A DNA stretch of 64,000 nt from positions 1 through 64,000 of the forward strand of contig JAPOQK010000103.1 of assembly GCA_026710795.1 (NCBI GenBank), given 5' to 3'. Origin of the DNA: Candidatus Poribacteria bacterium (GTDB lineage: Bacteria > Poribacteria > WGA-4E > WGA-3G). Position 1 is the stretch's first letter. The number at the start of each line of letters is the position of its first letter. A model generated the notes under the pieces. The model was not told the origin of the DNA and ran no database searches. It was given only the letters and a program-made list of their open reading frames with translations. Below, one piece after another: positions 1-64,000 of the stretch. A program made the position numbers and the translations under genes.

Positions 1-83
1 AAACGCCTGGCGGCTTCGGCTTTACTGCCGCCCGCCTCAACAAAATCTAAAACGCGTTTACGTAAGTCTATTGAATATCTCAT
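1..83 (-). CDS. IS630-type transposase, N-terminal fragment cut by window edge
   Basis: Reading leftwards from an ATG at 83, the frame stays open to the window edge and gives 27 residues beginning MRYSIDLRKRVLDFVEAGG, followed by KAEAARRF. This is the typical start of the helix-turn-helix domain of IS630-family transposases (known family pattern: YSxDLRxRVL then a G-x-S/x-x-AA segment). The rest lies outside the window, so nothing can be said about the DDE catalytic domain. A near-consensus promoter lies directly upstream, so the predicted transcript would be almost leaderless. The element sits next to a MITE and other repeats, which fits a mobile-DNA hot spot. Family assignment rests on a short fragment. 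Confidence 0.7.
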   Translation of the reverse strand, partial: MRYSIDLRKRVLDFVEAGGSKAEAARR

Positions 84-90
84 AATATGG

Positions 91-119
91 ATATTAAATC
101 AAAAATGAAAAACTGTCAA
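91..119 (-). promoter_or_regulatory. Sigma-70-type promoter of the IS630-type transposase
   Basis: On the minus strand TTGACA (119-114) is followed after 17 nt by TAATAT (96-91). The expected start of transcription, near 84, is one base before the transposase ATG at 83, so the message should be leaderless or nearly so. No Shine-Dalgarno sequence is present. Seen in sequence; activity is inferred. Confidence 0.6.
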
Positions 120-194
120 CTTATTTCTATAATCTACTATAATGTCCCTTTTTGTAACACAAATTGTTAGTTTGTGTCATACAGCATTACTATA

Positions 195-593
195 CTAACA
201 ACCGAAAATGAGACAAATATTAATAGAAATGGTATAAGACAAACTATGTATCAAGATATTACGAAGTATATCTACACCCAACGCTTCATTTCGTCCTAAA
301 TAGTTTAGCGAAATGTCTTCGCTCATCAATTCCCAAGCAGCTTCACTCGTTGACAAACCACGCGCATGACACTGAACCACAAACTTTCTATGTTCATCCA
401 ATATAAAATACTTGATCCAATGCTGTAACTCATCTCGCATCACTTTTTGTATCAAGTCCAAACCAGCATCTTCTATATTAGGAAAATCACCTTCACTGGA
501 TGAAGACAGGAATTCTACAGCATACCTCCTTACTCGTTTGATAACTGCCTCAGCAAGTTCATAACCACTTAATATGAGAAACAACTCCTTCAA
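195..593 (-). CDS. Hypothetical protein, probably 5'-truncated by a MITE
   Basis: A 132-residue frame beginning at TTG (593) with no membrane segment or recognised domain. The central part (DELQHWIKYFILDEHRKF and the VQCHARGLSTSEAAWELM segment) looks like ordinary protein with balanced codon use. The last 25 residues, rich in Ile, Leu and Ser, look less protein-like. The start lies only 4 bp from the border of the MITE at 597-732, and no ATG with a ribosome binding site is available, so the original 5' end has probably been lost. I do not recognise the family. It may be a relic rather than an expressed gene. Confidence 0.4.
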   Translation of the reverse strand: MKELFLILSGYELAEAVIKRVRRYAVEFLSSSSEGDFPNIEDAGLDLIQKVMRDELQHWIKYFILDEHRKFVVQCHARGLSTSEAAWELMSEDISLNYLGRNEALGVDILRNILIHSLSYTISINICLIFGC

Positions 594-596
594 ATC

Positions 597-732
597 TATA
601 GTGAACTTTAGAATTAACAGGACATTTTGATATGTAGGAGGGAACTCCGATTCCCGACTATCAGTGAGTATTGTCGCGATTCGGAGGTCGCTCCTTCAGA
701 AATGTGTCTTTTTAATTTCAATGTTTACCATA
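597..732. mobile_element. MITE copy A, 136 bp, with internal hairpin
   Basis: The element starts TATAGTGAACTTTA and ends TTTCAATGTTTACCATA, so its ends are imperfect inverted repeats of about 17 bp. It contains a hairpin of about 64 bp whose arms begin GTAGGAGGGA and end GTCGCTCCTTC. A second copy of exactly the same length lies at 20239-20374. Outer parts match in the same orientation, but the hairpin core is inverted between copies. It has no coding capacity. TA-rich ends suggest mobilisation by an IS630/Tc1-type transposase such as the one at 1-83; that link is inference. Confidence 0.75.
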
Positions 733-974
733 GTTTTCGGTTTTTTCGGATATATTTTTCATAAATCAATATAATCTCTTATAGATCGTGTAGAGAGAAG
801 CGAAACTTATATCTGTAATTTTACTGTTACATTGTTTATCAGTATGTGCTAAATATTGTGACCTTTTGCATGTCATATATGACGTAAAGAATTCAGTCAG
901 GATAAGGAATGTGACGCGAATTTCGCTTTTTTATTTTGCTCTTTTTTGGTCTTTTTCTTATCTTGACCTACCTT
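731..974. repeat. 244-bp dispersed repeat, copy A
   Basis: The stretch from TAGTTTTCGG to TTGACCTACCTT is matched, in the same orientation and at the same length, by 19324-19567. Shared words include GGATATATTTTTCA, GTAGAGAGAAGCGAAAC, GGAATGTGACGCGAATTTCG and CTTATCTTGACCTACCTT. No open frame is conserved between the copies and no terminal inverted repeats are visible. In this copy the repeat abuts the MITE on the left and cuts into a gene fragment on the right (958-1047). It could be a non-autonomous element, a decayed gene tail or a structured RNA locus. Confidence 0.75.
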
Positions 975-1047
975 GGATTTCTGCTCGTGTCATCATTTTT
1001 GCGAAGGATTTGACGGCGAATTGTTTGTGTATGTCTTGTAATTTCAT
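958..1047 (-). pseudogene. Truncated gene start (29 codons) interrupted by the 244-bp repeat
   Basis: An ATG at 1047 follows a good ribosome binding site (AAGGAG, 1061-1056) and encodes MKLQDIHKQFAVKSFAKMMT, then RAEIQGRSR and a stop at 958. The first 24 residues have the composition of a real protein start. The frame then enters the 244-bp dispersed repeat and stops at once. This looks like the 5' end of a gene whose remainder was removed when the repeat was inserted or recombined here. I do not recognise the parent family with certainty. Confidence 0.5.
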
Positions 1048-1316
1048 GGGTTTATCTCCTTTGTAAAAGATACCAATCGGTGTTGTTTGGCGACATCTCT
1101 GGTATCTTTTTGGTGTTGTTGGTATGAAGTGAGTGTATGACTGGGTTTGTGGGTTGTTGAACTCGGTTTTTTTGCGGTTTTTTGGGGTAAAAAATAATTG
1201 TTTTTGGTATCTTTTTTATGTGCTGGGTTCTGGTCGGTTTTTGGGTGGATGTTTTTTGGGTGACGGGTGTCGGTTTTTGTTGATAATGTTGGATGTGTCG
1301 GTTTTTTGTTTTTCAT
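1044..1316 (-). other. C/A-rich, G-poor leader region with a 90-codon frame
   Basis: On the minus strand this segment is strikingly rich in C and A and poor in G. It has one open frame (ATG at 1316) made almost wholly of Lys, Thr, Pro, His, Asn and Ser. The frame ends in a TGA overlapping the ATG of the truncated gene at 1047 (ATGA). The composition is more like an unstructured 5' leader than a folded protein, but the ATGA overlap would also suit translational coupling. No homology is recognised. Coding status is doubtful. Confidence 0.3.
1066..1109 (-). promoter_or_regulatory. Hairpin directly upstream of a ribosome binding site
   Basis: Perfect 10-bp inverted repeat AAAGATACCA (1066-1075) and TGGTATCTTT (1100-1109) with a 24-nt loop. 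On the minus strand it ends four bases before the AAGGAG that serves the truncated gene at 1047. A similar TGGTATCTTTTT word recurs near 1207. Such a position suits control of translation initiation, but the gene behind it is broken. Confidence 0.45.
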
Positions 1317-1439
1317 AGTGGTAGTATTATAACACGTGGTTGGGTACATTGGAAGGGGAAGGTGGGGGTCGGAACAATATGTTTCATGTATGTTTCGATT
1401 CTTAGTTTATTTTTCAGTTTTTAGTTGTCAGAATTACGG

Positions 1440-1671
1440 GATTGTCTGAATCGCTGAAGGCGCAGAGGACGCAGAAAAGAATTGTCTGAACCAGGATTTT
1501 CAGGATTATAGGATTAGCAGGATAAGAGAAGAGGGTATTGTCAGAATCACAGAAGGCACAGAGGACGCTGAAGACACTGAAGGAAGAGGGGAATGTCAGA
1601 ATTGCGGTATTATCAGAATCGCTGAAGGCACAGAGGACGCTGAAGGACACTGAAGGAAGAGGGGAATGATG
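1440..1671. repeat. Degenerate tandem repeats of the CAGAGGACGC type
   Basis: Three imperfect units share the words GAATC(G/A)C(T/A)GAAGG, CACAGAGGACGCTGAAG and ACACTGAAGGAAGAGGGGAATG (about 1447, 1547 and 1616; the last two are 69 bp apart). Between the first two lies a GATTTTCAGGATTATAGG / ATTAGCAGGATAAGAG block. The same words recur at 19812-20048. Frames through the region are repetitive and lack a start context, so it is treated as non-coding. Confidence 0.7.
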
Positions 1672-1681
1672 AAAAATATTC

Positions 1682-1750
1682 TTCTGTAGGAGCGACCTCC
1701 TGGTCGCGATGAATGTGTTATATCGCGACTAGGAGGTCGCTCCTACAGAA
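1682..1750. repeat. Long hairpin repeat (GTAGGAGCGACCTCC family)
   Basis: The arm from 1682 (TTCTGTAGGAGCGACCTCC) pairs with the arm ending at 1750 over about 28 bp with one mismatch, around a loop of about 12 nt. The arm sequence matches the core hairpin of the two MITEs at 597-732 and 20239-20374 but lacks their TATAGT ends, so this is a solo hairpin. It could form a cruciform or an RNA stem. No adjacent gene shows that it acts as a terminator. Confidence 0.7.
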
Positions 1751-1824
1751 TGTCAGAAGATTATGAAATAAACCGCTTTCTGTTGCGTTGTTTGAAAAAC
1801 AATTAAACACCATCCTAAAATAAT

Positions 1825-2448
1825 TCATCGGGTTTGTTTTAATGTTGACCAGATTATCGGAAGTAATTCATCATTCTCAATCTGAATCTCCTGCACATTG
1901 TAAGCCTCGTCATACCATTCTACAATACGCCATTCATCATCTCGTTTTTCAAAAATAAACATGTTATCACCCTCAGCGAACCAACCCGTGTATTCATTTT
2001 GGAATGATTCACCCACTGGTACGGAACCTTGAATACGGTAATGATTTCGAACTTCGGCACGAGTAAGGTTCATATCAAGATATATTTCAGGGGGTGTTGA
2101 AAGAACCATAGTAATATCTTGAAATTGATTAAAAACCCGCGTAGCTGCATCCTGTTCTTCTCTTATATCATCAAATTCCAGATCATCAGTTTTATCCCCT
2201 TCCGTTCCCATATCTCCTACATAACGGAATCCTTGAGACCAGAAGACTCCCATATAAGTTTCAACATCTTCATTTTCATATCCTTCTTGCCACTTATTCA
2301 TAACGATATTTATTGCTGAGAATACTTCAGTAGGGACTGTATGCCCATGCGGTTCGGGATCATCTAACTTTTTCAGATCATCACCGCATGCAATAAAACA
2401 CACGAATAAAGCAATAACACTGTTTATGATTGCAAATCGTCTTACCAT
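1825..2448 (-). CDS. Putative lipoprotein with NTF2/SnoaL-like fold
   Basis: A 207-residue protein starting at the ATG at 2448, chosen because a GGAG lies about 10 nt upstream and because it places a signal sequence at the N-terminus: MVRR, a hydrophobic run, then a lipobox-like FIAC at residues 17-20. After a short Asp/Glu/Pro linker comes a domain of about 150 residues (VMNKWQEGYENEDVETYM ... EWRIVEWYDEAYN), whose pattern resembles nuclear-transport-factor-2-like or SnoaL-like domains. It is probably anchored in a membrane facing the periplasm. It is divergent from the ECF sigma gene and could be its sensor or a target, but no anti-sigma features are seen. An upstream ATG at 2496 is less likely. 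Confidence 0.65.
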   Translation of the reverse strand: MVRRFAIINSVIALFVCFIACGDDLKKLDDPEPHGHTVPTEVFSAINIVMNKWQEGYENEDVETYMGVFWSQGFRYVGDMGTEGDKTDDLEFDDIREEQDAATRVFNQFQDITMVLSTPPEIYLDMNLTRAEVRNHYRIQGSVPVGESFQNEYTGWFAEGDNMFIFEKRDDEWRIVEWYDEAYNVQEIQIENDELLPIIWSTLKQTR

Positions 2449-2470
2449 GAAATCGTTTCTCCATATATGT

Positions 2471-2502
2471 ATGTAACCTTTTTGTCTGTATTGCATTCTT
2501 AC
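2471..2502 (+). promoter_or_regulatory. Two-box motif, copy 1 (candidate ECF promoter)
   Basis: ATGTAACCTT, 10 nt, then TTGCATTCTTAC. The same two boxes with the same 10-nt gap recur at 3241-3272, while surrounding and gap sequence differ. GTAACC-type -35 boxes are known for several ECF sigma groups. The copy lies about 105 nt upstream of the sigma gene at 2609 and 23 bp from the divergent lipoprotein start. Autoregulation is inferred. Confidence 0.6.
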
Positions 2503-2608
2503 ATTATATCAGTATATCAACTTTACATTATCAAGTGTATCAATTAATATATGCTTTATATTTACAGATTGTCAATACAGGTCTGATAGGAATAGAGGTT
2601 GGAGTGAT

Positions 2609-3226
2609 ATGGAAGAGTGGCACGACGAAGAATTAGAACATCAAAATATAGACGTTAGTGATGACAACACATTTGAAATCCTCTATCACCGTTATGAAGG
2701 ACCACTTCTCAGTTTCTTCTATCGACGGGTAGGGAATTGGGAAACCGCGCAAGACCTTGTACAAGAGACATTTATCAAAGTGCATCAAAATCTCAGCACA
2801 CTGCGTAATCCCAAAAGTTTTTCCAGTTGGTTGTATAAAATCGCCCATCAACTCATTGCGGCACACTTCCGTAAGGAGAATAGAAAACTTGAAATTGGAT
2901 CACTTGAAGGGAATCCTGAAGCATATCTGGTAGACCTTGAACATCGTTCTCCTATTTATCGAATCATTGCCAAAGAACAGATGGAGATAGTTTATGGACT
3001 GGCGCAACGGCTACCTATCTCCGAACAGGAAGTATTCGAATTGAAACTTGTAAATCCTAAAATAAAACTGGAAGAAATTGCTAAAAAATTGGATATTACT
3101 TTGTCAGCGACGAAAGTTCGCTTGCATCGTGCTAAGAAAAAGGTTGTCGCATGGATGAAGACTGAATATCCCGGAGAATTTGACAACATATTTGGAAAAC
3201 AAGAGGATACAAAACAGATTAAATAA
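2609..3226 (+). CDS. ECF-type RNA polymerase sigma factor
   Basis: A 205-residue sigma-70 family factor of the short extracytoplasmic-function type. Region 2 covers about residues 22-90 (FEILYHRYEGPLLSFFYRRV, then AQDLVQETFIKVHQNL and the FSSWLYKIAHQLIAAHFRK segment). Region 4 covers about 130-190, with the helix-turn-helix LEEIAKKLDITLSATKVRLH. The start at 2609 follows a GGAG-containing purine stretch. The gene is followed at once by two repeat proteins and then ferredoxins. The two-box motif upstream of it and of the next gene suggests it drives its own small regulon. No anti-sigma factor is visible nearby, so control may be transcriptional or through the neighbouring unknown proteins. Confidence 0.92.
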   Translation: MEEWHDEELEHQNIDVSDDNTFEILYHRYEGPLLSFFYRRVGNWETAQDLVQETFIKVHQNLSTLRNPKSFSSWLYKIAHQLIAAHFRKENRKLEIGSLEGNPEAYLVDLEHRSPIYRIIAKEQMEIVYGLAQRLPISEQEVFELKLVNPKIKLEEIAKKLDITLSATKVRLHRAKKKVVAWMKTEYPGEFDNIFGKQEDTKQIK

Positions 3227-3240
3227 ACAAGATATTTTAT

Positions 3241-3272
3241 ATGTAACCTTTTCAACCGATTTGCATTCTTAC
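3241..3272 (+). promoter_or_regulatory. Two-box motif, copy 2 (candidate ECF promoter)
   Basis: ATGTAACCTT, 10 nt, then TTGCATTCTTAC, identical boxes and spacing to 2471-2502. If GTAACC acts as -35 and ATTCTTAC as -10, transcription would start near 3278, leaving a leader of about a dozen bases with the ribosome binding site (AAAGGAGG) for the gene at 3291. It lies 14 bp after the sigma gene's stop, so the repeat-protein genes can be switched on separately. Confidence 0.65.
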
Positions 3273-3290
3273 TTTACAAAGGAGGAACAC

Positions 3291-4001
3291 ATGACACCGA
3301 ATGATGTCAAGGAATTGCTAAAATCCTTAATTTCAGAGGAAGGTCTTCCAATTGATCTTATTGATATAGCACCTTCACAAGACTTTCGTTCATTGGATTC
3401 CACAATGGAATCACGCATCAAAGATGTTATTCATCAGTGGAACACAGAAGGTAAAATATACACGCGCCATCCTGGTAGAACTGAAATTATGGAATTCTAT
3501 AGCAAAACCGATTCTGACTCTGCTGCGATTGAATTATTGGAATCTTTAGACGTTGAAGTACTTCTTAAAACTATCATTACTGAAGAGAATTTTCCGTTCT
3601 GTTTTACTAATCAAGGTTTTCGATTAATTACATTAGCAGAGGATGATACAACAAATTACCCAGTAAAAGTACTTCACGGTGGATTTAGTTTAGAGAATAA
3701 GTCTAAAGATAGGTTACAGTCACTACAACTTAAAGGTGTAGTAAAACGGTTTGAGAAGATTCTTAAGGAGAAACGCGTAAAGGCAAAATTGTTTCATAGA
3801 GGTATTAGTTTAGAAAAGATTTCGGAAGAAGACATGCTTATCTCACAAGTTAAATCAATTGCAAAAAAGATAGATGACACTCTTGGTATAAACTATGTAC
3901 TAAATTCATACAATTACTTACATTCTGATGCAGAAGAAAGGGATTCTGCCTTAAAAAGTGCAAGTATCTGCATCTCTCTGTGGCGTTTTCCACGACGGTA
4001 A
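3291..4001 (+). CDS. Repeat protein of unknown function, paralogue 1
   Basis: A 236-residue protein starting MTPNDVKELLKSLISEEGLP; the ATG at 3291 follows AAAGGAGGAACAC, so longer upstream starts are rejected. No signal peptide or membrane segment. It contains a degenerate repeat of about 35-45 residues: an amphipathic helix, then a short strand and a G-F/I-x-L-E motif (TNQGFRLITL, LHGGFSLENK, FHRGISLEKI). The next gene is a paralogue with the same start (MTPN-[DE]-V-x-[E]-LL) and the same repeat. I do not recognise the family; the alternating pattern suggests repeated alpha/beta units that might bind another protein. Its position behind the candidate ECF promoter suggests it is a target or a modulator of the sigma factor. 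Confidence 0.75.
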   Translation: MTPNDVKELLKSLISEEGLPIDLIDIAPSQDFRSLDSTMESRIKDVIHQWNTEGKIYTRHPGRTEIMEFYSKTDSDSAAIELLESLDVEVLLKTIITEENFPFCFTNQGFRLITLAEDDTTNYPVKVLHGGFSLENKSKDRLQSLQLKGVVKRFEKILKEKRVKAKLFHRGISLEKISEEDMLISQVKSIAKKIDDTLGINYVLNSYNYLHSDAEERDSALKSASICISLWRFPRR

Positions 4002-4046
4002 CTTTCAGAAAGATAAACAAACTTAGTATCGGTAGGAGGATGAACA

Positions 4047-4790
4047 ATGACCCCGAATGAAGTCAATGAACTACTTGATAAATTAATCGCTAAACTCAAT
4101 CTACCAATATACTCCTCAAATAGGGGACCGCAGTTGGTAAGTGATAACGCATTTAGAGAAACACAAGAAGGTATGGATAAGGTAATAAAACAATGGATGA
4201 ACGGATGTGGTAGAAGCCATTCTATTTCTGTTGGAAGAACGATTCCTGTTATGGAGAAGTGCATTTCCAGTCTCGCATTAGAGACACATCGCACACCAGA
4301 AGTTAAGGAAATTCTGGAATCCTTAATCGCTGAACGTTCATTACCGGTAGAGGTTGTTAATCGTGGTTATAAATTGGAAGTAATTGCTAAAGATGGAATC
4401 TTCTATCATGATGAAGATATGACCCAACTTCAAGCATTAATAAAAAAAGAAGACTTAGATGTTGCAGTGCGACATTGCGGATTTAATTTAGAAAAAAAGG
4501 AAAACAGTCCTGAACTGCAGTATTCAGATGCCGAAATTCTAATGCAACACCTTGCATCATCATTAGAAGAACATGGTTTACAAGTTAAATTACTCCCACA
4601 TGGCTTCGATTTGGAGAAAAATCAAGACGATGAAATAGATATAGCTGAGATAAAGGAGATAGCTTTTCGTTTAGAGATTATGGTTGGTATCCGCTATGTC
4701 CAAGGCGGTTATACTTATTCAAACGACGTGCAAAACAAAGAAATTCACTGGTATTCTGCTCAATTAAATCCTGCCTTACCAGTGCTTTGA
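4047..4790 (+). CDS. Repeat protein of unknown function, paralogue 2
   Basis: A 247-residue cytoplasmic-looking protein starting MTPNEVNELLDKLIAKLNLP, with GGAGGA upstream of the ATG. At least four repeat units are visible: EILESLIAERSLPVEVVNRG + YKLE; LQALIKKEDLDVAVRHCG + FNLE; the unit around residues 165-196 ending LLPHGFDLEK; and IKEIAFRLEIMVGIRYVQGG. Each pairs a helix with a strand and a GxxLE turn. It lies 45 bp after paralogue 1 in the same direction, so the two are probably co-transcribed. About the first 20 residues and the repeat layout are shared. Function unknown; the pair probably arose by tandem duplication. Confidence 0.75.
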   Translation: MTPNEVNELLDKLIAKLNLPIYSSNRGPQLVSDNAFRETQEGMDKVIKQWMNGCGRSHSISVGRTIPVMEKCISSLALETHRTPEVKEILESLIAERSLPVEVVNRGYKLEVIAKDGIFYHDEDMTQLQALIKKEDLDVAVRHCGFNLEKKENSPELQYSDAEILMQHLASSLEEHGLQVKLLPHGFDLEKNQDDEIDIAEIKEIAFRLEIMVGIRYVQGGYTYSNDVQNKEIHWYSAQLNPALPVL

Positions 4791-4808
4791 GATAACAATG
4801 TAGAATTG

Positions 4809-4838
4809 TTGGACGTACTAAAACTTACAATTTATAAT
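4809..4838 (+). promoter_or_regulatory. Possible promoter of ferredoxin 1
   Basis: TATAAT at 4833-4838 lies about 50 nt before the ferredoxin start; TTGGAC at 4809-4814 is a poor -35 with an 18-nt spacer. The -10 box is good and the -35 box weak, so confidence is low. Confidence 0.3.
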
Positions 4839-4888
4839 GAGAAAATGAGAAGTTAATCAGATTAAAGCACATATAGGAAGATTGAAAA

Positions 4889-5155
4889 ATGACTTATGTA
4901 ATATGCGAACCGTGCATTGACGTAAAAGATAACGCGTGCACAATTGTTTGCCCCGTTGAATGTATATACCCAATGCAAGACGAAGATCCAGAAGAATTTG
5001 AAGAAGTCAATCAACTTTACATCGACCCAGAAGAATGTATAGATTGTGCAATCTGCATAGATGAATGTCCCGTTGAGGCAATCTACGCAGATATAGATGT
5101 CCCAGAAGAATGGGAACATTTCATAGAAATCAACGCAGATTATTTTCAACAATAA
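4889..5155 (+). CDS. 7Fe-type ferredoxin, paralogue 1
   Basis: An 88-residue acidic ferredoxin. Cysteines 9, 17 and 21-Pro followed by 50, 53, 56 and 60-Pro give the classic C-x7-C-x3-CP ... CxxCxxCxxxCP arrangement of [3Fe-4S][4Fe-4S] proteins. Cys6 and Cys25 are additional. The tail EEWEHFIEINADYF matches the C-terminal helix typical of this group. It would act as a soluble low-potential electron carrier. It is the first of three tandem paralogues (4889, 5207, 5533) following the ECF sigma and repeat-protein genes. Its partner enzyme is not evident in the window; the thioredoxin-fold giants and polyferredoxin downstream are possible partners by position only. Confidence 0.92.
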   Translation: MTYVICEPCIDVKDNACTIVCPVECIYPMQDEDPEEFEEVNQLYIDPEECIDCAICIDECPVEAIYADIDVPEEWEHFIEINADYFQQ

Positions 5156-5162
5156 ACATTTA

Positions 5163-5190
5163 TTGACAATTTAGCAAATATGTATATAAT
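5163..5190 (+). promoter_or_regulatory. Promoter of ferredoxin 2
   Basis: TTGACA (5163-5168), 16 nt, TATAAT (5185-5190): both boxes match the sigma-70 consensus exactly. The expected leader is about 10 nt, containing AAGGAGA before the TTG start at 5207. Thus the middle ferredoxin seems to have its own housekeeping promoter in addition to any read-through. Confidence 0.7.
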
Positions 5191-5206
5191 ATAAGGAGAC
5201 AAAGCA

Positions 5207-5488
5207 TTGACTTACGTAATATGTGAACCCTGTGTTGATGAAAAGAATAGTGCATGCGTTGATGTCTGTCCATGTGATTCCATACAACCATATCCTGAGT
5301 ATGACGCAAAAGACTATGAAGGTGTAAATCAACTTTTCCTTGATCCAGAAACATGCATTGAATGTGGAGTGTGTGAGCCGGAGTGTCCTGTGGAGGCTAT
5401 ATATTTTGAAGAAGATGTTCCCAAAAAATGGGAGCATTACATCCAAATAAACGCTGATTATTTCAACAAACAAAATATTGGTGTTTAA
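5207..5488 (+). CDS. 7Fe-type ferredoxin, paralogue 2, with a displaced cysteine
   Basis: A 93-residue paralogue of the preceding ferredoxin; the start is TTG at 5207, supported by AAGGAGA nine bases upstream and by alignment of MTYVICEPC with its two sisters. Canonical ligands C9, C17, C21 and C50/53/56/60 are kept. The extra cysteine found at residue 25 in both sisters is Ser here, while residue 23 has become Cys (CPCDSI instead of CPV[ED]CI). The C-terminus is five residues longer (KQNIGV). In Azotobacter-type 7Fe ferredoxins a free cysteine near this place can influence or ligate a cluster, so redox behaviour may differ. It has its own consensus promoter. Confidence 0.9.
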   Translation: MTYVICEPCVDEKNSACVDVCPCDSIQPYPEYDAKDYEGVNQLFLDPETCIECGVCEPECPVEAIYFEEDVPKKWEHYIQINADYFNKQNIGV

Positions 5489-5532
5489 ATTAACAACTTG
5501 TACGTTCTACTTAAATAGAAAGGAGATTTATA

Positions 5533-5796
5533 ATGACGTATGTTATATGTGAACCATGCATAGACGAAAAAGACTCTTCTTGTGTTGATGTGTGTCCGGT
5601 GGATTGCATTCACCCACATCCAACTGATGCAGAGGATGAATTTGAAGAGGTAGAAATGCTCTACATTGATCCAGAAGAATGCATTGATTGTGGTGTATGC
5701 GAACCGGAATGTCCCGTTGAAGCTATCTTCATGGAAGAAGATGTACCGGAAGAATGGGAACATTTCATAGAAATCAATGCAGCATACTTTGAGTAG
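5533..5796 (+). CDS. 7Fe-type ferredoxin, paralogue 3
   Basis: An 87-residue ferredoxin starting at ATG 5533 after AAAGGAGATTTATA. Cysteines 6, 9, 17, 21 and 25, then 50, 53, 56 and 60, are placed as in paralogue 1, predicting one [3Fe-4S] and one [4Fe-4S] cluster plus two extra cysteines. The segment YIDPEECIDCGVCEPECPVE is conserved through the trio. Net charge is strongly negative. It lies 44 bp after paralogue 2. Triplication of nearly identical carriers, with at least two separate promoters, suggests distinct expression rather than distinct chemistry, except for the cysteine change in paralogue 2. Confidence 0.92.
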   Translation: MTYVICEPCIDEKDSSCVDVCPVDCIHPHPTDAEDEFEEVEMLYIDPEECIDCGVCEPECPVEAIFMEEDVPEEWEHFIEINAAYFE

Positions 5797-6306
5797 TAAC
5801 TCCAACCTATCTATATTGTAACATAAACTTTTAGCTTGTTTATTATACGAGAACTAAAAGTTTATGCTGCAATATTTGTAATAATAATAGTTTTCTATAA
5901 TGTGTCCGATTCACAAAAAACCACCCCTCCAATCTTTATTAAAAAAAACAACATATATTCAAATTCTAACTTCAACACATCCCGATTCTTAAGAAGCATA
6001 TCCCAAATTTTGAGTCGTTTTTCAGAACAAGAATACCAAATTACCTCAACCATAGAGCATATTTATTCTAGTTTTAGAATTATTGAATAATCTTCATTGA
6101 CAATAAAGCCTCTGAATCTTTTAACCATTCATTAAATAAAATAAACAATAGTAGTTTGTAACAGAATCTCTGTAAAAAAGTGATTTATCTGTAAATATAT
6201 TCTTAATCATCCTCTAATTTATGTATTTTTATGCAACCGACTCATCAATAAAACGCGTCACAGGATTTAAAGAGCAGTAAATACCAACAATTCCAAGAGG
6301 TGACAG
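5797..6306. other. 510-bp AT-rich intergenic region
   Basis: No convincing gene. An 84-codon frame from a TTG at 5836 has no ribosome binding site and is rich in Ile, Ser and Asn. A perfect 12-bp inverted repeat, ATAAACTTTTAG (5823-5834) and CTAAAAGTTTAT (5854-5865), with a 19-nt loop follows the ferredoxin genes. It could be a weak terminator, though no T-run follows. A candidate ECF-type promoter lies at 6232-6259. Confidence 0.6.
6232..6259 (+). promoter_or_regulatory. Possible ECF-type promoter of the sigma-WD40 gene
   Basis: TGCAACC (6232-6238) and CGTC (6256-6259) are separated by 17 nt, which resembles the AACC / CGTC box pair known from many ECF promoters. It lies about 45 nt before the ATG at 6307. 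It differs from the 2471/3241 motif in its -10 box, so it may belong to the second sigma factor itself. Short motif; weak statistical support. Confidence 0.35.
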
Positions 6307-9300
6307 ATGAAACACAACGATTCTGAACTCATCAAACGGGTCCTTACTGGTGATGATGACGCATTTTCAGTATTAGTGACAAAGTACCAGAAGCACGTTC
6401 ACGCACTTGCATGGCGAATTGTCGGTGATTTTCATATCGCTGAAGAAATCACTCAAGACTCCTTCCTATTAGCATATAAGGAATTGAAAAAACTGAAGGA
6501 ACCACAACGTTTTGCTGGTTGGTTGTCTGTAATTGCCAGACGTTGTTGTTTTGCTTGGTTGCGCAAAAAACGTGTGTGGACAGAATCCTATGAACATCTG
6601 GAAGAATCAGACAGTGAGCCAATAGAAATAACTTTGTATTCTGAATATGTTGTTGAAGAGAAAAAACGTACTGCGGTAGAAGAGCAACAGTATGTTGTGA
6701 AAAAATTGCTTGCGAAGTTGCAAGAGAGTGAACGCACTGTTATGACTTTGCATTACTTCGGAGAAATGACATGTGTAGAAATCGGTGAATTCTTAGGAGT
6801 ATCTGCAAATACGGTGAAAAGCAGACTTCACAGAGCACAGCAACGACTAAAGAAACAAGAACCGATGATTAGAGAGGCGTTGGAACATTACAATATCTCC
6901 CCATCTCTCACAGAAAACATCATGCAGGAAATTGTTAATACAAAACCCATTACGCCATCAACAGGAAAACCTTTTGTTCCATGGTTAGCAGCTGCTTCAA
7001 CATTTGTTTTAGTACTAATCATGTTGGGTATTGGAAACAATAGCAATTTAGCACTTTTTCAGCAACCTTATAGTTTAGATGCCAACTCAGATGTACCAGT
7101 TGAATTAGTTGAAGCTCCAGTTGTGGAACACGTTGTATTTGAGGCGGACACGCGTAAACTAATTGGTAGTATAAAATCATCACATCGAAATCCAGTTTCA
7201 AAACAACAACCTGATGATGTACAACTACTATCTGGAGAAGCAGGAATGAAAAATAATATAGAGAATTATCCGCAATGGAATCTGCCAAAAGAAGCGAAAA
7301 TGCGTTTAGGTAAGGGTGGTATGGATACCATTCAATTTTCTCCAGATGGAATGCAGCTTGCAGTGGGTAGTCGTATCGGTGTGTGGCACTACGATGTCCA
7401 AACAGGAGAAGTGATCTCACTAACCCCCAATTTGCATCGTTCAGTTGTGTATTCACCTGATGGTCGTTATATCGCATCGGCAGGTGGAGATCCAACATCG
7501 AGTTTCGGTGGTACTCCTCTTGAAATAGGAGTTGTGTTGTGGGATGTAACAAAAGGAAGTGAAGTTTCAATAAATGATGAATTACCTGCAGCAAGAGTAA
7601 TGCGGTTTTCAAATGATAGTAAAACACTTGTGTTTTTGAGTTTGTCAAGACAGACGATATATAGGATAGATGTTGAAACAGGAGAGACATCTACGACAAA
7701 TATGGATGAAAGACCAGGTTACCTACATCTTGAAAAATACGCACTTACAGAAGACAGAATCGCTATCGGAAGTGATGAGGGAAGTATTGAGTTGTGGGAT
7801 ACAACGACAGGTCAGAAGATATCAACGCTCAGAAAATTTGGAAAAAAAGTACGTTTACCGGATTACCTCACAGAAACTAACCATGCATCAGCGTTGAAAT
7901 TCTCTCCTGATGGTAAAAAACTTGCCACTGGGAATTTAGATACTACGGTACAATTATGGGATACATCTACAGGTGAGGAATTGATCGTATTCCAAAAACC
8001 TATAGAAGGTAAGTCGTGGAAGGTAGCAAGAGAAAATGGAAAAACGATAGTAAATAATCCAATGAAAAATGAAAGAAATGGACAACCATTTACATTAGCA
8101 TTTTCTCCAGATGGCACAGTGCTTGCATGTGGAAGTGACGATTCTACAGTAAAACTGTGGAATACTACCACAGGGGAATTGATCGTTACTTTAACTGGAC
8201 AACTTAGTACTGTATTTGAATTAACTTTTTCACCAGATGGCAACATGCTTGCATGTGGAAGTTCTGATGGAACTGTCCGATTCTGGCATACCAAATTACG
8301 TAAAGCATTAAAAACACAAATCGCAGGACACATGTGGATAAGAACAGCATCTATGATAAAAGATAGTTCCAAACTGGTGAGTGTATCAGACAACGGTATT
8401 ATCTCTGTTTGGGATTTAGAGAAATCACATAAAACAACTTCCATAACAAAAGCCATGCTTGAAGAACCTTATTTTAGGGGATGGTATAGGGTCTTTGAGT
8501 TATCCCCTGATGGGACAAAACTTGGTAATCACGGTAGACAAAGTGATCCCTCCAAACCGAACTTCAATGGGAGGCTACTACGTTTGACTGATGTTAACAC
8601 GGGACACGATTTGGTGACATTTCCCAGTTCAACTCTTAGTAAATTTTCACCTGATGGAAAAACGGTGGCAAGTGGTAACGGTAATAAAATACGCATGTTG
8701 AATATTGAAACAGGTGAAAAACGTGAAATTATTTCCTTTGATCTTGATGACGATTCAGAAGAATATCAACCTCGTATCAGTAAATTGGCATTTTCCCAAG
8801 ATGGAGAGAGAATTATCAGCGGTACAAGGGGTGGATATGTTCAACTCTGGGATGTGGAAACTGGCATGGAGTTAAGTTCTTTCTTTGAGGATATACCTCC
8901 AATAGGAAATAGGCACAAAGAAACTATCCAGAACTTTGCCTTCTCTTCAGACGGTTCTCTTATTGCTGTGGGAACTACGAAACGGATCAGAATGATAGGA
9001 AGAGCGAATCAACCACATTTTAAAGAAAAAACATTTGATAGCTTAGGATCTTCCCACACATTTATTTTTTCTCCGGATGATACAATACTAATTGTCTGTT
9101 TCTATGGTGGGAACATTGAATTATGGGACGTTCCAACTGGAGACTTACTCACTACACTTGATGGACATACGGTATCCGTTAGGGATTTATCTTTTTCTCA
9201 TGATAACAAAACTCTCATCAGTATTGGTGGTGGAACCATTCTATTTTGGGATTGGGAGAAAATCATTGCGAATGCACGAGCAGAGGAAATAAAAGATCCG

Positions 9301-10476
9301 GATGAGGTTAACTTTACCTCTGAAGAACAAACTAATGAAACCGTGTTACAATTCCAGGAACATTCACCACAAAAACCCAAAACTTCAGATCGTATCTTGA
9401 CAAAAGGAGAGATATATCTGGCAAACGAATGGTATGATGAGGCATATCAAGAATTTATGAAGAACATATCAGCTGCAGATTATAGAGGGGATCAGAACGT
9501 CACAACATCACCAAGTTTCCAACGTAATTTGTTCTCGAATATTGGTAATATTGGTAAAAATGTTCAAGACAAAGATGGTTTCATTGAAATGATGAAAAAA
9601 TTAATTGACTCTTTTCCAGATAGTCCGAGCATCCAATTGAATGCCCACTTGATGTGGACCGAATTCTATAACGAGTGTGGAATGCCTGATATTTCAGGTC
9701 AGCACCTTCAGAAAATCCATTACATAATTGCAGAAATACCTAAAGAAAGACCAACCTTACAAATAGATGCTAATCTCATCATTGCAGAATATTATTTTGA
9801 GAATGAAATCATTGACAAGGCAGTTGAGCATTTACAAAATATTGACAAAATAACAAGAAACCTTACTCCGAAGCAATCGAACATAAAGGTAAATGCTAAC
9901 TTCGCTATGGCTGCATTCTATCGTAAATACGACCTGATTGAAGAGGCAGATGAACTTATTAATAACACAGGATTTGTTACTGAAGATGCATGGATGGTAC
10001 TCGGACCATTTGACAATGCGGGGGGAATCGGTTTTGATACTGCCTACATTCCTGAAGACCTGACACAGATTGACATAGATGCAAAATTTGATGGACTTGA
10101 TGGTAAGGTGAGTTGGCAGAAATGTCCAGATGATCTACTGGATGGTATAGTAAGATTTTGGGAAAATACTGATTGGTCTGTAGGCTATGCTTTTGCAACC
10201 GTTGTCTCTCCTGATGATAGAGATGTCCAATTCCGATTCGATAGTGACGATCAAGGTAAGGTATGGCTGAATGGAAAAGAGGTATTCACGCATACAAAAT
10301 CCTTTAAAGTAGAATTTGATAGATATATGTTTCCAGTAAAGTTAAAGAAAGGCATTAACAGTATTCTCGTTAAGGTATGTGAGGAGGAAGGTGGATGGGC
10401 ATTTATCTTGCGAATCACAGACCAAGATGGACAAGCCTTTGATGACTTGAAAATCAATCGTGTAGACCAATACTAA
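6307..10476 (+). CDS. ECF sigma factor fused to TM segment, WD40 propeller(s), helical repeats and a C-terminal beta domain
   Basis: A 1389-residue protein. Residues 8-85 are sigma region 2 (YQKHVHALAWRIVGDFHIAE) and 130-185 region 4 (CVEIGEFLGVSANTVKSRLH). A single hydrophobic helix follows at about 222-243 (PWLAAASTFVLVLIMLGIGN). About 330-990 carry many WD40 repeats (LAFSPDGTVLACGSDDSTVK, then LWN). About 1020-1215 look like TPR-type helices. The last 165 residues (VLGPFDNAGG ... DSDDQGKVWLNGKEVF) form a beta-rich domain also found in the protein at 30280. Topology suggests a cytoplasmic sigma domain tethered to a membrane with a large sensor outside. Sigma-WD40 fusions are known from Planctomycetes. 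It heads a five-gene run to 16667. ATG follows AAGAGGTGACAG. Confidence 0.9.
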   Translation: MKHNDSELIKRVLTGDDDAFSVLVTKYQKHVHALAWRIVGDFHIAEEITQDSFLLAYKELKKLKEPQRFAGWLSVIARRCCFAWLRKKRVWTESYEHLEESDSEPIEITLYSEYVVEEKKRTAVEEQQYVVKKLLAKLQESERTVMTLHYFGEMTCVEIGEFLGVSANTVKSRLHRAQQRLKKQEPMIREALEHYNISPSLTENIMQEIVNTKPITPSTGKPFVPWLAAASTFVLVLIMLGIGNNSNLALFQQPYSLDANSDVPVELVEAPVVEHVVFEADTRKLIGSIKSSHRNPVSKQQPDDVQLLSGEAGMKNNIENYPQWNLPKEAKMRLGKGGMDTIQFSPDGMQLAVGSRIGVWHYDVQTGEVISLTPNLHRSVVYSPDGRYIASAGGDPTSSFGGTPLEIGVVLWDVTKGSEVSINDELPAARVMRFSNDSKTLVFLSLSRQTIYRIDVETGETSTTNMDERPGYLHLEKYALTEDRIAIGSDEGSIELWDTTTGQKISTLRKFGKKVRLPDYLTETNHASALKFSPDGKKLATGNLDTTVQLWDTSTGEELIVFQKPIEGKSWKVARENGKTIVNNPMKNERNGQPFTLAFSPDGTVLACGSDDSTVKLWNTTTGELIVTLTGQLSTVFELTFSPDGNMLACGSSDGTVRFWHTKLRKALKTQIAGHMWIRTASMIKDSSKLVSVSDNGIISVWDLEKSHKTTSITKAMLEEPYFRGWYRVFELSPDGTKLGNHGRQSDPSKPNFNGRLLRLTDVNTGHDLVTFPSSTLSKFSPDGKTVASGNGNKIRMLNIETGEKREIISFDLDDDSEEYQPRISKLAFSQDGERIISGTRGGYVQLWDVETGMELSSFFEDIPPIGNRHKETIQNFAFSSDGSLIAVGTTKRIRMIGRANQPHFKEKTFDSLGSSHTFIFSPDDTILIVCFYGGNIELWDVPTGDLLTTLDGHTVSVRDLSFSHDNKTLISIGGGTILFWDWEKIIANARAEEIKDPDEVNFTSEEQTNETVLQFQEHSPQKPKTSDRILTKGEIYLANEWYDEAYQEFMKNISAADYRGDQNVTTSPSFQRNLFSNIGNIGKNVQDKDGFIEMMKKLIDSFPDSPSIQLNAHLMWTEFYNECGMPDISGQHLQKIHYIIAEIPKERPTLQIDANLIIAEYYFENEIIDKAVEHLQNIDKITRNLTPKQSNIKVNANFAMAAFYRKYDLIEEADELINNTGFVTEDAWMVLGPFDNAGGIGFDTAYIPEDLTQIDIDAKFDGLDGKVSWQKCPDDLLDGIVRFWENTDWSVGYAFATVVSPDDRDVQFRFDSDDQGKVWLNGKEVFTHTKSFKVEFDRYMFPVKLKKGINSILVKVCEEEGGWAFILRITDQDGQAFDDLKINRVDQY

Positions 10477-10584
10477 ATTTGTAGAACAAACTATATGAAG
10501 ATAATAAGGTTATTTGGTTCAGACAACAATAGTCTGTCATGATCCAATTTGACTATTATTTATAAAGACAAAGGAGAAAAAACT

Positions 10585-11319
10585 ATGAAAGACCTTTCTC
10601 GTCAAACTGTTGAATCACTAATGGAAGCGTATGATAATGAATACAATTCACAGAAACCAAATAGGAAACCAGCGTCCTCCATTCAGATTAGAGAGGTAGA
10701 TGAAAATACCAAAGATCCGCGGGTCGAATTAACTCAACAGATGTTCGTTGAACAAAGTATTACTATACGTGAATATTTTGATAGATCAGATTTCTCAAAA
10801 CCAGAATATTTTGCCTTTAAGACCGACAAATCCACAGGTAAAAGACGTATCCTTGAGTATACTTTAGGTGATATAGACGCTAAATTTCCACGCAACGAAT
10901 GGATTCAGATGCTACTTGACAAAGGTGTAACGATAGAAGTTTACGAGGACTATGAAGAATATCTTAACATCCGACAGTGTTTGTTTTCTCAACTCTACCT
11001 TTGTCCCGAGGGTTCGGAGGAATTTGATCAATCTGCATATATTGATAAGGAAATTCAACAGTATCAACTTATCCAAGAAGCAAGGTGTAACAATCCAGAT
11101 GTAGAAAACTGGTCTGTGATTGGAGAAAATGCACTGCCCTCTGTCGCTGGGAGAATGTATGTTTGCAAAACTGAATCTGGCTACGAGATCAAGTCAAGTA
11201 AGACTCAAAACTCCGAACCTAAACTTTCTGAAGAACAACAAACCAAACTACAGAATGAAGGCATAGAACCTGAAGGATGGGAAGTAGTCTATATTGATGA
11301 AAAAGGAAACATGCTTTAA
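10585..11319 (+). CDS. Hypothetical acidic protein
   Basis: A 244-residue soluble protein; the ATG at 10585 follows AAAGGAGAAAAAACT, which excludes the longer frame from 10549. No signal peptide, membrane helix or cysteine motif is seen. The sequence is rich in Glu, Gln and Tyr, with a low-complexity middle and a C-terminal GWEVVYIDEKGNML. I do not recognise a domain. It lies between the sigma-WD40 gene and the first thioredoxin-fold giant (35 bp to the next start), so it probably belongs to the same transcription unit and may be a partner or adaptor in that system. Confidence 0.7.
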   Translation: MKDLSRQTVESLMEAYDNEYNSQKPNRKPASSIQIREVDENTKDPRVELTQQMFVEQSITIREYFDRSDFSKPEYFAFKTDKSTGKRRILEYTLGDIDAKFPRNEWIQMLLDKGVTIEVYEDYEEYLNIRQCLFSQLYLCPEGSEEFDQSAYIDKEIQQYQLIQEARCNNPDVENWSVIGENALPSVAGRMYVCKTESGYEIKSSKTQNSEPKLSEEQQTKLQNEGIEPEGWEVVYIDEKGNML

Positions 11320-11354
11320 CATACACGGATCAAACATAAAATCGGAGAATAATT

Positions 11355-13739
11355 ATGTCCGAAAAATACGATTCCACAGATTATTGGTATACCTTTATCA
11401 ACTCATTTCCAAACAAAGGATTCTCCTTAGGAATAGGTGAAATGGAGATGGAGGAGGAGATTCAGGAAAAACTCCTTGCATACCTCAAAGAAAAGATCGA
11501 GGAGGGTGTTATTGATGATGTGACTACGCTTCCACCCAGAATGTATGATTATTTTTGGCGGTTTCCAAAGGAGATTCTTACAAAACTAAGAGCATTAGCT
11601 GAAGGTTTTCTTGAAACAGATCCAGACAATGCTGCGGCAATGATAATATTAACAATCGTAGCAGGTTGGGAGAGGGATCCTGAATACTTGACGTACAGAG
11701 AAAACATGCGGAGATTAGCACCGAATGATCCTGTCGTGAATTTAATTATCATTGATGAATTCCACCGTAACGGTTCTTTGAGTGGAAAATTTGATGGGTT
11801 GGAAACATTCCTCAACGTGCTTGAAAACCTATATGAATGGGCAAAGAATGAAGGTGAAACTGATCGTTATCAAGATGTAAAGTCTGCTTATAATGACATT
11901 GGCAGAAGTCCCGGTACACCTTATGGAAGAGCAAAGAAAAAACTTTTGGATCTCAAGGAAGAACCTGAAGATCCAACACTCCAAAAGGAACGTAGTGACC
12001 AAATTGAAAAGTGTAAAACTCGGATTGAAAGGTGTTTATATCTGTTCCGTCAGGAACATGCAGCATTCAATAAAGAATTACTGAAAGAACCGGACGAACA
12101 ACAAGATTTCGGTGATCCAACATCCGATAAGATTGATTTCTGGGAGACCTATCTCAATTCGCTTGATGACAAAGAATTGTCAAGTCGTAATTGGAAACTC
12201 ACACCTACAATACAGGAACAACTTCTGAAGTATTTCAAAATGAGGATTGAAATGGGTGTTGTTGATGGAAAGACGACGTTGCCATCCGAACTAAAGAAGT
12301 ATATTTCAAGATTTCCAAGAATCATGCGTATTGAACTTCGAGAATTTGCCGAAGATATCCTTGAAAAACATCCGAACAATGGGGCAGCAGCGAAATTATT
12401 AGCAATTATTGTGGATGAAAAAGAATTCCCCTACCTTAATCAAGCAATAGAATTGTTACCTAACGACACAGAGATATGCTTTTTAGCGTATAAACAGTAT
12501 GATAATCCCTTTGCTGAACAGGATTTCTCGCTTTTTGAACGGACTATTCGTATTCCAGAAATGTTATTTGCAAGGACGCAGCAGGAAGGTAGTTCAGCAT
12601 TGTATGATTGTATTGTAAGACTGTATAAAGATATGGGTAGTACACCGTGCCAAATCTATCGAACTCTAATGCAACATCCAGAAGGGAACACCGAACTGAT
12701 TGAAAGGTGTATACCCCTGATTAATCAGGCTGAACAAGCCTTTCAGAAACGACTTGAAGAACATCCTGACGATTGGTATGCATTACGCGGACTTGGTGAT
12801 ATATATGAAACATTAGGTGAAACCGAATTGGCAGAAAAATATCCATGGGAACCACATCCAGAATTTAAATGGAAACAAAAAGCATGGGTTGGAAGACAAC
12901 TTCCCAATTTTACAGCGACCACACTTGATGGCAAATCAATATCTTTCTCTGACTACCGTGGCAAATTGGTATTACTTAATTTCTGTGCTAAGTGGTGTGG
13001 ATTCTGTAAACCAGAGATTCCCCATATCAAACAGGCTTATGATGAACATCACAATAACGGATTTGAAGTCATCGGCATTAGTTTAGATAAAAGCGAAGCG
13101 GAACTTCGAGAATATATTGAGGAATATGATATTCCGTGGATACAGATTTTTGATGGAAAAGTTTGGAAAAGTGAACTTGCCCAGTATTTTGGAGTCAACA
13201 GTGTACCATCGCATTGGCTCATTGATCGAAATGGGAGGATCCTTTCTGTTAATACCAGGGAAGAGAGATTGGTACAACAGATCAATTGGATAGAATCATC
13301 ACGAGTTGGGAACATAATCCCAGAATTCTCAGCTGTTGATATAGATGGAAATACTGTTTCACCTTCCACATTTAGAGGGAAAGTTGTCTTACTTTATTTG
13401 GGTTTCCCCGAACAAATAGCAGAGCGATTAAATCCAATATACGCAAAATATCATCCCAAGGGTTTTGATGTTTTTGGTATAAGCATATTTGTCAATTCAA
13501 GCGAAGATGAACTACGTGCCAAAGTACGTGAAAATAAATTTTCAGGACAATTCATTTATGATGGTGATGACTGGAAAGGACCGCTGGCGCGCCAATTTGG
13601 TATCACTTTTGCCCGGTTGAAACCGACTATGCTTTTGATTGATAAGAATGGAAAGATTCTTATGTCTCGTTACGAAAAGGTACATTCCCCAGGTGAATGG
13701 TGGGCAAAACTTGAAGAACTTGTTTCTAAACATCTTTAG
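11355..13739 (+). CDS. Cytoplasmic TlpA-like double thioredoxin-fold protein, paralogue 1
   Basis: A 794-residue protein without signal peptide. Two N-terminal repeats of about 100 residues (about 6-105 and 257-355) share D-Y/F-W-x-T-Y/F-x-N-S, LTP-x-[IV]-Q-E-x-L, G-V-x-D-x-x-T-x-LP, R-F-P and P-[DN]-N-x-AA. A TPR-like piece near 470-500 reads DDWYALRGLGDIYETLGETE. Residues 515-645 form an AhpC/TlpA-type thioredoxin fold with active site W547-C-G-F-C551 and FDGK ... GVNSVPSHWLID. Residues 655-790 form a second thioredoxin-like fold without CxxC. TlpA relatives are normally exported disulfide reductases, so a cytosolic version suggests a thiol redox sensor or reductase. A paralogue follows; ferredoxins flank the run. 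Confidence 0.88.
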   Translation: MSEKYDSTDYWYTFINSFPNKGFSLGIGEMEMEEEIQEKLLAYLKEKIEEGVIDDVTTLPPRMYDYFWRFPKEILTKLRALAEGFLETDPDNAAAMIILTIVAGWERDPEYLTYRENMRRLAPNDPVVNLIIIDEFHRNGSLSGKFDGLETFLNVLENLYEWAKNEGETDRYQDVKSAYNDIGRSPGTPYGRAKKKLLDLKEEPEDPTLQKERSDQIEKCKTRIERCLYLFRQEHAAFNKELLKEPDEQQDFGDPTSDKIDFWETYLNSLDDKELSSRNWKLTPTIQEQLLKYFKMRIEMGVVDGKTTLPSELKKYISRFPRIMRIELREFAEDILEKHPNNGAAAKLLAIIVDEKEFPYLNQAIELLPNDTEICFLAYKQYDNPFAEQDFSLFERTIRIPEMLFARTQQEGSSALYDCIVRLYKDMGSTPCQIYRTLMQHPEGNTELIERCIPLINQAEQAFQKRLEEHPDDWYALRGLGDIYETLGETELAEKYPWEPHPEFKWKQKAWVGRQLPNFTATTLDGKSISFSDYRGKLVLLNFCAKWCGFCKPEIPHIKQAYDEHHNNGFEVIGISLDKSEAELREYIEEYDIPWIQIFDGKVWKSELAQYFGVNSVPSHWLIDRNGRILSVNTREERLVQQINWIESSRVGNIIPEFSAVDIDGNTVSPSTFRGKVVLLYLGFPEQIAERLNPIYAKYHPKGFDVFGISIFVNSSEDELRAKVRENKFSGQFIYDGDDWKGPLARQFGITFARLKPTMLLIDKNGKILMSRYEKVHSPGEWWAKLEELVSKHL

Positions 13740-13821
13740 AATTCTCATAAAATACCACAATTAACCATAGTTTTTACATCTATCTGGACTCTATCTGATA
13801 ACAAATTAATGGAGAATTAAG

Positions 13822-16182
13822 ATGGACAAATACGATTCAACTGATTATTGGTATACGTATCTACATTCACTTAAAAACCGTGGACAGTTGAGAGGAAATG
13901 AGGAATTGGAGATGGATATAGATGTTCAGGAAAAACTTCTTGCTTACTTCAAAACTAAATTCGAACTTGGCGTTTCTGATGGACAGACAGCACTTCCACC
14001 CAACCTATACGATTACATTCCGCGCATTCCGACAGAGATGTTATCCAAACTACAAGTGTTAGCCAACAGTGTACTTGAGAAAAATCCTGACAACGGCGCA
14101 GCAGTTATCGTTTTAGTTATCGTAGCACACCAGATGGACTATTCGGAATACGAGTCTCTTGTGGAAAAAGCAATGGTCCTGGCACCGAAAGACCTTGCAC
14201 TAATTTTACATCTACTTCACTGTTACACACGCACAACTGGCGGTGGTGACGAAAGGCAGGAAATTGCCATCACTGCGCTGGAAAACTTGTTTGAATGGGA
14301 AAAGCAGCAAGACGATACGCCACTATATCAAGAAGTACAGTTTTGCTATTGGGATATTGAGATAACACTTTATGACATCTATAAAGACCTTAGACTACAC
14401 CGTTGCGATGTATCACTTGCGCCACGGATACGTGCTTTAGCACCTCTGGAAAAGACAGCGTTCCCAAAAGTAGTAATACAAAAAACCGAAACGTTGGAAC
14501 TTTTGCTTCAGAAAACGACCAAAGATTCTGATTTTTGGGAGGTTTATCTTGACTCTCTTGAAAACCGTGGACTCTCAACAGATTCATGGGAACTCACGCC
14601 CCAGGTACAAGCGAAACTTGTAGAAGCTCTCAAAACAAAGATTGAAATAGGTGTTTCGGAAGGATTAACTTTGCTCCCTTCTCAACTCCCTAAGTACGTT
14701 TCTCGTTTTCCAGAATCCATGCGTTTTGAACTCCGTCTTTTCGCTGAAGATGTGCTCAAAACTCAGCCTGACAACGGTGCAGCAGCGAAGATATTAGCTA
14801 TCATTGTTTGGAATGATAAAAACATTTTTTATGGAGAAAACGATGGCGACTATTTATACATTGAACAGGCAGTTGCCTTAGCCCCAAACGATACAGAAAT
14901 ATGTTTTTTTGCTATTAGTCGTTATGGCAGAAACGATCCCTTGTTTAAGCTGACACTCACCACACTTGAAAGGTTATTTGAAGCGGCAAAACAACATGAC
15001 CAATCCGGATTGTATCACTGGTTGACACATCTATACAAAGAGGAAGGCAAAACACCTTGCTATATCTATCGGAGTTTGATGAAAAGTCCCGAAGGAAACG
15101 CCGAACTGCTTGCAAAGTGCAAACCCTTGATTAATCAAATGCAACATGCATTTCAGCAGAAACTTGATAATGAACCGAATGACTGGTACGCTTTACGTGG
15201 ACTCGGTGATATTTATGAAACATTAGGTGAAACCGAATTAGCAGAAAAATATCCGTGGGCAGGTCATGAAGATAAATTAAAAGTTCGGTGGAATCAGAAA
15301 GCATGGGTGGGAAGACAATTCCCCGGTTTTTCCGCGGTTACTCTTGATGGAACACCGATATCGTTTTCAGACTACCGAGGTAAATTGGTACTTCTCGATT
15401 TCAGTGCAAAATGGTGTCCCTTCTGTGCTCCAGAAATTCCGTATATTAAAGAGGTATACAAAGAATATCACGACAAAGGCTTTGACGTAATCGGTGTGAG
15501 TCTGGATGAAAGCGAAGCGGAACTACGGGAATATATTGAGGAGCATGAAATTCCGTGGATACAGATTTTTGATGGAAAAGGTTGGAAAAACAAACTTGCC
15601 CAGTTTTTCGGTATTAACAGTATTCCTTCACAGTGGCTCATTGACAGGGATGGAACGATTCTCTCTGTTGAAACAAGAGAAGAACAACTTGGTCAACTTG
15701 TGAAGTGGACAGAGACCGCACGCATAGGAAATGTGATTCCAGATTTTACTGCGGTTGATGTAGATGGAAATTCAATATCAACCACTACATTACGAGGGAA
15801 AATTGTCTTACTCCATTTCGGTTACATTGACCAAGAACAAGAACTTACGGATATTGACACACTATACGAGAAATATCACAAAAACGGGTTTGAGGTAATT
15901 GGTTTCAATATTAGCAGTTGGGATGCCAAAGCATTACGCAACTTTGTTCACAGTAAAAGCCATAAAGGACACTATATCTATGCATCTCCTGATGGAGAAC
16001 AAGCTGCACTGAGTGAACAGTTCGGATTCACACAGCGTTCAGGAAGAAGTAATCTTCCTGCCTTTATCCTGATTGATATTGATGGTAAAGTCATTGAGGC
16101 ACGTTCTGGCAAAGTGCATTCACAGGAAGCATGGGCAGCAAGTTTAGAAAAGTGTGTGGTTACACATCTTGGATTGTGCTAA
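13822..16182 (+). CDS. Cytoplasmic TlpA-like double thioredoxin-fold protein, paralogue 2
   Basis: A 786-residue tandem paralogue of the preceding gene with the same architecture: two copies of the DYWYTYLHS-type N-terminal repeat (about 5-105 and 232-330), the conserved DWYALRGLGDIYETLGETEL segment, a TlpA/AhpC-type domain with W531-C-P-F-C535, and a C-terminal thioredoxin-like domain lacking CxxC. The change from WCGFC to WCPFC should alter the redox potential, since the two residues between the cysteines tune thioredoxin folds. The start follows TGGAGAATTAAG. It lies 82 bp after paralogue 1 and 26 bp before the polyferredoxin, consistent with one operon. Role inferred: thiol-disulfide exchange in the cytosol. 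Confidence 0.88.
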   Translation: MDKYDSTDYWYTYLHSLKNRGQLRGNEELEMDIDVQEKLLAYFKTKFELGVSDGQTALPPNLYDYIPRIPTEMLSKLQVLANSVLEKNPDNGAAVIVLVIVAHQMDYSEYESLVEKAMVLAPKDLALILHLLHCYTRTTGGGDERQEIAITALENLFEWEKQQDDTPLYQEVQFCYWDIEITLYDIYKDLRLHRCDVSLAPRIRALAPLEKTAFPKVVIQKTETLELLLQKTTKDSDFWEVYLDSLENRGLSTDSWELTPQVQAKLVEALKTKIEIGVSEGLTLLPSQLPKYVSRFPESMRFELRLFAEDVLKTQPDNGAAAKILAIIVWNDKNIFYGENDGDYLYIEQAVALAPNDTEICFFAISRYGRNDPLFKLTLTTLERLFEAAKQHDQSGLYHWLTHLYKEEGKTPCYIYRSLMKSPEGNAELLAKCKPLINQMQHAFQQKLDNEPNDWYALRGLGDIYETLGETELAEKYPWAGHEDKLKVRWNQKAWVGRQFPGFSAVTLDGTPISFSDYRGKLVLLDFSAKWCPFCAPEIPYIKEVYKEYHDKGFDVIGVSLDESEAELREYIEEHEIPWIQIFDGKGWKNKLAQFFGINSIPSQWLIDRDGTILSVETREEQLGQLVKWTETARIGNVIPDFTAVDVDGNSISTTTLRGKIVLLHFGYIDQEQELTDIDTLYEKYHKNGFEVIGFNISSWDAKALRNFVHSKSHKGHYIYASPDGEQAALSEQFGFTQRSGRSNLPAFILIDIDGKVIEARSGKVHSQEAWAASLEKCVVTHLGLC

Positions 16183-16208
16183 ATTAACAGATAGGAGGAA
16201 TCACAGAA

Positions 16209-16667
16209 ATGGCATATTATATAACCGAAGAATGTATCGGATGTATACAGTGTTTAGACAATTGTCCGGTTGAAGCAATTACCGGGGATCGCAACAAACT
16301 CCACATCATTGATCCAAATATTTGTATCGACTGTAGTGCTTGCGGCATGGTATGTCCTGTGGAAGCAATTCGTGACCAATTTGGCAATGTATGCAAGTTT
16401 ATACCTCGTCCCTCACATCGACCCATAGCCGTCATCTACGAAGAACTATGTTCTGGGTGCGATTTCTGTGTGCAAATTTGTCCGTGGGAATGTCTTGAAA
16501 TAATCGACCCGAACACAAATAAACACGCAGATAGCTTCTTCGGTATCTGTGAACTCGTAAAACCTAAGGATTGTGTCGGTTGTCTACTGTGTGAAGAAGT
16601 TTGCATTAAAGACGCTATCCGCGTTGAATCACCAGTGTTGCTTGAACTCGCTGAGGCAGCAGATTAA
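16209..16667 (+). CDS. Polyferredoxin with four [4Fe-4S] motifs
   Basis: A 152-residue soluble protein with four complete CxxCxxCxxxC motifs: C9-12-15-19, C39-42-45-49, C81-84-87-91 and C122-125-128-132, predicting four [4Fe-4S] clusters arranged as two tandem two-cluster modules. Extra cysteines occur at 62, 95 and 114. The ATG follows TAGGAGGAATCACAGAA. It lies 26 bp after the second thioredoxin-fold gene, so electrons could flow from a ferredoxin chain towards the CxxC domains; that is inferred from position only. A strong bidirectional terminator follows. No oxidoreductase flavin or molybdenum subunit is encoded nearby. Confidence 0.93.
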   Translation: MAYYITEECIGCIQCLDNCPVEAITGDRNKLHIIDPNICIDCSACGMVCPVEAIRDQFGNVCKFIPRPSHRPIAVIYEELCSGCDFCVQICPWECLEIIDPNTNKHADSFFGICELVKPKDCVGCLLCEEVCIKDAIRVESPVLLELAEAAD

Positions 16668-16707
16668 CACCTATTTATACCAACTAAATAGACTTGATTA
16701 TATAAAC

Positions 16708-16746
16708 AAAGAGACCTAACCTATCAGTAATAGGTTAGGTCTCTTT
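16708..16746. terminator. Bidirectional rho-independent terminator
   Basis: A perfect 17-bp stem, AAAGAGACCTAACCTAT with its complement, around the loop CAGTA, ending in TCTTTT on the plus strand and preceded by a T-rich stretch when read on the minus strand. It separates the polyferredoxin operon from the convergent tRNA genes. Confidence 0.9.
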
Positions 16747-16753
16747 TGTGTAA

Positions 16754-16828
16754 TACCCCCGACGAGATTTGAACTCGTGTCGCCGCCGTGAAAGGGCGGT
16801 GTCCTTGGCCAGGCTAGACGACGGGGGC
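16754..16828 (-). tRNA. tRNA-Glu (anticodon TTC)
   Basis: The minus strand folds as a cloverleaf: acceptor GCCCCCG with CGGGGGT (G-T at the end pair), anticodon stem CCGCC/GGCGG around CTTTCAC, and T arm ACGAG-TTCAAAT-CTCGT. The anticodon is TTC. No CCA is encoded after the discriminator A. It lies 11 bp downstream of tRNA-Lys, probably on the same transcript. Confidence 0.93.
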
Positions 16829-16839
16829 ATAATAATAAG

Positions 16840-16912
16840 TGAGCCGTACAGGAATCGAACCTGTGACCACCTGATTAAAAGTCAGATGCTCTACCTGCTG
16901 AGCTAACGGCTC
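16840..16912 (-). tRNA. tRNA-Lys (anticodon TTT)
   Basis: The minus strand gives acceptor GAGCCGT with ACGGCTC, a D arm GCTCAGC...GAGC, anticodon loop CTTTTAA (anticodon TTT) and T loop TTCGATT. All stems pair. No CCA is encoded. It precedes tRNA-Glu in the same direction and follows purA. Confidence 0.95.
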
Positions 16913-17010
16913 AAATTCACAAAATATTATGATACAACGTTTTTAGGAAAATGTCAAGTTAAAGTGAAAAAATAATTGTAAATTACATATCCGGCGGGAG
17001 TGGTATCAAA

Positions 17011-18327
<1,317 letters not shown>

Positions 18328-18353
18328 TTAACTGAACTGGAAATATGAAAAGA

Positions 18354-18749
18354 TTAACGTTTTGAAAATTGGAAACGTGCACGTGCACCTTTCTGTCCAT
18401 ACTTTTTACGTTCAACCATCCGTGGATCACGGGTTAAAAATCCACCCTTTTTCAATGTAGGCTTCAACGATTCATCCGCCTTTACGAGTGCCCGTGCAAG
18501 CCCGTGAGAAATAGCACCAGCTTGACCTGTGTTACCTCCACCGCGTACATTCACGTGGACTGCAAATTCACCGAGTCGCTCAACGTGTTCCATAGGCCGT
18601 CGCGCTACCTGAACGTGGTCAGAACGATCAAAATACTCCTCAAGTGGTTTCTTATTCACTGTAATACTACCTTCACCACCAGGAATAATACGAACACGCG
18701 CAACAGAGGTTTTACGCCTACCTGTTCCCCAATACTGTTCTATAGCCAT
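18354..18749 (-). CDS. rpsI: Ribosomal protein S9
   Basis: A 131-residue small-subunit protein. [14 protein letters not shown] at the N-terminus, [20 protein letters not shown] in the middle and the basic tail [17 protein letters not shown] are diagnostic of uS9; the tail ends in the universal SKR that reaches the P-site tRNA. The ATG follows TGAGGAGTAT. It lies 15 bp after rplM, the conserved L13-S9 pair of bacteria and archaea, and so is co-transcribed from the consensus promoter at 19267-19295. Confidence 0.98.
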
Positions 18750-18764
18750 ATACTCCTCAACAAA

Positions 18765-19202
18765 TTAAAATGTTAATACTTCCGGATCCTGTGCCTGGTG
18801 CGGATGGTTCGGACCTGTGTAAACCTTCAAACCCTTCATTAACTTGGCACCGAGACTATTTTTCGGAATCATCCCTTTTACTGCGGATGTTATTATATAC
18901 TCAGGGTTGCGTTCCATCTGTTCATTGTAGGTGCGATATCTATCACCACCAGGATAACCACTATGACGGAAGTATATTTTCTGTTCAGCCTTATTGCCAG
19001 TGACCACGACCTTCTCTGAATTTATCACAGCAACACGATATCCTAAATCCGCGTGTGGTGTAAAACCAGGGTCATGTTTCCCTCTCAGAACTTGTGCAAT
19101 TTGGGATGCTAATCGTCCGAGTACTTGCCCTTCTGCATCTACAACGTACCATTTTATTTCTTTATCGGATTTAGGAAAGTAAGTCTTTGTTTTCAATACC
19201 AT
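18765..19202 (-). CDS. rplM: Ribosomal protein L13
   Basis: A 145-residue large-subunit protein uL13. Motifs WYVVDAEGQVLGRLASQIA, LRGKHDP, VVTGNKAEQKIYFRHSGYPG and AVKGMIPKNSLGAKLMKGL are all typical, and the length is normal. The start at 19202 has a modest ribosome binding site (AAAGGT). It heads the rplM-rpsI(-purA) transcription unit with a consensus sigma-70 promoter about 65 bp upstream. Assembles early in the 50S subunit by family knowledge. Confidence 0.98.
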   Translation of the reverse strand: MVLKTKTYFPKSDKEIKWYVVDAEGQVLGRLASQIAQVLRGKHDPGFTPHADLGYRVAVINSEKVVVTGNKAEQKIYFRHSGYPGGDRYRTYNEQMERNPEYIITSAVKGMIPKNSLGAKLMKGLKVYTGPNHPHQAQDPEVLTF

Positions 19203-19266
19203 AATTCATGACCTTTACGACAATTATTGAAATTTTCAAATATTATAAATACACATTACATAGTTT

Positions 19267-19295
19267 ATTATACTATAAAATGAACGGGTTGTCAA
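19267..19295 (-). promoter_or_regulatory. Consensus sigma-70 promoter of rplM-rpsI
   Basis: On the minus strand TTGACA (19295-19290), 17 nt, TATAAT (19272-19267): perfect consensus with ideal spacing. The predicted leader to the rplM ATG is about 58 nt. No L13 autoregulatory structure is obvious. Confidence 0.85.
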
Positions 19296-19323
19296 AATTA
19301 ATTGAGGAGTTCTCAGGGTTATT

Positions 19324-19567
19324 TAGTTTTCGGATTTTTCGGATATATTTTTCACAATTCAATATAATCTCTTGTCGGTCGGGTAGAGAGAAGCGAAACC
19401 TATATCCGTTAATTTACCGTTATATTGTTTATCCGTATGTGCTATAAATTGTGACGTTTTGCACGTCACTGTGACGTTTTGCATCCAGTCAGGACAAGGA
19501 ATGTGACGCGAATTTCGCTTTTTTTTTGGAGCTCCTTTTTGGTCTTTTTCTTATCTTGACCTACCTT
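19324..19567. repeat. 244-bp dispersed repeat, copy B
   Basis: Second copy of the element at 731-974, same orientation and length, with scattered substitutions. Just right of its core it contains an extra GTGACGTTTTGCA direct duplication (about 19452-19483) where copy A has diverged. It ends TTGACCTACCTT, followed by CATAATTCG, unlike copy A, so the right border of the repeat is well defined by the loss of similarity at that point. Confidence 0.75.
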
Positions 19568-19820
19568 CATAATTCGTAAGATATGAAACTTAGAAAACCC
19601 ATATACAGTCCCTTAGGCACAGAAACCATTCACTACACACTTGGCGAATTTGTGTATATACCTACCTCCTTCTAACCTAATCTTAACTCGTGTCACAGAT
19701 ATAATCCTATATTCTAACATACGTTAATTATATAGTGTCTTTTTGTGGATGTCAAATAAAAGTGAAATGTTTTATTGGATATATATTGGTATTTTATTGA
19801 TATATTAGATTGTATTTGCC

Positions 19821-20048
19821 TGAACCAGGATTTACCAAATCAAGAAATCAACGGTATGAATGCTATATAGCATTCCCCTAAATCAACGCCAAATGCGCGT
19901 ATGGCATTTGTCCAAATCAACGCCGAATACGCGTATGGTATTCGGCGGGTATGAATGCCATTTAGGCATTCCCCGGGATTAGCAGGATAAGAGGGATTGT
20001 CTGAATCACAGAAACCACAGAGGACGCAGAAGACGCAGAAGGTAGAGG
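19821..20048. repeat. Composite of tandem-type repeats, related to 1440-1671
   Basis: TGAACCAGGATTT (19821-19833) and GGGATTAGCAGGATAAGAG (from 19975) are the two halves of a repeat that is uninterrupted near 1491-1530. They are followed by TGTCTGAATCACAGAAACC and ACAGAGGACGCAGAAGACGC, the same word family as at 1440-1671. The 19834-19974 piece is an insertion of small hairpins. No coding evidence. Confidence 0.65.
19834..19974. repeat. Array of four short hairpins inserted in a repeat
   Basis: Four palindromes stand in a row: GAATGCTATATAGCATTC, CAAATGCGCGTATGGCATTTG-like arms (CAAATG / GCATTTG), GCCGAATAC / GTATTCGGC and GAATGCCATTTAGGCATTC-like arms (GAATGCC / GGCATTC). AAATCAACGCC precedes the second and third. 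The array interrupts the repeat half-sites at 19833 and 19975, so it appears to have been inserted as a block. Confidence 0.55.
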
Positions 20049-20105
20049 GATTTTCTGTGTTTTCTGTGGGTTCTGTGCATTCTGGGATTCTGACAAGTCC
20101 GTTGG

Positions 20106-20226
20106 ACACCTGTCGCCCCGCTGGGGCTTGTTCATTCTATGCATTAGGTACTATACACCTGTCGCCCCGCTGGGGCTTACTTTTGTATGTGCAACGTTTA
20201 CTATACACCTTTCGCCCGTTGGGGCT
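20106..20226. repeat. Three spaced hairpin repeats (CGCCCCGCTGGGGCTT)
   Basis: ACACCTGTCGCCCCGCTGGG + GCTT occurs at 20106-20129 and 20155-20178 and in decayed form at 20205-20226, with a period of about 49-50 bp and unrelated intervening sequence of about 25 bp. Copies 2 and 3 are preceded by CTAT. Each contains a GCCCCGCTGGGGC palindrome. The spacing is CRISPR-like, but see the rejected items. Confidence 0.65.
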
Positions 20227-20238
20227 GAACGGCACAAC

Positions 20239-20374
20239 TATAGTGAACATTAAAAATAATAATATAAAGTCCATGTAGGAGCGATCTCCGAATCGCGACA
20301 AAACTCACTGATAGTCGGGAATCGGAGATCGCTCCTACAGAAATGTGTCTCTTTAAATTTCAATGTTTACTATA
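20239..20374. mobile_element. MITE copy B, 136 bp, with internal hairpin
   Basis: Begins TATAGTGAACATTAAAA and ends TTTCAATGTTTACTATA, giving 17-bp inverted ends with two mismatches. The internal hairpin runs from GTAGGAGCGATCTCC to GGAGATCGCTCCTAC around a loop of about 24 nt. Length equals copy A (597-732). The flanks share orientation with copy A, whereas the hairpin core is reverse-complemented relative to it. Confidence 0.8.
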
Positions 20375-20542
20375 AATAACCCTGCTATATAACTTGACTA
20401 ATATCTTTCTATATGGTATTTTTATTAATTACGATAAGCTGTGTATATTTTTATACTGATTTTTTAAGTTGCATATTAAAATTGAATTATGTTAAACTAA
20501 TGACAATTGCAATAAAGAGGTAAACTTTTAGCAATATACACG

Positions 20543-20570
20543 TTAAAACGATTATTAGATGCGATATAAT
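20543..20570 (+). promoter_or_regulatory. Possible promoter of the proteasome operon
   Basis: TATAAT at 20565-20570 is preceded after 16 nt by TTAAAA (20543-20548). The -10 box is perfect and the -35 box weak. It lies about 100 nt before the ARC ATPase start, in an AT-rich region after the MITE. No other good promoter is seen before pafA, and the six genes are tightly spaced. Confidence 0.4.
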
Positions 20571-20669
20571 AGAGATATTTGCTAACAAGTAAAAAATATA
20601 GCAAAATAAGTTTAAAATGTGGTAAACTCTATCGTAAAGTCACTCTTACTGTCTGAGGAGACGTCCAAT

Positions 20670-22445
20670 ATGTACGATAAGAAGAACCGAAACAACGCTG
20701 GTATTAGTGCCGATGAGCATAAACTATTTTATGATAACGAGGAAGAATTGGAACCGGAAGAGGATGAAGATTTTGAAGAAGTAACGGGTTCAGGTTATTC
20801 CTTGCAGTTAATCCATCGAATCATCTCAGAAACGCCTGTGGATGACCGTAGACGTCGCTTTCTCATTGAGTTACGACGTTCTATCATTAACGACGAAGGT
20901 GAATTTCGTCAAAGAGTTCGTGCTATTGAACACGAAGCAGAGCGTATTCACAAAGAAATGGTAGAACAGATTGATAAACTTACTGCACCAGCAAACCGAA
21001 TTGGAACGCTCCTCGCAACACCAGAAGATGATACCGCACGTATTAGTGTTGGTGGATCCGAATACTATGCAAGTGTTGACCCTCAACTGGAAACCGATAA
21101 CTTAAAAAAAGGTGTTAGTGTCCTGTTGAATGAAGCTTTTGTTGTAGTTGGAGAACTCGGATATAACGAATCAGGTCCAATCGCAAAAATTGCAGATGTT
21201 TTACCCGATGGAAGATTACGTGTTGGTTCTGAGCCGAGTCTTCAATCTGTTATTATAGAACGGGCTGCGGATTTAATTGATGTGAAGTTAAGATCAGGTG
21301 ATGAAGTCAGACTTGACGGCAGTTTAAAGGTTGCGATCGAACGTATTGAATCAAAAGAACGTAACGACTATGCCCTTGAAGCGGTACCACCAATACCTTG
21401 GTCAAAAGTTGGAGGTCTTGACGACACAATTCAGCGAATTAAGGACACTATTGAACAGCCGATACTACACCCTGAACTTTTCGAAAAGTTTCAGTATACA
21501 GTACCTAAAGGTTTTCTTCTTCACGGTCCTCCGGGTTGTGGCAAAACACTTATCGGTAAAGCAACCGCATACAACTTAACCGAACAGCTCAAAACAGAAA
21601 CTGGTGAAGAAATTGAAGGTACTTTCCTTCACATTAAAGGTCCTGAAATACTAAATATGTGGCTCGGAGAGTCTGAACGTAAAGTTAGAGAAATATTTCT
21701 TGCCGCACGCGAAAAACGTGCTGAGGGAAAACTCGCGTTTGTTTTTATAGATGAAGCAGAATCCATTTTAGGCACCCGTCGTGCTATGCGCTCTCACAGT
21801 ATATCTAATACATTAGTGCCTATGTTTTGTGCAGAAATGGACGGTATTGAGCCATTACAAGAGGTGGTTATCATTCTGGCAACTAACCGACCAGACTTAA
21901 TTGATCCTGCAATTCTACGTCCAGGACGGATTGATAGAAAGATCAAAGTCATACGTCCAGATAAAGAAGCAGCAAAGGATATATTTGGTATCTATCTAAC
22001 TCCAGATCTTCCAATTGATACAGAATCAGGAGAAACAGCGGATAAGCATGTCATTGACAGTTTGATTACCCAAGTGGTAGATGAAATGTTCCGTGAAACT
22101 GCAGAAAACCGATTCCTTGAAGTCGCTCTCCGCAGCGGTAGGCGTGACATTCTTTACCGTGGTCATCTCTGTAGTGGGGCAATAATTGAATCTATCGTTC
22201 AAAGAGCAAAAGAGACTGCAATGAAACGGGCAATCGCAGAATCGGACTCAGATACTGGTATAACCTCGGATGACCTGTTAGATGCACTCAATGCTGAATT
22301 CGGTGAAAACGATATTTTCCCACCGACAGAAGCTACTGAGGATTGGCTCAAACTCTTGGATTATGATCCTGTGAACGTTGTTAAAGTCACACCTATTCAA
22401 CCTGAAAAAAGGGAACATCGTAAATCACCGAGTCCGGTGATTTAG
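20670..22445 (+). CDS. arc: Proteasome-associated AAA ATPase (ARC/Mpa)
   Basis: A 591-residue hexameric unfoldase that recognises pupylated proteins and feeds them to the 20S core. The ATG at 20670 follows CTGAGGAGACGTCCAAT and is preferred to the GTG at 20619. An acidic start is followed by a coiled coil (about 80-120, RQRVRAIEHEAERIHKEMVE), which in Mpa binds Pup; OB-type beta domains (about 125-235); then the AAA module with Walker A GPPGCGKT (286-293), Walker B FVFIDEAES (D361-E362) and the LATNRPDLIDPAILRPGRID sensor region. The C-terminus is KSPSPVI, without the GQYL docking tail of actinobacterial Mpa/ARC. First gene of the pup locus; dop follows after 58 bp. Confidence 0.96.
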   Translation: MYDKKNRNNAGISADEHKLFYDNEEELEPEEDEDFEEVTGSGYSLQLIHRIISETPVDDRRRRFLIELRRSIINDEGEFRQRVRAIEHEAERIHKEMVEQIDKLTAPANRIGTLLATPEDDTARISVGGSEYYASVDPQLETDNLKKGVSVLLNEAFVVVGELGYNESGPIAKIADVLPDGRLRVGSEPSLQSVIIERAADLIDVKLRSGDEVRLDGSLKVAIERIESKERNDYALEAVPPIPWSKVGGLDDTIQRIKDTIEQPILHPELFEKFQYTVPKGFLLHGPPGCGKTLIGKATAYNLTEQLKTETGEEIEGTFLHIKGPEILNMWLGESERKVREIFLAAREKRAEGKLAFVFIDEAESILGTRRAMRSHSISNTLVPMFCAEMDGIEPLQEVVIILATNRPDLIDPAILRPGRIDRKIKVIRPDKEAAKDIFGIYLTPDLPIDTESGETADKHVIDSLITQVVDEMFRETAENRFLEVALRSGRRDILYRGHLCSGAIIESIVQRAKETAMKRAIAESDSDTGITSDDLLDALNAEFGENDIFPPTEATEDWLKLLDYDPVNVVKVTPIQPEKREHRKSPSPVI

Positions 22446-22503
22446 ATTTTTACTTCATCTTGATACATCACACCTTTCTGATAATCATTGAAAGACACAT
22501 ATA

Positions 22504-24021
22504 ATGTCCAGACTTTTTGGAATTGAAACCGAATACGGTATCACACTTGAAAACGCTGAAAATATAGACCCTGTCAAGGAATCCATTGAACTGATAAAGA
22601 ATTATCGGCGTGACCCGTTCTTGCCACAATGGGATTATGACGGTGAGGATCCATATCGAGATGAACGCGGATTCCGAGCAAAACATCTTAATAATCATCC
22701 TGATGAAATAGAAGAAGAAAAACGAGACAAAGAACGATTTGCCAAGGAACCGAGACGTTCCTTCAGAGAAATCAAGAGTGATCGTATACTTATCAATGGT
22801 GCGCGTCTTTACAATGACCATGCACATCCAGAATATTCTACTCCTGAATGTCAAAGTATATTTGACCTTGTTGCACATGACAAAGCAGGTGAAAGGATAC
22901 TTCATAAATGTGCTGTAAGACGTAGTAAAGAACTTGAGCAACGTGTAATCTTATACAAAAACAACACAGACTTTTACGGACATAGTTACGGATGCCACGA
23001 TAACTATCTTATGGCAAGAGAAGTACCGTTTGATTATCTCAAAGCGTGTATTCTTCCGTTTTTTGTAACAAGACAAATTTTCGCTGGTGCGGGGAAAATA
23101 GGCATTGAAACCGAAGCAGGACTTGCAACACCCGGACATTTCCAACTCACCCAACGTTCCGATTTTTTCCACGTTGAGGCGAGTGTAGATACAATGCATA
23201 AGCGACCTATTGTTAATACCCGAGACGAACCACATGCAGATCCCACTACATACCGTAGACTCCACGGTATCGTTGGCGATGCAAACATGTCCGAATACGC
23301 TACTGCACTGAAGATTGGCACGACAGCACTTGTAATTGATTTGATTGAACAACGACTAATTCCAAAAAATATAGCGATTGCTAATCCAATTGATACAATT
23401 AAAGTGATTTCACACGATCAGACGTATCGATGGATGTTACAGAAAATTGATGGAAAGATGATAAGTGCAATTGACCATCAACGAGAATATCTTTCACTTG
23501 CACAAAAACATCTCTCGCATCTAAATGGTGATACAGATTGGATCTTGACAGAGTGGGAAGCAACACTCAATGATCTTGAAAACGATCCGATGATACTTAC
23601 GGACAGACTTGATTGGGTGGCAAAAAAGTGGTTGTTGGAGACATTCGTTGAATCCGAAGATATTGAGTGGGATGATCCGTGGCTGCAGAGTATAGATTTA
23701 GAATATCACAACATTGACATGGCAGAGGGATTGTTTTATGGATTACAGATGCAACGTGTTATAACAGACGAACAAATCAATACAGCTATACATACACCGC
23801 CATTGGACACACGAGCATATTTCCGTGGAGAGGCACTCAACAAATTTGAAGATTCAATCAAAACTGTTCAATGGGATAGTATAACATTTGATATTCAGGG
23901 TAAACCTGTAACAGTTAATATGAACTCTCTTGCAAACGCAGAACTTGCACGAAAATATAATGAAGCACTTGACTTATCACCGAACCCACAAACACTTGTT
24001 GAAAAACTTGGCTTGAGTTAA
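22504..24021 (+). CDS. dop: Pup deamidase/depupylase Dop
   Basis: A 505-residue glutamine-synthetase-like enzyme that removes Pup from proteins and, in actinobacteria, deamidates the C-terminal Gln of Pup. FGIETEYGI starts the nucleotide-binding beta sheet. Residues about 35-85 (QWDYDGEDPYRDERGF...) are the insertion that marks Dop from PafA. LINGARLYNDHAHPEYS carries the catalytic Asp105. KNNTDFYGHSYGCHDNYL and INTRDEPHADPTTYRRLHGI are shared family motifs, and the tail with RAYFRGEALNKF and VQWDSITFD is Dop-like. The ribosome binding site is weak. Because the Pup encoded next ends in Glu, this enzyme is expected to act mainly as depupylase. Confidence 0.95.
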   Translation: MSRLFGIETEYGITLENAENIDPVKESIELIKNYRRDPFLPQWDYDGEDPYRDERGFRAKHLNNHPDEIEEEKRDKERFAKEPRRSFREIKSDRILINGARLYNDHAHPEYSTPECQSIFDLVAHDKAGERILHKCAVRRSKELEQRVILYKNNTDFYGHSYGCHDNYLMAREVPFDYLKACILPFFVTRQIFAGAGKIGIETEAGLATPGHFQLTQRSDFFHVEASVDTMHKRPIVNTRDEPHADPTTYRRLHGIVGDANMSEYATALKIGTTALVIDLIEQRLIPKNIAIANPIDTIKVISHDQTYRWMLQKIDGKMISAIDHQREYLSLAQKHLSHLNGDTDWILTEWEATLNDLENDPMILTDRLDWVAKKWLLETFVESEDIEWDDPWLQSIDLEYHNIDMAEGLFYGLQMQRVITDEQINTAIHTPPLDTRAYFRGEALNKFEDSIKTVQWDSITFDIQGKPVTVNMNSLANAELARKYNEALDLSPNPQTLVEKLGLS

Positions 24022-24077
24022 CACCAGTTTATAATACAAGAACTGTTTATTTATAGCAGATTAAGGAGATATTTCTG

Positions 24078-24275
24078 ATGAGTAATAAGTTTGTCTTTTT
24101 CCCTGAACGCAAACAACGACCAGTAAAACCCGTTGAACCCGGTGATGGTGGTGACGGTAACGATGCCCCGAAACGTCCCGATGTCAACAGACCCGATACC
24201 CAAGAACTGTTAAAACGTATGCGTCGCGTTGACAAAGACCAGTCTCGACGATACCGTCAAAGAACGGGGGAATAA
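24078..24275 (+). CDS. pup: Prokaryotic ubiquitin-like protein Pup, Glu-ended
   Basis: A 65-residue, hydrophilic, largely disordered modifier that is ligated to lysines. Position between dop and prcB, size and the C-terminal half (DTQELLKRMRRVDKDQ, then SRRYRQRTGE) identify it. The sequence ends Thr-Gly-Glu, whereas actinobacterial Pup normally ends Gly-Gly-Gln, so the protein is made with the ligatable glutamate and the antepenultimate Gly is Thr. A Gly/Asp/Pro-rich linker occupies 15-37. The start follows AAGGAGATATTTCTG. The stop overlaps the prcB start (TAATG). The C-terminal ends are also more basic than usual. Confidence 0.93.
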   Translation: MSNKFVFFPERKQRPVKPVEPGDGGDGNDAPKRPDVNRPDTQELLKRMRRVDKDQSRRYRQRTGE

Positions 24276-25156
24276 TGAAGCATAAAGGTGACTTTCTCAA
24301 TCTATTAAGGCATGCTGACACCTTGATGGATGATGCTGAAGTCGCACGCGAAACATTTGAGGTGGACATAGAAAGAAAACAAAACCTTATTGGTGCAGCA
24401 CCCAAACCGATCAGCGATGCACTTCAGTTTCCATCTCATGGGAAACCAACCCCCGGTACTACACTGGAAATTCCTGAAGCAACTACCGTTGTCGCAATGC
24501 GTTACCAAAACGGAATTATCATCGCTGGAGATCGGCGTGCGACTGCCGGAACATCCATTGTTCATGACCGTGCTGAGAAAGTCCTTCCCATTGATGCCCA
24601 TTCAGTTCTTGCTATTTCTGGGGCTCCAGCAATGGCTTATGAGATAGCACGTGTCTTAAAGCATTCATTCCAATATTTTCGGCGAAGCCAACTCCAAGAA
24701 CTCAGTGTTGAAGGAAAACTCCGGACACTTTCACGTCTTATTCGCGACAATCTACCCATGGCGATGCAAGGTATCGGTGCAGTTATTCCCATATTTGCTT
24801 TGTATGCACCACAAACAGACGAAGCGGAGAATGGGGGTAAAATATACTTCTACGATGCACTTGGTGCACACTTTGAGAACGTGGATTTCGCGACAACAGG
24901 TTCCGGTTCTATATGGATACGTGGCGTATTGCGTTACCTTGATAGATGGGGTGATACCCGATTAGAAGATATGGATCAACGACAAGCAACCATAACTATA
25001 TTAAGACTGCTTGATACCGCAAGTGAATATGATGCAGCAACAAGCGGTTACAACGCAAAAGCCGAAATATTTCCAACAGTCAAAACGATAACTCATGAGG
25101 GTGTAGAAAACCTTACTGAAGTATACCTAAAAGAATGTTACTTGGAGGCTACATAA
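24275..25156 (+). CDS. prcB: 20S proteasome beta subunit
   Basis: A 293-residue catalytic subunit. A propeptide of about 69 residues (MKHKGDFLNLLRHADTLMDD...) is expected to be removed before Thr70 in PEA-TTVVAMRY, exposing the N-terminal nucleophile. Asp and Arg in AGDRRATAG and the Lys of AEKVLPID match the conserved active-site residues. SGAPAMAYEIARVLKH and TTGSGSIWIRGVL are typical of the fold. The ATG overlaps the pup stop by one base, and its own stop overlaps prcA in the same TAATG way, implying translational coupling and fixed stoichiometry. Acts in the cytosol within a four-ring barrel. Confidence 0.96.
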   Translation: MKHKGDFLNLLRHADTLMDDAEVARETFEVDIERKQNLIGAAPKPISDALQFPSHGKPTPGTTLEIPEATTVVAMRYQNGIIIAGDRRATAGTSIVHDRAEKVLPIDAHSVLAISGAPAMAYEIARVLKHSFQYFRRSQLQELSVEGKLRTLSRLIRDNLPMAMQGIGAVIPIFALYAPQTDEAENGGKIYFYDALGAHFENVDFATTGSGSIWIRGVLRYLDRWGDTRLEDMDQRQATITILRLLDTASEYDAATSGYNAKAEIFPTVKTITHEGVENLTEVYLKECYLEAT

Positions 25157-25920
25157 TGCGCGATCTGCCGTATCGTTGGATTGAAGCAATTCAGGACCGG
25201 CGCGATTACATTGAAGACCAACTTAGACTTGGAAGTCCCGTTGTCGGACTACCTTATGAAAATGGCAGCCTCCTTCTAACAGTAACAAAAGGTGCTCAGA
25301 AAATATTTGAAGTCCATGACCGAATCGCACTCTCTGCTATAGGACATCCTGCGGACATAGAACAGTTACGCATGCTTGTAACCGATACTGCAAGCGTACA
25401 AGCTTTTCAAAGTGCTACGGAAGATGTGAACCTACACAGGCTAACACATTATGTATTAGCACACACTTTTAAACAAGCATTTGAAGCGATTGTCGGAGAA
25501 GCATATATTATCAAAATGCTCCTCGTTGAAATTGGGGATGGTGATGCTAAAACACAATTTACACATATAAATTACGATGGCAACGTTAATATACACGATG
25601 ATTCTGCTGTGATTGGTGGCACAACGGAAATTGAAAATGCGATGCAAGACTATCTAATAACCGAACAATCTGATACAGGATGCGACCTTGCCACCACAAT
25701 TCAATTGGCACTCAAAACATGGGCAGTTGGTAGAGAGTTAAGTCAACGTTTTGAAGAAGCAGAGGATAATATAGAGGTAACAGACGAACAGATAGACGAA
25801 ATTCTCAAAACAGAATTAGAAGAAGGGGAAATTGAGATAGGCATATTAGATAATACACTTCCTGCTGATACCAAATTTCGCATCTTATCTCAAGATGAAA
25901 TTCAAGGTTTAACTAATTAA
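25156..25920 (+). CDS. prcA: 20S proteasome alpha subunit
   Basis: A 254-residue structural subunit of the outer rings that gate the chamber and dock the ATPase. The ATG at 25156 overlaps the prcB stop (TAATG); the longer frame from 25135 lies inside prcB and is rejected. KIFEVHDRIALSAIGHPADIE, NYDGNVNIHDDSAVIGGTTE and the lack of an N-terminal Thr nucleophile identify an alpha subunit. The C-terminal 50 residues are strongly acidic (TDEQIDEILKTELEEGEIEI). Its surface pockets would normally accept the ATPase tail, which here is not of GQYL type. pafA follows after 43 bp. Confidence 0.94.
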   Translation: MRDLPYRWIEAIQDRRDYIEDQLRLGSPVVGLPYENGSLLLTVTKGAQKIFEVHDRIALSAIGHPADIEQLRMLVTDTASVQAFQSATEDVNLHRLTHYVLAHTFKQAFEAIVGEAYIIKMLLVEIGDGDAKTQFTHINYDGNVNIHDDSAVIGGTTEIENAMQDYLITEQSDTGCDLATTIQLALKTWAVGRELSQRFEEAEDNIEVTDEQIDEILKTELEEGEIEIGILDNTLPADTKFRILSQDEIQGLTN

Positions 25921-25963
25921 TTATAGTCAATACTGATTGCCTTCTATAAATTGGGGAAAAACC

Positions 25964-27424
25964 GTGTCATACAGAATAATGGGAATCGAAACCGAATTTG
26001 GATGCATGATCCAGTCTCCAGCGATACAAACACAACGTATTAAAGTATCTCCAGAAGGAATCGCTGCCCGTGTTAGAGACTATACTTTCAAAAATCTTGA
26101 ACTTGGTATCCCAGATCTACACTATCGTGATTGGGGTGAACCCCCCGGTAACGGTGGTTTCCTTTTCAATGGCGGAAGGTTATACATTGATATGGGGCAT
26201 CTCGAATATGCAACACCAGAATGTGCCAACCTTTTTGACCTAATCGCCTATGATAAAGCCATTGAACATGTCATCAACGCCATTGTAAAAGACACAGGAC
26301 TCTCCGAACACGTAGCATTCTACAAAAATAACATTGACCATTTCACTGGTGCAACTTTTGGATGCCACGAAAACTTCCAAGCACGACGCGATGTCCCCTT
26401 CTATAGAATCGTTATCCCAACTTTACTCCCATTTTTTGTAACCAGACAGATATTCGCTGGTGCGGGAAGAGTCGGTGGATATGATGATATCCTCGAATTT
26501 GGAGATGGACAATACAGTGTAGACGATTTTCTTGGATACCAAATTTCACAAAGAGCTGATCATATCGTCACAGAAATTTATGAGTGGATTCAGTTCAGTA
26601 GGGCAATTATCAACACTCGCGACGAACCTTTAAGTGATTATACAAAATACCGTAGACTTCATCTCCTCGTAGGTGATTCTAACATGTCTGAGTATGCTAC
26701 TGCACTGAAAGTCGGAACTACAGCACTTGTCCTTGATGCAATTGAAAAACATTTTGACGTTCATGGAGAAAAACTTCCAATTCCGAATATTGACCTTATT
26801 GATCCTATTGCTGCTATCAAACATATCTCACGGGACACAACACTTGAATGGCAAGTTGATTTGCAAAACGGTAGAACTGTTTCTGCAATTGACATTCAAC
26901 GCGAATATCTCAACTTTGTTCAAGATGTCCTATCCAAGCCCGATGAAATTACTGAGTGGATCCTTACTGAATGGGAGACAGTGTTAAATGACCTTGAAGC
27001 AGATTGGACACGACTAACAACCCGACTTGATTGGACAGCAAAAAAGTGGTTTCTTGATACAATGATGGCAGAAGAGGATCTTACTTGGGATGATCCTTGG
27101 CTAAAAAGCCTTGATTTGGAATACCATAATATTGATACAGATAGCGGGATTTTCTACGCACTTCAGAACGAAGGGTGTATAAGACGTGTCATTTCGGACG
27201 AACATATTAGTCATGCAATCACTAATGCACCTCGCGACACTCGAGCAAAGGTTCGCGGGTATCTCATGCGAAACCTGAAAAAACAGAAAATGCCATGTAT
27301 TGTTGACTGGCACCACATCTATGCTGGACAAACCGAGTGTTTTGAAATGAAAGAACCTTTTGATACCTCAGTACCAAAAGCACAAAGATGGCTCAAAACA
27401 CTTAAACTCAGGCAAAGAATATAA
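25964..27424 (+). CDS. pafA: Pup ligase PafA
   Basis: A 486-residue Pup-protein ligase that activates the Pup C-terminal Glu with ATP and links it to substrate lysines. The GTG at 25964 is chosen since it follows TTGGGGAAAAACC and gives MSYRIMGIETEFG, aligning with known PafA starts; the TTG at 25937 is less likely. FNGGRLYIDMGHLEYATPEC holds the conserved Asp; NNIDHFTGATFGCHEN, INTRDEPLSDYTKYRRLH and VGDSNMSEYATALKVGTTAL follow. The C-terminal part (IVDWHHIYAGQTECFEMKEP) matches PafA rather than Dop. A 30-residue insertion near 30-65 (LGIPDLHYRDWGEPPGNGG) is longer than in actinobacterial PafA. Last gene of the locus. Confidence 0.94.
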   Translation: MSYRIMGIETEFGCMIQSPAIQTQRIKVSPEGIAARVRDYTFKNLELGIPDLHYRDWGEPPGNGGFLFNGGRLYIDMGHLEYATPECANLFDLIAYDKAIEHVINAIVKDTGLSEHVAFYKNNIDHFTGATFGCHENFQARRDVPFYRIVIPTLLPFFVTRQIFAGAGRVGGYDDILEFGDGQYSVDDFLGYQISQRADHIVTEIYEWIQFSRAIINTRDEPLSDYTKYRRLHLLVGDSNMSEYATALKVGTTALVLDAIEKHFDVHGEKLPIPNIDLIDPIAAIKHISRDTTLEWQVDLQNGRTVSAIDIQREYLNFVQDVLSKPDEITEWILTEWETVLNDLEADWTRLTTRLDWTAKKWFLDTMMAEEDLTWDDPWLKSLDLEYHNIDTDSGIFYALQNEGCIRRVISDEHISHAITNAPRDTRAKVRGYLMRNLKKQKMPCIVDWHHIYAGQTECFEMKEPFDTSVPKAQRWLKTLKLRQRI

Positions 27425-27479
27425 TGGTTTCTTGTTAAAATCAGATTTACACACAATCAATAATTATTCCATTTTTCCC

Positions 27480-27508
27480 TTGACATCACCATTTTAATAG
27501 GATATAAT
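27480..27508 (+). promoter_or_regulatory. Perfect consensus sigma-70 promoter before the DUF1501 gene
   Basis: TTGACA (27480-27485), 17 nt, TATAAT (27503-27508). Transcription would start near 27515, giving an unusually long leader of about 155 nt before the ATG at 27671. The leader includes a small GCGG ... CCGC stem near 27531-27553. Seen in sequence; leader function unknown. Confidence 0.85.
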
Positions 27509-27670
27509 TAAGCAATTCTCATCGTGTAGTGCGGTTAGGAAGGTTTTCCGCTCCGAATATCGCATCATTACCAAGATAAAACCATCCAATGTAATATGCA
27601 AAACTGTTAGTATAATATTGAAGATAGAACATTACAAGATAACTGCTAACCAAGTATTGGGAGGACAATT

Positions 27671-28984
27671 ATGCCTCAAAGAGACTGCACATCCACAGAC
27701 TGTGAAGGATTTTATCGCAGAGATCTAATTAAAGCTGGTGTTTTAAGCTTTTTTGGCTTCGGTCTGACCGACTTTTTCCGATTGAAAGCTGTAGCAGCAC
27801 CAACTGCTAAACCTGCCTCAGCCAAATCAGTGATACTTGTCTGGTTAGGCGGTGGTCCCAGCCATCTTGATATGTGGGATCTCAAACCCAACGCTCCTGA
27901 AGAAATCCGTGGTCTGTTCAAACCTATTCCCACAAACGTCAACGGTATCCAGATTAGTGAACATATGCCAAGGCTTGCAAAACAGGCAGATAAACTCTGT
28001 ATCATCCGTTCAATGACTTCGCCAGAAGCTGCACATGAACGTGGCACACATTATATGATAACAGGTTATCAACCCTTACCCGGCTTTGCTGTTCCTGGTC
28101 ACGGAGCTGTTGTTGCCGAACTCAAAGAACAACGGAGTGCTTTACCGCCTTACATCGCTATACCTTCGCCAGTGGCTTATGCTGGTGGTGGATTCTTAGG
28201 TGCATCGCTTGATCCGTTTTCTCCAGATGGTAATCCAGCAAGCAATAATTTTAAAGTTCGAGATTTAGAACCCCCAAGAGGTGTTTCTTATGAGCGCGTT
28301 GAAAGTAGAAAAGACCTGCGTCAAGCAGTAGATAACGCCTTCAAGAAATACGAAGCAGGGAATCCAAAGGTTGAGGCAATGGATGATTTCTATTCCGCAG
28401 CTTACAACCTGATGAGTTCCGATGATGCTCGCGGAGCATTTAACCTCAAAAAGGAACCTAAACAGATTCGCGACGCATATCGCAGAGACACTTTCGGTCA
28501 AAGTTGTCTACTCGCACGAAGACTTGTTGAAGCAGGGGTTAACTTCGTCACTGTCAGTAATGGCGGTTGGGATAACCACAACAATATCTTCTCGTCCTTG
28601 CCGGGGAAACTCAATGCATTTGATCAGACAATGGCTACTTTGATTAATGACCTATCACAACGCGGGTTACTTGAAAGCACACTCGTAGTTGCTATGGGTG
28701 AATTCGGCAGAACACCAGTCATCAACCGAAACGGTGGACGTGACCACCATCCAAGAGTATTTTCCATAATGTTAACTGGTGGCGGAGTTGAAGGCGGACA
28801 GGTTGTCGGGGCATCCGATCCATTCGGAATAGAACCTGCAGAAACACCTGTACGACCTGAGGACTTGTCTGCAACGATCTATCAAAGCCTCGGTATTGAT
28901 TACAATCAGAGCATTGAATCTCCTGATGGTGTCCGCATTGTCCTTTCACGTGGTGGACGACCAATCCGAGGTGTCTTGTCTTAG
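27671..28984 (+). CDS. DUF1501 family protein with twin-arginine signal
   Basis: A 437-residue member of the DUF1501 family, which is related to the alkaline phosphatase/sulfatase fold and is abundant in Planctomycetes and similar bacteria. The N-terminus has YRRDLIKAG followed by a hydrophobic stretch (VLSFFGFGLTDFF), a likely Tat export or anchor signal. Family motifs are visible: SVILVWLGGGPSHLDMWDLK, RGTHYMITGYQP, NGGWDNHNNIFSSLPGKL, VVAMGEFGRTPVINRNGGRD + HH and DLSATIYQSLGID. In other genomes these lie next to DUF1549/DUF1553 cytochrome-like proteins; here a WD40 protein and a haem-motif PPC protein follow. Enzymatic activity is not established. Confidence 0.93.
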   Translation: MPQRDCTSTDCEGFYRRDLIKAGVLSFFGFGLTDFFRLKAVAAPTAKPASAKSVILVWLGGGPSHLDMWDLKPNAPEEIRGLFKPIPTNVNGIQISEHMPRLAKQADKLCIIRSMTSPEAAHERGTHYMITGYQPLPGFAVPGHGAVVAELKEQRSALPPYIAIPSPVAYAGGGFLGASLDPFSPDGNPASNNFKVRDLEPPRGVSYERVESRKDLRQAVDNAFKKYEAGNPKVEAMDDFYSAAYNLMSSDDARGAFNLKKEPKQIRDAYRRDTFGQSCLLARRLVEAGVNFVTVSNGGWDNHNNIFSSLPGKLNAFDQTMATLINDLSQRGLLESTLVVAMGEFGRTPVINRNGGRDHHPRVFSIMLTGGGVEGGQVVGASDPFGIEPAETPVRPEDLSATIYQSLGIDYNQSIESPDGVRIVLSRGGRPIRGVLS

Positions 28985-29009
28985 ACAAATTTCATACCTA
29001 ACATAATGT

Positions 29010-29043
29010 ACGTGAGGGTAACAGTTCCCTGTTGTCCTCACGT
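29010..29043 (+). terminator. Terminator-like hairpin after the DUF1501 gene
   Basis: ACGTGAGGGTAACAG pairs with CTGTTGTCCTCACGT over 15 bp (two G-T pairs) around the tetraloop TTCC. A moderate T-rich tail (TGCTACTTAGTTT) follows, so termination may be only partial. Confidence 0.7.
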
Positions 29044-29174
29044 TGCTACTTAGTTTACGAGTTGGCACCCAATTCTTACAAACTACAGATTAAATCAAAT
29101 CTTTAGTAGTCATGTTACACGTTTTCTGATAGTCATTCCCACAAAGACATTCCCACAATTTACACAATGATTTT

Positions 29175-30221
29175 ATGAAGAACCACAAAAACTACACCCC
29201 ATTTATTTTACCAATTATTGTTCTTACAGTGATTACACCGCTTGTAATACTAATTCACGCAGACGAACATCAGCAGCCTAAAGAACAAATTCTATCACCC
29301 ATCTGGGCACTTCAATTTAGTCCCGATGGGAAATCACTTGCTGTGGGGAAATATCAATGGGTAGAACTATGGGACATAGAAACACAGGAAATCACCCATA
29401 TTTATGAACCACACTTAGGTCGTATCAGATGTCTACAATTTTCATCTGACGGTAAGATGCTTTATGCAAGTGGTGGTCAGGCAGCACAAAACGGTGAAAT
29501 CCGTGTATGGGACGTTGCTACAGAAGAACTCCTCAATACTTACGAAATACATGCAGATACCATTGAATCAATTTCCATCAGTCCCGATAATGCAAAATTA
29601 CTCACCGCAAGTATGGACGAGTTTAGTGCTGTTATCGACTTAGTTAATCTGGATGTTACATCCCCTTTAGACAATCAAGCAAAATGGTTAACGCAACACG
29701 TCGGAAGAGTTCTTTGCACATTATATCATCCAAACGGAGACTATTTTGTCACTGGAAGTGAAGATAAAACCCTAAAAGTATGGAATCCTGAAGACTATAC
29801 GGTACTTGTCAGTTTTGATGGAAATGACGACTCTGTCTATTCACTTGCTTATGCAGCACAAGAAAACCTTATTGTATCAGGATCTGCTGATAATGTTGTC
29901 CGTTCTTGGAGAATCACACAAAACGATGGAAATACAAGAGGGGCTGCTGTTAGGAACTTCAGTGGACATCAAGGACCAGTATATAGCGTAGATTGCGGAG
30001 TATGGAACGGACAACAAGTTGTCGCATCAGGAAGTGCTGACTCATCCGTGATAATATGGGATATTCTATCTGGTAATAGACGCAGAACTTTTAACCAACC
30101 TACAGATGCTGTGTATGCAGTTAAAATTAGCCCAGACGGTAATCGGGTTGCTGCTGGCAGCCGTGATGGATTGGTGCGAATCTGGAATATCCAAAACAAT
30201 AGATTGACACACGAATTTTAA
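29175..30221 (+). CDS. Exported WD40 repeat protein
   Basis: A 348-residue protein with an N-terminal hydrophobic segment (residues 9-28, FILPIIVLTVITPLVILIHA) that is a signal peptide or anchor. The rest is about seven WD40 repeats, recognisable by LQFSPDGKSLAVG, VELWD, LRCLQFSSDGKMLYASGG-type strands and GSADNVVRSW, GSADSSVIIWD and GSRDGLVRIWN endings. This matches a single seven-bladed propeller. WD40 propellers serve as interaction platforms. It lies 59 bp before the haem-motif PPC protein and they may be co-transcribed. No enzymatic domain is present. Confidence 0.9.
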   Translation: MKNHKNYTPFILPIIVLTVITPLVILIHADEHQQPKEQILSPIWALQFSPDGKSLAVGKYQWVELWDIETQEITHIYEPHLGRIRCLQFSSDGKMLYASGGQAAQNGEIRVWDVATEELLNTYEIHADTIESISISPDNAKLLTASMDEFSAVIDLVNLDVTSPLDNQAKWLTQHVGRVLCTLYHPNGDYFVTGSEDKTLKVWNPEDYTVLVSFDGNDDSVYSLAYAAQENLIVSGSADNVVRSWRITQNDGNTRGAAVRNFSGHQGPVYSVDCGVWNGQQVVASGSADSSVIIWDILSGNRRRTFNQPTDAVYAVKISPDGNRVAAGSRDGLVRIWNIQNNRLTHEF

Positions 30222-30279
30222 CGCAGTTTAGTTGGAGCAGTTGGTAACCAGTCACTGACCATTATGGAGGGAACATTCA

Positions 30280-33273
30280 ATGCCTTTACAAGACACATAT
30301 AATTTTTTAAGATATATTCGGCCCGTTAAATATCTATACAGGTTTAGTGTGCAACATATTCTAATTATGGTGCTTTTCGTTTCAATGTGTGCACCTATAG
30401 CTGTATTTGCCCAAGCAACTCCACGTCTGAATTCTCTCTTTCCTGCTGGTGCACAAGTTGGTAAAACAGTTGAGGTGAAAATACAAGGTTCAGATTTAGA
30501 TGGTGCACATACACTTATCGTAGAAGGTGATCCAGGCATTAACGGTAAACTCAATCCTGGTGGTGGGGAAGTTGACGAAACACATAAACCTGTTTTTGAG
30601 GCAAATTGTGGGCAATGTCATGAACTGCGTTCCCCAAGCAACCGGTCTATGACGGGAACTCAGTGGGCAGCTGTTGTAAAACGTATGGTAGAAAACAAAG
30701 GTGCTGAAATCGGTGAAGAGGATCAAACAAAAATTGTTCACTACCTAAAATCTGCAGCAAAGGCTGCAGGTGGAATGACTGCTGAGTTAACAATTGCACC
30801 AGATGCGCAAATCGGGACCCGTGAAATACGTATCGTAGGTAAAAACGGTTCCTCAACCGCATGGCCCTTTGAAATAACCGATGTCCCTGATACTATTGAA
30901 ACAGAAGCAAATAACGACACCGAATCCGCCAATGTCATACAATTACCTATTATTGTCAATGGAGTCATTAATTCAGGAGGAGATGAGGATTTTTACTCTT
31001 TTGAAGGATTGAAAGGAGAACGTTGTGTTTTTAACGTAAAAGCCTATCGATATAACAACCTCAGTCAACAATTCTTCAATCCTACGATAGCACTATATGA
31101 TTCTCAAGGAACGGAACTTGCACGAAGTAACGGCTTTTTTAGTCTTGATCCATTAATTGACCATACATTACCTGATGACGGTACCTATTTCCTCAGAATC
31201 AAAGACCTCCTATATCGTGGAAATCCAGATTCCGTTTACCGCCTAATTATCGGTGTTGTGCCTTACAATACCTATATTTATCCAACAGGTGGAAAAATTG
31301 GAACTAAAATCCAAACTACAATTGGTGGGGAAAATCTACCAGAAACGCAATTAGAGATAGATCTTCCGAGCGATCAACAACCTGGGGTTACCCTCATCCG
31401 AACTTCTTATGGAATCTTTCCATTTATTGCAAACGAATATGACGAACAATTAGAAATGTTGGTAGATGCAACTTCCCAAGACGCAACTACAACTTCCCCT
31501 GAAGAAAACGAAACACACGCACAGAATGCTGAATCCGAAATTCTTTTCCAAACAAAATGCACGGTTTGCCATGAACTTCGTTCACCCAACAATCGCGCTC
31601 TAACAGCTGAACAGTGGGAAGCAACCATCATTCGTATGGCGGGAAAAGAAAACTCAGATATTACAGACACAGATCGTGACCGCATTATCGCATTCGTTGA
31701 TGAAGAAGTTACCCGTATGGGACAACTGATCGCAAAACAGATCGAGAATTCGCAACACATTGATACACCTGGCGCGATAAGTGGTCGCATATCTAAACCG
31801 GGTGAGGTAGACTATTACCGCTTCACAATAACTGAAGGCTCGCGACTCGGTCCCTGGTGGGTTATACACCCATTTGACAACACCGACGAAAAAGGTTTTA
31901 ATACAGTATATCCACCTGAATTAGAAATTGATCTTAAGAAAACTTATGTAGGTAAAGAGGGTAGAAGAATAAAATGGTATAAAACCAACACCAGAGGGGA
32001 AAATGTGTTCTCCAGTGTGCCAGAAGACGACGTTACAGGATATGCTCTAACCTACTTTGAATCAAATCGGGACCAGAAATACATCTTATCACTCGGTTCT
32101 GATGACACAATAAAAATATGGGTGAATGATAAACTTATATACAGCAAATACATACATCGACCTCTCAATCGTGGTGATGATGTTATTGAATTACCAGTTA
32201 CCAAAGGTAGGAATAAGATCTTATTCAAGGTAACAAACGGTTATGGTCCGTGGGGATTTTTTGCTGACATCGGTGGATATTCCATTGGTTTATCCGCAGA
32301 AACACTCAATTCACCTTTGAGTCCTTCATTAACACTTCTGAACGAGGAAGGTCGTGTATTGAGGAATAATGCAGGTAGACGTGGCAGACGAAATGCAATT
32401 ATTGATTATAGTTTCGCCCGTCCTGGTGAATATGCACTACGGGTTGAGGATATATCAGGTAAGGGTGGGGATGGATATGTCTACCATTTAGATATTCGTC
32501 CAACCGTTCCAGACTTCGCAATGTCTGTGACACCCGATAATCCAAATATCGGTCGAGGTGGGACAGTCTTATTGGAAGTATCATTACAACGTCGGGTTGG
32601 ATTTACCGAACCGATCCTCTTATCTGTTGAAAACTTGCCACCAGGTATCACTGCAAGCCAAAGTGCAATTCTAACAGAAGGCGGGAATAATGTAGGATAC
32701 CTAACATTAACCGCTGCACCAGATGCTGAATTAGCACATAGTGTCGTTCAGGTAACCGGGACCGTTACAACAACTTCCGGACATCAAATTACACGCACAG
32801 CCACTCCAGTCGAGATATATCGCATTCGGAATAATGACCAAACTGTTCAACGAAAAAGTACCGTCGTCAGTGTTACTGAGGGAACACCTATCATCGTATC
32901 GGCAACACCTGATGAGATCACAGTAACACCCGATGGACCGGTTGAGATTACAGTTAAAGTTGATCGCAAAGGGGGTAACCGACAGAACATGAACTTAACT
33001 GTTGTTGGATTACCTTTCGGTGTGAGAACACAAAGAGATACAACAGTACTCCAAAGGGGCAAATCTGAGGCGACAATAACGCTTCTTCCAAACATTATTT
33101 CAGGTGGAAGGGACGAATTGCGACGAAATCCATTCTTAGAAAACAAGCAGACAAGACCCCACACATTTGTGATAAACGTCTCTGTTGGAAACCGACGCAT
33201 CGCAAGCAGCCCTGCCGTAAAACTCTGGCTTGGAGAATCATCAAACTCTGATGAGCAGGCAAAATTAGAATGA
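30280..33273 (+). CDS. Large exported protein with two c-type haem motifs, PPC and Ig-like domains
   Basis: A 997-residue protein with an internal signal sequence (about 26-46, ILIMVLFVSMCAPIAVFAQA). An IPT-like domain (47-80) precedes haem motif C110-G-Q-C-H114 in CHELRSPSNRSMTGTQWAAV, then a PPC-type beta domain (about 205-340). A second haem motif, C427-T-V-C-H431, lies in CHELRSPNNRALTAEQWEAT. These small haem modules resemble those of planctomycete-type cytochrome and amine dehydrogenase proteins. Residues about 525-665 (GPWWVIHPFDNTDEKGFNTV ... DDTIKIWVNDKLIY) are a beta domain shared with the C-terminus of the sigma-WD40 protein at 6307. Ig-like domains end the protein. Likely periplasmic or surface redox protein; start follows ATGGAGGGAACATTCA. 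Confidence 0.85.
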   Translation: MPLQDTYNFLRYIRPVKYLYRFSVQHILIMVLFVSMCAPIAVFAQATPRLNSLFPAGAQVGKTVEVKIQGSDLDGAHTLIVEGDPGINGKLNPGGGEVDETHKPVFEANCGQCHELRSPSNRSMTGTQWAAVVKRMVENKGAEIGEEDQTKIVHYLKSAAKAAGGMTAELTIAPDAQIGTREIRIVGKNGSSTAWPFEITDVPDTIETEANNDTESANVIQLPIIVNGVINSGGDEDFYSFEGLKGERCVFNVKAYRYNNLSQQFFNPTIALYDSQGTELARSNGFFSLDPLIDHTLPDDGTYFLRIKDLLYRGNPDSVYRLIIGVVPYNTYIYPTGGKIGTKIQTTIGGENLPETQLEIDLPSDQQPGVTLIRTSYGIFPFIANEYDEQLEMLVDATSQDATTTSPEENETHAQNAESEILFQTKCTVCHELRSPNNRALTAEQWEATIIRMAGKENSDITDTDRDRIIAFVDEEVTRMGQLIAKQIENSQHIDTPGAISGRISKPGEVDYYRFTITEGSRLGPWWVIHPFDNTDEKGFNTVYPPELEIDLKKTYVGKEGRRIKWYKTNTRGENVFSSVPEDDVTGYALTYFESNRDQKYILSLGSDDTIKIWVNDKLIYSKYIHRPLNRGDDVIELPVTKGRNKILFKVTNGYGPWGFFADIGGYSIGLSAETLNSPLSPSLTLLNEEGRVLRNNAGRRGRRNAIIDYSFARPGEYALRVEDISGKGGDGYVYHLDIRPTVPDFAMSVTPDNPNIGRGGTVLLEVSLQRRVGFTEPILLSVENLPPGITASQSAILTEGGNNVGYLTLTAAPDAELAHSVVQVTGTVTTTSGHQITRTATPVEIYRIRNNDQTVQRKSTVVSVTEGTPIIVSATPDEITVTPDGPVEITVKVDRKGGNRQNMNLTVVGLPFGVRTQRDTTVLQRGKSEATITLLPNIISGGRDELRRNPFLENKQTRPHTFVINVSVGNRRIASSPAVKLWLGESSNSDEQAKLE

Positions 33274-33354
33274 TTTTAACGGTTTCTCCTAAATTTGCCT
33301 AATGTTTACAAAATATTAAGATAAGGTTTATGTCATTACTTGTGTTGAATCTTG

Positions 33355-33436
33355 AATATGAGAGGCGAGGGACCCGTCAAATGTATTGACGATACATTCG
33401 ATGTGATTTGACACCTCGCCTCTCATATTTGTTTTA
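33355..33436 (+). terminator. Strong rho-independent terminator / large hairpin
   Basis: AATATGAGAGGCGAGG (33355-33370) pairs perfectly over 16 bp with 33414-33429 and is followed by TTGTTTT. Inside, GTCAAAT (33376-33382) pairs with ATTTGAC (33406-33412), so the loop is itself structured. It ends the preceding PPC gene and lies 50 bp before the tricorn start. Confidence 0.88.
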
Positions 33437-33479
33437 ATCACTCTTACATTTCAATGAAATATCATATCAGGAGGTGTGA

Positions 33480-36400
33480 ATGTCAGGATATTACCGATTC
33501 CCAACTATTTCAAATGAAACTATCGTATTTGTTTGTGAAGATGATTTATGGACAGTTCCAATAAATGGAGGAGTCGCACGAAGACTCACTTCAAATCTCG
33601 GTGCAACAAGTTCACCACAATTATCACCAAACGGTGAACTCCTTGCCTTTGCAGGACGTGAAGAAGGTCCTACAGAAGTATACGTCATGCCAGCACTCGG
33701 TGGAGAAGCTAAACGACTCACCTATCAAGGCAGCAATGCAAGTGTAATAGGATGGAATGCAGACGGAAACAACATTCTCTATTCCAGTGGTGCTGGGTCA
33801 GCATTCGGTGCATGGATATGGAGTATTTCACATGATGGAGGAGAACCGCAACGTCAACCTTATGGACCCGCTAACCACATTGCATTCGGAAGTAATGGAG
33901 GAGTCGTTCTCGGTAGGTTAACACGAGAACCCGCACGATGGAAACGCTATCGTGGTGGCACAGCAGGTCAACTCTGGATTGATAACGATGGTGACGGACA
34001 ATTTCAACCGTTTTCTCCTGTAGAAAGTAATTTCACCACACCAATGTGGATCGAGGATCGTATCTACTTCATATCCGATCACGAAGGGATTGGAAATATA
34101 TACTCCTGCCTTACCTCTGGCGAGGACATGCAACGGCACACACATCAAGAAACATATTACTGTCGCTCGGCACAAACAGACGGCACACGCATCGTCTACC
34201 ACGCCGGTGCGGACCTATGGATCTACGAGATAGGTAATGATACCAATCATCAGGTTGGAGTGGATTTTCGAAGTCCACGTATACAACGTCAACGTAAATT
34301 CGTCAGTGCAACAAAGTACCTACAAACAAGTTCACTATCTGTTGATGGACGTTCTATTACACTCACACCTCGCGGTAAACTTTTCACGATGGCAAATTGG
34401 GATGGTGCTGTGCTTCAACATGGGATGCACAACGGTGTCCGTTACCGATTGTCGCAGTGGTTGAACGATGGCAAACGTATCATTACACTTTCCGATGCAG
34501 GTGGTGAAGAAACATTTGAAATTCATACCTGTGATGGTAGTGAAGAAACACTACGTTTTGACGACCTTGACATCGGACATGTAAGACAATTCGTAGTCTG
34601 TCCAAAAGGAGATAACCTTAAAGACCAAATATTTATTGTTAACAACCGATTTGAACTTCTACATTTAGAACTGGAAACACAAGAGTTGCGTGTACTGGAT
34701 AAAAGCATATATAGTCGTATTCAAGGGGCAAGTTGGTCACCTGATGGAAAATGGATTGCATATAGTTTCCCGTCAACTGAAACCACATCTTCAATCAAAC
34801 TTTGCAATGTGGAAACCGGAGAAACAACATATATCACTCAACCGGAATTCACAGATTTCGCGCCTTCATGGGATCCTGAAGGTAAATACCTATATTTTTT
34901 ATCACGGCGCGAATTTGATCCAGTCGGTGATGCCTTACAGTTTGAACTTAGTTTTCCTATCGCTACGCGTCCCTTGCTGGTGACATTGCAGAAAGAATTA
35001 CCGAACCCGTTTATACCTTCTTCACCATCACCTGAGGATGAAAAGGAAAAAGAGAAAAAGGAAAACGAGGAAAATAACGGAGAAGAGAAGTCTGATGAAA
35101 ATAAAGGTGAATCTAAAGAAGAAAAAGACGACAAAAAGATACAACCCCTCAAAATCGATTTGGATGGTATTGAACAACGTATTATCGCTTTTCCGTATTC
35201 ACACGGGATGTACGGACAAATTGCAGGGGTTAAGGGTAAAGCGATTTTCACATCCCATCCAGTAAGGCACGCAACTAACGCTCCAGGAGAAGAAGACTCC
35301 AGTGCCAAAGGCAAACTCCACGCCTATGATTTCAAAGAACAAAGGAAAGAGGTACTCGTCTCAGACATAGCCTCCTTCACACTTTCAAGAGACTACAAAA
35401 ACATGTTATATCGCACTGGGGATCGGTTGCGTGTTGTTAAAGCTGGAAAAAAAGTTGAAGATGGTCAAAAACCTGATAACAAAGGTGGACTAAATCGACA
35501 TACTGGTTGGATAGATCTCAACCGTGTGCGACCTTCTGTTATTCCAACCGATGAATGGAAGCAGATGTATCGTGAAGCGTGGCGACTTCAACGCGATTAT
35601 TTTTGGACGGAAGATATGTCCAATGTTGATTGGGAAAATGTGTATCAACGCTATCTACCATTGCTTGACAGAGTAGCAACCCGTGCAGAATTCTCTGACC
35701 TAATGTGGGAGATGCAAGGGGAACTGGGTACATCACATGCCTATGAATCAGGGGGTGATTACCGTAGTTCACCAAACTATGGACAAGGATTCCTCGGTGC
35801 TGATTTTGTCTATGATGAGGAAAATGAAGGTTATCGTATTACACACATAGTTCGAGGGGATACTTGGGACGAGAGAAAGGATTCACCATTAAATGCACCT
35901 GGAATCAATGTGCAAGAAGGTGACATTTTACTTTCCATTGGAGGACAAACGGTAAGTCAAAATGTATCACCAGGAGAATTATTGGTCAATCTCGGAGGAC
36001 ATGAGGTCCAAACCACGTTTAAGAATACCACCGATGACGAAAAACGTGTTCTTACAATCAAAGTACTCAGAGGAGAAAGCGATTTACGCTACCGAGAATG
36101 GGTCGCACATAACAGAAAATACGTTCATGAGAAAACGGATGGAAAAGTGGGATATGTCCACATCCCTGATATGGGAAGACGCGGATATGCTGAGTTCCAT
36201 CGTGGCTATCTATCAGAAGTTAGCTATCCGGCACTACTCATCGACGTTAGATACAACGGTGGTGGCAATGTATCGCAGTTGATTTTAGAAAAGTTATCAC
36301 GACACCGTATTGGCTATGCGGTTCCACGTTGGGGAACTCCTAACCCTTATCCTACAGCCTCTGTGTTAGGTCCGATGATAACAGTTACCAATGAAAATGC

Positions 36401-36767
36401 TGGTTCTGATGGTGATATCTTCTCTCACTGCTTCAAATTGATGAAGTTAGGAAAACTAATTGGCAAACGGACATGGGGAGGCGTTATCGGAATCTCACCA
36501 CATCAAGGGTTTGTTGATGGCGGTAACACAACACAACCGGAATACTCGTTCTGGTTCGAAGATGTCGGTTGGAGCGTGGAGAATTACGGCACAGACCCAG
36601 ATGTTGAAGTGGATTACCGACCACAAGATTATATGTCAGATGATGATCCACAACTTGATAAAGCGATTGAGATTCTCCTCCAAGAGATGGAAGAGAACCC
36701 ACCCGAACTCCCAGATTTCGGTGATCGTCCTCGCTTGACTTTGCCGACATTACCGAAAGTGGAATAA
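33480..36767 (+). CDS. Tricorn protease homologue
   Basis: A 1095-residue cytosolic serine protease of the tricorn type (family S41), which in archaea cuts proteasome products into short peptides. The N-terminal 300 residues form a propeller of WD-like/TolB-like blades (ISNETIVFVCEDDLWTVP, RRLTSNLGATSSPQLSPNGE), followed by a second propeller (about 310-510). A Lys/Glu-rich linker lies near 515-565. Then come the C1 domain with GTSHAYE (Ser752-His753), a PDZ domain (about 765-860) and the catalytic core with NENAGSDGD, nucleophile Ser976. These equal Ser745/His746/Ser965 of the Thermoplasma enzyme. No signal peptide. ATG follows CAGGAGGTGTGA. It lies 9 kb from the proteasome genes in the same direction. 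Confidence 0.93.
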   Translation: MSGYYRFPTISNETIVFVCEDDLWTVPINGGVARRLTSNLGATSSPQLSPNGELLAFAGREEGPTEVYVMPALGGEAKRLTYQGSNASVIGWNADGNNILYSSGAGSAFGAWIWSISHDGGEPQRQPYGPANHIAFGSNGGVVLGRLTREPARWKRYRGGTAGQLWIDNDGDGQFQPFSPVESNFTTPMWIEDRIYFISDHEGIGNIYSCLTSGEDMQRHTHQETYYCRSAQTDGTRIVYHAGADLWIYEIGNDTNHQVGVDFRSPRIQRQRKFVSATKYLQTSSLSVDGRSITLTPRGKLFTMANWDGAVLQHGMHNGVRYRLSQWLNDGKRIITLSDAGGEETFEIHTCDGSEETLRFDDLDIGHVRQFVVCPKGDNLKDQIFIVNNRFELLHLELETQELRVLDKSIYSRIQGASWSPDGKWIAYSFPSTETTSSIKLCNVETGETTYITQPEFTDFAPSWDPEGKYLYFLSRREFDPVGDALQFELSFPIATRPLLVTLQKELPNPFIPSSPSPEDEKEKEKKENEENNGEEKSDENKGESKEEKDDKKIQPLKIDLDGIEQRIIAFPYSHGMYGQIAGVKGKAIFTSHPVRHATNAPGEEDSSAKGKLHAYDFKEQRKEVLVSDIASFTLSRDYKNMLYRTGDRLRVVKAGKKVEDGQKPDNKGGLNRHTGWIDLNRVRPSVIPTDEWKQMYREAWRLQRDYFWTEDMSNVDWENVYQRYLPLLDRVATRAEFSDLMWEMQGELGTSHAYESGGDYRSSPNYGQGFLGADFVYDEENEGYRITHIVRGDTWDERKDSPLNAPGINVQEGDILLSIGGQTVSQNVSPGELLVNLGGHEVQTTFKNTTDDEKRVLTIKVLRGESDLRYREWVAHNRKYVHEKTDGKVGYVHIPDMGRRGYAEFHRGYLSEVSYPALLIDVRYNGGGNVSQLILEKLSRHRIGYAVPRWGTPNPYPTASVLGPMITVTNENAGSDGDIFSHCFKLMKLGKLIGKRTWGGVIGISPHQGFVDGGNTTQPEYSFWFEDVGWSVENYGTDPDVEVDYRPQDYMSDDDPQLDKAIEILLQEMEENPPELPDFGDRPRLTLPTLPKVE

Positions 36768-36790
36768 TATCCTTTTTAATTCTTGATAAG

Positions 36791-36824
36791 CGCCGAAAAC
36801 CCTAAGGTATTCGGCGTTAATTTT
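36791..36824 (+). terminator. Rho-independent terminator after tricorn
   Basis: CGCCGAA (36791-36797) pairs with TTCGGCG (36810-36816), with further ACC/GGT pairing inside, followed by TTAATTTT. It lies 24 bp after the tricorn stop. Confidence 0.75.
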
Positions 36825-36918
36825 AAGCATAACCAATTACTAATAAGTAAAATTAGTATTGTGAAATTTCAATTTTCGTCAGATATAAGACAATAAACCA
36901 GCGACTGTTAATTATTTC

Positions 36919-36947
36919 TTGACAAAACAACACATATATGGTAATAT
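36919..36947 (+). promoter_or_regulatory. Sigma-70 promoter of the TcmP gene
   Basis: TTGACA (36919-36924), 17 nt, TAATAT (36942-36947). Transcription would start near 36954, about six bases before the ATG at 36960. The transcript should therefore be almost leaderless, and no Shine-Dalgarno sequence is present. Confidence 0.75.
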
Positions 36948-36959
36948 ATTTGGAATATA

Positions 36960-38075
36960 ATGAAAGATAATTTTTTTGAAGAATCCAGAGAACAGTCACA
37001 GGTTAAGGCAAGAATTGTTGAAAAATACTTCTGGGCTTGGGCAAATGTTATAATTGGTAGGAATACTAATATCAATTTAATTGGTTATGTAGACTTTTTC
37101 TCCGGTCCGGGTAGATATGGAACCGGTACTAAATCTACACCTCTTCTTGTCCTTGAAAAGGCAATTAAAGATGAAAAGATACGAGACAGACTCGTTAGCA
37201 TTTTTAACGATGCTAATCCGGACTATGCCAAAAATCTTGAGGAAGCTATCAGCTTAACTTCAGGTATAGACACTCTTAAATACTATCCAATCGTTAGAAA
37301 TTTAGAGTTAGGGGAAGAAGAGGTGTCTGTTAAGATTTTTGATCATGTAAAGAGAATACCCACTTTATTTTTTGTGGATCCATGGGGCTACAAAGGGCTT
37401 ACACTCAAACTTATCATTACCGCTCTGCAAAACTGGGGATGTGACTGTATATTTTTCTTCAACTATAGTCGTATCATTATGAGCATAAATAATCCATCTG
37501 TTGAAGAACTTATGGTTTCACTATTTGGCAAAGAACGGTTGGCTTATCTCCGCAATCTACCAACTAATTTGACTTCAACCGAAAAGGAATTATTTGTAAT
37601 TGAACAAATTAGTCAAGAATTGAAAGATAAAGCGGGTAACTATATTTTACCATTTCGCTTCAAGTCTGACAGTGGTAGACGTTTAACTCACCATTTGATC
37701 TTTGTTTCTAAGCATATAAGAGGATATGAGATTATGAAGAAAATTATGGCTAATGAAAGCACAGAGTCAGACCAAGGTGTTCCTTCATTTGAATATAATC
37801 CTGCAAACCTCCGACAGCCTTTTTTATTTCAATTAACACGTCCTCTTGACGATTTAGCTGAAATGTTATTGACAGAATATGCTGGTAGAACAATGACAAT
37901 GAAGCAGATTTTTGATGATCACAATGTTGGAAAACCGTTTATTTCTAAAAATTATAAATACATCCTTAAGAGATTAGAAACTGCAGGAAGGATTCAAGCG
38001 GATGAACCAGCTGATAAACGTCCAAAGGACACTTTTGGTGATACAGTCAAAGTCACGTTTCCACCTAAGGAGTAA
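36960..38075 (+). CDS. tcmP: Three-Cys-motif partner protein TcmP
   Basis: A 371-residue protein of the TcmP family, always found beside a three-Cys-motif (Gp37/Gp68-like, DUF5131) protein. Diagnostic segments are VEKYFWAWANVI, GYVDFFSGPGRYGTGTKSTP and FFVDPWGYKGLTLKLIITAL, which resemble a Rossmann-type methyltransferase fold (DFFSGPG as the nucleotide-binding loop). The C-terminal 80 residues look like a winged helix (AGRTMTMKQIFDDHNVGKPF). It starts close to a consensus promoter, with a near-leaderless message, and is 6 bp from the next gene. Its biochemical role is not established; the dyad is patchily distributed and often mobile or phage-linked, which suggests accessory or defence-related function. 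Confidence 0.9.
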   Translation: MKDNFFEESREQSQVKARIVEKYFWAWANVIIGRNTNINLIGYVDFFSGPGRYGTGTKSTPLLVLEKAIKDEKIRDRLVSIFNDANPDYAKNLEEAISLTSGIDTLKYYPIVRNLELGEEEVSVKIFDHVKRIPTLFFVDPWGYKGLTLKLIITALQNWGCDCIFFFNYSRIIMSINNPSVEELMVSLFGKERLAYLRNLPTNLTSTEKELFVIEQISQELKDKAGNYILPFRFKSDSGRRLTHHLIFVSKHIRGYEIMKKIMANESTESDQGVPSFEYNPANLRQPFLFQLTRPLDDLAEMLLTEYAGRTMTMKQIFDDHNVGKPFISKNYKYILKRLETAGRIQADEPADKRPKDTFGDTVKVTFPPKE

Positions 38076-38081
38076 CTTAAA

Positions 38082-38843
38082 ATGGCAGCTAAATCCGCAA
38101 TTGAGTGGACACAATCAACATGGAATCCTGTGAGAGGTTGCACCCGTGTTTCTGAAGGATGTAAATTTTGCTATGCCGAACGAATCGCGGCTCGGTTTTC
38201 GGGAGAAGGTCTTGCCTATGAAGGACTTGCGAAAATGACAAAAGCAGGTCCGAGATGGACAAATAAAGTTCGACTTGTTGAGGACTTACTTGATGCTCCA
38301 CTAAAGTGGAAAAAGCCTCAGCTGATTTTTGTCAATTCAATGAGTGATTTATTTCATGAGGACGTTCCATTAGATTTCATTCTAAGGGTTTTTGAAACAA
38401 TGCATAAAGCAGAACAACATCACTTCCAAGTTCTTACAAAAAGATCAAAGCAGTTGGTCAAACTGAATAATAAAATACAATGGCCTAAGAATGTGTGGAT
38501 GGGAGTTAGTGTTGAAAATGAAGACTATAAATGTCGCATTGACGATTTGCGAGAAACAGATGCACACGTCAAATTCTTGTCTCTCGAACCTCTTATAGGT
38601 GAACTCCGAAACCTAAATTTAACAAATATAGATTGGGTAATTGTTGGTGGGGAATCTGGACCTGGAGCGCGAACTATGCAAGAAGAGTGGGTACTTGATA
38701 TCCGGGATCAATGCCAACAAGCCTTTGTCCCATTCTTTTTTAAACAATGGGGTGGTCGAAATAAAAAACGACAAGGTCGAGAGTTAGAGAAAAAAACTTG
38801 GGATTCATTACCACTTGCTTATAGCGCGGTTAGTGGGCAATAA
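38082..38843 (+). CDS. Three-Cys-motif protein (phage Gp37/Gp68-like, DUF5131)
   Basis: A 253-residue partner of TcmP. WNPVRGCTRVSEGCKFCYAE contains the three cysteines (C20, C27, C30), spaced C-x6-C-x2-C, with FCYAE like the end of a radical-SAM-type cluster motif. FVNSMSDLFHEDVP, FQVLTKRS, NVWMGVSVEN, FLSLEPL and WVIVGGESGPGARTM are all characteristic of the family, and the fold is expected to be a TIM-barrel-like iron-sulfur enzyme. The ATG follows AAGGAGTAACTTAAA, placed in the end of tcmP, so the pair is co-transcribed. Substrate unknown. Encoded in phages and in bacterial islands. Confidence 0.9.
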   Translation: MAAKSAIEWTQSTWNPVRGCTRVSEGCKFCYAERIAARFSGEGLAYEGLAKMTKAGPRWTNKVRLVEDLLDAPLKWKKPQLIFVNSMSDLFHEDVPLDFILRVFETMHKAEQHHFQVLTKRSKQLVKLNNKIQWPKNVWMGVSVENEDYKCRIDDLRETDAHVKFLSLEPLIGELRNLNLTNIDWVIVGGESGPGARTMQEEWVLDIRDQCQQAFVPFFFKQWGGRNKKRQGRELEKKTWDSLPLAYSAVSGQ

Positions 38844-38884
38844 TATCTTACCTTTTCTCAAATCAATAATAGATAGAAACAACC

Positions 38885-40081
38885 ATGCATATACTCTGTG
38901 CAAACGTTGGAAGCACATCCTTCAAATATCAAATCATAGACATGAATACTACCACCTCCCTCGTCAAGGGAGGTATAGAACGTATCGGTAATTCTCCATC
39001 TGCATTCACTCATTCGGTACCGGGTAAGCCATCTCAAGAAGGTGAAATTGATGCACCATCACACATTGACGCGATTGCTCACGCCATGCAACTCATTACA
39101 GATTCAGAGGTCGGTTGTCTAACAAACCTAAACCAATTGGATGGAGTTGGATTTAAAACCATTCTTGCCAAAGGATATTGGCGTTCCGCTCGTATTACAG
39201 AAGATGTTATCGCAGCATTAGAGGCTTCAACACCCCTTGCCCCAATGCACAATCCATTCTATATTGCCTCAATCCGTGCCTTTCAGGATCTTCTTCCGAA
39301 CACTCCACTCGTTGCAGTTTTTGAGACATGGTTTCATCAGACCATACCAGATTATGCCTACGAATTCGGTGTGCCTCGATTCTGGGTAGAAAAGCATGGT
39401 ATTCGTAAATACGGATTTCACGGTGCATCACACCGCTATATTTCAGAACGTGTTCCTCAGATACTTGGACGTGAATCATCAGAAGGACTTCGAATTATCT
39501 CCTGCCATCTTGGAGGAAGTTCCTCTATTTGTGCGATCAAAGACGGAGAATCTATTGACACATCTATGGGGGCATCGACTCAATACGGGATGATACAATC
39601 TACGCGTTGTGGCGACTTAGATGCTTTTGCCGTCTTATATATGATGGACAAAGAGGGATTTTCTACAGATGAAATCAGACAGCAACTGATTGAAGATTCA
39701 GGCGTTAAAGGTATCTCTGGTACGAGTGGTGATATGCGGGATGTTGAAGCAGCGATTGATGCTGGAAATGACAATGCTCGTTTAGCATTAGAAACCTATG
39801 TCTACGGTGTAAAGAAATATATCGGAGCTTATATTGCTGCACTTGGCGGTGTTGATGTCATCGCTTTTGCAGGTGGAATCGGAGAGAAAAGTAAAACAAC
39901 ACGTGCACAGATCTGTGAAGGACTTGAATGGTGCGGCATCCATTTAGATGCAGATAAGAATAATAACAATACAGGTGAAGCAGATCTCTCAACTGATAAC
40001 AGTCGTACTAAAATACTTGTTGTATCTACAAATGAGGAACTCATCGTGTCTCGTGAAACGGCGCGGGTCTTATCTGATTAA
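38885..40081 (+). CDS. Divergent acetate/propionate kinase family protein
   Basis: A 398-residue protein of the acetokinase family (ASKHA fold), normally making acetyl phosphate or ATP from acetate. ANVGSTSFKYQI, LAPMHNPFYIAS, YGFHGASHRYIS, STRCGDLDAFAVL, FAGGIGEKS and NEELIVSRETARVL align along the whole length. Several catalytic positions differ from the Methanosarcina enzyme: the conserved Asp148 is Glu147 (VFETWFHQ), the RVVHGG substrate segment is KTILAKG, and HLGNG is HLGGS. The enzyme may therefore use another carboxylate or be slow. No phosphotransacetylase lies next to it. The start has only a weak ribosome binding site. Called ackA-like, not ackA. Confidence 0.85.
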   Translation: MHILCANVGSTSFKYQIIDMNTTTSLVKGGIERIGNSPSAFTHSVPGKPSQEGEIDAPSHIDAIAHAMQLITDSEVGCLTNLNQLDGVGFKTILAKGYWRSARITEDVIAALEASTPLAPMHNPFYIASIRAFQDLLPNTPLVAVFETWFHQTIPDYAYEFGVPRFWVEKHGIRKYGFHGASHRYISERVPQILGRESSEGLRIISCHLGGSSSICAIKDGESIDTSMGASTQYGMIQSTRCGDLDAFAVLYMMDKEGFSTDEIRQQLIEDSGVKGISGTSGDMRDVEAAIDAGNDNARLALETYVYGVKKYIGAYIAALGGVDVIAFAGGIGEKSKTTRAQICEGLEWCGIHLDADKNNNNTGEADLSTDNSRTKILVVSTNEELIVSRETARVLSD

Positions 40082-40113
40082 GTACCATCAATATACCTGT
40101 AGTATAATGTACA

Positions 40114-40905
40114 CTACATCAAATACTCTCTTTCTCTAAAAATTCGTATAGCAAGCCACATTGCACCTACTGTTAGTACACAGATTATTAATAATGCCAC
40201 CCATATGTTCGGTGGAGTATCACCTAACAAATCATTGAGCATATCCACCTTTAGTTTGAAATCGGGAAATAGAGTCATTAGGTAATGTGTTATACCGATC
40301 CTTTTGATACCTGTTGGCATTGAGGGAATTGAAGTGAGTCTTTCCCATCCTAACACGAACAGCAATCCCCATAACACGGGATTCTTGAATCGAACGGATA
40401 GAAGCACAGCAAATGTACCGTAGGTTAGCAATCCTAACGACAACGATCCAGTATATATGAAACTCATTCCTAATACAGTCAGTCGTTCCTTTAGTTTCGG
40501 GTGCGTTTGTATAATACCTGTTAGTAGTAAATGAGATACGCTAATTAGAACTACTGCCCCAACTATGTATGCAGCGAATTTCGTAAGAAGAAGTAACGAT
40601 TTCTGTATAGGTCTCATCTGTAGAAATGTCAACCCTCTACCATCAATCTCATCCGATACAATCGCTGAACCGTAAAATATGGCGCACAAATTCGTCAAAA
40701 ACCCGTAAAAAATAAATGTAAGATATGGAATAAAACTATTGACACCTGATGTGCTTCGGACTGTGAACCGAAATATCACGGCGATGATAAGTGGTAGGAG
40801 ACATCCAATCAACATTAGGAGTCCTCGTCGACCCCAGAATAACTGACGAAGTGTTAGTTTGAATAGGGCAAAATAGGAAGGAAACGAATTGGGAGTTGTA
40901 GACAT
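40114..40905 (-). CDS. ABC-2 type transporter permease
   Basis: A 263-residue membrane protein with about six predicted helices (for example GLLMLIGCLLPLIIAVIFRF, IPYLTFIFYGFLTNLCAIFY, IVGAVVLISVSHLLLTGI, SLSLGLLTYGTFAVLLSV and WVALLIICVLTVGAMWLAIR). The motif IVSDEIDGRGLTFLQMRPI, followed by KSLLLLTKF, is typical of ABC-2 family permeases. No ATPase gene is adjacent, so the partner lies elsewhere. The gene converges with the acetate-kinase-like gene, 32 bp apart. The start follows AAAGGTTTATAA. Substrate unknown. Confidence 0.85.
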   Translation of the reverse strand: MSTTPNSFPSYFALFKLTLRQLFWGRRGLLMLIGCLLPLIIAVIFRFTVRSTSGVNSFIPYLTFIFYGFLTNLCAIFYGSAIVSDEIDGRGLTFLQMRPIQKSLLLLTKFAAYIVGAVVLISVSHLLLTGIIQTHPKLKERLTVLGMSFIYTGSLSLGLLTYGTFAVLLSVRFKNPVLWGLLFVLGWERLTSIPSMPTGIKRIGITHYLMTLFPDFKLKVDMLNDLLGDTPPNIWVALLIICVLTVGAMWLAIRIFREREYLM

Positions 40906-41014
40906 TTATAAACCTTTGAATAGTTTAATTTTCATACATAATATAGTAACATGAAAATATTGGATTTACAAATCTATGTACTAATGATAAAGGTATTTCT
41001 TTCAAATAATATCT

Positions 41015-41042
41015 TTGAGAACGCATTAATGTTTGGTATAAT
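41015..41042 (+). promoter_or_regulatory. Sigma-70 promoter of the amidohydrolase
   Basis: TTGAGA (41015-41020), 16 nt, TATAAT (41037-41042). The leader to the ATG at 41084 is about 35 nt and includes GGGAAAAT just before the start. Confidence 0.7.
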
Positions 41043-41083
41043 TCTAACATTAATTCATAATATAGGAACTTGTAAGGGAAAAT

Positions 41084-41929
41084 ATGCTAAGAATCATTGA
41101 CACACACCAACACCTATGGGATACATCCAACTTGGAATACCCTTGGTTAGATGGATTTGATCTTCTCAGACAACAATATACGCCACAAGATTATCGCGAT
41201 GCCATCTGTGATATAAACGTTGTCAAGTCGGTTCATGTAGAAGGGGATCCTGCTGAAACACATGTCGTACAAGAAGTGGAATGGTTAACGCAGATTGCGG
41301 AAACAGATGGTATGATTGGGGCAATTGCTGCCGCTGCTCCACTTGAAAAGCCAAACGTAGACGTTATCCTTGACCAACTTGCAGCATTTGACCTTGTTGT
41401 GGGAATACGTCGAATGGCATGGCATATCTCAGACAATAACTTCTACGCAAGTCGAGAACTGATAAATGGCGTGAAATTGTTAGAGAAATATAATCTATCA
41501 TTTGAACTTTGTGCTAAACACGATCAACTCCCTGCTGCAATTGAATTGGTAAAAGCCACTCCTAATATCATTCATGCTGTCAACCACTGTGGGGGTCCAA
41601 ATATAAAAGATAGAGAGTTTGAACCTTGGGCAAGCCACATGCGTACAATTGCGGGTTTTGATAATGTTCACTGCAAAGTTTCGGGTATAGTTACGTTGGC
41701 GAGTGAAAACTGGACAAGCGAGGAATTAAAGCCTTATATACGACATCTTGTGGATGTATTCGGATTTGAACGACTGATGTTTGGTAGTGATTGGCCCGTA
41801 TGTACTTTAGCCGCGGAATATCATGAGTGGTTATCTGCACTCCTCACAGTCGTTGATGATGCATCAGATTCGGAGAAAGACCAATTTTTCTATCAGAATG
41901 CCTTGGAATTCTATAAGATTAGTGTGTAA
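41084..41929 (+). CDS. Amidohydrolase 2 family (fuconolactonase-like) hydrolase
   Basis: A 281-residue TIM-barrel hydrolase of the amidohydrolase-related family (Amidohydro_2). The N-terminal IIDTHQHLWDTSNLEYPWL carries the H-x-H metal motif; VVGIRRMAWHI, NHCGGP and the C-terminal FGFERLMFGSDWPVCTLAA with its conserved Asp complete the signature. The closest named types are L-fuconolactonase and L-rhamnono-lactonase, which open sugar lactones. No sugar dehydrogenase is encoded nearby, so the substrate cannot be fixed. The gene stands alone with its own promoter. Cytoplasmic. Confidence 0.9.
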   Translation: MLRIIDTHQHLWDTSNLEYPWLDGFDLLRQQYTPQDYRDAICDINVVKSVHVEGDPAETHVVQEVEWLTQIAETDGMIGAIAAAAPLEKPNVDVILDQLAAFDLVVGIRRMAWHISDNNFYASRELINGVKLLEKYNLSFELCAKHDQLPAAIELVKATPNIIHAVNHCGGPNIKDREFEPWASHMRTIAGFDNVHCKVSGIVTLASENWTSEELKPYIRHLVDVFGFERLMFGSDWPVCTLAAEYHEWLSALLTVVDDASDSEKDQFFYQNALEFYKISV

Positions 41930-41969
41930 GTTGGGTGAGTTTGTAAAACCCATAAATCCAACCTACACA
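41923..41969. terminator. Imperfect hairpin between convergent genes
   Basis: TGTGTAAGTTGG (41923-41934, overlapping the amidohydrolase stop) pairs with CCAACCTACACA (41958-41969), 11 of 12 bp. No T-run follows on either strand. It may act as a bidirectional terminator for the converging genes. Confidence 0.5.
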
Positions 41970-41992
41970 TTGATAAGCTAACAGCATGACTC

Positions 41993-43924
41993 TTATGGTC
42001 GAATCAGCACAGGTTCCACCCCTTGCGATTCTTGAATCTGCTGTATTAGGCTTGTAGCTTCTGAACGTTCAATGAAAGAACCTATTGTGACACGGTGCAA
42101 TACATTTCCATTTATCGTAACATTATATATTTTTACCGTTTCATTTGGGTAGAGACGTTTCAAATTATCAGCCATCAAATTAGCATTTCGACGTTCACCA
42201 AACGATCCGACCATCAATGTTAACTTAGGTTGGTCATTTTCAACTTGAGCGGTGCTTGCTACAGATTCCCCACCGAATTGCATCTGTGCTTGCTGAACGG
42301 TCTGATTACCAGCAATATCATTTACAGTCAATTCAAATCGGTAGGTTGTTGTTGCAAGTTGTGGAACTTTTGACAAGACGATAGTCTCAGGTGGGGCATC
42401 TTTACCTTCACTCTCTTCAACTAAATTATCGTCTGCATCAAATATCTCAAGCTTCCAATCGGCAATAACGTTTATGTCCCATGCCTTTACACCAACGCTT
42501 TTACTCCCTTTCTTGATAAATTCAAGTGTCGTTGGAATTAGGTCGACAATTACCTTTTTACTTTGTCTAAGATATGCATTTCCTTTGGCATCAATGATAT
42601 GTAACTGCAGAACATAATCTCCATCGTCTACTAAATTGCCATCTGTTCCTATTCCGTTCCAAACTATACCATCTGTAGGAGTACCTGTTCCTGATTTCTC
42701 CCAAACCTGTTCGGTATATGCGTCACTGAGTATTAATCTCCATTTATCATTTGGTCTTACTATGAAATTGAATACGGTACTGTCAGCAACACCATCACCG
42801 TTCGGTGAAATGGCGGATTTGGTCAGTTGTAATTCTCTTGAAGTTCCATTAGAATCTGTATTCGCTTCAAGAGTTTTTGGCATGAGGATAGTTGGTGTTA
42901 TTGCAGCGGTATCTTCACGTTTTGTATCAATCTTAGATACAGAGGAAGTAGATGGTTGTTCAGCTGTAGGTTGTTTCTCGCTTCCACCCCAGCGCAATGT
43001 AGCAGTGATCCAATGCAAACTTTGATCTAAATCTCCTCCTCTAACATGTGCGTAATCTAATTGTCCTGACGAATTCTGAAAACTAATACCCTGTGACCAT
43101 TGACCTTGACTGAATTTAAAGGAATCAGTTAATGCGGTGTATCCTAAACGTATCCCGATATGATTGTTGATTAACCAACGTTCTGCACCAAAGTGTAATC
43201 GAAGCCTTTCTCCCCAAGTGGTATCATTCTGACCACGTATAGCGAAATCTGCAGATAAAAGAGTTGCACTATCCGGACGATATGTAGTACCAAAACGGGC
43301 GGCTAACGGTAAACTTTCAATCAACTCACCATTTTCCCGTATTCCGTTGCTCAACTCCGATAAGTTAATTCCGAATGTCACAGAATCTCCAGCTGTTTCT
43401 AATGGAAAGGTGAATTGCATTCCCATATCTACACTCCAAAGAAAATTTGTCCTGCTTGGTGTGTTGTTTTGATAGTAGCGCAAATTTGCACCTGCTGAAG
43501 TCTGTTCATTTAATGACATCCCATAACCTAAAAGCACTATCTGTGTTGATTCACTGTTACTGTTGTTCCAACCGTTGAACCAAGATGCTAATGAGAGATT
43601 TCCCACATTTTTATTCGTCAACCCAAGGGAATAGGGACTTGCTGCCAAAGAAAATGCTTGATCCGGTCCTGACGGTTCTCCCGAAAATGGTATCCCACCC
43701 ATGTTCACTTCTAATCCGTTCATAAATCCAAGTGAAGATGGATTCCACAGAAATCCGTTGTTTGCGGAGGGACCCGCGGTAAAGGCACTTCCCATACCAA
43801 CTGCCCTTGCACTTGCCCCGACAAAGATATCACGATGATCTATTCCTGATGATCCTTCTGTAATCATCACATTTCCCAACATTAACACTACGAAACAAAT
43901 TATAACGAGTGTTTTAATTCTCAT
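41993..43924 (-). CDS. Outer-membrane barrel protein with FlgD-like Ig and SPOR domains
   Basis: A 643-residue exported protein. Signal peptide at 1-24 (MRIKTLVIICFVVLMLGNVM). Residues about 25-315 form a PorV/UPF0164-like beta barrel (IFVGASARAVGMGSAFTAGP, then NPSSLGF). After a Ser/Thr linker, about 365-460 form a FlgD-type Ig domain (SAISPNGDGVADSTVFNFIV, WNGIGTDGNLVDDGDYVLQL). The end, 565-643, is a SPOR domain (LTLMVGSFGERRNANLMADN ... VTIGSFIERSEATSLIQQIQ), which binds denuded peptidoglycan. The combination suggests an outer-membrane protein tied to septal or cell-wall glycan. The start follows ATGGAGTAAAAA. Confidence 0.85.
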   Translation of the reverse strand: MRIKTLVIICFVVLMLGNVMITEGSSGIDHRDIFVGASARAVGMGSAFTAGPSANNGFLWNPSSLGFMNGLEVNMGGIPFSGEPSGPDQAFSLAASPYSLGLTNKNVGNLSLASWFNGWNNSNSESTQIVLLGYGMSLNEQTSAGANLRYYQNNTPSRTNFLWSVDMGMQFTFPLETAGDSVTFGINLSELSNGIRENGELIESLPLAARFGTTYRPDSATLLSADFAIRGQNDTTWGERLRLHFGAERWLINNHIGIRLGYTALTDSFKFSQGQWSQGISFQNSSGQLDYAHVRGGDLDQSLHWITATLRWGGSEKQPTAEQPSTSSVSKIDTKREDTAAITPTILMPKTLEANTDSNGTSRELQLTKSAISPNGDGVADSTVFNFIVRPNDKWRLILSDAYTEQVWEKSGTGTPTDGIVWNGIGTDGNLVDDGDYVLQLHIIDAKGNAYLRQSKKVIVDLIPTTLEFIKKGSKSVGVKAWDINVIADWKLEIFDADDNLVEESEGKDAPPETIVLSKVPQLATTTYRFELTVNDIAGNQTVQQAQMQFGGESVASTAQVENDQPKLTLMVGSFGERRNANLMADNLKRLYPNETVKIYNVTINGNVLHRVTIGSFIERSEATSLIQQIQESQGVEPVLIRP

Positions 43925-44434
43925 TTTTTACTCCATTTTTACTTTTAATATTATTTAGGTATTACTTCATCACTAATTTTAACGCTTTAACCGTAAGTAT
44001 GGGTACAATGTAATAGAACGGAATAGTGTTTAATTGTCTCGAATCACATTTATTGAAGGGCTTCCAAACTCAATTCACACACTAATAGAATAATGTAAAA
44101 CTTTAGAGTCAATCCTAACTATATTTGTCATAAATAAGCCGCAAACCCAGCACTGATACAGGTCTATAGCTTTATAGTAAAATAATCAATATTGCGATTG
44201 ACTCTAAAAACTCTAAAGTTCGACATTATTGAACCATTCTTATGAAAAGTTGACTTACTGATATTTCAATAGGAATTTGTCTTCTCAAACTGAATAACCC
44301 ACGAAATCTGTTTCGCATAAATCCGTGATTCTGAAAATGTTGAATCGCGACAATTGAATGCCTCTGAAATTCTCTTGCTCAATGGTGCTATATATGAGAA
44401 AATATGCCAATACATTTACCAATTGGAGAACAAT
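43925..44434. other. 510-bp intergenic region with inverted repeat
   Basis: No gene is supported. AACTTTAGAGTCAATC (44099-44114) is the inverse of GATTGACTCTAAA (44196-44208), and its outer part also matches the inverse of AACTCTAAAG (44209-44218), so one left arm faces two adjacent right arms. The 80-bp interval is AT-rich and non-coding. It could be a small non-autonomous element or a regulatory structure for the divergent genes. Confidence 0.5.
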
Positions 44435-44695
44435 ATGGAAAAAATTCGTGAACTGGCAACGCTGTTAGAATCAGGGATAACAGATTATGACGATCAGTTG
44501 AAAACATTACAATCGGAACGTCTAAAATATATTCGATTAACTATGACGGATGGTTTCGGTACTGAAGAGGGAGCATCCAAGGAGTCGTGGCTATTACATC
44601 TGAAACAAGTCGAAGATTCATTAGGACTCAGACTAAAAGCACTCAGACAAGCCGTTCAAGATTTCGCAGACTCTTTTCCGAAGCAAGAGACATAA
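44435..44695 (+). CDS. Small coiled-coil hypothetical protein
   Basis: An 86-residue protein starting MEKIRELATLLESGITDYDD; the ATG at 44435 follows TTGGAGAACAAT, so a longer frame from 44354 is rejected. The sequence is mostly helical with Leu/Ile heptads and ends LKALRQAVQDFADSFPKQET. No signal peptide, cysteine or known domain. Its stop is 3 bp before the start of the FG-GAP giant, so the two are translationally linked, perhaps as a cytosolic partner of an exported protein. Function unknown. Confidence 0.65.
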   Translation: MEKIRELATLLESGITDYDDQLKTLQSERLKYIRLTMTDGFGTEEGASKESWLLHLKQVEDSLGLRLKALRQAVQDFADSFPKQET

Positions 44696-44698
44696 TCA

Positions 44699-47600
44699 AT
44701 GAAAAAATCTCGATCATTCCAATCTGCCAATTTCTATTATTTACTCATCACCCTTATTCAATTCTTAGTTGTATTGAATGTAATTGCTCAGGAAACCGAT
44801 AGCGACAGAATAATTAGCGAGGCAATACGACAACAGAATTTGGGTTTAGCGTATCTTGAAGAATCCCAACCATTAAAAGCAGTAACAGCATTTACAAAAC
44901 TCATTGAACTTGTACCCGATGAGGGAATTGGATATGGAAATCTTGCTGTCGCTCACCTTCGGTTACGACAACCAGACATTGCAGAAGAATGGGTTAACCG
45001 TGGAATTGAAAATGTTCCGATGGATAGCCAACTATATTTTATATTATCTGAGGTATATCAGATTAAAGGGGAAACCATAAAGGCGATAGAATCCTTGAAA
45101 AAGGCAGTGCGGTTAGCACCTGAGGAATTGGAATCCCGGTATAAACTTGTTCGTCATTACCTCGGACAGCGGAACAATCCAGAAGCACAGCAAGACGCAG
45201 TTCTACACTTACAGGAACTATATAACCGAACACCTGTAAATGTTGTGATATTAATGAAATTGACACAAGCACTCATCGGACAAGAAAGGCTTAGGGATGC
45301 AGGGAAACTATGTCAAGAGTTGCTTATTTTGTTAGGAGATACCGATCCAGAGAAGTTGACATATCTAACTCAAGGAATAGATGCAATAAAGAATGATGAC
45401 CAAGTGTTAGCCTCACGAAATCTACGTATTTTTGAGAACCTGCATCGTGCAAGCCCGCGCTATCAGCAAGGTATTGGTGAGTTGGTCACTAATATCCTTG
45501 GACATCCTATAGAATCGTTTCGTCGAGGATTCAAAGCACGAATTTCAGCAAAGTTGAGTCCACCAATCAAGGTAGAATTTGTTGATGGCACTGAACAATT
45601 GGGACTTCAAAAAGTAATAAGTGAATCCAAAGAAGAAAGATCCGTTTTATTGTTTGATTACGACAATGATGGAATGTTGGATATTTTTACAACATCGCCT
45701 GCGACACTGCTTAGAAACGTAGATGGCAAATATGTTATTGACATTCACCTTCCAATCAACTTAGGACAACAGTCTCATAATCCAAACACTGTTTCCTATG
45801 CTGATATGAAAAAAGATGGAATACAAGATATCTTATTTGATGTACTATTACCTATAGATTATGATCATGACGGTGACCTCGATCTACTTACCAATAAATC
45901 AGGAATGACATTGTATCGGAATAATGGGGATGGTGAGTTAACAGATGTAAGCGAGCAAGCTTTCACTTTTCCAGATAAAGAAGAGGATACACTTGGTGAC
46001 CCTATAGAAGCACTCGCAGCAGATTTTGATGACGATGGCGATATTGATATATTTACTATACATGCCGATATGGGGTGTTCACTCTTCGATAATCTACGTC
46101 AAGGGAAGTTTCGGGTGGTAACCAACAAAATTGGGATTCCTCAAAATATTCGCTACACATCGGTTACTAAAGGAGATTATGATAATGATGGAGACATTGA
46201 CCTATTCTTAGCATCATTAAATGGTATTCATCTATACCGGAATAGAGGAGATGCAACATTTGTTATTGATGTGCGTTCACAACAATTATTAGATAAAAAA
46301 TTTGACGATTTATCCCCCAAATTGAGAAGTCTTGATTATGACAACGATGGATTTCTTGACTTATGGATTATCAGCAGATTAGGTTTGTTATTTTATAGAA
46401 ATGACGGGATAGGTCGTTTCACCGAAGTCAGTGATATTATAAACACTACTCAACAGGTTGAAAATGGCATTGCAGGAGATGTTGGTGACTATGACAATGA
46501 TGGTGATTTAGATCTGTTCTATATCAATGACAAAGGAAAACTCCGTGCATTACAAAATAACGGAGGAAATCAAAATAATTGGATACAGGTGCGTTTGGAA
46601 GGAATTACATCAGGCAACAACAAAGTCAATAGAGATGGAATAGGTTCAAAACTTGAGTTGAAAGTCAGTGATTTATATCAAATGACATATGTGTCTGAAC
46701 AAGTATCCCATTTCGGGTTAGGTGCATTTGAAGCTGCGGATGTTGTGCGAGTTGTTTGGACCAATGGTGTCCCACAGAATGTGATCGAACCAAAGTCAAA
46801 GCAGCGGATTCTGGAAAAACAGGTATTGAAAGGTTCATGTCCATTTCTATATGTTTATAATGGTGAAAAATATGAATTTGTAACCGATCTGCTTTGGCGT
46901 GCTCCACTGGGTCTCATCACTTCTATGGGATTTGTCGCACCAGATGAGACTAAAGATTTCGTAAAGATCTCTGCAGAGCAGATGCGTCCTAAAGATGGAA
47001 AATATTCTATACAGATAACTGAGGAATTATGGGAAACCGCCTATTTTGATATGGTCAAACTTATTGCAGTTGACCATCCTAAGGATATGGATATATATGT
47101 AGATGAACAGTATATACCTCCACCTTTTGCAGAATTCAAGATATACGGTGTATCAGAGAAACGACATCCGATATCTGTGTTGAACCATAAAGGTAAGGAT
47201 GTTACTGCTGCACTAAAAACCCCTGACTACCACTACGCTATTGAACATGTTCCAGGACCTTACCAAGGTGTTGTAGAACACCATGCTATTATTCTTGATC
47301 TTGGTGATATTCCAGATAACCGACCAACTACGCTTTACCTTAACGGTTGGATTTTTCCGACCGATACCAGCATCAATGTCGCCATATCACAAAATCCTGA
47401 CATTAATCCGAGTTTTCCTTCTGTTTCCGTGAAGGATAAAACTGGAAACTGGAAAACAGTCATTGATATGATAGGTATTCCTGCTGGTAAAAACAAAACT
47501 ATCACTATTGATTTGACGGGTAAGTTTTTATCTGAAGAAAAACAGGTCCGTATTGCATCTAATATGCAAATCTATTGGGATGCTGCCTTTTTCACAATTG

Positions 47601-48121
47601 GAGAGCAGGATGTTCCCATGGTAATCACAGAATTGACACCAGACAGTTCAGATCTGCACTACAGAGGTTTTTCAGAGATGTATCGTCCGAATACACATGC
47701 CCCGCATCTATTTGACTACCAAAAAGTTACGAAAGATGGTCAGTGGCGTGATCTTGAAGGATTTTACACACGGTACGGTGATGTCAATCCTTTGTTGCAA
47801 ACAATAGATGATATGTATGTGATCCTCAACGCAGGAGATGAAATCACGGTTGACTTTGATGCCTCTCGACTACCACAACTCAAATCAGGATGGAAGCGAG
47901 ACTTTATTCTATTTAGTGATGGATGGGACAAAGATGGTGATATTAATACACTCACATCACAAACAGTCGAACCTTTACCTTTTCACGGTATGTCTGAATA
48001 CCCATACCCAGAAACAGAAAATTATCCTAATGACGAAGCACATCAACGCTATCGCCTTAAATACAACACACGACGTGTTACACATCAACTACCACCATTG
48101 TCAAAGAAAGATAATCATTGA
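44699..48121 (+). CDS. Exported TPR/FG-GAP repeat protein with ASPIC/UnbV domain
   Basis: A 1140-residue protein. Signal sequence at about 13-32 (YYLLITLIQFLVVLNVIAQE). TPR helices fill about 35-220 (AYLEESQPLKAVTAFTKLIE). From about 315 to 630 there are at least six FG-GAP/VCBS-type repeats with calcium-loop motifs (DYDNDGMLDIF, DYDHDGDLDLL, DFDDDGDIDIF, DYDNDGDIDLF, DYDNDGFLDLW, DYDNDGDLDLF). An ASPIC/UnbV domain (about 640-715, GIGSKLELKVSDLYQ ... SHFGLGAFEAADVVRVVW) follows, then a 400-residue beta-rich C-terminus. Such proteins are surface or periplasmic and calcium-stabilised, probably involved in adhesion or glycan binding. Coupled to the WD40 gene at 48118. Confidence 0.9.
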   Translation: MKKSRSFQSANFYYLLITLIQFLVVLNVIAQETDSDRIISEAIRQQNLGLAYLEESQPLKAVTAFTKLIELVPDEGIGYGNLAVAHLRLRQPDIAEEWVNRGIENVPMDSQLYFILSEVYQIKGETIKAIESLKKAVRLAPEELESRYKLVRHYLGQRNNPEAQQDAVLHLQELYNRTPVNVVILMKLTQALIGQERLRDAGKLCQELLILLGDTDPEKLTYLTQGIDAIKNDDQVLASRNLRIFENLHRASPRYQQGIGELVTNILGHPIESFRRGFKARISAKLSPPIKVEFVDGTEQLGLQKVISESKEERSVLLFDYDNDGMLDIFTTSPATLLRNVDGKYVIDIHLPINLGQQSHNPNTVSYADMKKDGIQDILFDVLLPIDYDHDGDLDLLTNKSGMTLYRNNGDGELTDVSEQAFTFPDKEEDTLGDPIEALAADFDDDGDIDIFTIHADMGCSLFDNLRQGKFRVVTNKIGIPQNIRYTSVTKGDYDNDGDIDLFLASLNGIHLYRNRGDATFVIDVRSQQLLDKKFDDLSPKLRSLDYDNDGFLDLWIISRLGLLFYRNDGIGRFTEVSDIINTTQQVENGIAGDVGDYDNDGDLDLFYINDKGKLRALQNNGGNQNNWIQVRLEGITSGNNKVNRDGIGSKLELKVSDLYQMTYVSEQVSHFGLGAFEAADVVRVVWTNGVPQNVIEPKSKQRILEKQVLKGSCPFLYVYNGEKYEFVTDLLWRAPLGLITSMGFVAPDETKDFVKISAEQMRPKDGKYSIQITEELWETAYFDMVKLIAVDHPKDMDIYVDEQYIPPPFAEFKIYGVSEKRHPISVLNHKGKDVTAALKTPDYHYAIEHVPGPYQGVVEHHAIILDLGDIPDNRPTTLYLNGWIFPTDTSINVAISQNPDINPSFPSVSVKDKTGNWKTVIDMIGIPAGKNKTITIDLTGKFLSEEKQVRIASNMQIYWDAAFFTIGEQDVPMVITELTPDSSDLHYRGFSEMYRPNTHAPHLFDYQKVTKDGQWRDLEGFYTRYGDVNPLLQTIDDMYVILNAGDEITVDFDASRLPQLKSGWKRDFILFSDGWDKDGDINTLTSQTVEPLPFHGMSEYPYPETENYPNDEAHQRYRLKYNTRRVTHQLPPLSKKDNH

Positions 48122-50154
48122 AAACGAAGAACTTATTTACCATCACTATTCTGATGTTGATCTATATCCTATTCATTAGTAATGGATATGCACAAGACCA
48201 TACTCAACGGAATTTACCTGAAGGTGCAATTGCGCGCTTTGGAAAAGGAAAACTAAACGGTGTCCAATTATCACCGGATGGAAATGTAATTGCAGTTGGT
48301 AGTTCTTCGGGTGTATGGCTTTATGATGCTAACGTCGGGACAGAACTTGCGATGTTTACCGATCATACTTCACAATTTGGTGCTGTCGCCTTCTCACCAA
48401 ATGGGAAGACTATAGCCAGCGGGTCATTTGGAGACATATTACTTTGGAACACAGATACTGGTGATAAATTGAAATCCTTTAAAAATGATAAAGGACGAAT
48501 AAAAAACCTTAGTTTTACTGAAGATGGTAAAACTCTTCAATGTAAAAATCATATTGACTCTTATAAATTATGGGATATTTCCACTGGAAAAAAGGTATTA
48601 GACTATCGTCCAAAATCTTTAGATAGTTTCGGTCGCGCGCTGAAACTCCTATCTGGAAATGACCATACAGCCTCAGATTTATTCCTAAGTAAAAACAATA
48701 AAGGAATATATGCGCGTGGGTACGATAATGGGAAAATCCGGTTGGAGGACGCATCTACTGGGAAACTATTGAAAACCTTTCAAGGATATAAAGATTATAT
48801 TCATCAACTTGTATTTTCACCTGATGGCAATTTACTTGTATCTAACATTTCAAGCGATTCACTTCGTATATGGGATGTAAATACAGGACAACAAATTGAA
48901 GCAGTGATTGATGATCCAAAAATTAATGGCATACTGATGTTTTCTAAGGATGGAAAAACGTTAGTATGTCAGAGAAGATCTAATGAGTTGGTGTTATGGG
49001 ATGTTGCTACCAAAAGCCATCGATGCTCCCTTGATATTCACATAGACGGTACAATCAAAGTGTTATCATTTTCTGAAGATAGTAAAAAGATAATAGGAGC
49101 AAGTAGTCTTGGTGAGATTCGGATATGGAATACGAACACAGGTGATATTTTACAAACTTATACAACAGGACATACACAAATTCTAACATCTTTAGCATTA
49201 TCCCCAGATGGAAGTCAATTAGCAAGTGGAGACATTTACTCAATTCGAGTTTGGAATACATTCCCAACATATAAGTTAGAGAAACATATAAATGCAGCAA
49301 TCATTCCACAGGCTTTGGTGTTTTCACCAGAAGGAAACACGGTAACCAGTGTAGAAAGGTTCAAATATACACAAACAACCAGAACAGGATTAGCAAAGGA
49401 AAAAGTTTCAACTACTTTGAATATATGGGATACAAGTACCGGACGCAATCTTTCTGATTATTCCATTGAATCATACAAAGAGACGAAAGTCCAAAACAAT
49501 AGATCATCCTCTTCAAATATTGACATGCATAGCGATATTGTATTATCTCAAAATGGTTACATGCTTGCGACTGCTCAAAATGTTGAACGTGCAACAGAGG
49601 AAACCCGATTTACAGTGCTGATATGGGACGTTCCACATGGAAAAATAAATTACACACTAAAGGGTCATACAGATAAAATTAAAGCATTATCATTCACACC
49701 AAACGGTAAAATACTTGCCAGTGGCGGAGAAGATGGGACAATTCGACTATGGGATGTTAACACTGGCACCCAATTGTTTAACTTGCCTTCCGGCAAGACT
49801 CGTGTATTGGCTTTATCTACTAATGGCAAAATCCTCGCAACTACCAATAGTCCGTTTAGGATACATCTATGGGATATTGAAAATAGTAAGCAAATGCCGT
49901 CACTTCAAGGGAATAATGGCACCGTTGAGACGTTGGCATTCTCACCTGATAGCAAAATACTTGCGAGTGGTGGTAGGGATGGGAAAATACGCTTATGGGA
50001 TATTACGATCAATAAACAACTAACTACCGTCAAAGGTCATACAACAGACATAAAAGAACTAACTTTTTCAGCCGATGGTAAAACTCTTGCCAGTGGTAGT
50101 TCGGATGGTTTAGTATTTCTATGGGATATTGAAAAAGTATGTGGCGATATCTAA
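48118..50154 (+). CDS. Exported WD40 repeat protein, two-propeller size
   Basis: A 678-residue protein. The TTG at 48118 overlaps the preceding TGA stop (TTGA) and gives MKTKNLFTITILMLIYILFI followed by SNGYAQ, a clear signal peptide; a purine stretch AAAGAAAGATAA precedes it. WD40 repeats fill the rest (LSPDGNVIAVGSSSGVWLYD, FTPNGKILASGGEDGTIRLW, FSADGKTLASGSSDGLVFLW), about twelve to fourteen, enough for two seven-bladed propellers. The sequence near residue 20-60 (LPEGAIARFGKGKLNGVQLS) resembles the start of the WD40 part of the sigma-WD40 protein at 6307 (PKEAKMRLGKGGMDTIQFSP), which suggests a common ancestor. Stop 39 bp from the converging MFS gene. Confidence 0.88.
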   Translation: MKTKNLFTITILMLIYILFISNGYAQDHTQRNLPEGAIARFGKGKLNGVQLSPDGNVIAVGSSSGVWLYDANVGTELAMFTDHTSQFGAVAFSPNGKTIASGSFGDILLWNTDTGDKLKSFKNDKGRIKNLSFTEDGKTLQCKNHIDSYKLWDISTGKKVLDYRPKSLDSFGRALKLLSGNDHTASDLFLSKNNKGIYARGYDNGKIRLEDASTGKLLKTFQGYKDYIHQLVFSPDGNLLVSNISSDSLRIWDVNTGQQIEAVIDDPKINGILMFSKDGKTLVCQRRSNELVLWDVATKSHRCSLDIHIDGTIKVLSFSEDSKKIIGASSLGEIRIWNTNTGDILQTYTTGHTQILTSLALSPDGSQLASGDIYSIRVWNTFPTYKLEKHINAAIIPQALVFSPEGNTVTSVERFKYTQTTRTGLAKEKVSTTLNIWDTSTGRNLSDYSIESYKETKVQNNRSSSSNIDMHSDIVLSQNGYMLATAQNVERATEETRFTVLIWDVPHGKINYTLKGHTDKIKALSFTPNGKILASGGEDGTIRLWDVNTGTQLFNLPSGKTRVLALSTNGKILATTNSPFRIHLWDIENSKQMPSLQGNNGTVETLAFSPDSKILASGGRDGKIRLWDITINKQLTTVKGHTTDIKELTFSADGKTLASGSSDGLVFLWDIEKVCGDI

Positions 50155-50193
50155 TTGTAAAAGTTAGATATTATTGTAAGTAACTTAGTGTTG

Positions 50194-51441
50194 TTAGGTT
50201 TGAGAATTTACATCATTGACACTGTTTTCAACATTTCTCAGGGGTACATAAAGACAAATAGTAGCAATTATAAGAATCACTGCCAAAACAGTATAAGAAT
50301 ATGCATTGTTACTGTATAACCAACCAACGTGAGACATGTTAATTAATGATTTGACAAGTTTTGGATGTGCTGATTGATCATAAAGCAAACCACCGAGAAG
50401 TGGACCCAAGATACGACCTAAACCTAAAAACCCATCCATAATTCCGATGGCTGCTCCATGTCCAATATGGGTTTGTTTTGAAATCCAGGATGTATTCGTC
50501 GGACGGATTAATTGATTTCCGATGCCAGTAATTGTGAGAAATACTGTTATAGTTGTAAAATTGATCGAGAAAAGCAAAAGCACCATACCGAATGCGTTAA
50601 GAAGTAAACCCGTTACAATAATCCGTCTCTCACCTATCCAGTTGATTAACCTACCAAGTAACCCACCTTGGAGTGGAACAACAATAGCACCCATGATCAT
50701 AAACATCCACCCCATCTCTTTTTGGTCATATCCCCAACCATCTTTGATGAACAGTGGAAAGGTTGCTTCTAATCCAGCGAAACTGAAGGTAGAGAAAAAA
50801 GCTATAAGGAACAGAGGAATGAGTGGTGATTCTAATGTTGTTCGTCGGTATATCTCACGTGGTGAAATCCATTCGTGCTGTTCATCCACAACATCTTTCT
50901 GTAGTGATTCTGGGAGTATTGCAAGCACAAAGAGGAAAGTCAAAAAGGACAATCCACCTGCAACAAAGAACGGGAGATCATGGCTTCCCATCACTCCTCC
51001 GATTGCCGGTCCAAGTATGAATCCGAGTCCCATCGCTGCTCCCATTAGACCCATACCTTTACCGCGTTCTTCTTCAGTGGTGACATCTGCCACATACGCC
51101 ATTACACTTGGTAAAACTGCTGCTGAGGCGATCCCTGCTGCGCTGCGTGCAAGGAAAAGCCAGATATAATCATTGGCTAACCCAAAGGCAGCTAATGCAA
51201 ATGCATTTCCAAGTAAACCGTACAGTATTGCCGGTTTTCTTCCATATTTGTCCGATAGCCTACCCCAGAGAGGTGCAAATATCAGCTGCATTGCTGAGTA
51301 TATGGACAATAATATTGCGATTTCGGTTGGGGATGCACCTACTTCTTCGGCATAATAAGCAAGGTTTGGGATAATGATACCAAACCCAAGCATCACAAAA
51401 AATAGGGTTAGGAACAGGAGAAGAAGTTTAGATTTTTGCAT
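50194..51441 (-). CDS. Major facilitator superfamily transporter
   Basis: A 415-residue inner-membrane protein with twelve predicted helices. The ATG at 51441 starts the first helix directly (MQKSKLLLLFLTLFFVMLGF) and is preferred to an upstream ATG. The loop-2 signature is GRLSDKYGRKPAILYG, and motif GAAMGLGFILGPAIGGVMGS in helix 5 is the antiporter motif C-like GPxxGG element of drug exporters (TetA-type, DHA1). YAEEVGASPTEIAILLSIYS follows the first helix. Substrate unknown; a drug or metabolite proton antiporter is most likely. Ribosome binding site weak (CTGAGA). Confidence 0.92.
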   Translation of the reverse strand: MQKSKLLLLFLTLFFVMLGFGIIIPNLAYYAEEVGASPTEIAILLSIYSAMQLIFAPLWGRLSDKYGRKPAILYGLLGNAFALAAFGLANDYIWLFLARSAAGIASAAVLPSVMAYVADVTTEEERGKGMGLMGAAMGLGFILGPAIGGVMGSHDLPFFVAGGLSFLTFLFVLAILPESLQKDVVDEQHEWISPREIYRRTTLESPLIPLFLIAFFSTFSFAGLEATFPLFIKDGWGYDQKEMGWMFMIMGAIVVPLQGGLLGRLINWIGERRIIVTGLLLNAFGMVLLLFSINFTTITVFLTITGIGNQLIRPTNTSWISKQTHIGHGAAIGIMDGFLGLGRILGPLLGGLLYDQSAHPKLVKSLINMSHVGWLYSNNAYSYTVLAVILIIATICLYVPLRNVENSVNDVNSQT

Positions 51442-51630
51442 TCTCAGGTTGAAGAAACAGATTCCGCACAGATGATAAAACAAGATTGTTGTGCAGTATC
51501 AACTATTATACCTATGCTTCTGTAGTGTGTCAATATAAATGATTGTGATGTCTATGGTTTCTCTGTGCACACCCAACCTATGATACTGATACACTCAAAT
51601 ACTGAATGGTTATGTTAGCAAGAATAGAAG

Positions 51631-51659
51631 TTGACAAGCTGTGTGTATTACTGTAGACT
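51631..51659 (+). promoter_or_regulatory. Promoter of the DUF6785-type membrane protein
   Basis: TTGACA (51631-51636), 17 nt, TAGACT (51654-51659). The -35 box is perfect and the -10 box matches four of six. The leader to 51697 would be about 30 nt, without a clear Shine-Dalgarno sequence. Confidence 0.55.
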
Positions 51660-51696
51660 ACATTAAAAACTCCACTCTATTGCAATCTGAAACTAC

Positions 51697-53649
51697 ATGG
51701 ACACTCAACCTGCCACATTAGCAAGACCCTCTCAGATTCCTTCCCACGGGGTTACGTTTAAATCCATACTAATTGCTGCTGTTCTAATTCCCATAAATTG
51801 CTATTGGGTAATTGAAATGGAGGTAATCCGTTATTCTGGACATCCTGTAACAATTTCACTCTTTTTCAATGTAATTTTTAGTTTGTTCGTGGTAATAGGT
51901 TTTAACCAGTTGTTGCGTCGATTTCTTCCTCGACTGGCATTAGTACAAAGCGAATTGGTCATTGTATATCTAATGCTTTCCATTGCATCAGGAATAACTG
52001 GTCACGATATGCTGGAAATATTGGTGCCGATGTTAGGGCATGCCTTTCGTTTTGCTACACCAGAAAATGAATGGCAGCAGTTGTTTTTACCATTTCTCCC
52101 AGAATGGTTGACGGTTAGCAACAGTAAATTATTGCAGGGTTACTATGAAGGAGATTTACCGCTCTATACAATTGAGACCTTATTGGGTTGGGCAACACCT
52201 GTCTTGTGGTGGACAGCATTCATCACTGTTTTGGTTTTCGGTATGCTGTGTATAAATGTTATCATACGGAAACAGTGGATTGAATATGAAAAACTAAGCT
52301 ATCCAATTATACACCTTCCGCTTAATCTTACTGAAACACACAATAATCGTTTTTTCAAAAATAAGTTAATGTGGCTCGGCTTTGGCATTGCTGGTGGTTT
52401 GGCATTATGGAACGGTATCAGTTTTCTATTCCCATATATACCAGAATTACGCACCCGTAATCAGAGTTATCAGGTCTTTACCGATAGTCCTTGGAACGCT
52501 ATGGGCAGGATTCCTTTTTCACTATATCCATTTGCGATTGGTCTTGGTTTCTTCATACCACTCGATCTATCATTTTCTTGCTGGTTTTTTTTCTGGTATT
52601 GGCGGTTATTACGGGTTGTAGGTGCAATGTTTGGGTTTCGAAATCTACCCAGTTTTCCATATATGAACGAGCAAGCATCTGGAGGATATCTGGCATTGTG
52701 CGTTTTAGCAGTTTGGGCAAGTCGACGACATCTTCTAAATGTAGGACAGACGATCTTTGGTCGAAACACCTCGCAAAAGGATACAGATACTCCAATCTCT
52801 TATGGAACTGCAGTTTTTGGTCTAATTGGCGTAATGATTGCTCTGGTTATATTTTGTTATTATGGAGGGGCAAACATTGGGATTATGTTTGCTTTTTTCG
52901 TTATCTATTATATGATTTCTATAGCAATCACACGGATGCGTGCGGAGTTGGGGACTCCAGTTCATGATTTACACTATTCCGGTCCAGACCAAATCCTAAC
53001 ACGAGTCATGGGAACACGACGGTTAGGCAGGGATAATCTTATTATGTTTTCTATGTTTTGGTTCATAAACCGTGCCTATAGAAGTCACCCGATGCCTCAT
53101 CAATTAGAAGGATTTAAAATAATTGAACGCACTAACATGACGATGCGCAGGATCATCTTTGCGTTGATGTTTGCTACAGTCTTAGGGTCATTAGCAGGAT
53201 TTTGGTCATTAATTGACAGAGGGTATCAATTGGGCATGGAAGTACGAGCATCCTCTCCATCTCTGACAGCATTTGGTATTGAACCATATCGACGTTTAGC
53301 GGGATGGTTACAATCCTCATCCGATACACTTATACCAGAAAGTGGGTTTATGGGTTTCGGTTTTCTAATGACAACCGTACTGATGGTTTTTCGCATGCGA
53401 TTTGTGTGGTGGCCATTTCATCCTGCCGGATTTGCTATTTCTACCAGTTGGGGTATGAATGTTACTTGGGGTTGTCTTTTTATGAGTTGGTTAATAAAAC
53501 TCATCATACTCAAGTATGGTGGACCAATTAAATATCGTCAATTTGCTCCTTTCTTCTTAGGTCTCATTCTCGGAGAATTTACAGTGGGGAGCGTCTGGAC
53601 AATTATTGGAATTGTAGGAGGTATACCAACCTACGGATTTTGGGTTTAA
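51697..53649 (+). CDS. Polytopic membrane protein, DUF6785/DUF6784-like
   Basis: A 650-residue protein with about fourteen hydrophobic segments, for example SILIAAVLIPINCYWVIEME, ISLFFNVIFSLFVVIGFNQL, VLWWTAFITVLVFGMLCINV and GLIGVMIALVIFCYYGGANI. Conserved-looking loops include YEKLSYPIIHLPLNLTE, FPYMNEQASGGYLALC and RMRAELGTPVHDLHYSGPDQ. This pattern matches a family of large membrane proteins of unknown function common in Planctomycetes and related bacteria, distantly like oligopeptide (OPT) transporters. A transport role is inferred. Its stop shares a TTAA palindrome with the converging P-type ATPase-like gene. Confidence 0.8.
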   Translation: MDTQPATLARPSQIPSHGVTFKSILIAAVLIPINCYWVIEMEVIRYSGHPVTISLFFNVIFSLFVVIGFNQLLRRFLPRLALVQSELVIVYLMLSIASGITGHDMLEILVPMLGHAFRFATPENEWQQLFLPFLPEWLTVSNSKLLQGYYEGDLPLYTIETLLGWATPVLWWTAFITVLVFGMLCINVIIRKQWIEYEKLSYPIIHLPLNLTETHNNRFFKNKLMWLGFGIAGGLALWNGISFLFPYIPELRTRNQSYQVFTDSPWNAMGRIPFSLYPFAIGLGFFIPLDLSFSCWFFFWYWRLLRVVGAMFGFRNLPSFPYMNEQASGGYLALCVLAVWASRRHLLNVGQTIFGRNTSQKDTDTPISYGTAVFGLIGVMIALVIFCYYGGANIGIMFAFFVIYYMISIAITRMRAELGTPVHDLHYSGPDQILTRVMGTRRLGRDNLIMFSMFWFINRAYRSHPMPHQLEGFKIIERTNMTMRRIIFALMFATVLGSLAGFWSLIDRGYQLGMEVRASSPSLTAFGIEPYRRLAGWLQSSSDTLIPESGFMGFGFLMTTVLMVFRMRFVWWPFHPAGFAISTSWGMNVTWGCLFMSWLIKLIILKYGGPIKYRQFAPFFLGLILGEFTVGSVWTIIGIVGGIPTYGFWV

Positions 53650-56372
53650 TTGTTTTCTTTCCGTGGGTTGATCGCCAGATTTAATGGTAATAGGAGTAAA
53701 ATAAGACAACACAAACCTGATATTATCCATTCTTGTTGAAGTGGGACCATACCCAATAGGTCTTGCATAGGCTTAAAATATAATGCAGACACATGAATGC
53801 CAATTGCCAATATGAATATAACAAACAATCTTATATTAGCGAACATTCTCTTAAACAGAGATTCCCAAGGATATCGTACACATTGGAAGTAGGAAATAAT
53901 TTGTGCTAAAATCAAAGTTGTACATGCTGCCGTTTGTGCCTCTATTAGATTGGATTCAGTTGATGTAGATATTACCACTAAAAAATGGATAATGGTCATT
54001 AAACTAATAACAAAACTACGACAAATAATATCAAAGACAGCAGTTTTTGGAAACAGTAGGGTAATCCTTCTGGGAATATGTTGTTTTACATTGACAGAAA
54101 TTCTATCGTATCCTAATCCTATTGCTGGAAGCATCGTTGTTATAAATTGAACCCAGATGATATGGGTTAACGTTAATGGCATTTCAAAGTTGAATGCCCT
54201 TGATAGAATCAATCCAAAAATGACAGTCAAGAATTGTGTAAGCGTACATGAAAGACACCACCGAAGAGTCCCTGATAGGTTGTTATATGCCTCACGTGCA
54301 TAGAGCAGACAATCTTTAACTGCTTTGAATCCTTTATCAACAATCAGACAATCCGCGTGGTCTTGTGCGAAATGTGAAGCATAACTTGTATCTGCAAATG
54401 CCAGATCCGCAGCAAGCATCGCACGTTGATCGTTCGAATTCTGCCCTAAGATCCCTACAGAATGACTGTGTCGTTTTAAACTACGAACAATATTCCGTCG
54501 TTGTTCTGGGGTCAGTTGAGAATAAGCAGTCAAATTTGGCACTTCTTTGTCAAACTCTTGGGTCGTTAGGTCCATGAGTTCATCCCTAGATCCAACCGAA
54601 TTGCGTGTATGAATTAATCCAAGTTCTTTAGCTAAATCTGTTGTTGTCTGTTTATCACTATCACTAATAAGGATGACCTTTAAACCAGTATCAAGGAAAG
54701 ACTTAATCACCTCTTTTGTCTCGTCAGTATCAGTTACAGAAAAACTAATGAATCCTAAAAAGGTAGACATTCCCTGAACTTCCGATGGATTGAGTGGCAC
54801 ATCGGAATGTAAAGTAGCAACACCGTAAACCATATCCCTGGTATTTTGCATGTAATTGAGTGTTTCACTATATATCTCATATTGATCATTATAGAATTCA
54901 GTGAGTTCTCCGTTCAAAAGGATTGAATTGCAGGCTTCAAGCACATTTCTTGCATTGCCAAAAATTAGGTTGAGATACTCGTTTTCACCTGTTTCAAACA
55001 CATGGAGTTCATAACCGAAATTTGGTGTCCATGGGTATTCTGCAACAAGATGATAATTTGATTTAAGTTCTGCAAACGCGTATCCGAGTTGCTCTAATGT
55101 ATCACCGATTACTTGCTGATGAGATTGATCCACATCGGTTCTATCATAATAGCGTTCACCAGAAGTTCCCAAACCCGCTGCCAGAATAAGACCAGGCGCG
55201 CCTTGAGGAATTTGAAACCGAGGGGGTATTTCGTTGACACGATTGCTTTTTTCTTCAGGGGCATAGGAATCGAGTGATTGTAACCATTTTTCCCATACTG
55301 ACCGATTAACCAGTTGTTCATCAACAAAGATATTTGAAATTGTTAGAGATTTTGTGCTTGCGATTCCCTTTTCATCAGAACAAAGAGCAGTTAAACGGTT
55401 CAATTTCTCAAGGAAATTCCTATTCCTTAATACTATTCCTTCCTTAAGTATATTGAAGGTCTTCAAATCCAGTATTGCTTGTAGAAGTAAAGATAGGTCA
55501 TACGGTGTTGCAGCGATAGCAAAAATTAAACCGAAATCAAGGAAATGTTTCCAATTCGGTTGTTCATTCTGTTGTGATGTTTGCCACCATAATAAAGCAA
55601 CTGCTAATCCTCCCACAACCAAACCAGCAACAATTAAAATATCATTAAAGAACTTTATCTGATTCTTGGCAACAGTCATCTCATCCGGCATTGGACGTGT
55701 AGGTGAATGGCTCTGATACATTTCCAATTCATCACCTATTCTAACAACAATCGCATGACCCACTCCTGTATCAACATACGTGCCACCAAAAACCATATTT
55801 GCTTGTTTTTCTGCTGAGAGTCCTGTCTCGTTTATTTCCAATGCATTTTTGTCAGCTGATCCGCTGCTACCAAATAAACCTGATTCATTTACAGTTAAAC
55901 CATCAGCTTCAACAATTCGGGCATCGGCAGGTATGTAATTGCCTGGTCTAAGTAGTAGTAGGTCACCAGGTACAATATCGGAGGAGGGGCATTTCTCTTG
56001 CTTTCCTTGTCGAATAACCGAAACCGTTAGGTTGAATTCCGATTTAAGTCGGTTATTCTTGTTTTGAAAGTTAATTAGAATAATTATAGTCCATGAAATA
56101 GAAATAATGACGATCGCAGCAATAAGTGCAATTTTTGGGGTTTGCTCGGATAATCCAAAGACAATTGACGCAATTATTAAAAGCAGTAATCTCCAATTAA
56201 ATATAGACTCGAGAAAGTATCCAATTTTCCAAGAATGGATTTGAGTTTTCGGTTCATTTTTTCCATAACGACTCTGTAACTCTTCTACATCAGAATGGTT
56301 TAACCCGGATTCCAAATCGGAATTAAATTGGTTAAGCAGAAAAGAGATGCTTTCTGCATAAAAATTAGACAT
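53646..56372 (-). CDS. P-type ATPase-like protein with eroded catalytic motifs
   Basis: A 908-residue membrane protein with P2-type (SERCA-like) cation ATPase architecture: N-terminal cation_ATPase_N-like region, actuator domain (DIVPGDLLLLRPGNYIPADA), M4, P/N domains and six C-terminal helices. The ATG at 56372 follows TTAGGAAAGAAT. Every signature is altered. DKTGT is D333-E-K-G-I; the actuator TGES is FGSS; the M4 PEGLP is TPYDLS; the KGA nucleotide motif is FGNA; GDGVND is GQNSND. The frame is intact over 2.7 kb, so it is not simply decaying. ATP-driven transport seems unlikely; a pseudoenzyme or regulatory role is inferred. It lies downstream of thrB. Confidence 0.88.
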   Translation of the reverse strand: MSNFYAESISFLLNQFNSDLESGLNHSDVEELQSRYGKNEPKTQIHSWKIGYFLESIFNWRLLLLIIASIVFGLSEQTPKIALIAAIVIISISWTIIILINFQNKNNRLKSEFNLTVSVIRQGKQEKCPSSDIVPGDLLLLRPGNYIPADARIVEADGLTVNESGLFGSSGSADKNALEINETGLSAEKQANMVFGGTYVDTGVGHAIVVRIGDELEMYQSHSPTRPMPDEMTVAKNQIKFFNDILIVAGLVVGGLAVALLWWQTSQQNEQPNWKHFLDFGLIFAIAATPYDLSLLLQAILDLKTFNILKEGIVLRNRNFLEKLNRLTALCSDEKGIASTKSLTISNIFVDEQLVNRSVWEKWLQSLDSYAPEEKSNRVNEIPPRFQIPQGAPGLILAAGLGTSGERYYDRTDVDQSHQQVIGDTLEQLGYAFAELKSNYHLVAEYPWTPNFGYELHVFETGENEYLNLIFGNARNVLEACNSILLNGELTEFYNDQYEIYSETLNYMQNTRDMVYGVATLHSDVPLNPSEVQGMSTFLGFISFSVTDTDETKEVIKSFLDTGLKVILISDSDKQTTTDLAKELGLIHTRNSVGSRDELMDLTTQEFDKEVPNLTAYSQLTPEQRRNIVRSLKRHSHSVGILGQNSNDQRAMLAADLAFADTSYASHFAQDHADCLIVDKGFKAVKDCLLYAREAYNNLSGTLRWCLSCTLTQFLTVIFGLILSRAFNFEMPLTLTHIIWVQFITTMLPAIGLGYDRISVNVKQHIPRRITLLFPKTAVFDIICRSFVISLMTIIHFLVVISTSTESNLIEAQTAACTTLILAQIISYFQCVRYPWESLFKRMFANIRLFVIFILAIGIHVSALYFKPMQDLLGMVPLQQEWIISGLCCLILLLLPLNLAINPRKENN

Positions 56373-56431
56373 ATTCTTTCCTAACGTCACTCGTTTTGGA
56401 CAACATTAAAATATACTATAGAAAAATGGAA

Positions 56432-57349
56432 TTAGGCGTTATCGGTGATAAGTCTTGCACCTTCTACATCAATTCCAAGCATTAGTATTTCGCTCGGTAT
56501 TTCATGTTGGTTAAAGGCATTTTGCATGCTGTTTCCTACTTCCTGCATGTTATCAAGACAGTAGGCTGCAATAGTAGGTCCTGCTCCACTCAATGCAGTA
56601 CACAGTGCCCCCGATGATATTGCAGCATCAACTACATCATCAAATCCAGGAATAAGTGTGCTGCGGTAAGGCTGGTGTAACTTATCATTCATTGCTGTTG
56701 ATAACATCTCTAATTTTCCTGTTGCTACACATGCAACAAGCAGAGAACTACGACTAATATTATAGATAGCGTCAGAAAAATCAACTGTTTTTGGTAATAT
56801 GTTCCGTGCTTTCTGTGTGGATAATGTAAATTCTGGGATTGCCAGTACTACTTGTAGTGCTGGATCACATGCAACCTGTATAGTATGTATATGTTTATCC
56901 TCTTGTACAGATATAACCAAACCACCATACAAAGAAGCAGCGACATTATCCGGATGCCCCTCAAGAGTTGATGCAAAATTGAGCAAATCTGAACGAGAAA
57001 ACGGATTCTCACACATTACATTGGCTGTTAATAGACCTCCCAGAATAGCAGTGCCACTTCCACCTAAACCACGAATAGCAGGTATCCCATTCGCTATGGT
57101 CAATCTTAACCCTTTCGGTTGCACTTTTCCACTCTGTTGATATATGGTTTCTACTGCTTGAAACGCAATATGCTCAGGACTACTCGGAATTTTATCAACA
57201 TCAACACCACTTACCACAACTTCTGATCTTGTACCACAAATTTCCAATGTTACGGTACTGTAGAGTTCCAATGCAAGACCAAGCACATCAAATCCAGGAC
57301 CTAAATTTGTAGTGCTGGCAGGAATACGCGCGGTTACTTTAATTGACAT
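56432..57349 (-). CDS. thrB: Homoserine kinase
   Basis: A 305-residue GHMP-family kinase that phosphorylates homoserine in threonine synthesis. ARIPASTTNLGPGFDVLGLA at the N-terminus, IPAIRGLGGSGTAILGGLL as ATP-binding loop, EGHPDNVAASLYGG and the C-terminal ALSGAGPTIAAYC are the family's three motifs. In the ATP loop the usual GLGSSAA is GLGGSGT, keeping one of the two serines. The start follows AATAGGGAATTGTTCGT. It lies 22 bp after the aspartate aminotransferase gene, and the two form a small aspartate-family amino-acid operon. Cytoplasmic. Confidence 0.94.
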   Translation of the reverse strand: MSIKVTARIPASTTNLGPGFDVLGLALELYSTVTLEICGTRSEVVVSGVDVDKIPSSPEHIAFQAVETIYQQSGKVQPKGLRLTIANGIPAIRGLGGSGTAILGGLLTANVMCENPFSRSDLLNFASTLEGHPDNVAASLYGGLVISVQEDKHIHTIQVACDPALQVVLAIPEFTLSTQKARNILPKTVDFSDAIYNISRSSLLVACVATGKLEMLSTAMNDKLHQPYRSTLIPGFDDVVDAAISSGALCTALSGAGPTIAAYCLDNMQEVGNSMQNAFNQHEIPSEILMLGIDVEGARLITDNA

Positions 57350-57371
57350 ACGAACAATTCCCTATTCTGCT

Positions 57372-58544
57372 CTACAACTTCGCTAATGCAGTGCGGATTC
57401 GACTCAATGCATCGTTGATATTATCCAAAGAATTGGCATAAGATAGTCTTAGATAACCATCACCATATTTGCCGAAAGCAGTACCAGGTAATAGTGCGAC
57501 TCCTACTTCATCCATTAAATAATCAGCGAGTGCTTCACACGGCATAGATATTTGTGTGACATTCGGAAAGACATAGAATGAACCGAGTGGTTTTACACAC
57601 GAGATTCCTTCAATTGCATTTAAACCATCAACGATGGTATCTCTTCGAATTCTAAATTCGGTTACCATATCTGAAACAAAAGTTTGAGGTCCAGTCAATG
57701 CTTCTATCCCAGCAATTTGTGTGAAGGTCGCAGTACATGAATTTGAGTTAATAGTTAACTGTGTTATCTTGTCAGCGATTTCTCGTGGGGCAATACCATA
57801 GCCGAGTCTCCAACCAGTCATAGCGTATGTTTTTGAATGACCATCTATAAGTATAGTCCGTTCTTTCATTCCTGGAAGACTGATGACACTTTTATGGGAT
57901 CCTTCGTAAAGGAGACGTGAATAGACTTCGTCAGTTAGAATATAAAAATTGTGTTTTTCGGAGAGTTCTGCTATTGCATTGAGATCTGTTTCTGTGAGGG
58001 TTCCACCTGTTGGGTTTTGTGGAGAATTGAGTATCAATAATTTTGTGCGATCAGAAATCGCATCAATTAAATCGTCAATTCTAAAGCGGAAACCTACCTC
58101 TTCACGAAGCGCAAGAGGAACGGCTTTTCCGCCAATAAAATCAATAACCGATTCGTATACAGGGAAACCGGGTTCAGGATAGATTACTTCATCACCATCA
58201 TCTATTAAAGCTAAAATAGTGAAGAATATAATTGGTTTGGCACCAGGGGTAACAGTCACTTCGTCAGGATGTATGTCAACACCCCGTGTCTCAGAAATAT
58301 GGTGCGCAACAACTTCTCGGAATTCGGGTAAACCTGCTGATGGACAATAACCTGTATGTCCATCTTTCATTGCCTTGAATGCTGCTTCACATACATTCAT
58401 CGGGGTCGAAAAGTCCGGTTGACCTATTTCTAAATGAATAATATCTTTGCCTTGTGCTTCTAAACCTTTTGCTTTTGCTAATACCTCAAATGCCGATTCT
58501 GTTCCCAAGCGATTCATACGCTTGGCAAATGTAGAACTTACCAA
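57372..58544 (-). CDS. aspB: Aspartate aminotransferase (class I/II, AspB type)
   Basis: A 390-residue PLP enzyme exchanging amino groups between aspartate and 2-oxoglutarate (or a related pair). LEIGQPDFSTP, TGYCPSAGLPEFREVVA, NSPQNPTGGTL, LTDEVYSRLLYEG and the Schiff-base Lys238 in GHSKTYAMTGWRLGY are diagnostic; Arg for the substrate carboxylate is in YLRLSYANS. The start is TTG at 58544, supported by AAGGAGGATAATT immediately upstream. It supplies or consumes aspartate upstream of homoserine kinase, which follows after 22 bp. Exact amino-acid preference cannot be fixed from sequence. Confidence 0.93.
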   Translation of the reverse strand: MVSSTFAKRMNRLGTESAFEVLAKAKGLEAQGKDIIHLEIGQPDFSTPMNVCEAAFKAMKDGHTGYCPSAGLPEFREVVAHHISETRGVDIHPDEVTVTPGAKPIIFFTILALIDDGDEVIYPEPGFPVYESVIDFIGGKAVPLALREEVGFRFRIDDLIDAISDRTKLLILNSPQNPTGGTLTETDLNAIAELSEKHNFYILTDEVYSRLLYEGSHKSVISLPGMKERTILIDGHSKTYAMTGWRLGYGIAPREIADKITQLTINSNSCTATFTQIAGIEALTGPQTFVSDMVTEFRIRRDTIVDGLNAIEGISCVKPLGSFYVFPNVTQISMPCEALADYLMDEVGVALLPGTAFGKYGDGYLRLSYANSLDNINDALSRIRTALAKL

Positions 58545-58615
58545 AATTATCCTCCTTTTTGGTGACCGCGAATTTATGACACATCTTGCCCTAATTTATC
58601 CTAATGAATGATTGT

Positions 58616-59635
58616 CTATTCAGGCTTTATGATGAAACCTCTTGTCCCAACTAACCATGCATTCATCTTATCAAGAACGAATACTTTTTCCATTTTTTCT
58701 TTCGATTCTTCAAGTGTCCAAGACTTTCCTCCATCGGTTGTGCTTAATACGACACCTACTCCGATGTCACCACCAACTGCCCATCCGATATTCGTATCTG
58801 CAAATCGAACACTGCGTATGGTTTCTTCTGTGCCACTTGTCTGTTCTGTCCAGGTATTTCCACCATTATTTGTGTGGAGTATCAGACCATTTTCCCCCAC
58901 TGCCCAACCTACTGATGCATCAAGGAAGAAAATGTCTTCAAGTATATCCTCTTTTCCTGTCTCTTGTGGATTCCATGTTTGTGCACCATCTTCAGTTTTT
59001 AGAATAATACTTTTTTGGGTTTTATCTCTTGGGAAAACACGCACGCCTGCCACCCAGCCATTTTTCTCGTCAATGAACTGAACAGCATTAAACATGCTGG
59101 CATCGTCATCACCTACTTCTCCTACAATTCCACCTTGTAGAATTTTCCATTGACGACCCCCGTTTCTGGTAGAAATGATTGTATCATTTTGTCCAACTGC
59201 GAATCCAACATCTTTGTTTACGAAATGAATACTTGTCAATGTTGTTCCAACTTTACTTATTTGTATATCCCAGTCTTTACCGTTGGTAGTATTGGCAATT
59301 ACACCGTTTTGCCCAACTGCCCAACCGTGTTTGGCATCCAAAAAGTAGATTTCGGTTAGGTCTGATTCAAGTTTGATTTCCGATCTTTCCCATGTTTTCC
59401 CACCATCCATAGTAAATCCAATGAATCCAGGATTTTCATAATCTTCAAATGATGTTCCGGCAACCCAACCTGTTTGTTTGCCTGTAAATGTAATCGTCAT
59501 ATAATCACGGATTGCTGGATCGTTTTGTTGCAGGATGACCCATCCTGCAACGGCAGGTAATGTAAATATCAAACTACACAAAATAGTAAATTTAATAAAA
59601 TATGATTGGCGTAGAATTAACTTTAATTTGCTCAT
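58616..59635 (-). CDS. Exported YCF48/BNR-repeat propeller protein
   Basis: A 339-residue protein with an N-terminal signal segment (about 14-30, FTILCSLIFTLPAVAG). The remainder consists of six or seven repeats of the YCF48/BNR type: GWAVGQNGVIANTTNGKDWD, GFAVGQNDTIISTRNGGRQW, GWAVGENGLILHTNNGGNTW and GWAVGGDIGVGVVLSTTDGG. In phototrophs the homologue assists photosystem II assembly, but such propellers are widespread in non-phototrophs and probably act as binding scaffolds. No photosynthesis gene is present here. The start follows AAAGGAGAAATT. Single-gene unit. Confidence 0.9.
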   Translation of the reverse strand: MSKLKLILRQSYFIKFTILCSLIFTLPAVAGWVILQQNDPAIRDYMTITFTGKQTGWVAGTSFEDYENPGFIGFTMDGGKTWERSEIKLESDLTEIYFLDAKHGWAVGQNGVIANTTNGKDWDIQISKVGTTLTSIHFVNKDVGFAVGQNDTIISTRNGGRQWKILQGGIVGEVGDDDASMFNAVQFIDEKNGWVAGVRVFPRDKTQKSIILKTEDGAQTWNPQETGKEDILEDIFFLDASVGWAVGENGLILHTNNGGNTWTEQTSGTEETIRSVRFADTNIGWAVGGDIGVGVVLSTTDGGKSWTLEESKEKMEKVFVLDKMNAWLVGTRGFIIKPE

Positions 59636-59881
59636 AATTTCTCCTTTTAATATAGATTCTTCTAAGATGAATCTGATTTATAGTATAACTATAATTCTAA
59701 CAATTAGTCAAATAATTGTAAATTAATGTAAGTATTTTTATATAACACTATTATGAAATAACATTTTCTATTACGATTCTACAACTATCAACAACAATAA
59801 ACCAATACTTTAATATTTTGATACATCCTAATCTATTTAATGCTACTATCAATCAACAGCGTTTGCTTGATATGTATCATT

Positions 59882-61279
59882 CTATTTTGCCACAATGATT
59901 GTTCCGGTCTTGAAACTGTTGCCTACCTGTAATTGATATAGATAAATACCACTTTCGACAATATCTCCATTCTCGTTTTTACCATCCCATCTCAATTCAT
60001 TTTCTCCAAGTTGCGCGGTGAGTGTTTTTACCAATACACCATTCAGATTATAGAGAAGGACACTGAACTCTCCATCACTATCATCTATGGTCTGTATGGG
60101 AAACACGACCATATTGAAATCGGAATCATTTGAAAGTGGTGTGAACGGATTTGGATACGGTTTATTAAAAATACGGTATCTTTTCGTTACTGGTGCAGAT
60201 TTATTATCCGCTTCGTCTATTGCGATTACTGCATAGGTATAACTACCAACAGTCAGAGGTCTACGATCAATATATTCATATTCCGAAGTACTATTTGTGG
60301 AACTATTCACAGGTATTTCCCCATCAACCAATTGTTCTAAAGCAGTAGATTCTGAGGATCCGAACAGTATATGATACTTTGTAGTGTCTCGACTTTCACT
60401 GGGTTTCCATGTAACCTTGATACCTTCATCAATACGATCTATACCGATTATAGTTGGAGGATCAGGGGCTGCTGTGTCTTCCGTAACCTTGACGGTTTGT
60501 ATAGGTGACCTGTCAGATTGCAGTAAAATCGTCTTATACGCAGTAATTTCATATAGATGATCCCCTGGGGTAACATTTATATCACGGTAAGTTGTTGATG
60601 CACGGTTTTCAACCTGTATTTGGAAATCTTTGTCTCGATATATCAGGTATCCATTGACATCTGGATCTGTCGAATTTTTCCATCGTAAGGTAACATCATT
60701 TTCACCATTTTTGTCTGCTTCAGCAGTGAAATTTGACACAGGACCGGGAGGAACATTAGGTATAATTTGCAAAGTAAAATCATCATTATTGAGTTTACTA
60801 TCAGCTTGTCCTTCACGGATATATTCTCCGACTGGAACATCATCGGGATTTCGCAGCTGCACACTGAATTCTGCTAAAAAAATGTTATTCGGTGTGCGTG
60901 AATCAAATGTAATATCAAATATGGAATTTTGAGAATCATTAATAACTTCTGTGAGTTCTACGCGTAGAACATTACCTCCAGAAACCACAGCCGTAGCAGA
61001 TAACTTTACACCATCTCTTGTAACACTTTTAAAATCCGATACCTGAGTAACAAAACCGTTGGGCATGGTAATTTCTATCGTCTTAATTTCTTCACCTGGC
61101 ACAGCAAGCGATCTGTCGACTGAAAGGGTCACGATTAATGGTACAGTTGAACTGGCAGGCACAATACCGACGGTTTCACCAACTACGTTTATTTCACCAT
61201 GCGATGTGACTGCACTATAACTATTTAGAGAAGATAGAAGATATACAATAATGATGAAGATATAGATGGCGTTTTTCAT
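59882..61279 (-). CDS. Exported fibronectin-type protein with FlgD-like C-terminal tail
   Basis: A 465-residue secreted protein. Signal peptide at 1-23 (MKNAIYIFIIIVYLLSSLNS, then YSA). A cohesin-like beta domain (about 28-165), then two fibronectin type III domains (about 175-270, PGPVSNFTAEADKNGENDVT; and 275-370, PPTIIGIDRIDEGIKVTWKP). The last 90 residues (NKPYPNPFTPLSND ... LRWDGKNENGDIVESGIYLY) form a FlgD-type Ig/T9SS-like sorting tail. It lies 16 bp after the PorV-like barrel gene; in type IX secretion PorV shuttles cargo bearing such tails, so they may work as carrier and cargo. Other secretion genes are not in the window. Confidence 0.85.
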   Translation of the reverse strand: MKNAIYIFIIIVYLLSSLNSYSAVTSHGEINVVGETVGIVPASSTVPLIVTLSVDRSLAVPGEEIKTIEITMPNGFVTQVSDFKSVTRDGVKLSATAVVSGGNVLRVELTEVINDSQNSIFDITFDSRTPNNIFLAEFSVQLRNPDDVPVGEYIREGQADSKLNNDDFTLQIIPNVPPGPVSNFTAEADKNGENDVTLRWKNSTDPDVNGYLIYRDKDFQIQVENRASTTYRDINVTPGDHLYEITAYKTILLQSDRSPIQTVKVTEDTAAPDPPTIIGIDRIDEGIKVTWKPSESRDTTKYHILFGSSESTALEQLVDGEIPVNSSTNSTSEYEYIDRRPLTVGSYTYAVIAIDEADNKSAPVTKRYRIFNKPYPNPFTPLSNDSDFNMVVFPIQTIDDSDGEFSVLLYNLNGVLVKTLTAQLGENELRWDGKNENGDIVESGIYLYQLQVGNSFKTGTIIVAK

Positions 61280-61295
61280 GAAGTATTTCCCTTCC

Positions 61296-62252
61296 TTAGA
61301 ACTGTAGATTTACTGAGAATCTTTGTGTTGTGTTGTTTTGAAAGTCTCCAGTTAATAGTTGAATTCCGTAGTCAAGTTGAAATGCTGTTCCACTTATCGG
61401 AAGTATTGCACTACCTCCAAGACTAAAAGTCGTTGCGGAATTACCGCTATTATTCCTTCCAAAACCTCCCCGGATACCAATGGTATTGTTAACCCACATT
61501 TCTACACCAGTACTTGTTGATATATCGCCATCACGAGATGTTACTTCAAAGGTTATTATGGTTCCTCTCAATAGATTACTGATTGCTGCTCCCTGTGCAC
61601 TCATTTCAGCAATTGATTCAAGACTGTATGCAATACCCGCTCGAATGTTCATAGGAACAGTATCTGTGTGAGTTTCTGATATACTAACATCTACGGGGAC
61701 AATATTTTCTGCAGAAACCCCGATGCTCAGGCTGTTGAACGGTTTTGCTAAAAGTCCAAGATCAAGGGAAAAAGCTGAACTTGAGGTATTAGTAAAGTAC
61801 AGATTCTCTGCTACAAATTCGTTTGTTTTATCATAAGATGTGCCAAGACGTTTCAGATTGATACCCAACCCGAATTGTTTTATGATGGTTCGAGCGTATG
61901 ATAACCGTATAGTTTGTTCTCTATATATATCAGAATCTTCAGTGAGGAATCCAAAATTTGCACCAAGTGTCCCAAAACCTCCAAGAGGAATAATCCCAAC
62001 AATAGTATTGTGACTTACAAGTCCATTAAATCGCTGTGCATGTGTAGCACTGATATGTATATCCGTAATATAGGATAATCCAGCAGCGTTGTAATTAGTG
62101 GCATTGCTATCATCAGCCAGTGCAACGAAAGCACCACCGAGACCAAGCGGACGTGCCCCAATCCCGATTTCATTAAATGCAGCATAGGCATACGAGGATA
62201 GGAATATTGATATGAATAGCAAATTAAAAAACATCAATCTTAATTTCGTCAT
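61296..62252 (-). CDS. PorV/PorQ-like outer-membrane barrel protein
   Basis: A 318-residue outer-membrane protein. Signal peptide 1-24 (LMFFNLLFISIFLSSYAYA). GARPLGLGGAFVALADDSNA, then NYNAAGLSYI, is the conserved start of the PorV/UPF0164 (FadL-like) family. The rest has alternating strands and ends in SVNLQF, with a terminal aromatic residue as expected for barrel insertion by BAM. A second member of this family is fused to FlgD/SPOR domains at 41993. Its ATG overlaps the stop of pcm by four bases (ATGA), and the secreted fibronectin protein follows. Confidence 0.88.
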   Translation of the reverse strand: MTKLRLMFFNLLFISIFLSSYAYAAFNEIGIGARPLGLGGAFVALADDSNATNYNAAGLSYITDIHISATHAQRFNGLVSHNTIVGIIPLGGFGTLGANFGFLTEDSDIYREQTIRLSYARTIIKQFGLGINLKRLGTSYDKTNEFVAENLYFTNTSSSAFSLDLGLLAKPFNSLSIGVSAENIVPVDVSISETHTDTVPMNIRAGIAYSLESIAEMSAQGAAISNLLRGTIITFEVTSRDGDISTSTGVEMWVNNTIGIRGGFGRNNSGNSATTFSLGGSAILPISGTAFQLDYGIQLLTGDFQNNTTQRFSVNLQF

Positions 62253-62899
62253 GATTTCTCCATAGGTGTGCCTGTCATAGGAACAAAACTCACACCCGTA
62301 ATTCTTTCAGTGTCAATTTTACCAGAACTTTTGGTAATTAAGAGTAGTTCCTGAAATTCAGAACCTACTGGTATTACCATGCGTCCCCTATCAGCGAGTT
62401 GTTGTGTAAGCCTATAAGGTATTTTCTTTGGTGCAGCTGCCACAAGCACTGCATTATAAGGTGCCTGTTCAATCCAACCGTAATAGCCGTTACCTTGTTT
62501 TAGATATACATTTTGGTAGTTTAATGCATTTAATCTCGCTTCCGCACTATAAGCAAGTTTTGGTATTATTTCAATAGAGTATATTTCCTTTGCAAGTTCC
62601 GCTAACACAGCGGTTTGATAACCACAACCTGTTCCGATTTCAAGTACTTTTGAGTTTGGATTTAGTTTAAGTAATTCTGTCATCAATGCAACTATATAAG
62701 GTTGCGATATTGTTTGCCCTTCATCGATTGGTAGAGGTCTGTCATGATATGCACATTTGCGAAATTCAGATTTTACAAACAGATGTCTTGGTATTTTTTT
62801 CATCGCTGCCAGTACTTCTGGACTACTAATATCACGATTTTCAATCTGTTCCTGCACCATTTTCTTTCTGGGAAGTACATACTCATCAACATTATCCAT
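62249..62899 (-). CDS. pcm: Protein-L-isoaspartate O-methyltransferase
   Basis: A 216-residue SAM-dependent repair enzyme that methylates isoaspartyl residues in aged proteins. RDISSPEVLAAMKKIPRHLF, AYHDRPLPIDEGQTISQPYI, and the SAM-binding VLEIGTGCGYQTAVLAEL are diagnostic; length is normal. The family's substrate-contact segment is intact (GQTISQP). The start follows AAGGAAAATCCA. It lies 43 bp after sppA and overlaps the PorV-like gene by four bases. Together with proteasome and tricorn it adds to the protein-quality theme of the window. Cytoplasmic. Confidence 0.96.
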   Translation of the reverse strand: MDNVDEYVLPRKKMVQEQIENRDISSPEVLAAMKKIPRHLFVKSEFRKCAYHDRPLPIDEGQTISQPYIVALMTELLKLNPNSKVLEIGTGCGYQTAVLAELAKEIYSIEIIPKLAYSAEARLNALNYQNVYLKQGNGYYGWIEQAPYNAVLVAAAPKKIPYRLTQQLADRGRMVIPVGSEFQELLLITKSSGKIDTERITGVSFVPMTGTPMEKS

Positions 62900-62942
62900 T
62901 GGATTTTCCTTACAATTCGCAATTGAAACCTATGTCCAGCAA

Positions 62943-64000
62943 TTACAATCCGTAACTTAAACCTAAACCTAAATTTAATTCAAATGGAGCTAAGAGAAAT
63001 ACCCGATGAGATTTAAGTTTATTAATCAAGTTTAATTCTGAGGATTGTCCACCAGTACTAAATATATTGGAAATAATTGTCCTTCTATTTGAAGAGATAT
63101 GTCCCATGTTTCTCAAAAATTGTGTTAACCAAGAAGATTTAGGTAACCTAACTATTTCAGTTACTTTTCTTTCCAAACCAGCCCGTTCTTTGGCAATTAA
63201 TAGAGCCGTGCTCAATCCACCGAGTTTATCAACCAATCCTTTTTCTTTTGCTTGTTTTCCTGTCCAAACACGTCCACGTGCTACTTTGTCTACTTCTACC
63301 TTCGTTAATTGGTCTCTTCCGAATGCAACTTTGGTAATAAAATCATCATATATTTCATTTATTTGTTTCTGTACAATCTCTTTTTCTTCTGGAGGGTAAT
63401 CACTATAATCACTATAGAAATCAGCGTGCGCACCGCGTTTGATTATTTCCTTTTTGATCCCGATTTTTTCATATAATCCTTTAAAACTGTACTTTCCACC
63501 GATGACACCGATTGATCCTGTGATCGTCCCAGGTTCAGCCACAATCACATCAGCAGGAGCAGCAATATAATATCCACCGGATGCAGCAATATCACCCATA
63601 GATACGACAAGTGGTTTTTCTTGTGCGAGTCTGACAAGGTCATGCCATATTATATCTGCTGCAATGACCAGTCCTCCTCCAGAATTAATACGCAACACAA
63701 CGGCATGTATTGATTTATCCTCACGTGTCTGTTGTATTGCTCGTGCAATCGTATTAGCACCCATCACTGATATACCTGTAAATGGATCCGTAAAACTCTC
63801 ACCAGTAACCATCATCCCCTCTGCTTCAATAACTGCTATTCTTGGTTGAGGAACTAACCATTCTTGGGGAGACAATCCGCTATTTAGATATTCATGAATG
63901 TTCATTAACCTGACATCTGTTTCAGCGAGGTCTTTTGCTATTTCCATTATTTGATCTTCATATAGTAATTCATCAACTATATCGGACTTGAGTGCTTGTT
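62943..64000 (-). CDS. sppA: Signal peptide peptidase SppA, 3' part (5' end beyond window)
   Basis: The frame is open from the right edge of the window and carries the C-terminal half of a long-form SppA (ALKSDIVDELLYEDQIMEIA, then a hinge and the second ClpP/crotonase-like domain). Motifs IAVIEAEGMMVTGES, VVLRINSGGGLVIAADIIW, VVSMGDIAASGGYYIAAPAD (Ser nucleophile) and EPGTITGSIGVIGGKYSFKG are all present. In long SppA the general-base Lys lies in the N-terminal half, outside the window. The protein degrades cleaved signal peptides in the inner membrane. The last 70 residues are an unusual extension ending LGLGLSYGL. Followed by pcm after 43 bp. Confidence 0.93.
   Translation of the reverse strand, partial: QALKSDIVDELLYEDQIMEIAKDLAETDVRLMNIHEYLNSGLSPQEWLVPQPRIAVIEAEGMMVTGESFTDPFTGISVMGANTIARAIQQTREDKSIHAVVLRINSGGGLVIAADIIWHDLVRLAQEKPLVVSMGDIAASGGYYIAAPADVIVAEPGTITGSIGVIGGKYSFKGLYEKIGIKKEIIKRGAHADFYSDYSDYPPEEKEIVQKQINEIYDDFITKVAFGRDQLTKVEVDKVARGRVWTGKQAKEKGLVDKLGGLSTALLIAKERAGLERKVTEIVRLPKSSWLTQFLRNMGHISSNRRTIISNIFSTGGQSSELNLINKLKSHRVFLLAPFELNLGLGLSYGL

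Follow-up and report, generated by a model that had tools for sequence, protein, structure and literature searches.

Two adjacent sigma factor-led gene units in a Poribacteria genome, one of them a candidate autoregulated redox regulon

The stretch of DNA analysed here, termed the window, comprises positions 1 to 64,000 of contig JAPOQK010000103.1, and its own genome (G000) is assembled to 4.7 Mb. An initial annotation had described positions 2609-16667 as a candidate island of sigma factors, repeat proteins, ferredoxins and thioredoxin-fold giants. Every gene it named is present there on the + strand and Pfam and NCBIfam back the gene assignments, although R1 starts at the ATG at 3291 and the mechanical TTG start at 3180 is wrong. 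A sigma-linked redox gene set is borne out, and we found no published description of it. The single block is not, as 2473-5796 and 6307-16667 act as two separate units. The proposed island is two adjacent modules, with the following features:

2473..5796, + strand: module A, holding SIG1, R1, R2 and three FdxA-type ferredoxins
2473..2501, + strand: P1, exact GTAACCTTTT-N11-CATTCTTA upstream of SIG1
2609..3226, + strand: SIG1, ECF sigma factor of 205 aa with regions 2 and 4 only (Pfam, NCBIfam)
3243..3271, + strand: P2, second exact motif copy, lying between SIG1 and R1 and 19 nt ahead of the R1 ATG
3291..4001, + strand: R1, repeat protein of 236 aa from a Poribacteria-only family; model pLDDT 77.1
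4047..4790, + strand: R2, R1 paralogue of serial helix-hairpin units, 247 aa; model pLDDT 94.9
4889..5155, + strand: Fd1, FdxA-like 7Fe-type ferredoxin
5207..5488, + strand: Fd2, FdxA-like 7Fe-type ferredoxin that evolves faster
5533..5796, + strand: Fd3, FdxA-like 7Fe-type ferredoxin
6255..6272, + strand: conserved leader element upstream of SIGWD, unlike P1/P2; sole match in its own genome
6307..16667, + strand: module B, holding a sigma-WD40 fusion, unknown protein U, two thioredoxin-fold giants and a polyferredoxin
6307..10476, + strand: SIGWD, which starts module B; 1389 aa with an ECF sigma, a hydrophobic stretch, a WD40 propeller and a C-terminal part
10549..11319, + strand: U, unknown protein with TTG as mechanical start; no Pfam match above cut-off
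11355..13739, + strand: T1, TPR-like units and two redoxin domains, one WCGFC, 794 aa
13822..16182, + strand: T2, T1 paralogue (52% identical), one WCPFC, 786 aa
16209..16667, + strand: PFd, polyferredoxin with four 4Fe-4S motifs
16753..19202, - strand: flank of tRNA-Glu, tRNA-Lys, purA, rpsI and rplM

The call of an ECF sigma factor for the first gene agrees with the profile searches, in which SIG1 exceeds the cut-offs for Sigma70_r2 (65.4 bits, cut-off 24) and Sigma70_r4_2 (30, cut-off 25.7) in Pfam and for TIGR02937 (76.9 bits, cut-off 42.9) in NCBIfam. Gene order was followed in 28 named loci, which were fetched by R1; many lie on contigs that also carry genome (G) handles, so the two sets overlap. 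In these R1-fetched loci, SIG1 lies directly before R1 in 28/28, R2 follows R1 in 27 (L134 holds only a 57-aa piece) and a ferredoxin follows in 27, including loci not beside purA (L122 stops at a contig edge). R1 is beside SIG1 in every locus examined, with one additional R1 copy further down in G001, and some relatives carry R2 as tandem arrays. A thioredoxin-fold gene of ~440-500 aa directly precedes SIG1 in 15 of the 28. Purifying selection acts on SIG1 (dN/dS 0.07-0.10), on R1 and R2 and on the ferredoxins.

The two repeat proteins had been described as lacking a known family, and neither has a Pfam match above cut-off. Their family was found in Poribacteria only. Although the R2 structure is predicted confidently, Foldseek searches at E<=0.001 matched it to nothing in the PDB or among viral structures; nothing in the PDB matched the fold of the R1 model at this threshold either, and an R profile found nothing convincing among PDB sequences (best E 0.14). 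Several candidate identities were rejected. Likeness to the aspartokinase regulatory domain gave TM-scores of <=0.24 by query and <=0.35 by target, and BmrR-type folds scored lower still. Membership of PSP1 (RicT) was set aside, as PF04468 is weak in 6 of 68 R members (best E 0.00023) and over cut-off in 0/30 genomes; among the matches listed (20 weak), 4 are located in R2 genes (E 0.36-0.67). A very distant kinship of R with PSP1/RicT could still exist. R1 is also a poor candidate for a thiol sensor, having no conserved cysteine and no cysteine column above 54%.

The three genes that end module A had been annotated as 7Fe ferredoxins, and on reading their sequences Fd1-Fd3 show the 7Fe cysteine pattern (3Fe-4S plus 4Fe-4S). 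As in FdxA 7Fe ferredoxins, both cysteine motifs are present in 63 of 65 distinct copies among relatives above 80 bits, a count of which shorter fragments are not part, and the other two are frames that end early. FdxA models are the best NCBIfam matches of these ferredoxins. They differ from known FdxA proteins in scoring below curated cut-offs (for Fd3, 94.4 vs 125 and 52.5 vs 65) and in occurring as one to three consecutive copies that follow a sigma factor and repeat proteins. Fd1-Fd3 are the only stand-alone FdxA-type ferredoxins found in the window genome. Separately, in G049 a sigma-like gene of another kind is surrounded by four small FdxA-type genes.

Module B opens with SIGWD, described initially as a membrane-tethered sigma-WD40 protein; it is an ECF sigma fused to WD40, with its strongest hydrophobic stretch (Kyte-Doolittle 2.24) from residue 224. 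A PADLOC scan of eight proteins, Fd1-Fd3 and T2 not among them, gave one match, HEAT-ARM_XIII, on this WD40 stretch, and we rejected a role in anti-phage defence. The C-terminal half of U is also found inside larger proteins of relatives. The giants T1 and T2 carry AhpC/redoxin domains (AhpC-TSA at 122.4 bits for T1), with a single CxxC each and a second redoxin domain lacking it; the CxxC is present in 55 of 58 distinct T-type frames, 49 of these as [WFY]CxxC. Consistent with the earlier statement that the giants have no signal peptide, neither has a hydrophobic stretch (Kyte-Doolittle maxima 1.06 and 1.29). In this they differ from TlpA/ResA proteins, as they do in their N-terminal TPR-like units and second redoxin domain without CxxC, whereas the AhpC/redoxin domain with WCxxC is shared; ResA is the best NCBIfam match of T2, albeit below cut-off (127.5 vs 170). 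PFd contains four Fer4 stretches in Pfam and NCBIfam, in line with its annotation as a four-cluster polyferredoxin.

In relatives the order SIG1-R1-R2-ferredoxin is kept, but module B is separable from it, being missing, broken or located elsewhere in many of them. The modules are far apart in G009 and on different contigs in G016, and G012 and G014 keep module A but not a full-length T gene. The SIGWD leader, which differs from the module A motif, is common to 8 of 10 upstream regions compared, the exceptions being G009 and the first G016 region. In both genera that carry the locus, some genomes likewise have purA-rpsI-rplM beside it. Together with the absence of R relatives from viral contigs (R1 profile), plasmids (R1) and phages (R2), this led us to reject a phage, plasmid or mobile origin.

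The evidence that sets module A apart is the promoter-like motif GTAACCTTTT-N11-CATTCTTA. At <=2 mismatches the 4.7-Mb own genome holds two sites only, both exact and lying upstream of SIG1 and R1, and the reversed pattern likewise gives two matches there. Across 84 genomes of the phylum, the motif occurs in 35 of 36 R-bearing but 3 of 48 R-less genomes, and the reversed pattern, used as a control, matched once. Of the window and the 28 loci taken together, 29/29 carry a site ahead of SIG1 or of a thioredoxin-fold gene preceding it, and 28/29 carry one at 19-24 nt from the R1 ATG, an AGGAG resembling a ribosome-binding site lying in between. The motif was derived from the first-gene sites, so that neither the sites at R1 nor the unlinked sites contributed to its definition. 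Among the latter, G005, G007, G015 and G016 each have a site upstream of one full-length T gene, their other T copies having none. Certain unlinked sites lie ahead of WD40 genes or of a gene for a zinc-ribbon-like protein, which is unexpected under a simple redox story.

We consider it probable that module A is a small autoregulated ECF regulon in which SIG1 reads GTAACCTTTT-N11-CATTCTTA and which serves redox or iron-sulfur maintenance. SIG1 would steer RNA polymerase to these promoters. The first would drive the first gene, which is SIG1 or, in the 15 loci noted above, the preceding thioredoxin-fold gene, and the genes for R1, R2 and the 7Fe ferredoxins would be under the second. Because both promoters would be SIG1-driven, activation should bring up SIG1 together with its partner proteins and the ferredoxins, and in some genomes thioredoxin-fold proteins may rise as well. 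R1 may regulate SIG1 or serve as an adapter, while the R2 copies could be amplifiable effectors or adapters. Module B would be a second sigma-led unit that became the neighbour of module A. Poribacteria are best known from marine sponges. PMC3909097 describes them as widespread and dominant in the microbial communities of sponges, and our literature search found no regulon described for any Poribacteria sigma factor. In this case comparative genomics points to a sigma factor together with its likely promoter and target genes, a combination that could be tested in E. coli in place of the native bacterium.

The proposed circuit resembles known systems in part. As outlined in PMC8103513, ECF (group IV) regulons usually combine a two-domain sigma factor, AAC in the -35 and CGT in the -10 element, and autoregulation. 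Module A shares with that outline the two-domain SIG1, an AAC that is invariant in the -35-like block of the aligned sites, and motif copies upstream of its own gene and its neighbours, but has CATTCTTA in place of CGT as its -10-like block. It further differs in that its own-genome sites were found only at the SIG1 locus itself and that no recognisable anti-sigma factor lies beside SIG1, R1 occupying that place. Thiol-redox regulons of the SigR-RsrA type are similar in that the sigma factor boosts expression of itself and of thioredoxin-type genes; no zinc anti-sigma factor was found beside SIG1, whose constant neighbours are ferredoxins and R proteins. R1 and R2 had no anti-sigma match in Pfam or NCBIfam, though they may yet be an unrelated new kind of anti-sigma factor. 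An unlikely extension is that they are a new kind of sigma partner, serial helix-hairpin proteins lacking conserved cysteines for thiol sensing, which keep SIG1 bound and sense the status of the ferredoxins. Oxidised or cluster-less ferredoxins would then free SIG1, the ferredoxin pool would be rebuilt and R2 amplification would tune the response. Fd1-Fd3 of the window genome would thereby come under a self-switching circuit.

Sigma region-2 matches number 65 in the own genome, so another sigma factor could read the motif. Alternatively, the motif may be an operator for R1, R2 or another regulator encoded at the locus, with SIG1 acting elsewhere. R1 and R2 do track the motif across genomes, and R2, though confidently modelled, has no assigned function. 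The layout nevertheless points to a promoter, with two blocks at fixed spacing, AAC in the upstream one, and an end at 19-24 nt from the R1 ATG, AGGAG lying between, and we regard the operator as quite improbable. In G067 the motif precedes a thioredoxin-fold gene and SIG1, but the contig ends there, so this genome cannot separate the two readings.

The initial annotation had proposed a single redox island under both sigma factors, with electrons passing from the ferredoxins to the CxxC of the giants. This has the shared gene direction in its favour, as well as the motif on one T copy in four other genomes, the thioredoxin-fold gene before SIG1 in 15 loci and the well-kept CxxC of T-type frames. 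However, 6307-16667 contains no motif site at <=3 mismatches, the SIGWD leader is of another kind, the halves are unlinked in several relatives, including G009 and G016, and G012 and G014 have module A but no full-length T gene. Direct electron flow also lacks its classical enzyme: the catalytic subunit of ferredoxin-thioredoxin reductase (PF02943) is absent from 79 of 81 genomes, G000 included, these being all 79 genomes of the class searched, and the two that have it lie outside the class. Flavin-type ferredoxin-dependent thioredoxin reductases are an alternative to this enzyme, and the absence is weaker counter-evidence because the search was confined to the classical form. Overall, we judge the one-island model distinctly improbable.

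That the ferredoxins are housekeeping genes which happen to sit beside an unrelated sigma/R pair is very improbable: Fd3 is indeed 88-89% identical to the stand-alone FdxA of the island-less G023 and G027, and Fd1 and Fd3 have dN/dS of only 0.01-0.02 vs the window, but ferredoxins follow R in 27/28 loci even away from purA, P2 lies upstream of the whole R1-R2-ferredoxin row, and the island-bearing G024 and G034 own a separate FdxA yet retain their island copies.

The genes that the initial annotation assigned to one island are all present, point in one direction and are of the types described, with R1 starting at the ATG at 3291 and the giants T1 and T2 having a single CxxC apiece and no hydrophobic stretch. 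Comparison with relatives divides them into two modules, not one island, and module A recurs as a unit of SIG1, R1, R2 and ferredoxins.

2473-5796, + strand: module A, with promoter-like sites P1 (before SIG1) and P2 (before R1), the ECF sigma factor SIG1, the repeat-protein paralogues R1 and R2, and ferredoxins Fd1-Fd3
6307-16667, + strand: module B, with the sigma-WD40 fusion, protein U, the thioredoxin-fold giants T1 and T2 (T), and a polyferredoxin
16753-19202, - strand: purA-rpsI-rplM and tRNAs, 3′ of module B

Gene order was read from 40 stretches annotated by similarity to window proteins and from 28 named loci (L-handles denote stretches and loci fetched from relatives, G-handles related phylum genomes, G000 being the window's own: 4.7 Mb, 94.4% complete, 114 contigs). 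The named loci came from an R1 profile search of 84,980 species genomes, and all 28 have Poribacteria in their record titles. Many identical contigs, recognised by their equal lengths, occur in both sets, which are therefore not independent. The labelled gene preceding R1 is SIG1 in 28 of 28 named loci, at a gap below 100 nt except in L124 (~0.8 kb) and L130 (~0.9 kb). Downstream of R1 lie R2 (27/28; L130 is the exception and L134 has only a 57-aa piece) and ferredoxin genes (27/28; L122 stops at a contig edge), and a thioredoxin-fold gene sits directly 5′ of SIG1 in 15/28. Ferredoxin fragments within R2 gene arrays (L110:9742-9921, L111:14233-14494) are probably duplication remnants.

The proposed gene order is conserved in relatives for module A, but module B is often elsewhere, broken or absent. 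Within the window's genus, 15 of 18 genomes carry full-length T; it adjoins module A on the same contig, with a sigma-WD40 gene and polyferredoxin, in G000, G001, G002, G006 and G017, among which only G000 and G001 have U, and in G006 the sigma-WD40 gene and part of the T copies are broken frames. The single-island claim is not supported by the placement of T, which lies on contigs other than that of module A in G003, G004, G005, G007 and G015, far from it on one contig in G009 (1.69 vs 5.19 Mb) and away from it in G016; full-length T is lacking in G012 and G014, both of which carry module A. G008 has no sigma-WD40 gene and retains only 71 aa of T as a remnant; G011 and G013 were left out of this judgement, their module A contigs ending just past module A. 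In seven sister-genus loci (L074, L087, L112, L118, L123, L129 and L134, the last a named copy of L087), T sits between the ferredoxins, which it directly follows, and purA. Because the purA-rpsI-rplM flank occurs in both genera, it suggests the ancestral place of the locus. The 58 distinct T-type frames comprise 49 with [WFY]CxxC, six with a CxxC that lacks this first residue and three with no CxxC; these three come from G002 and its named record, and one of them is truncated by the stretch end.

Aligning SIG1 upstream sequences, with R1 sites and unlinked sites excluded, yielded two blocks common to loci with SIG1 as first gene, GTAACCTTTT-N11-CATTCTTA. The window holds two exact matches, upstream of SIG1 and of R1, against a chance expectation of 0.13 per window at ≤3 mismatches. 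At ≤2 mismatches these are the only sites in the assembled genome; a reversed-pattern control there also gives two matches, so weight falls on the exactness and place of the two sites. A + strand scan (≤3 mismatches) of the 28 named loci plus the window places a site 5′ of SIG1, or of the thioredoxin-fold gene or gene pair preceding it, in 29/29 loci. In L123, L128, L129 and L134 it overlaps the mechanical start of that open frame or falls slightly within the frame, which must truly begin further downstream. A second site lies 19-24 nt 5′ of the R1 ATG in 28/29, with an AGGAG-like stretch between; in L124 it is ~680 nt upstream. Across 84 genomes at ≤1 mismatch, the motif is found in 35 of 36 R-bearing genomes versus 3 of 48 R-less ones, and the reversed pattern matches once overall. 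G011, the one R-bearing genome without such a site, has matches with three mismatches at the same two places; the R-less genomes are G040 and G065 (a single mismatch each) and G067, whose contig stops after a thioredoxin-fold gene and SIG1. A conserved leader, at 6255-6272 in the window, precedes the sigma-WD40 gene and its relatives, in several of which it combines a GTAACCTTTT-like block with a different downstream block.

Module A most likely represents an autoregulated ECF regulon. SIG1 would be the reader of GTAACCTTTT-N11-CATTCTTA, judged from the co-occurrence across genomes, 45 of 48 R-less relatives lacking the motif. According to PMC8103513, ECF factors usually have AAC -35 boxes and autoregulate. 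R1 occupies the usual place of an anti-sigma factor beside SIG1 but is without any anti-sigma signature. Four genomes have an unlinked site upstream of a single full-length T gene and none at their remaining T copies: in G005 the match is exact and 86 nt away, while G007 and G015 (both ~87 nt) and G016 (~400 nt) show one mismatch. Judged from these sites, T genes appear tied to SIG1 in some genomes, not via any site in this window. Other sites precede a second R1 (G001), a 434-aa redoxin gene (G007) and, in G005 and G015, an orthologous small zinc-ribbon-like (DnaG-type) protein below the Pfam cut-off (L166:5254-5625, L168:5352-5711), or lie 256-330 nt upstream of WD40 proteins (G001, G030); G061 has a site without such a gene. 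From its putative targets we infer a redox role for the regulon. The classical ferredoxin-to-thioredoxin transfer enzyme is absent, and therefore the ferredoxin-to-CxxC electron route of the initial annotation would need a flavin-type alternative, an unknown enzyme or direct transfer. The genome has 65 sigma region-2 matches (64 above cut-off), many in ~1000-aa open frames, and probably holds a large set of sigma fusion proteins.

By profile search, R proteins occur in 36 of 84 phylum genomes, confined to two genera: 17/18 genomes of the window's genus, with one to nine matches each, pieces counted, and 19/38 of the sister genus, with one or two. G006 has one R piece on a separate contig. Searches of viral contigs, plasmids and phages yielded no relatives; the window R proteins match no Pfam family above cut-off, and 68 members gave weak matches only. 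The R2 structure, predicted with confidence (pLDDT 94.9), is built of serial units, each a helix plus a beta-hairpin; the R1 model is weaker (77.1), with residues 30-72 mostly poor. Neither model matches the PDB at E≤0.001, nor does R2 match viral models at that threshold. In the two main comparison sets, dN/dS ranges over 0.10-0.21 (R1) and 0.12-0.23 (R2); members of the amplified arrays span 0.09-0.35.

Both Cys motifs are kept in 63 of 65 distinct ferredoxin relatives above 80 bits, shorter fragments excluded; the other two are frames ending early. Among 12 genomes examined, no stand-alone FdxA-type gene was found in G000 or G014 beyond the three island copies, and a ~430-aa fusion is the only further FdxA-type gene there. 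Island-less G023 and G027 each carry a single stand-alone copy at another place, with 88-89% identity to Fd3, and a copy of this kind is present on top of the island genes in island-bearing G024 and G034. In G049, a distant relative without R proteins, four small FdxA-type genes surround a 452-aa protein with sigma-70 domains (L200:8023-10989), possibly a parallel sigma-ferredoxin pairing.

No description of the locus was found in the available portions of a mostly open literature, including the Poribacteria papers PMC3909097, PMC5087111 and PMC8546597, and PMC3445524. Downstream of rplM, a proteasome-type AAA ATPase adjoins a Pup ligase (20619-24021); this is a bacterial proteasome tagging locus. 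A 29-nt inverted repeat at 1682-1750, 97% complementary, resembles a REP-type element; a related copy lies at 660-701.
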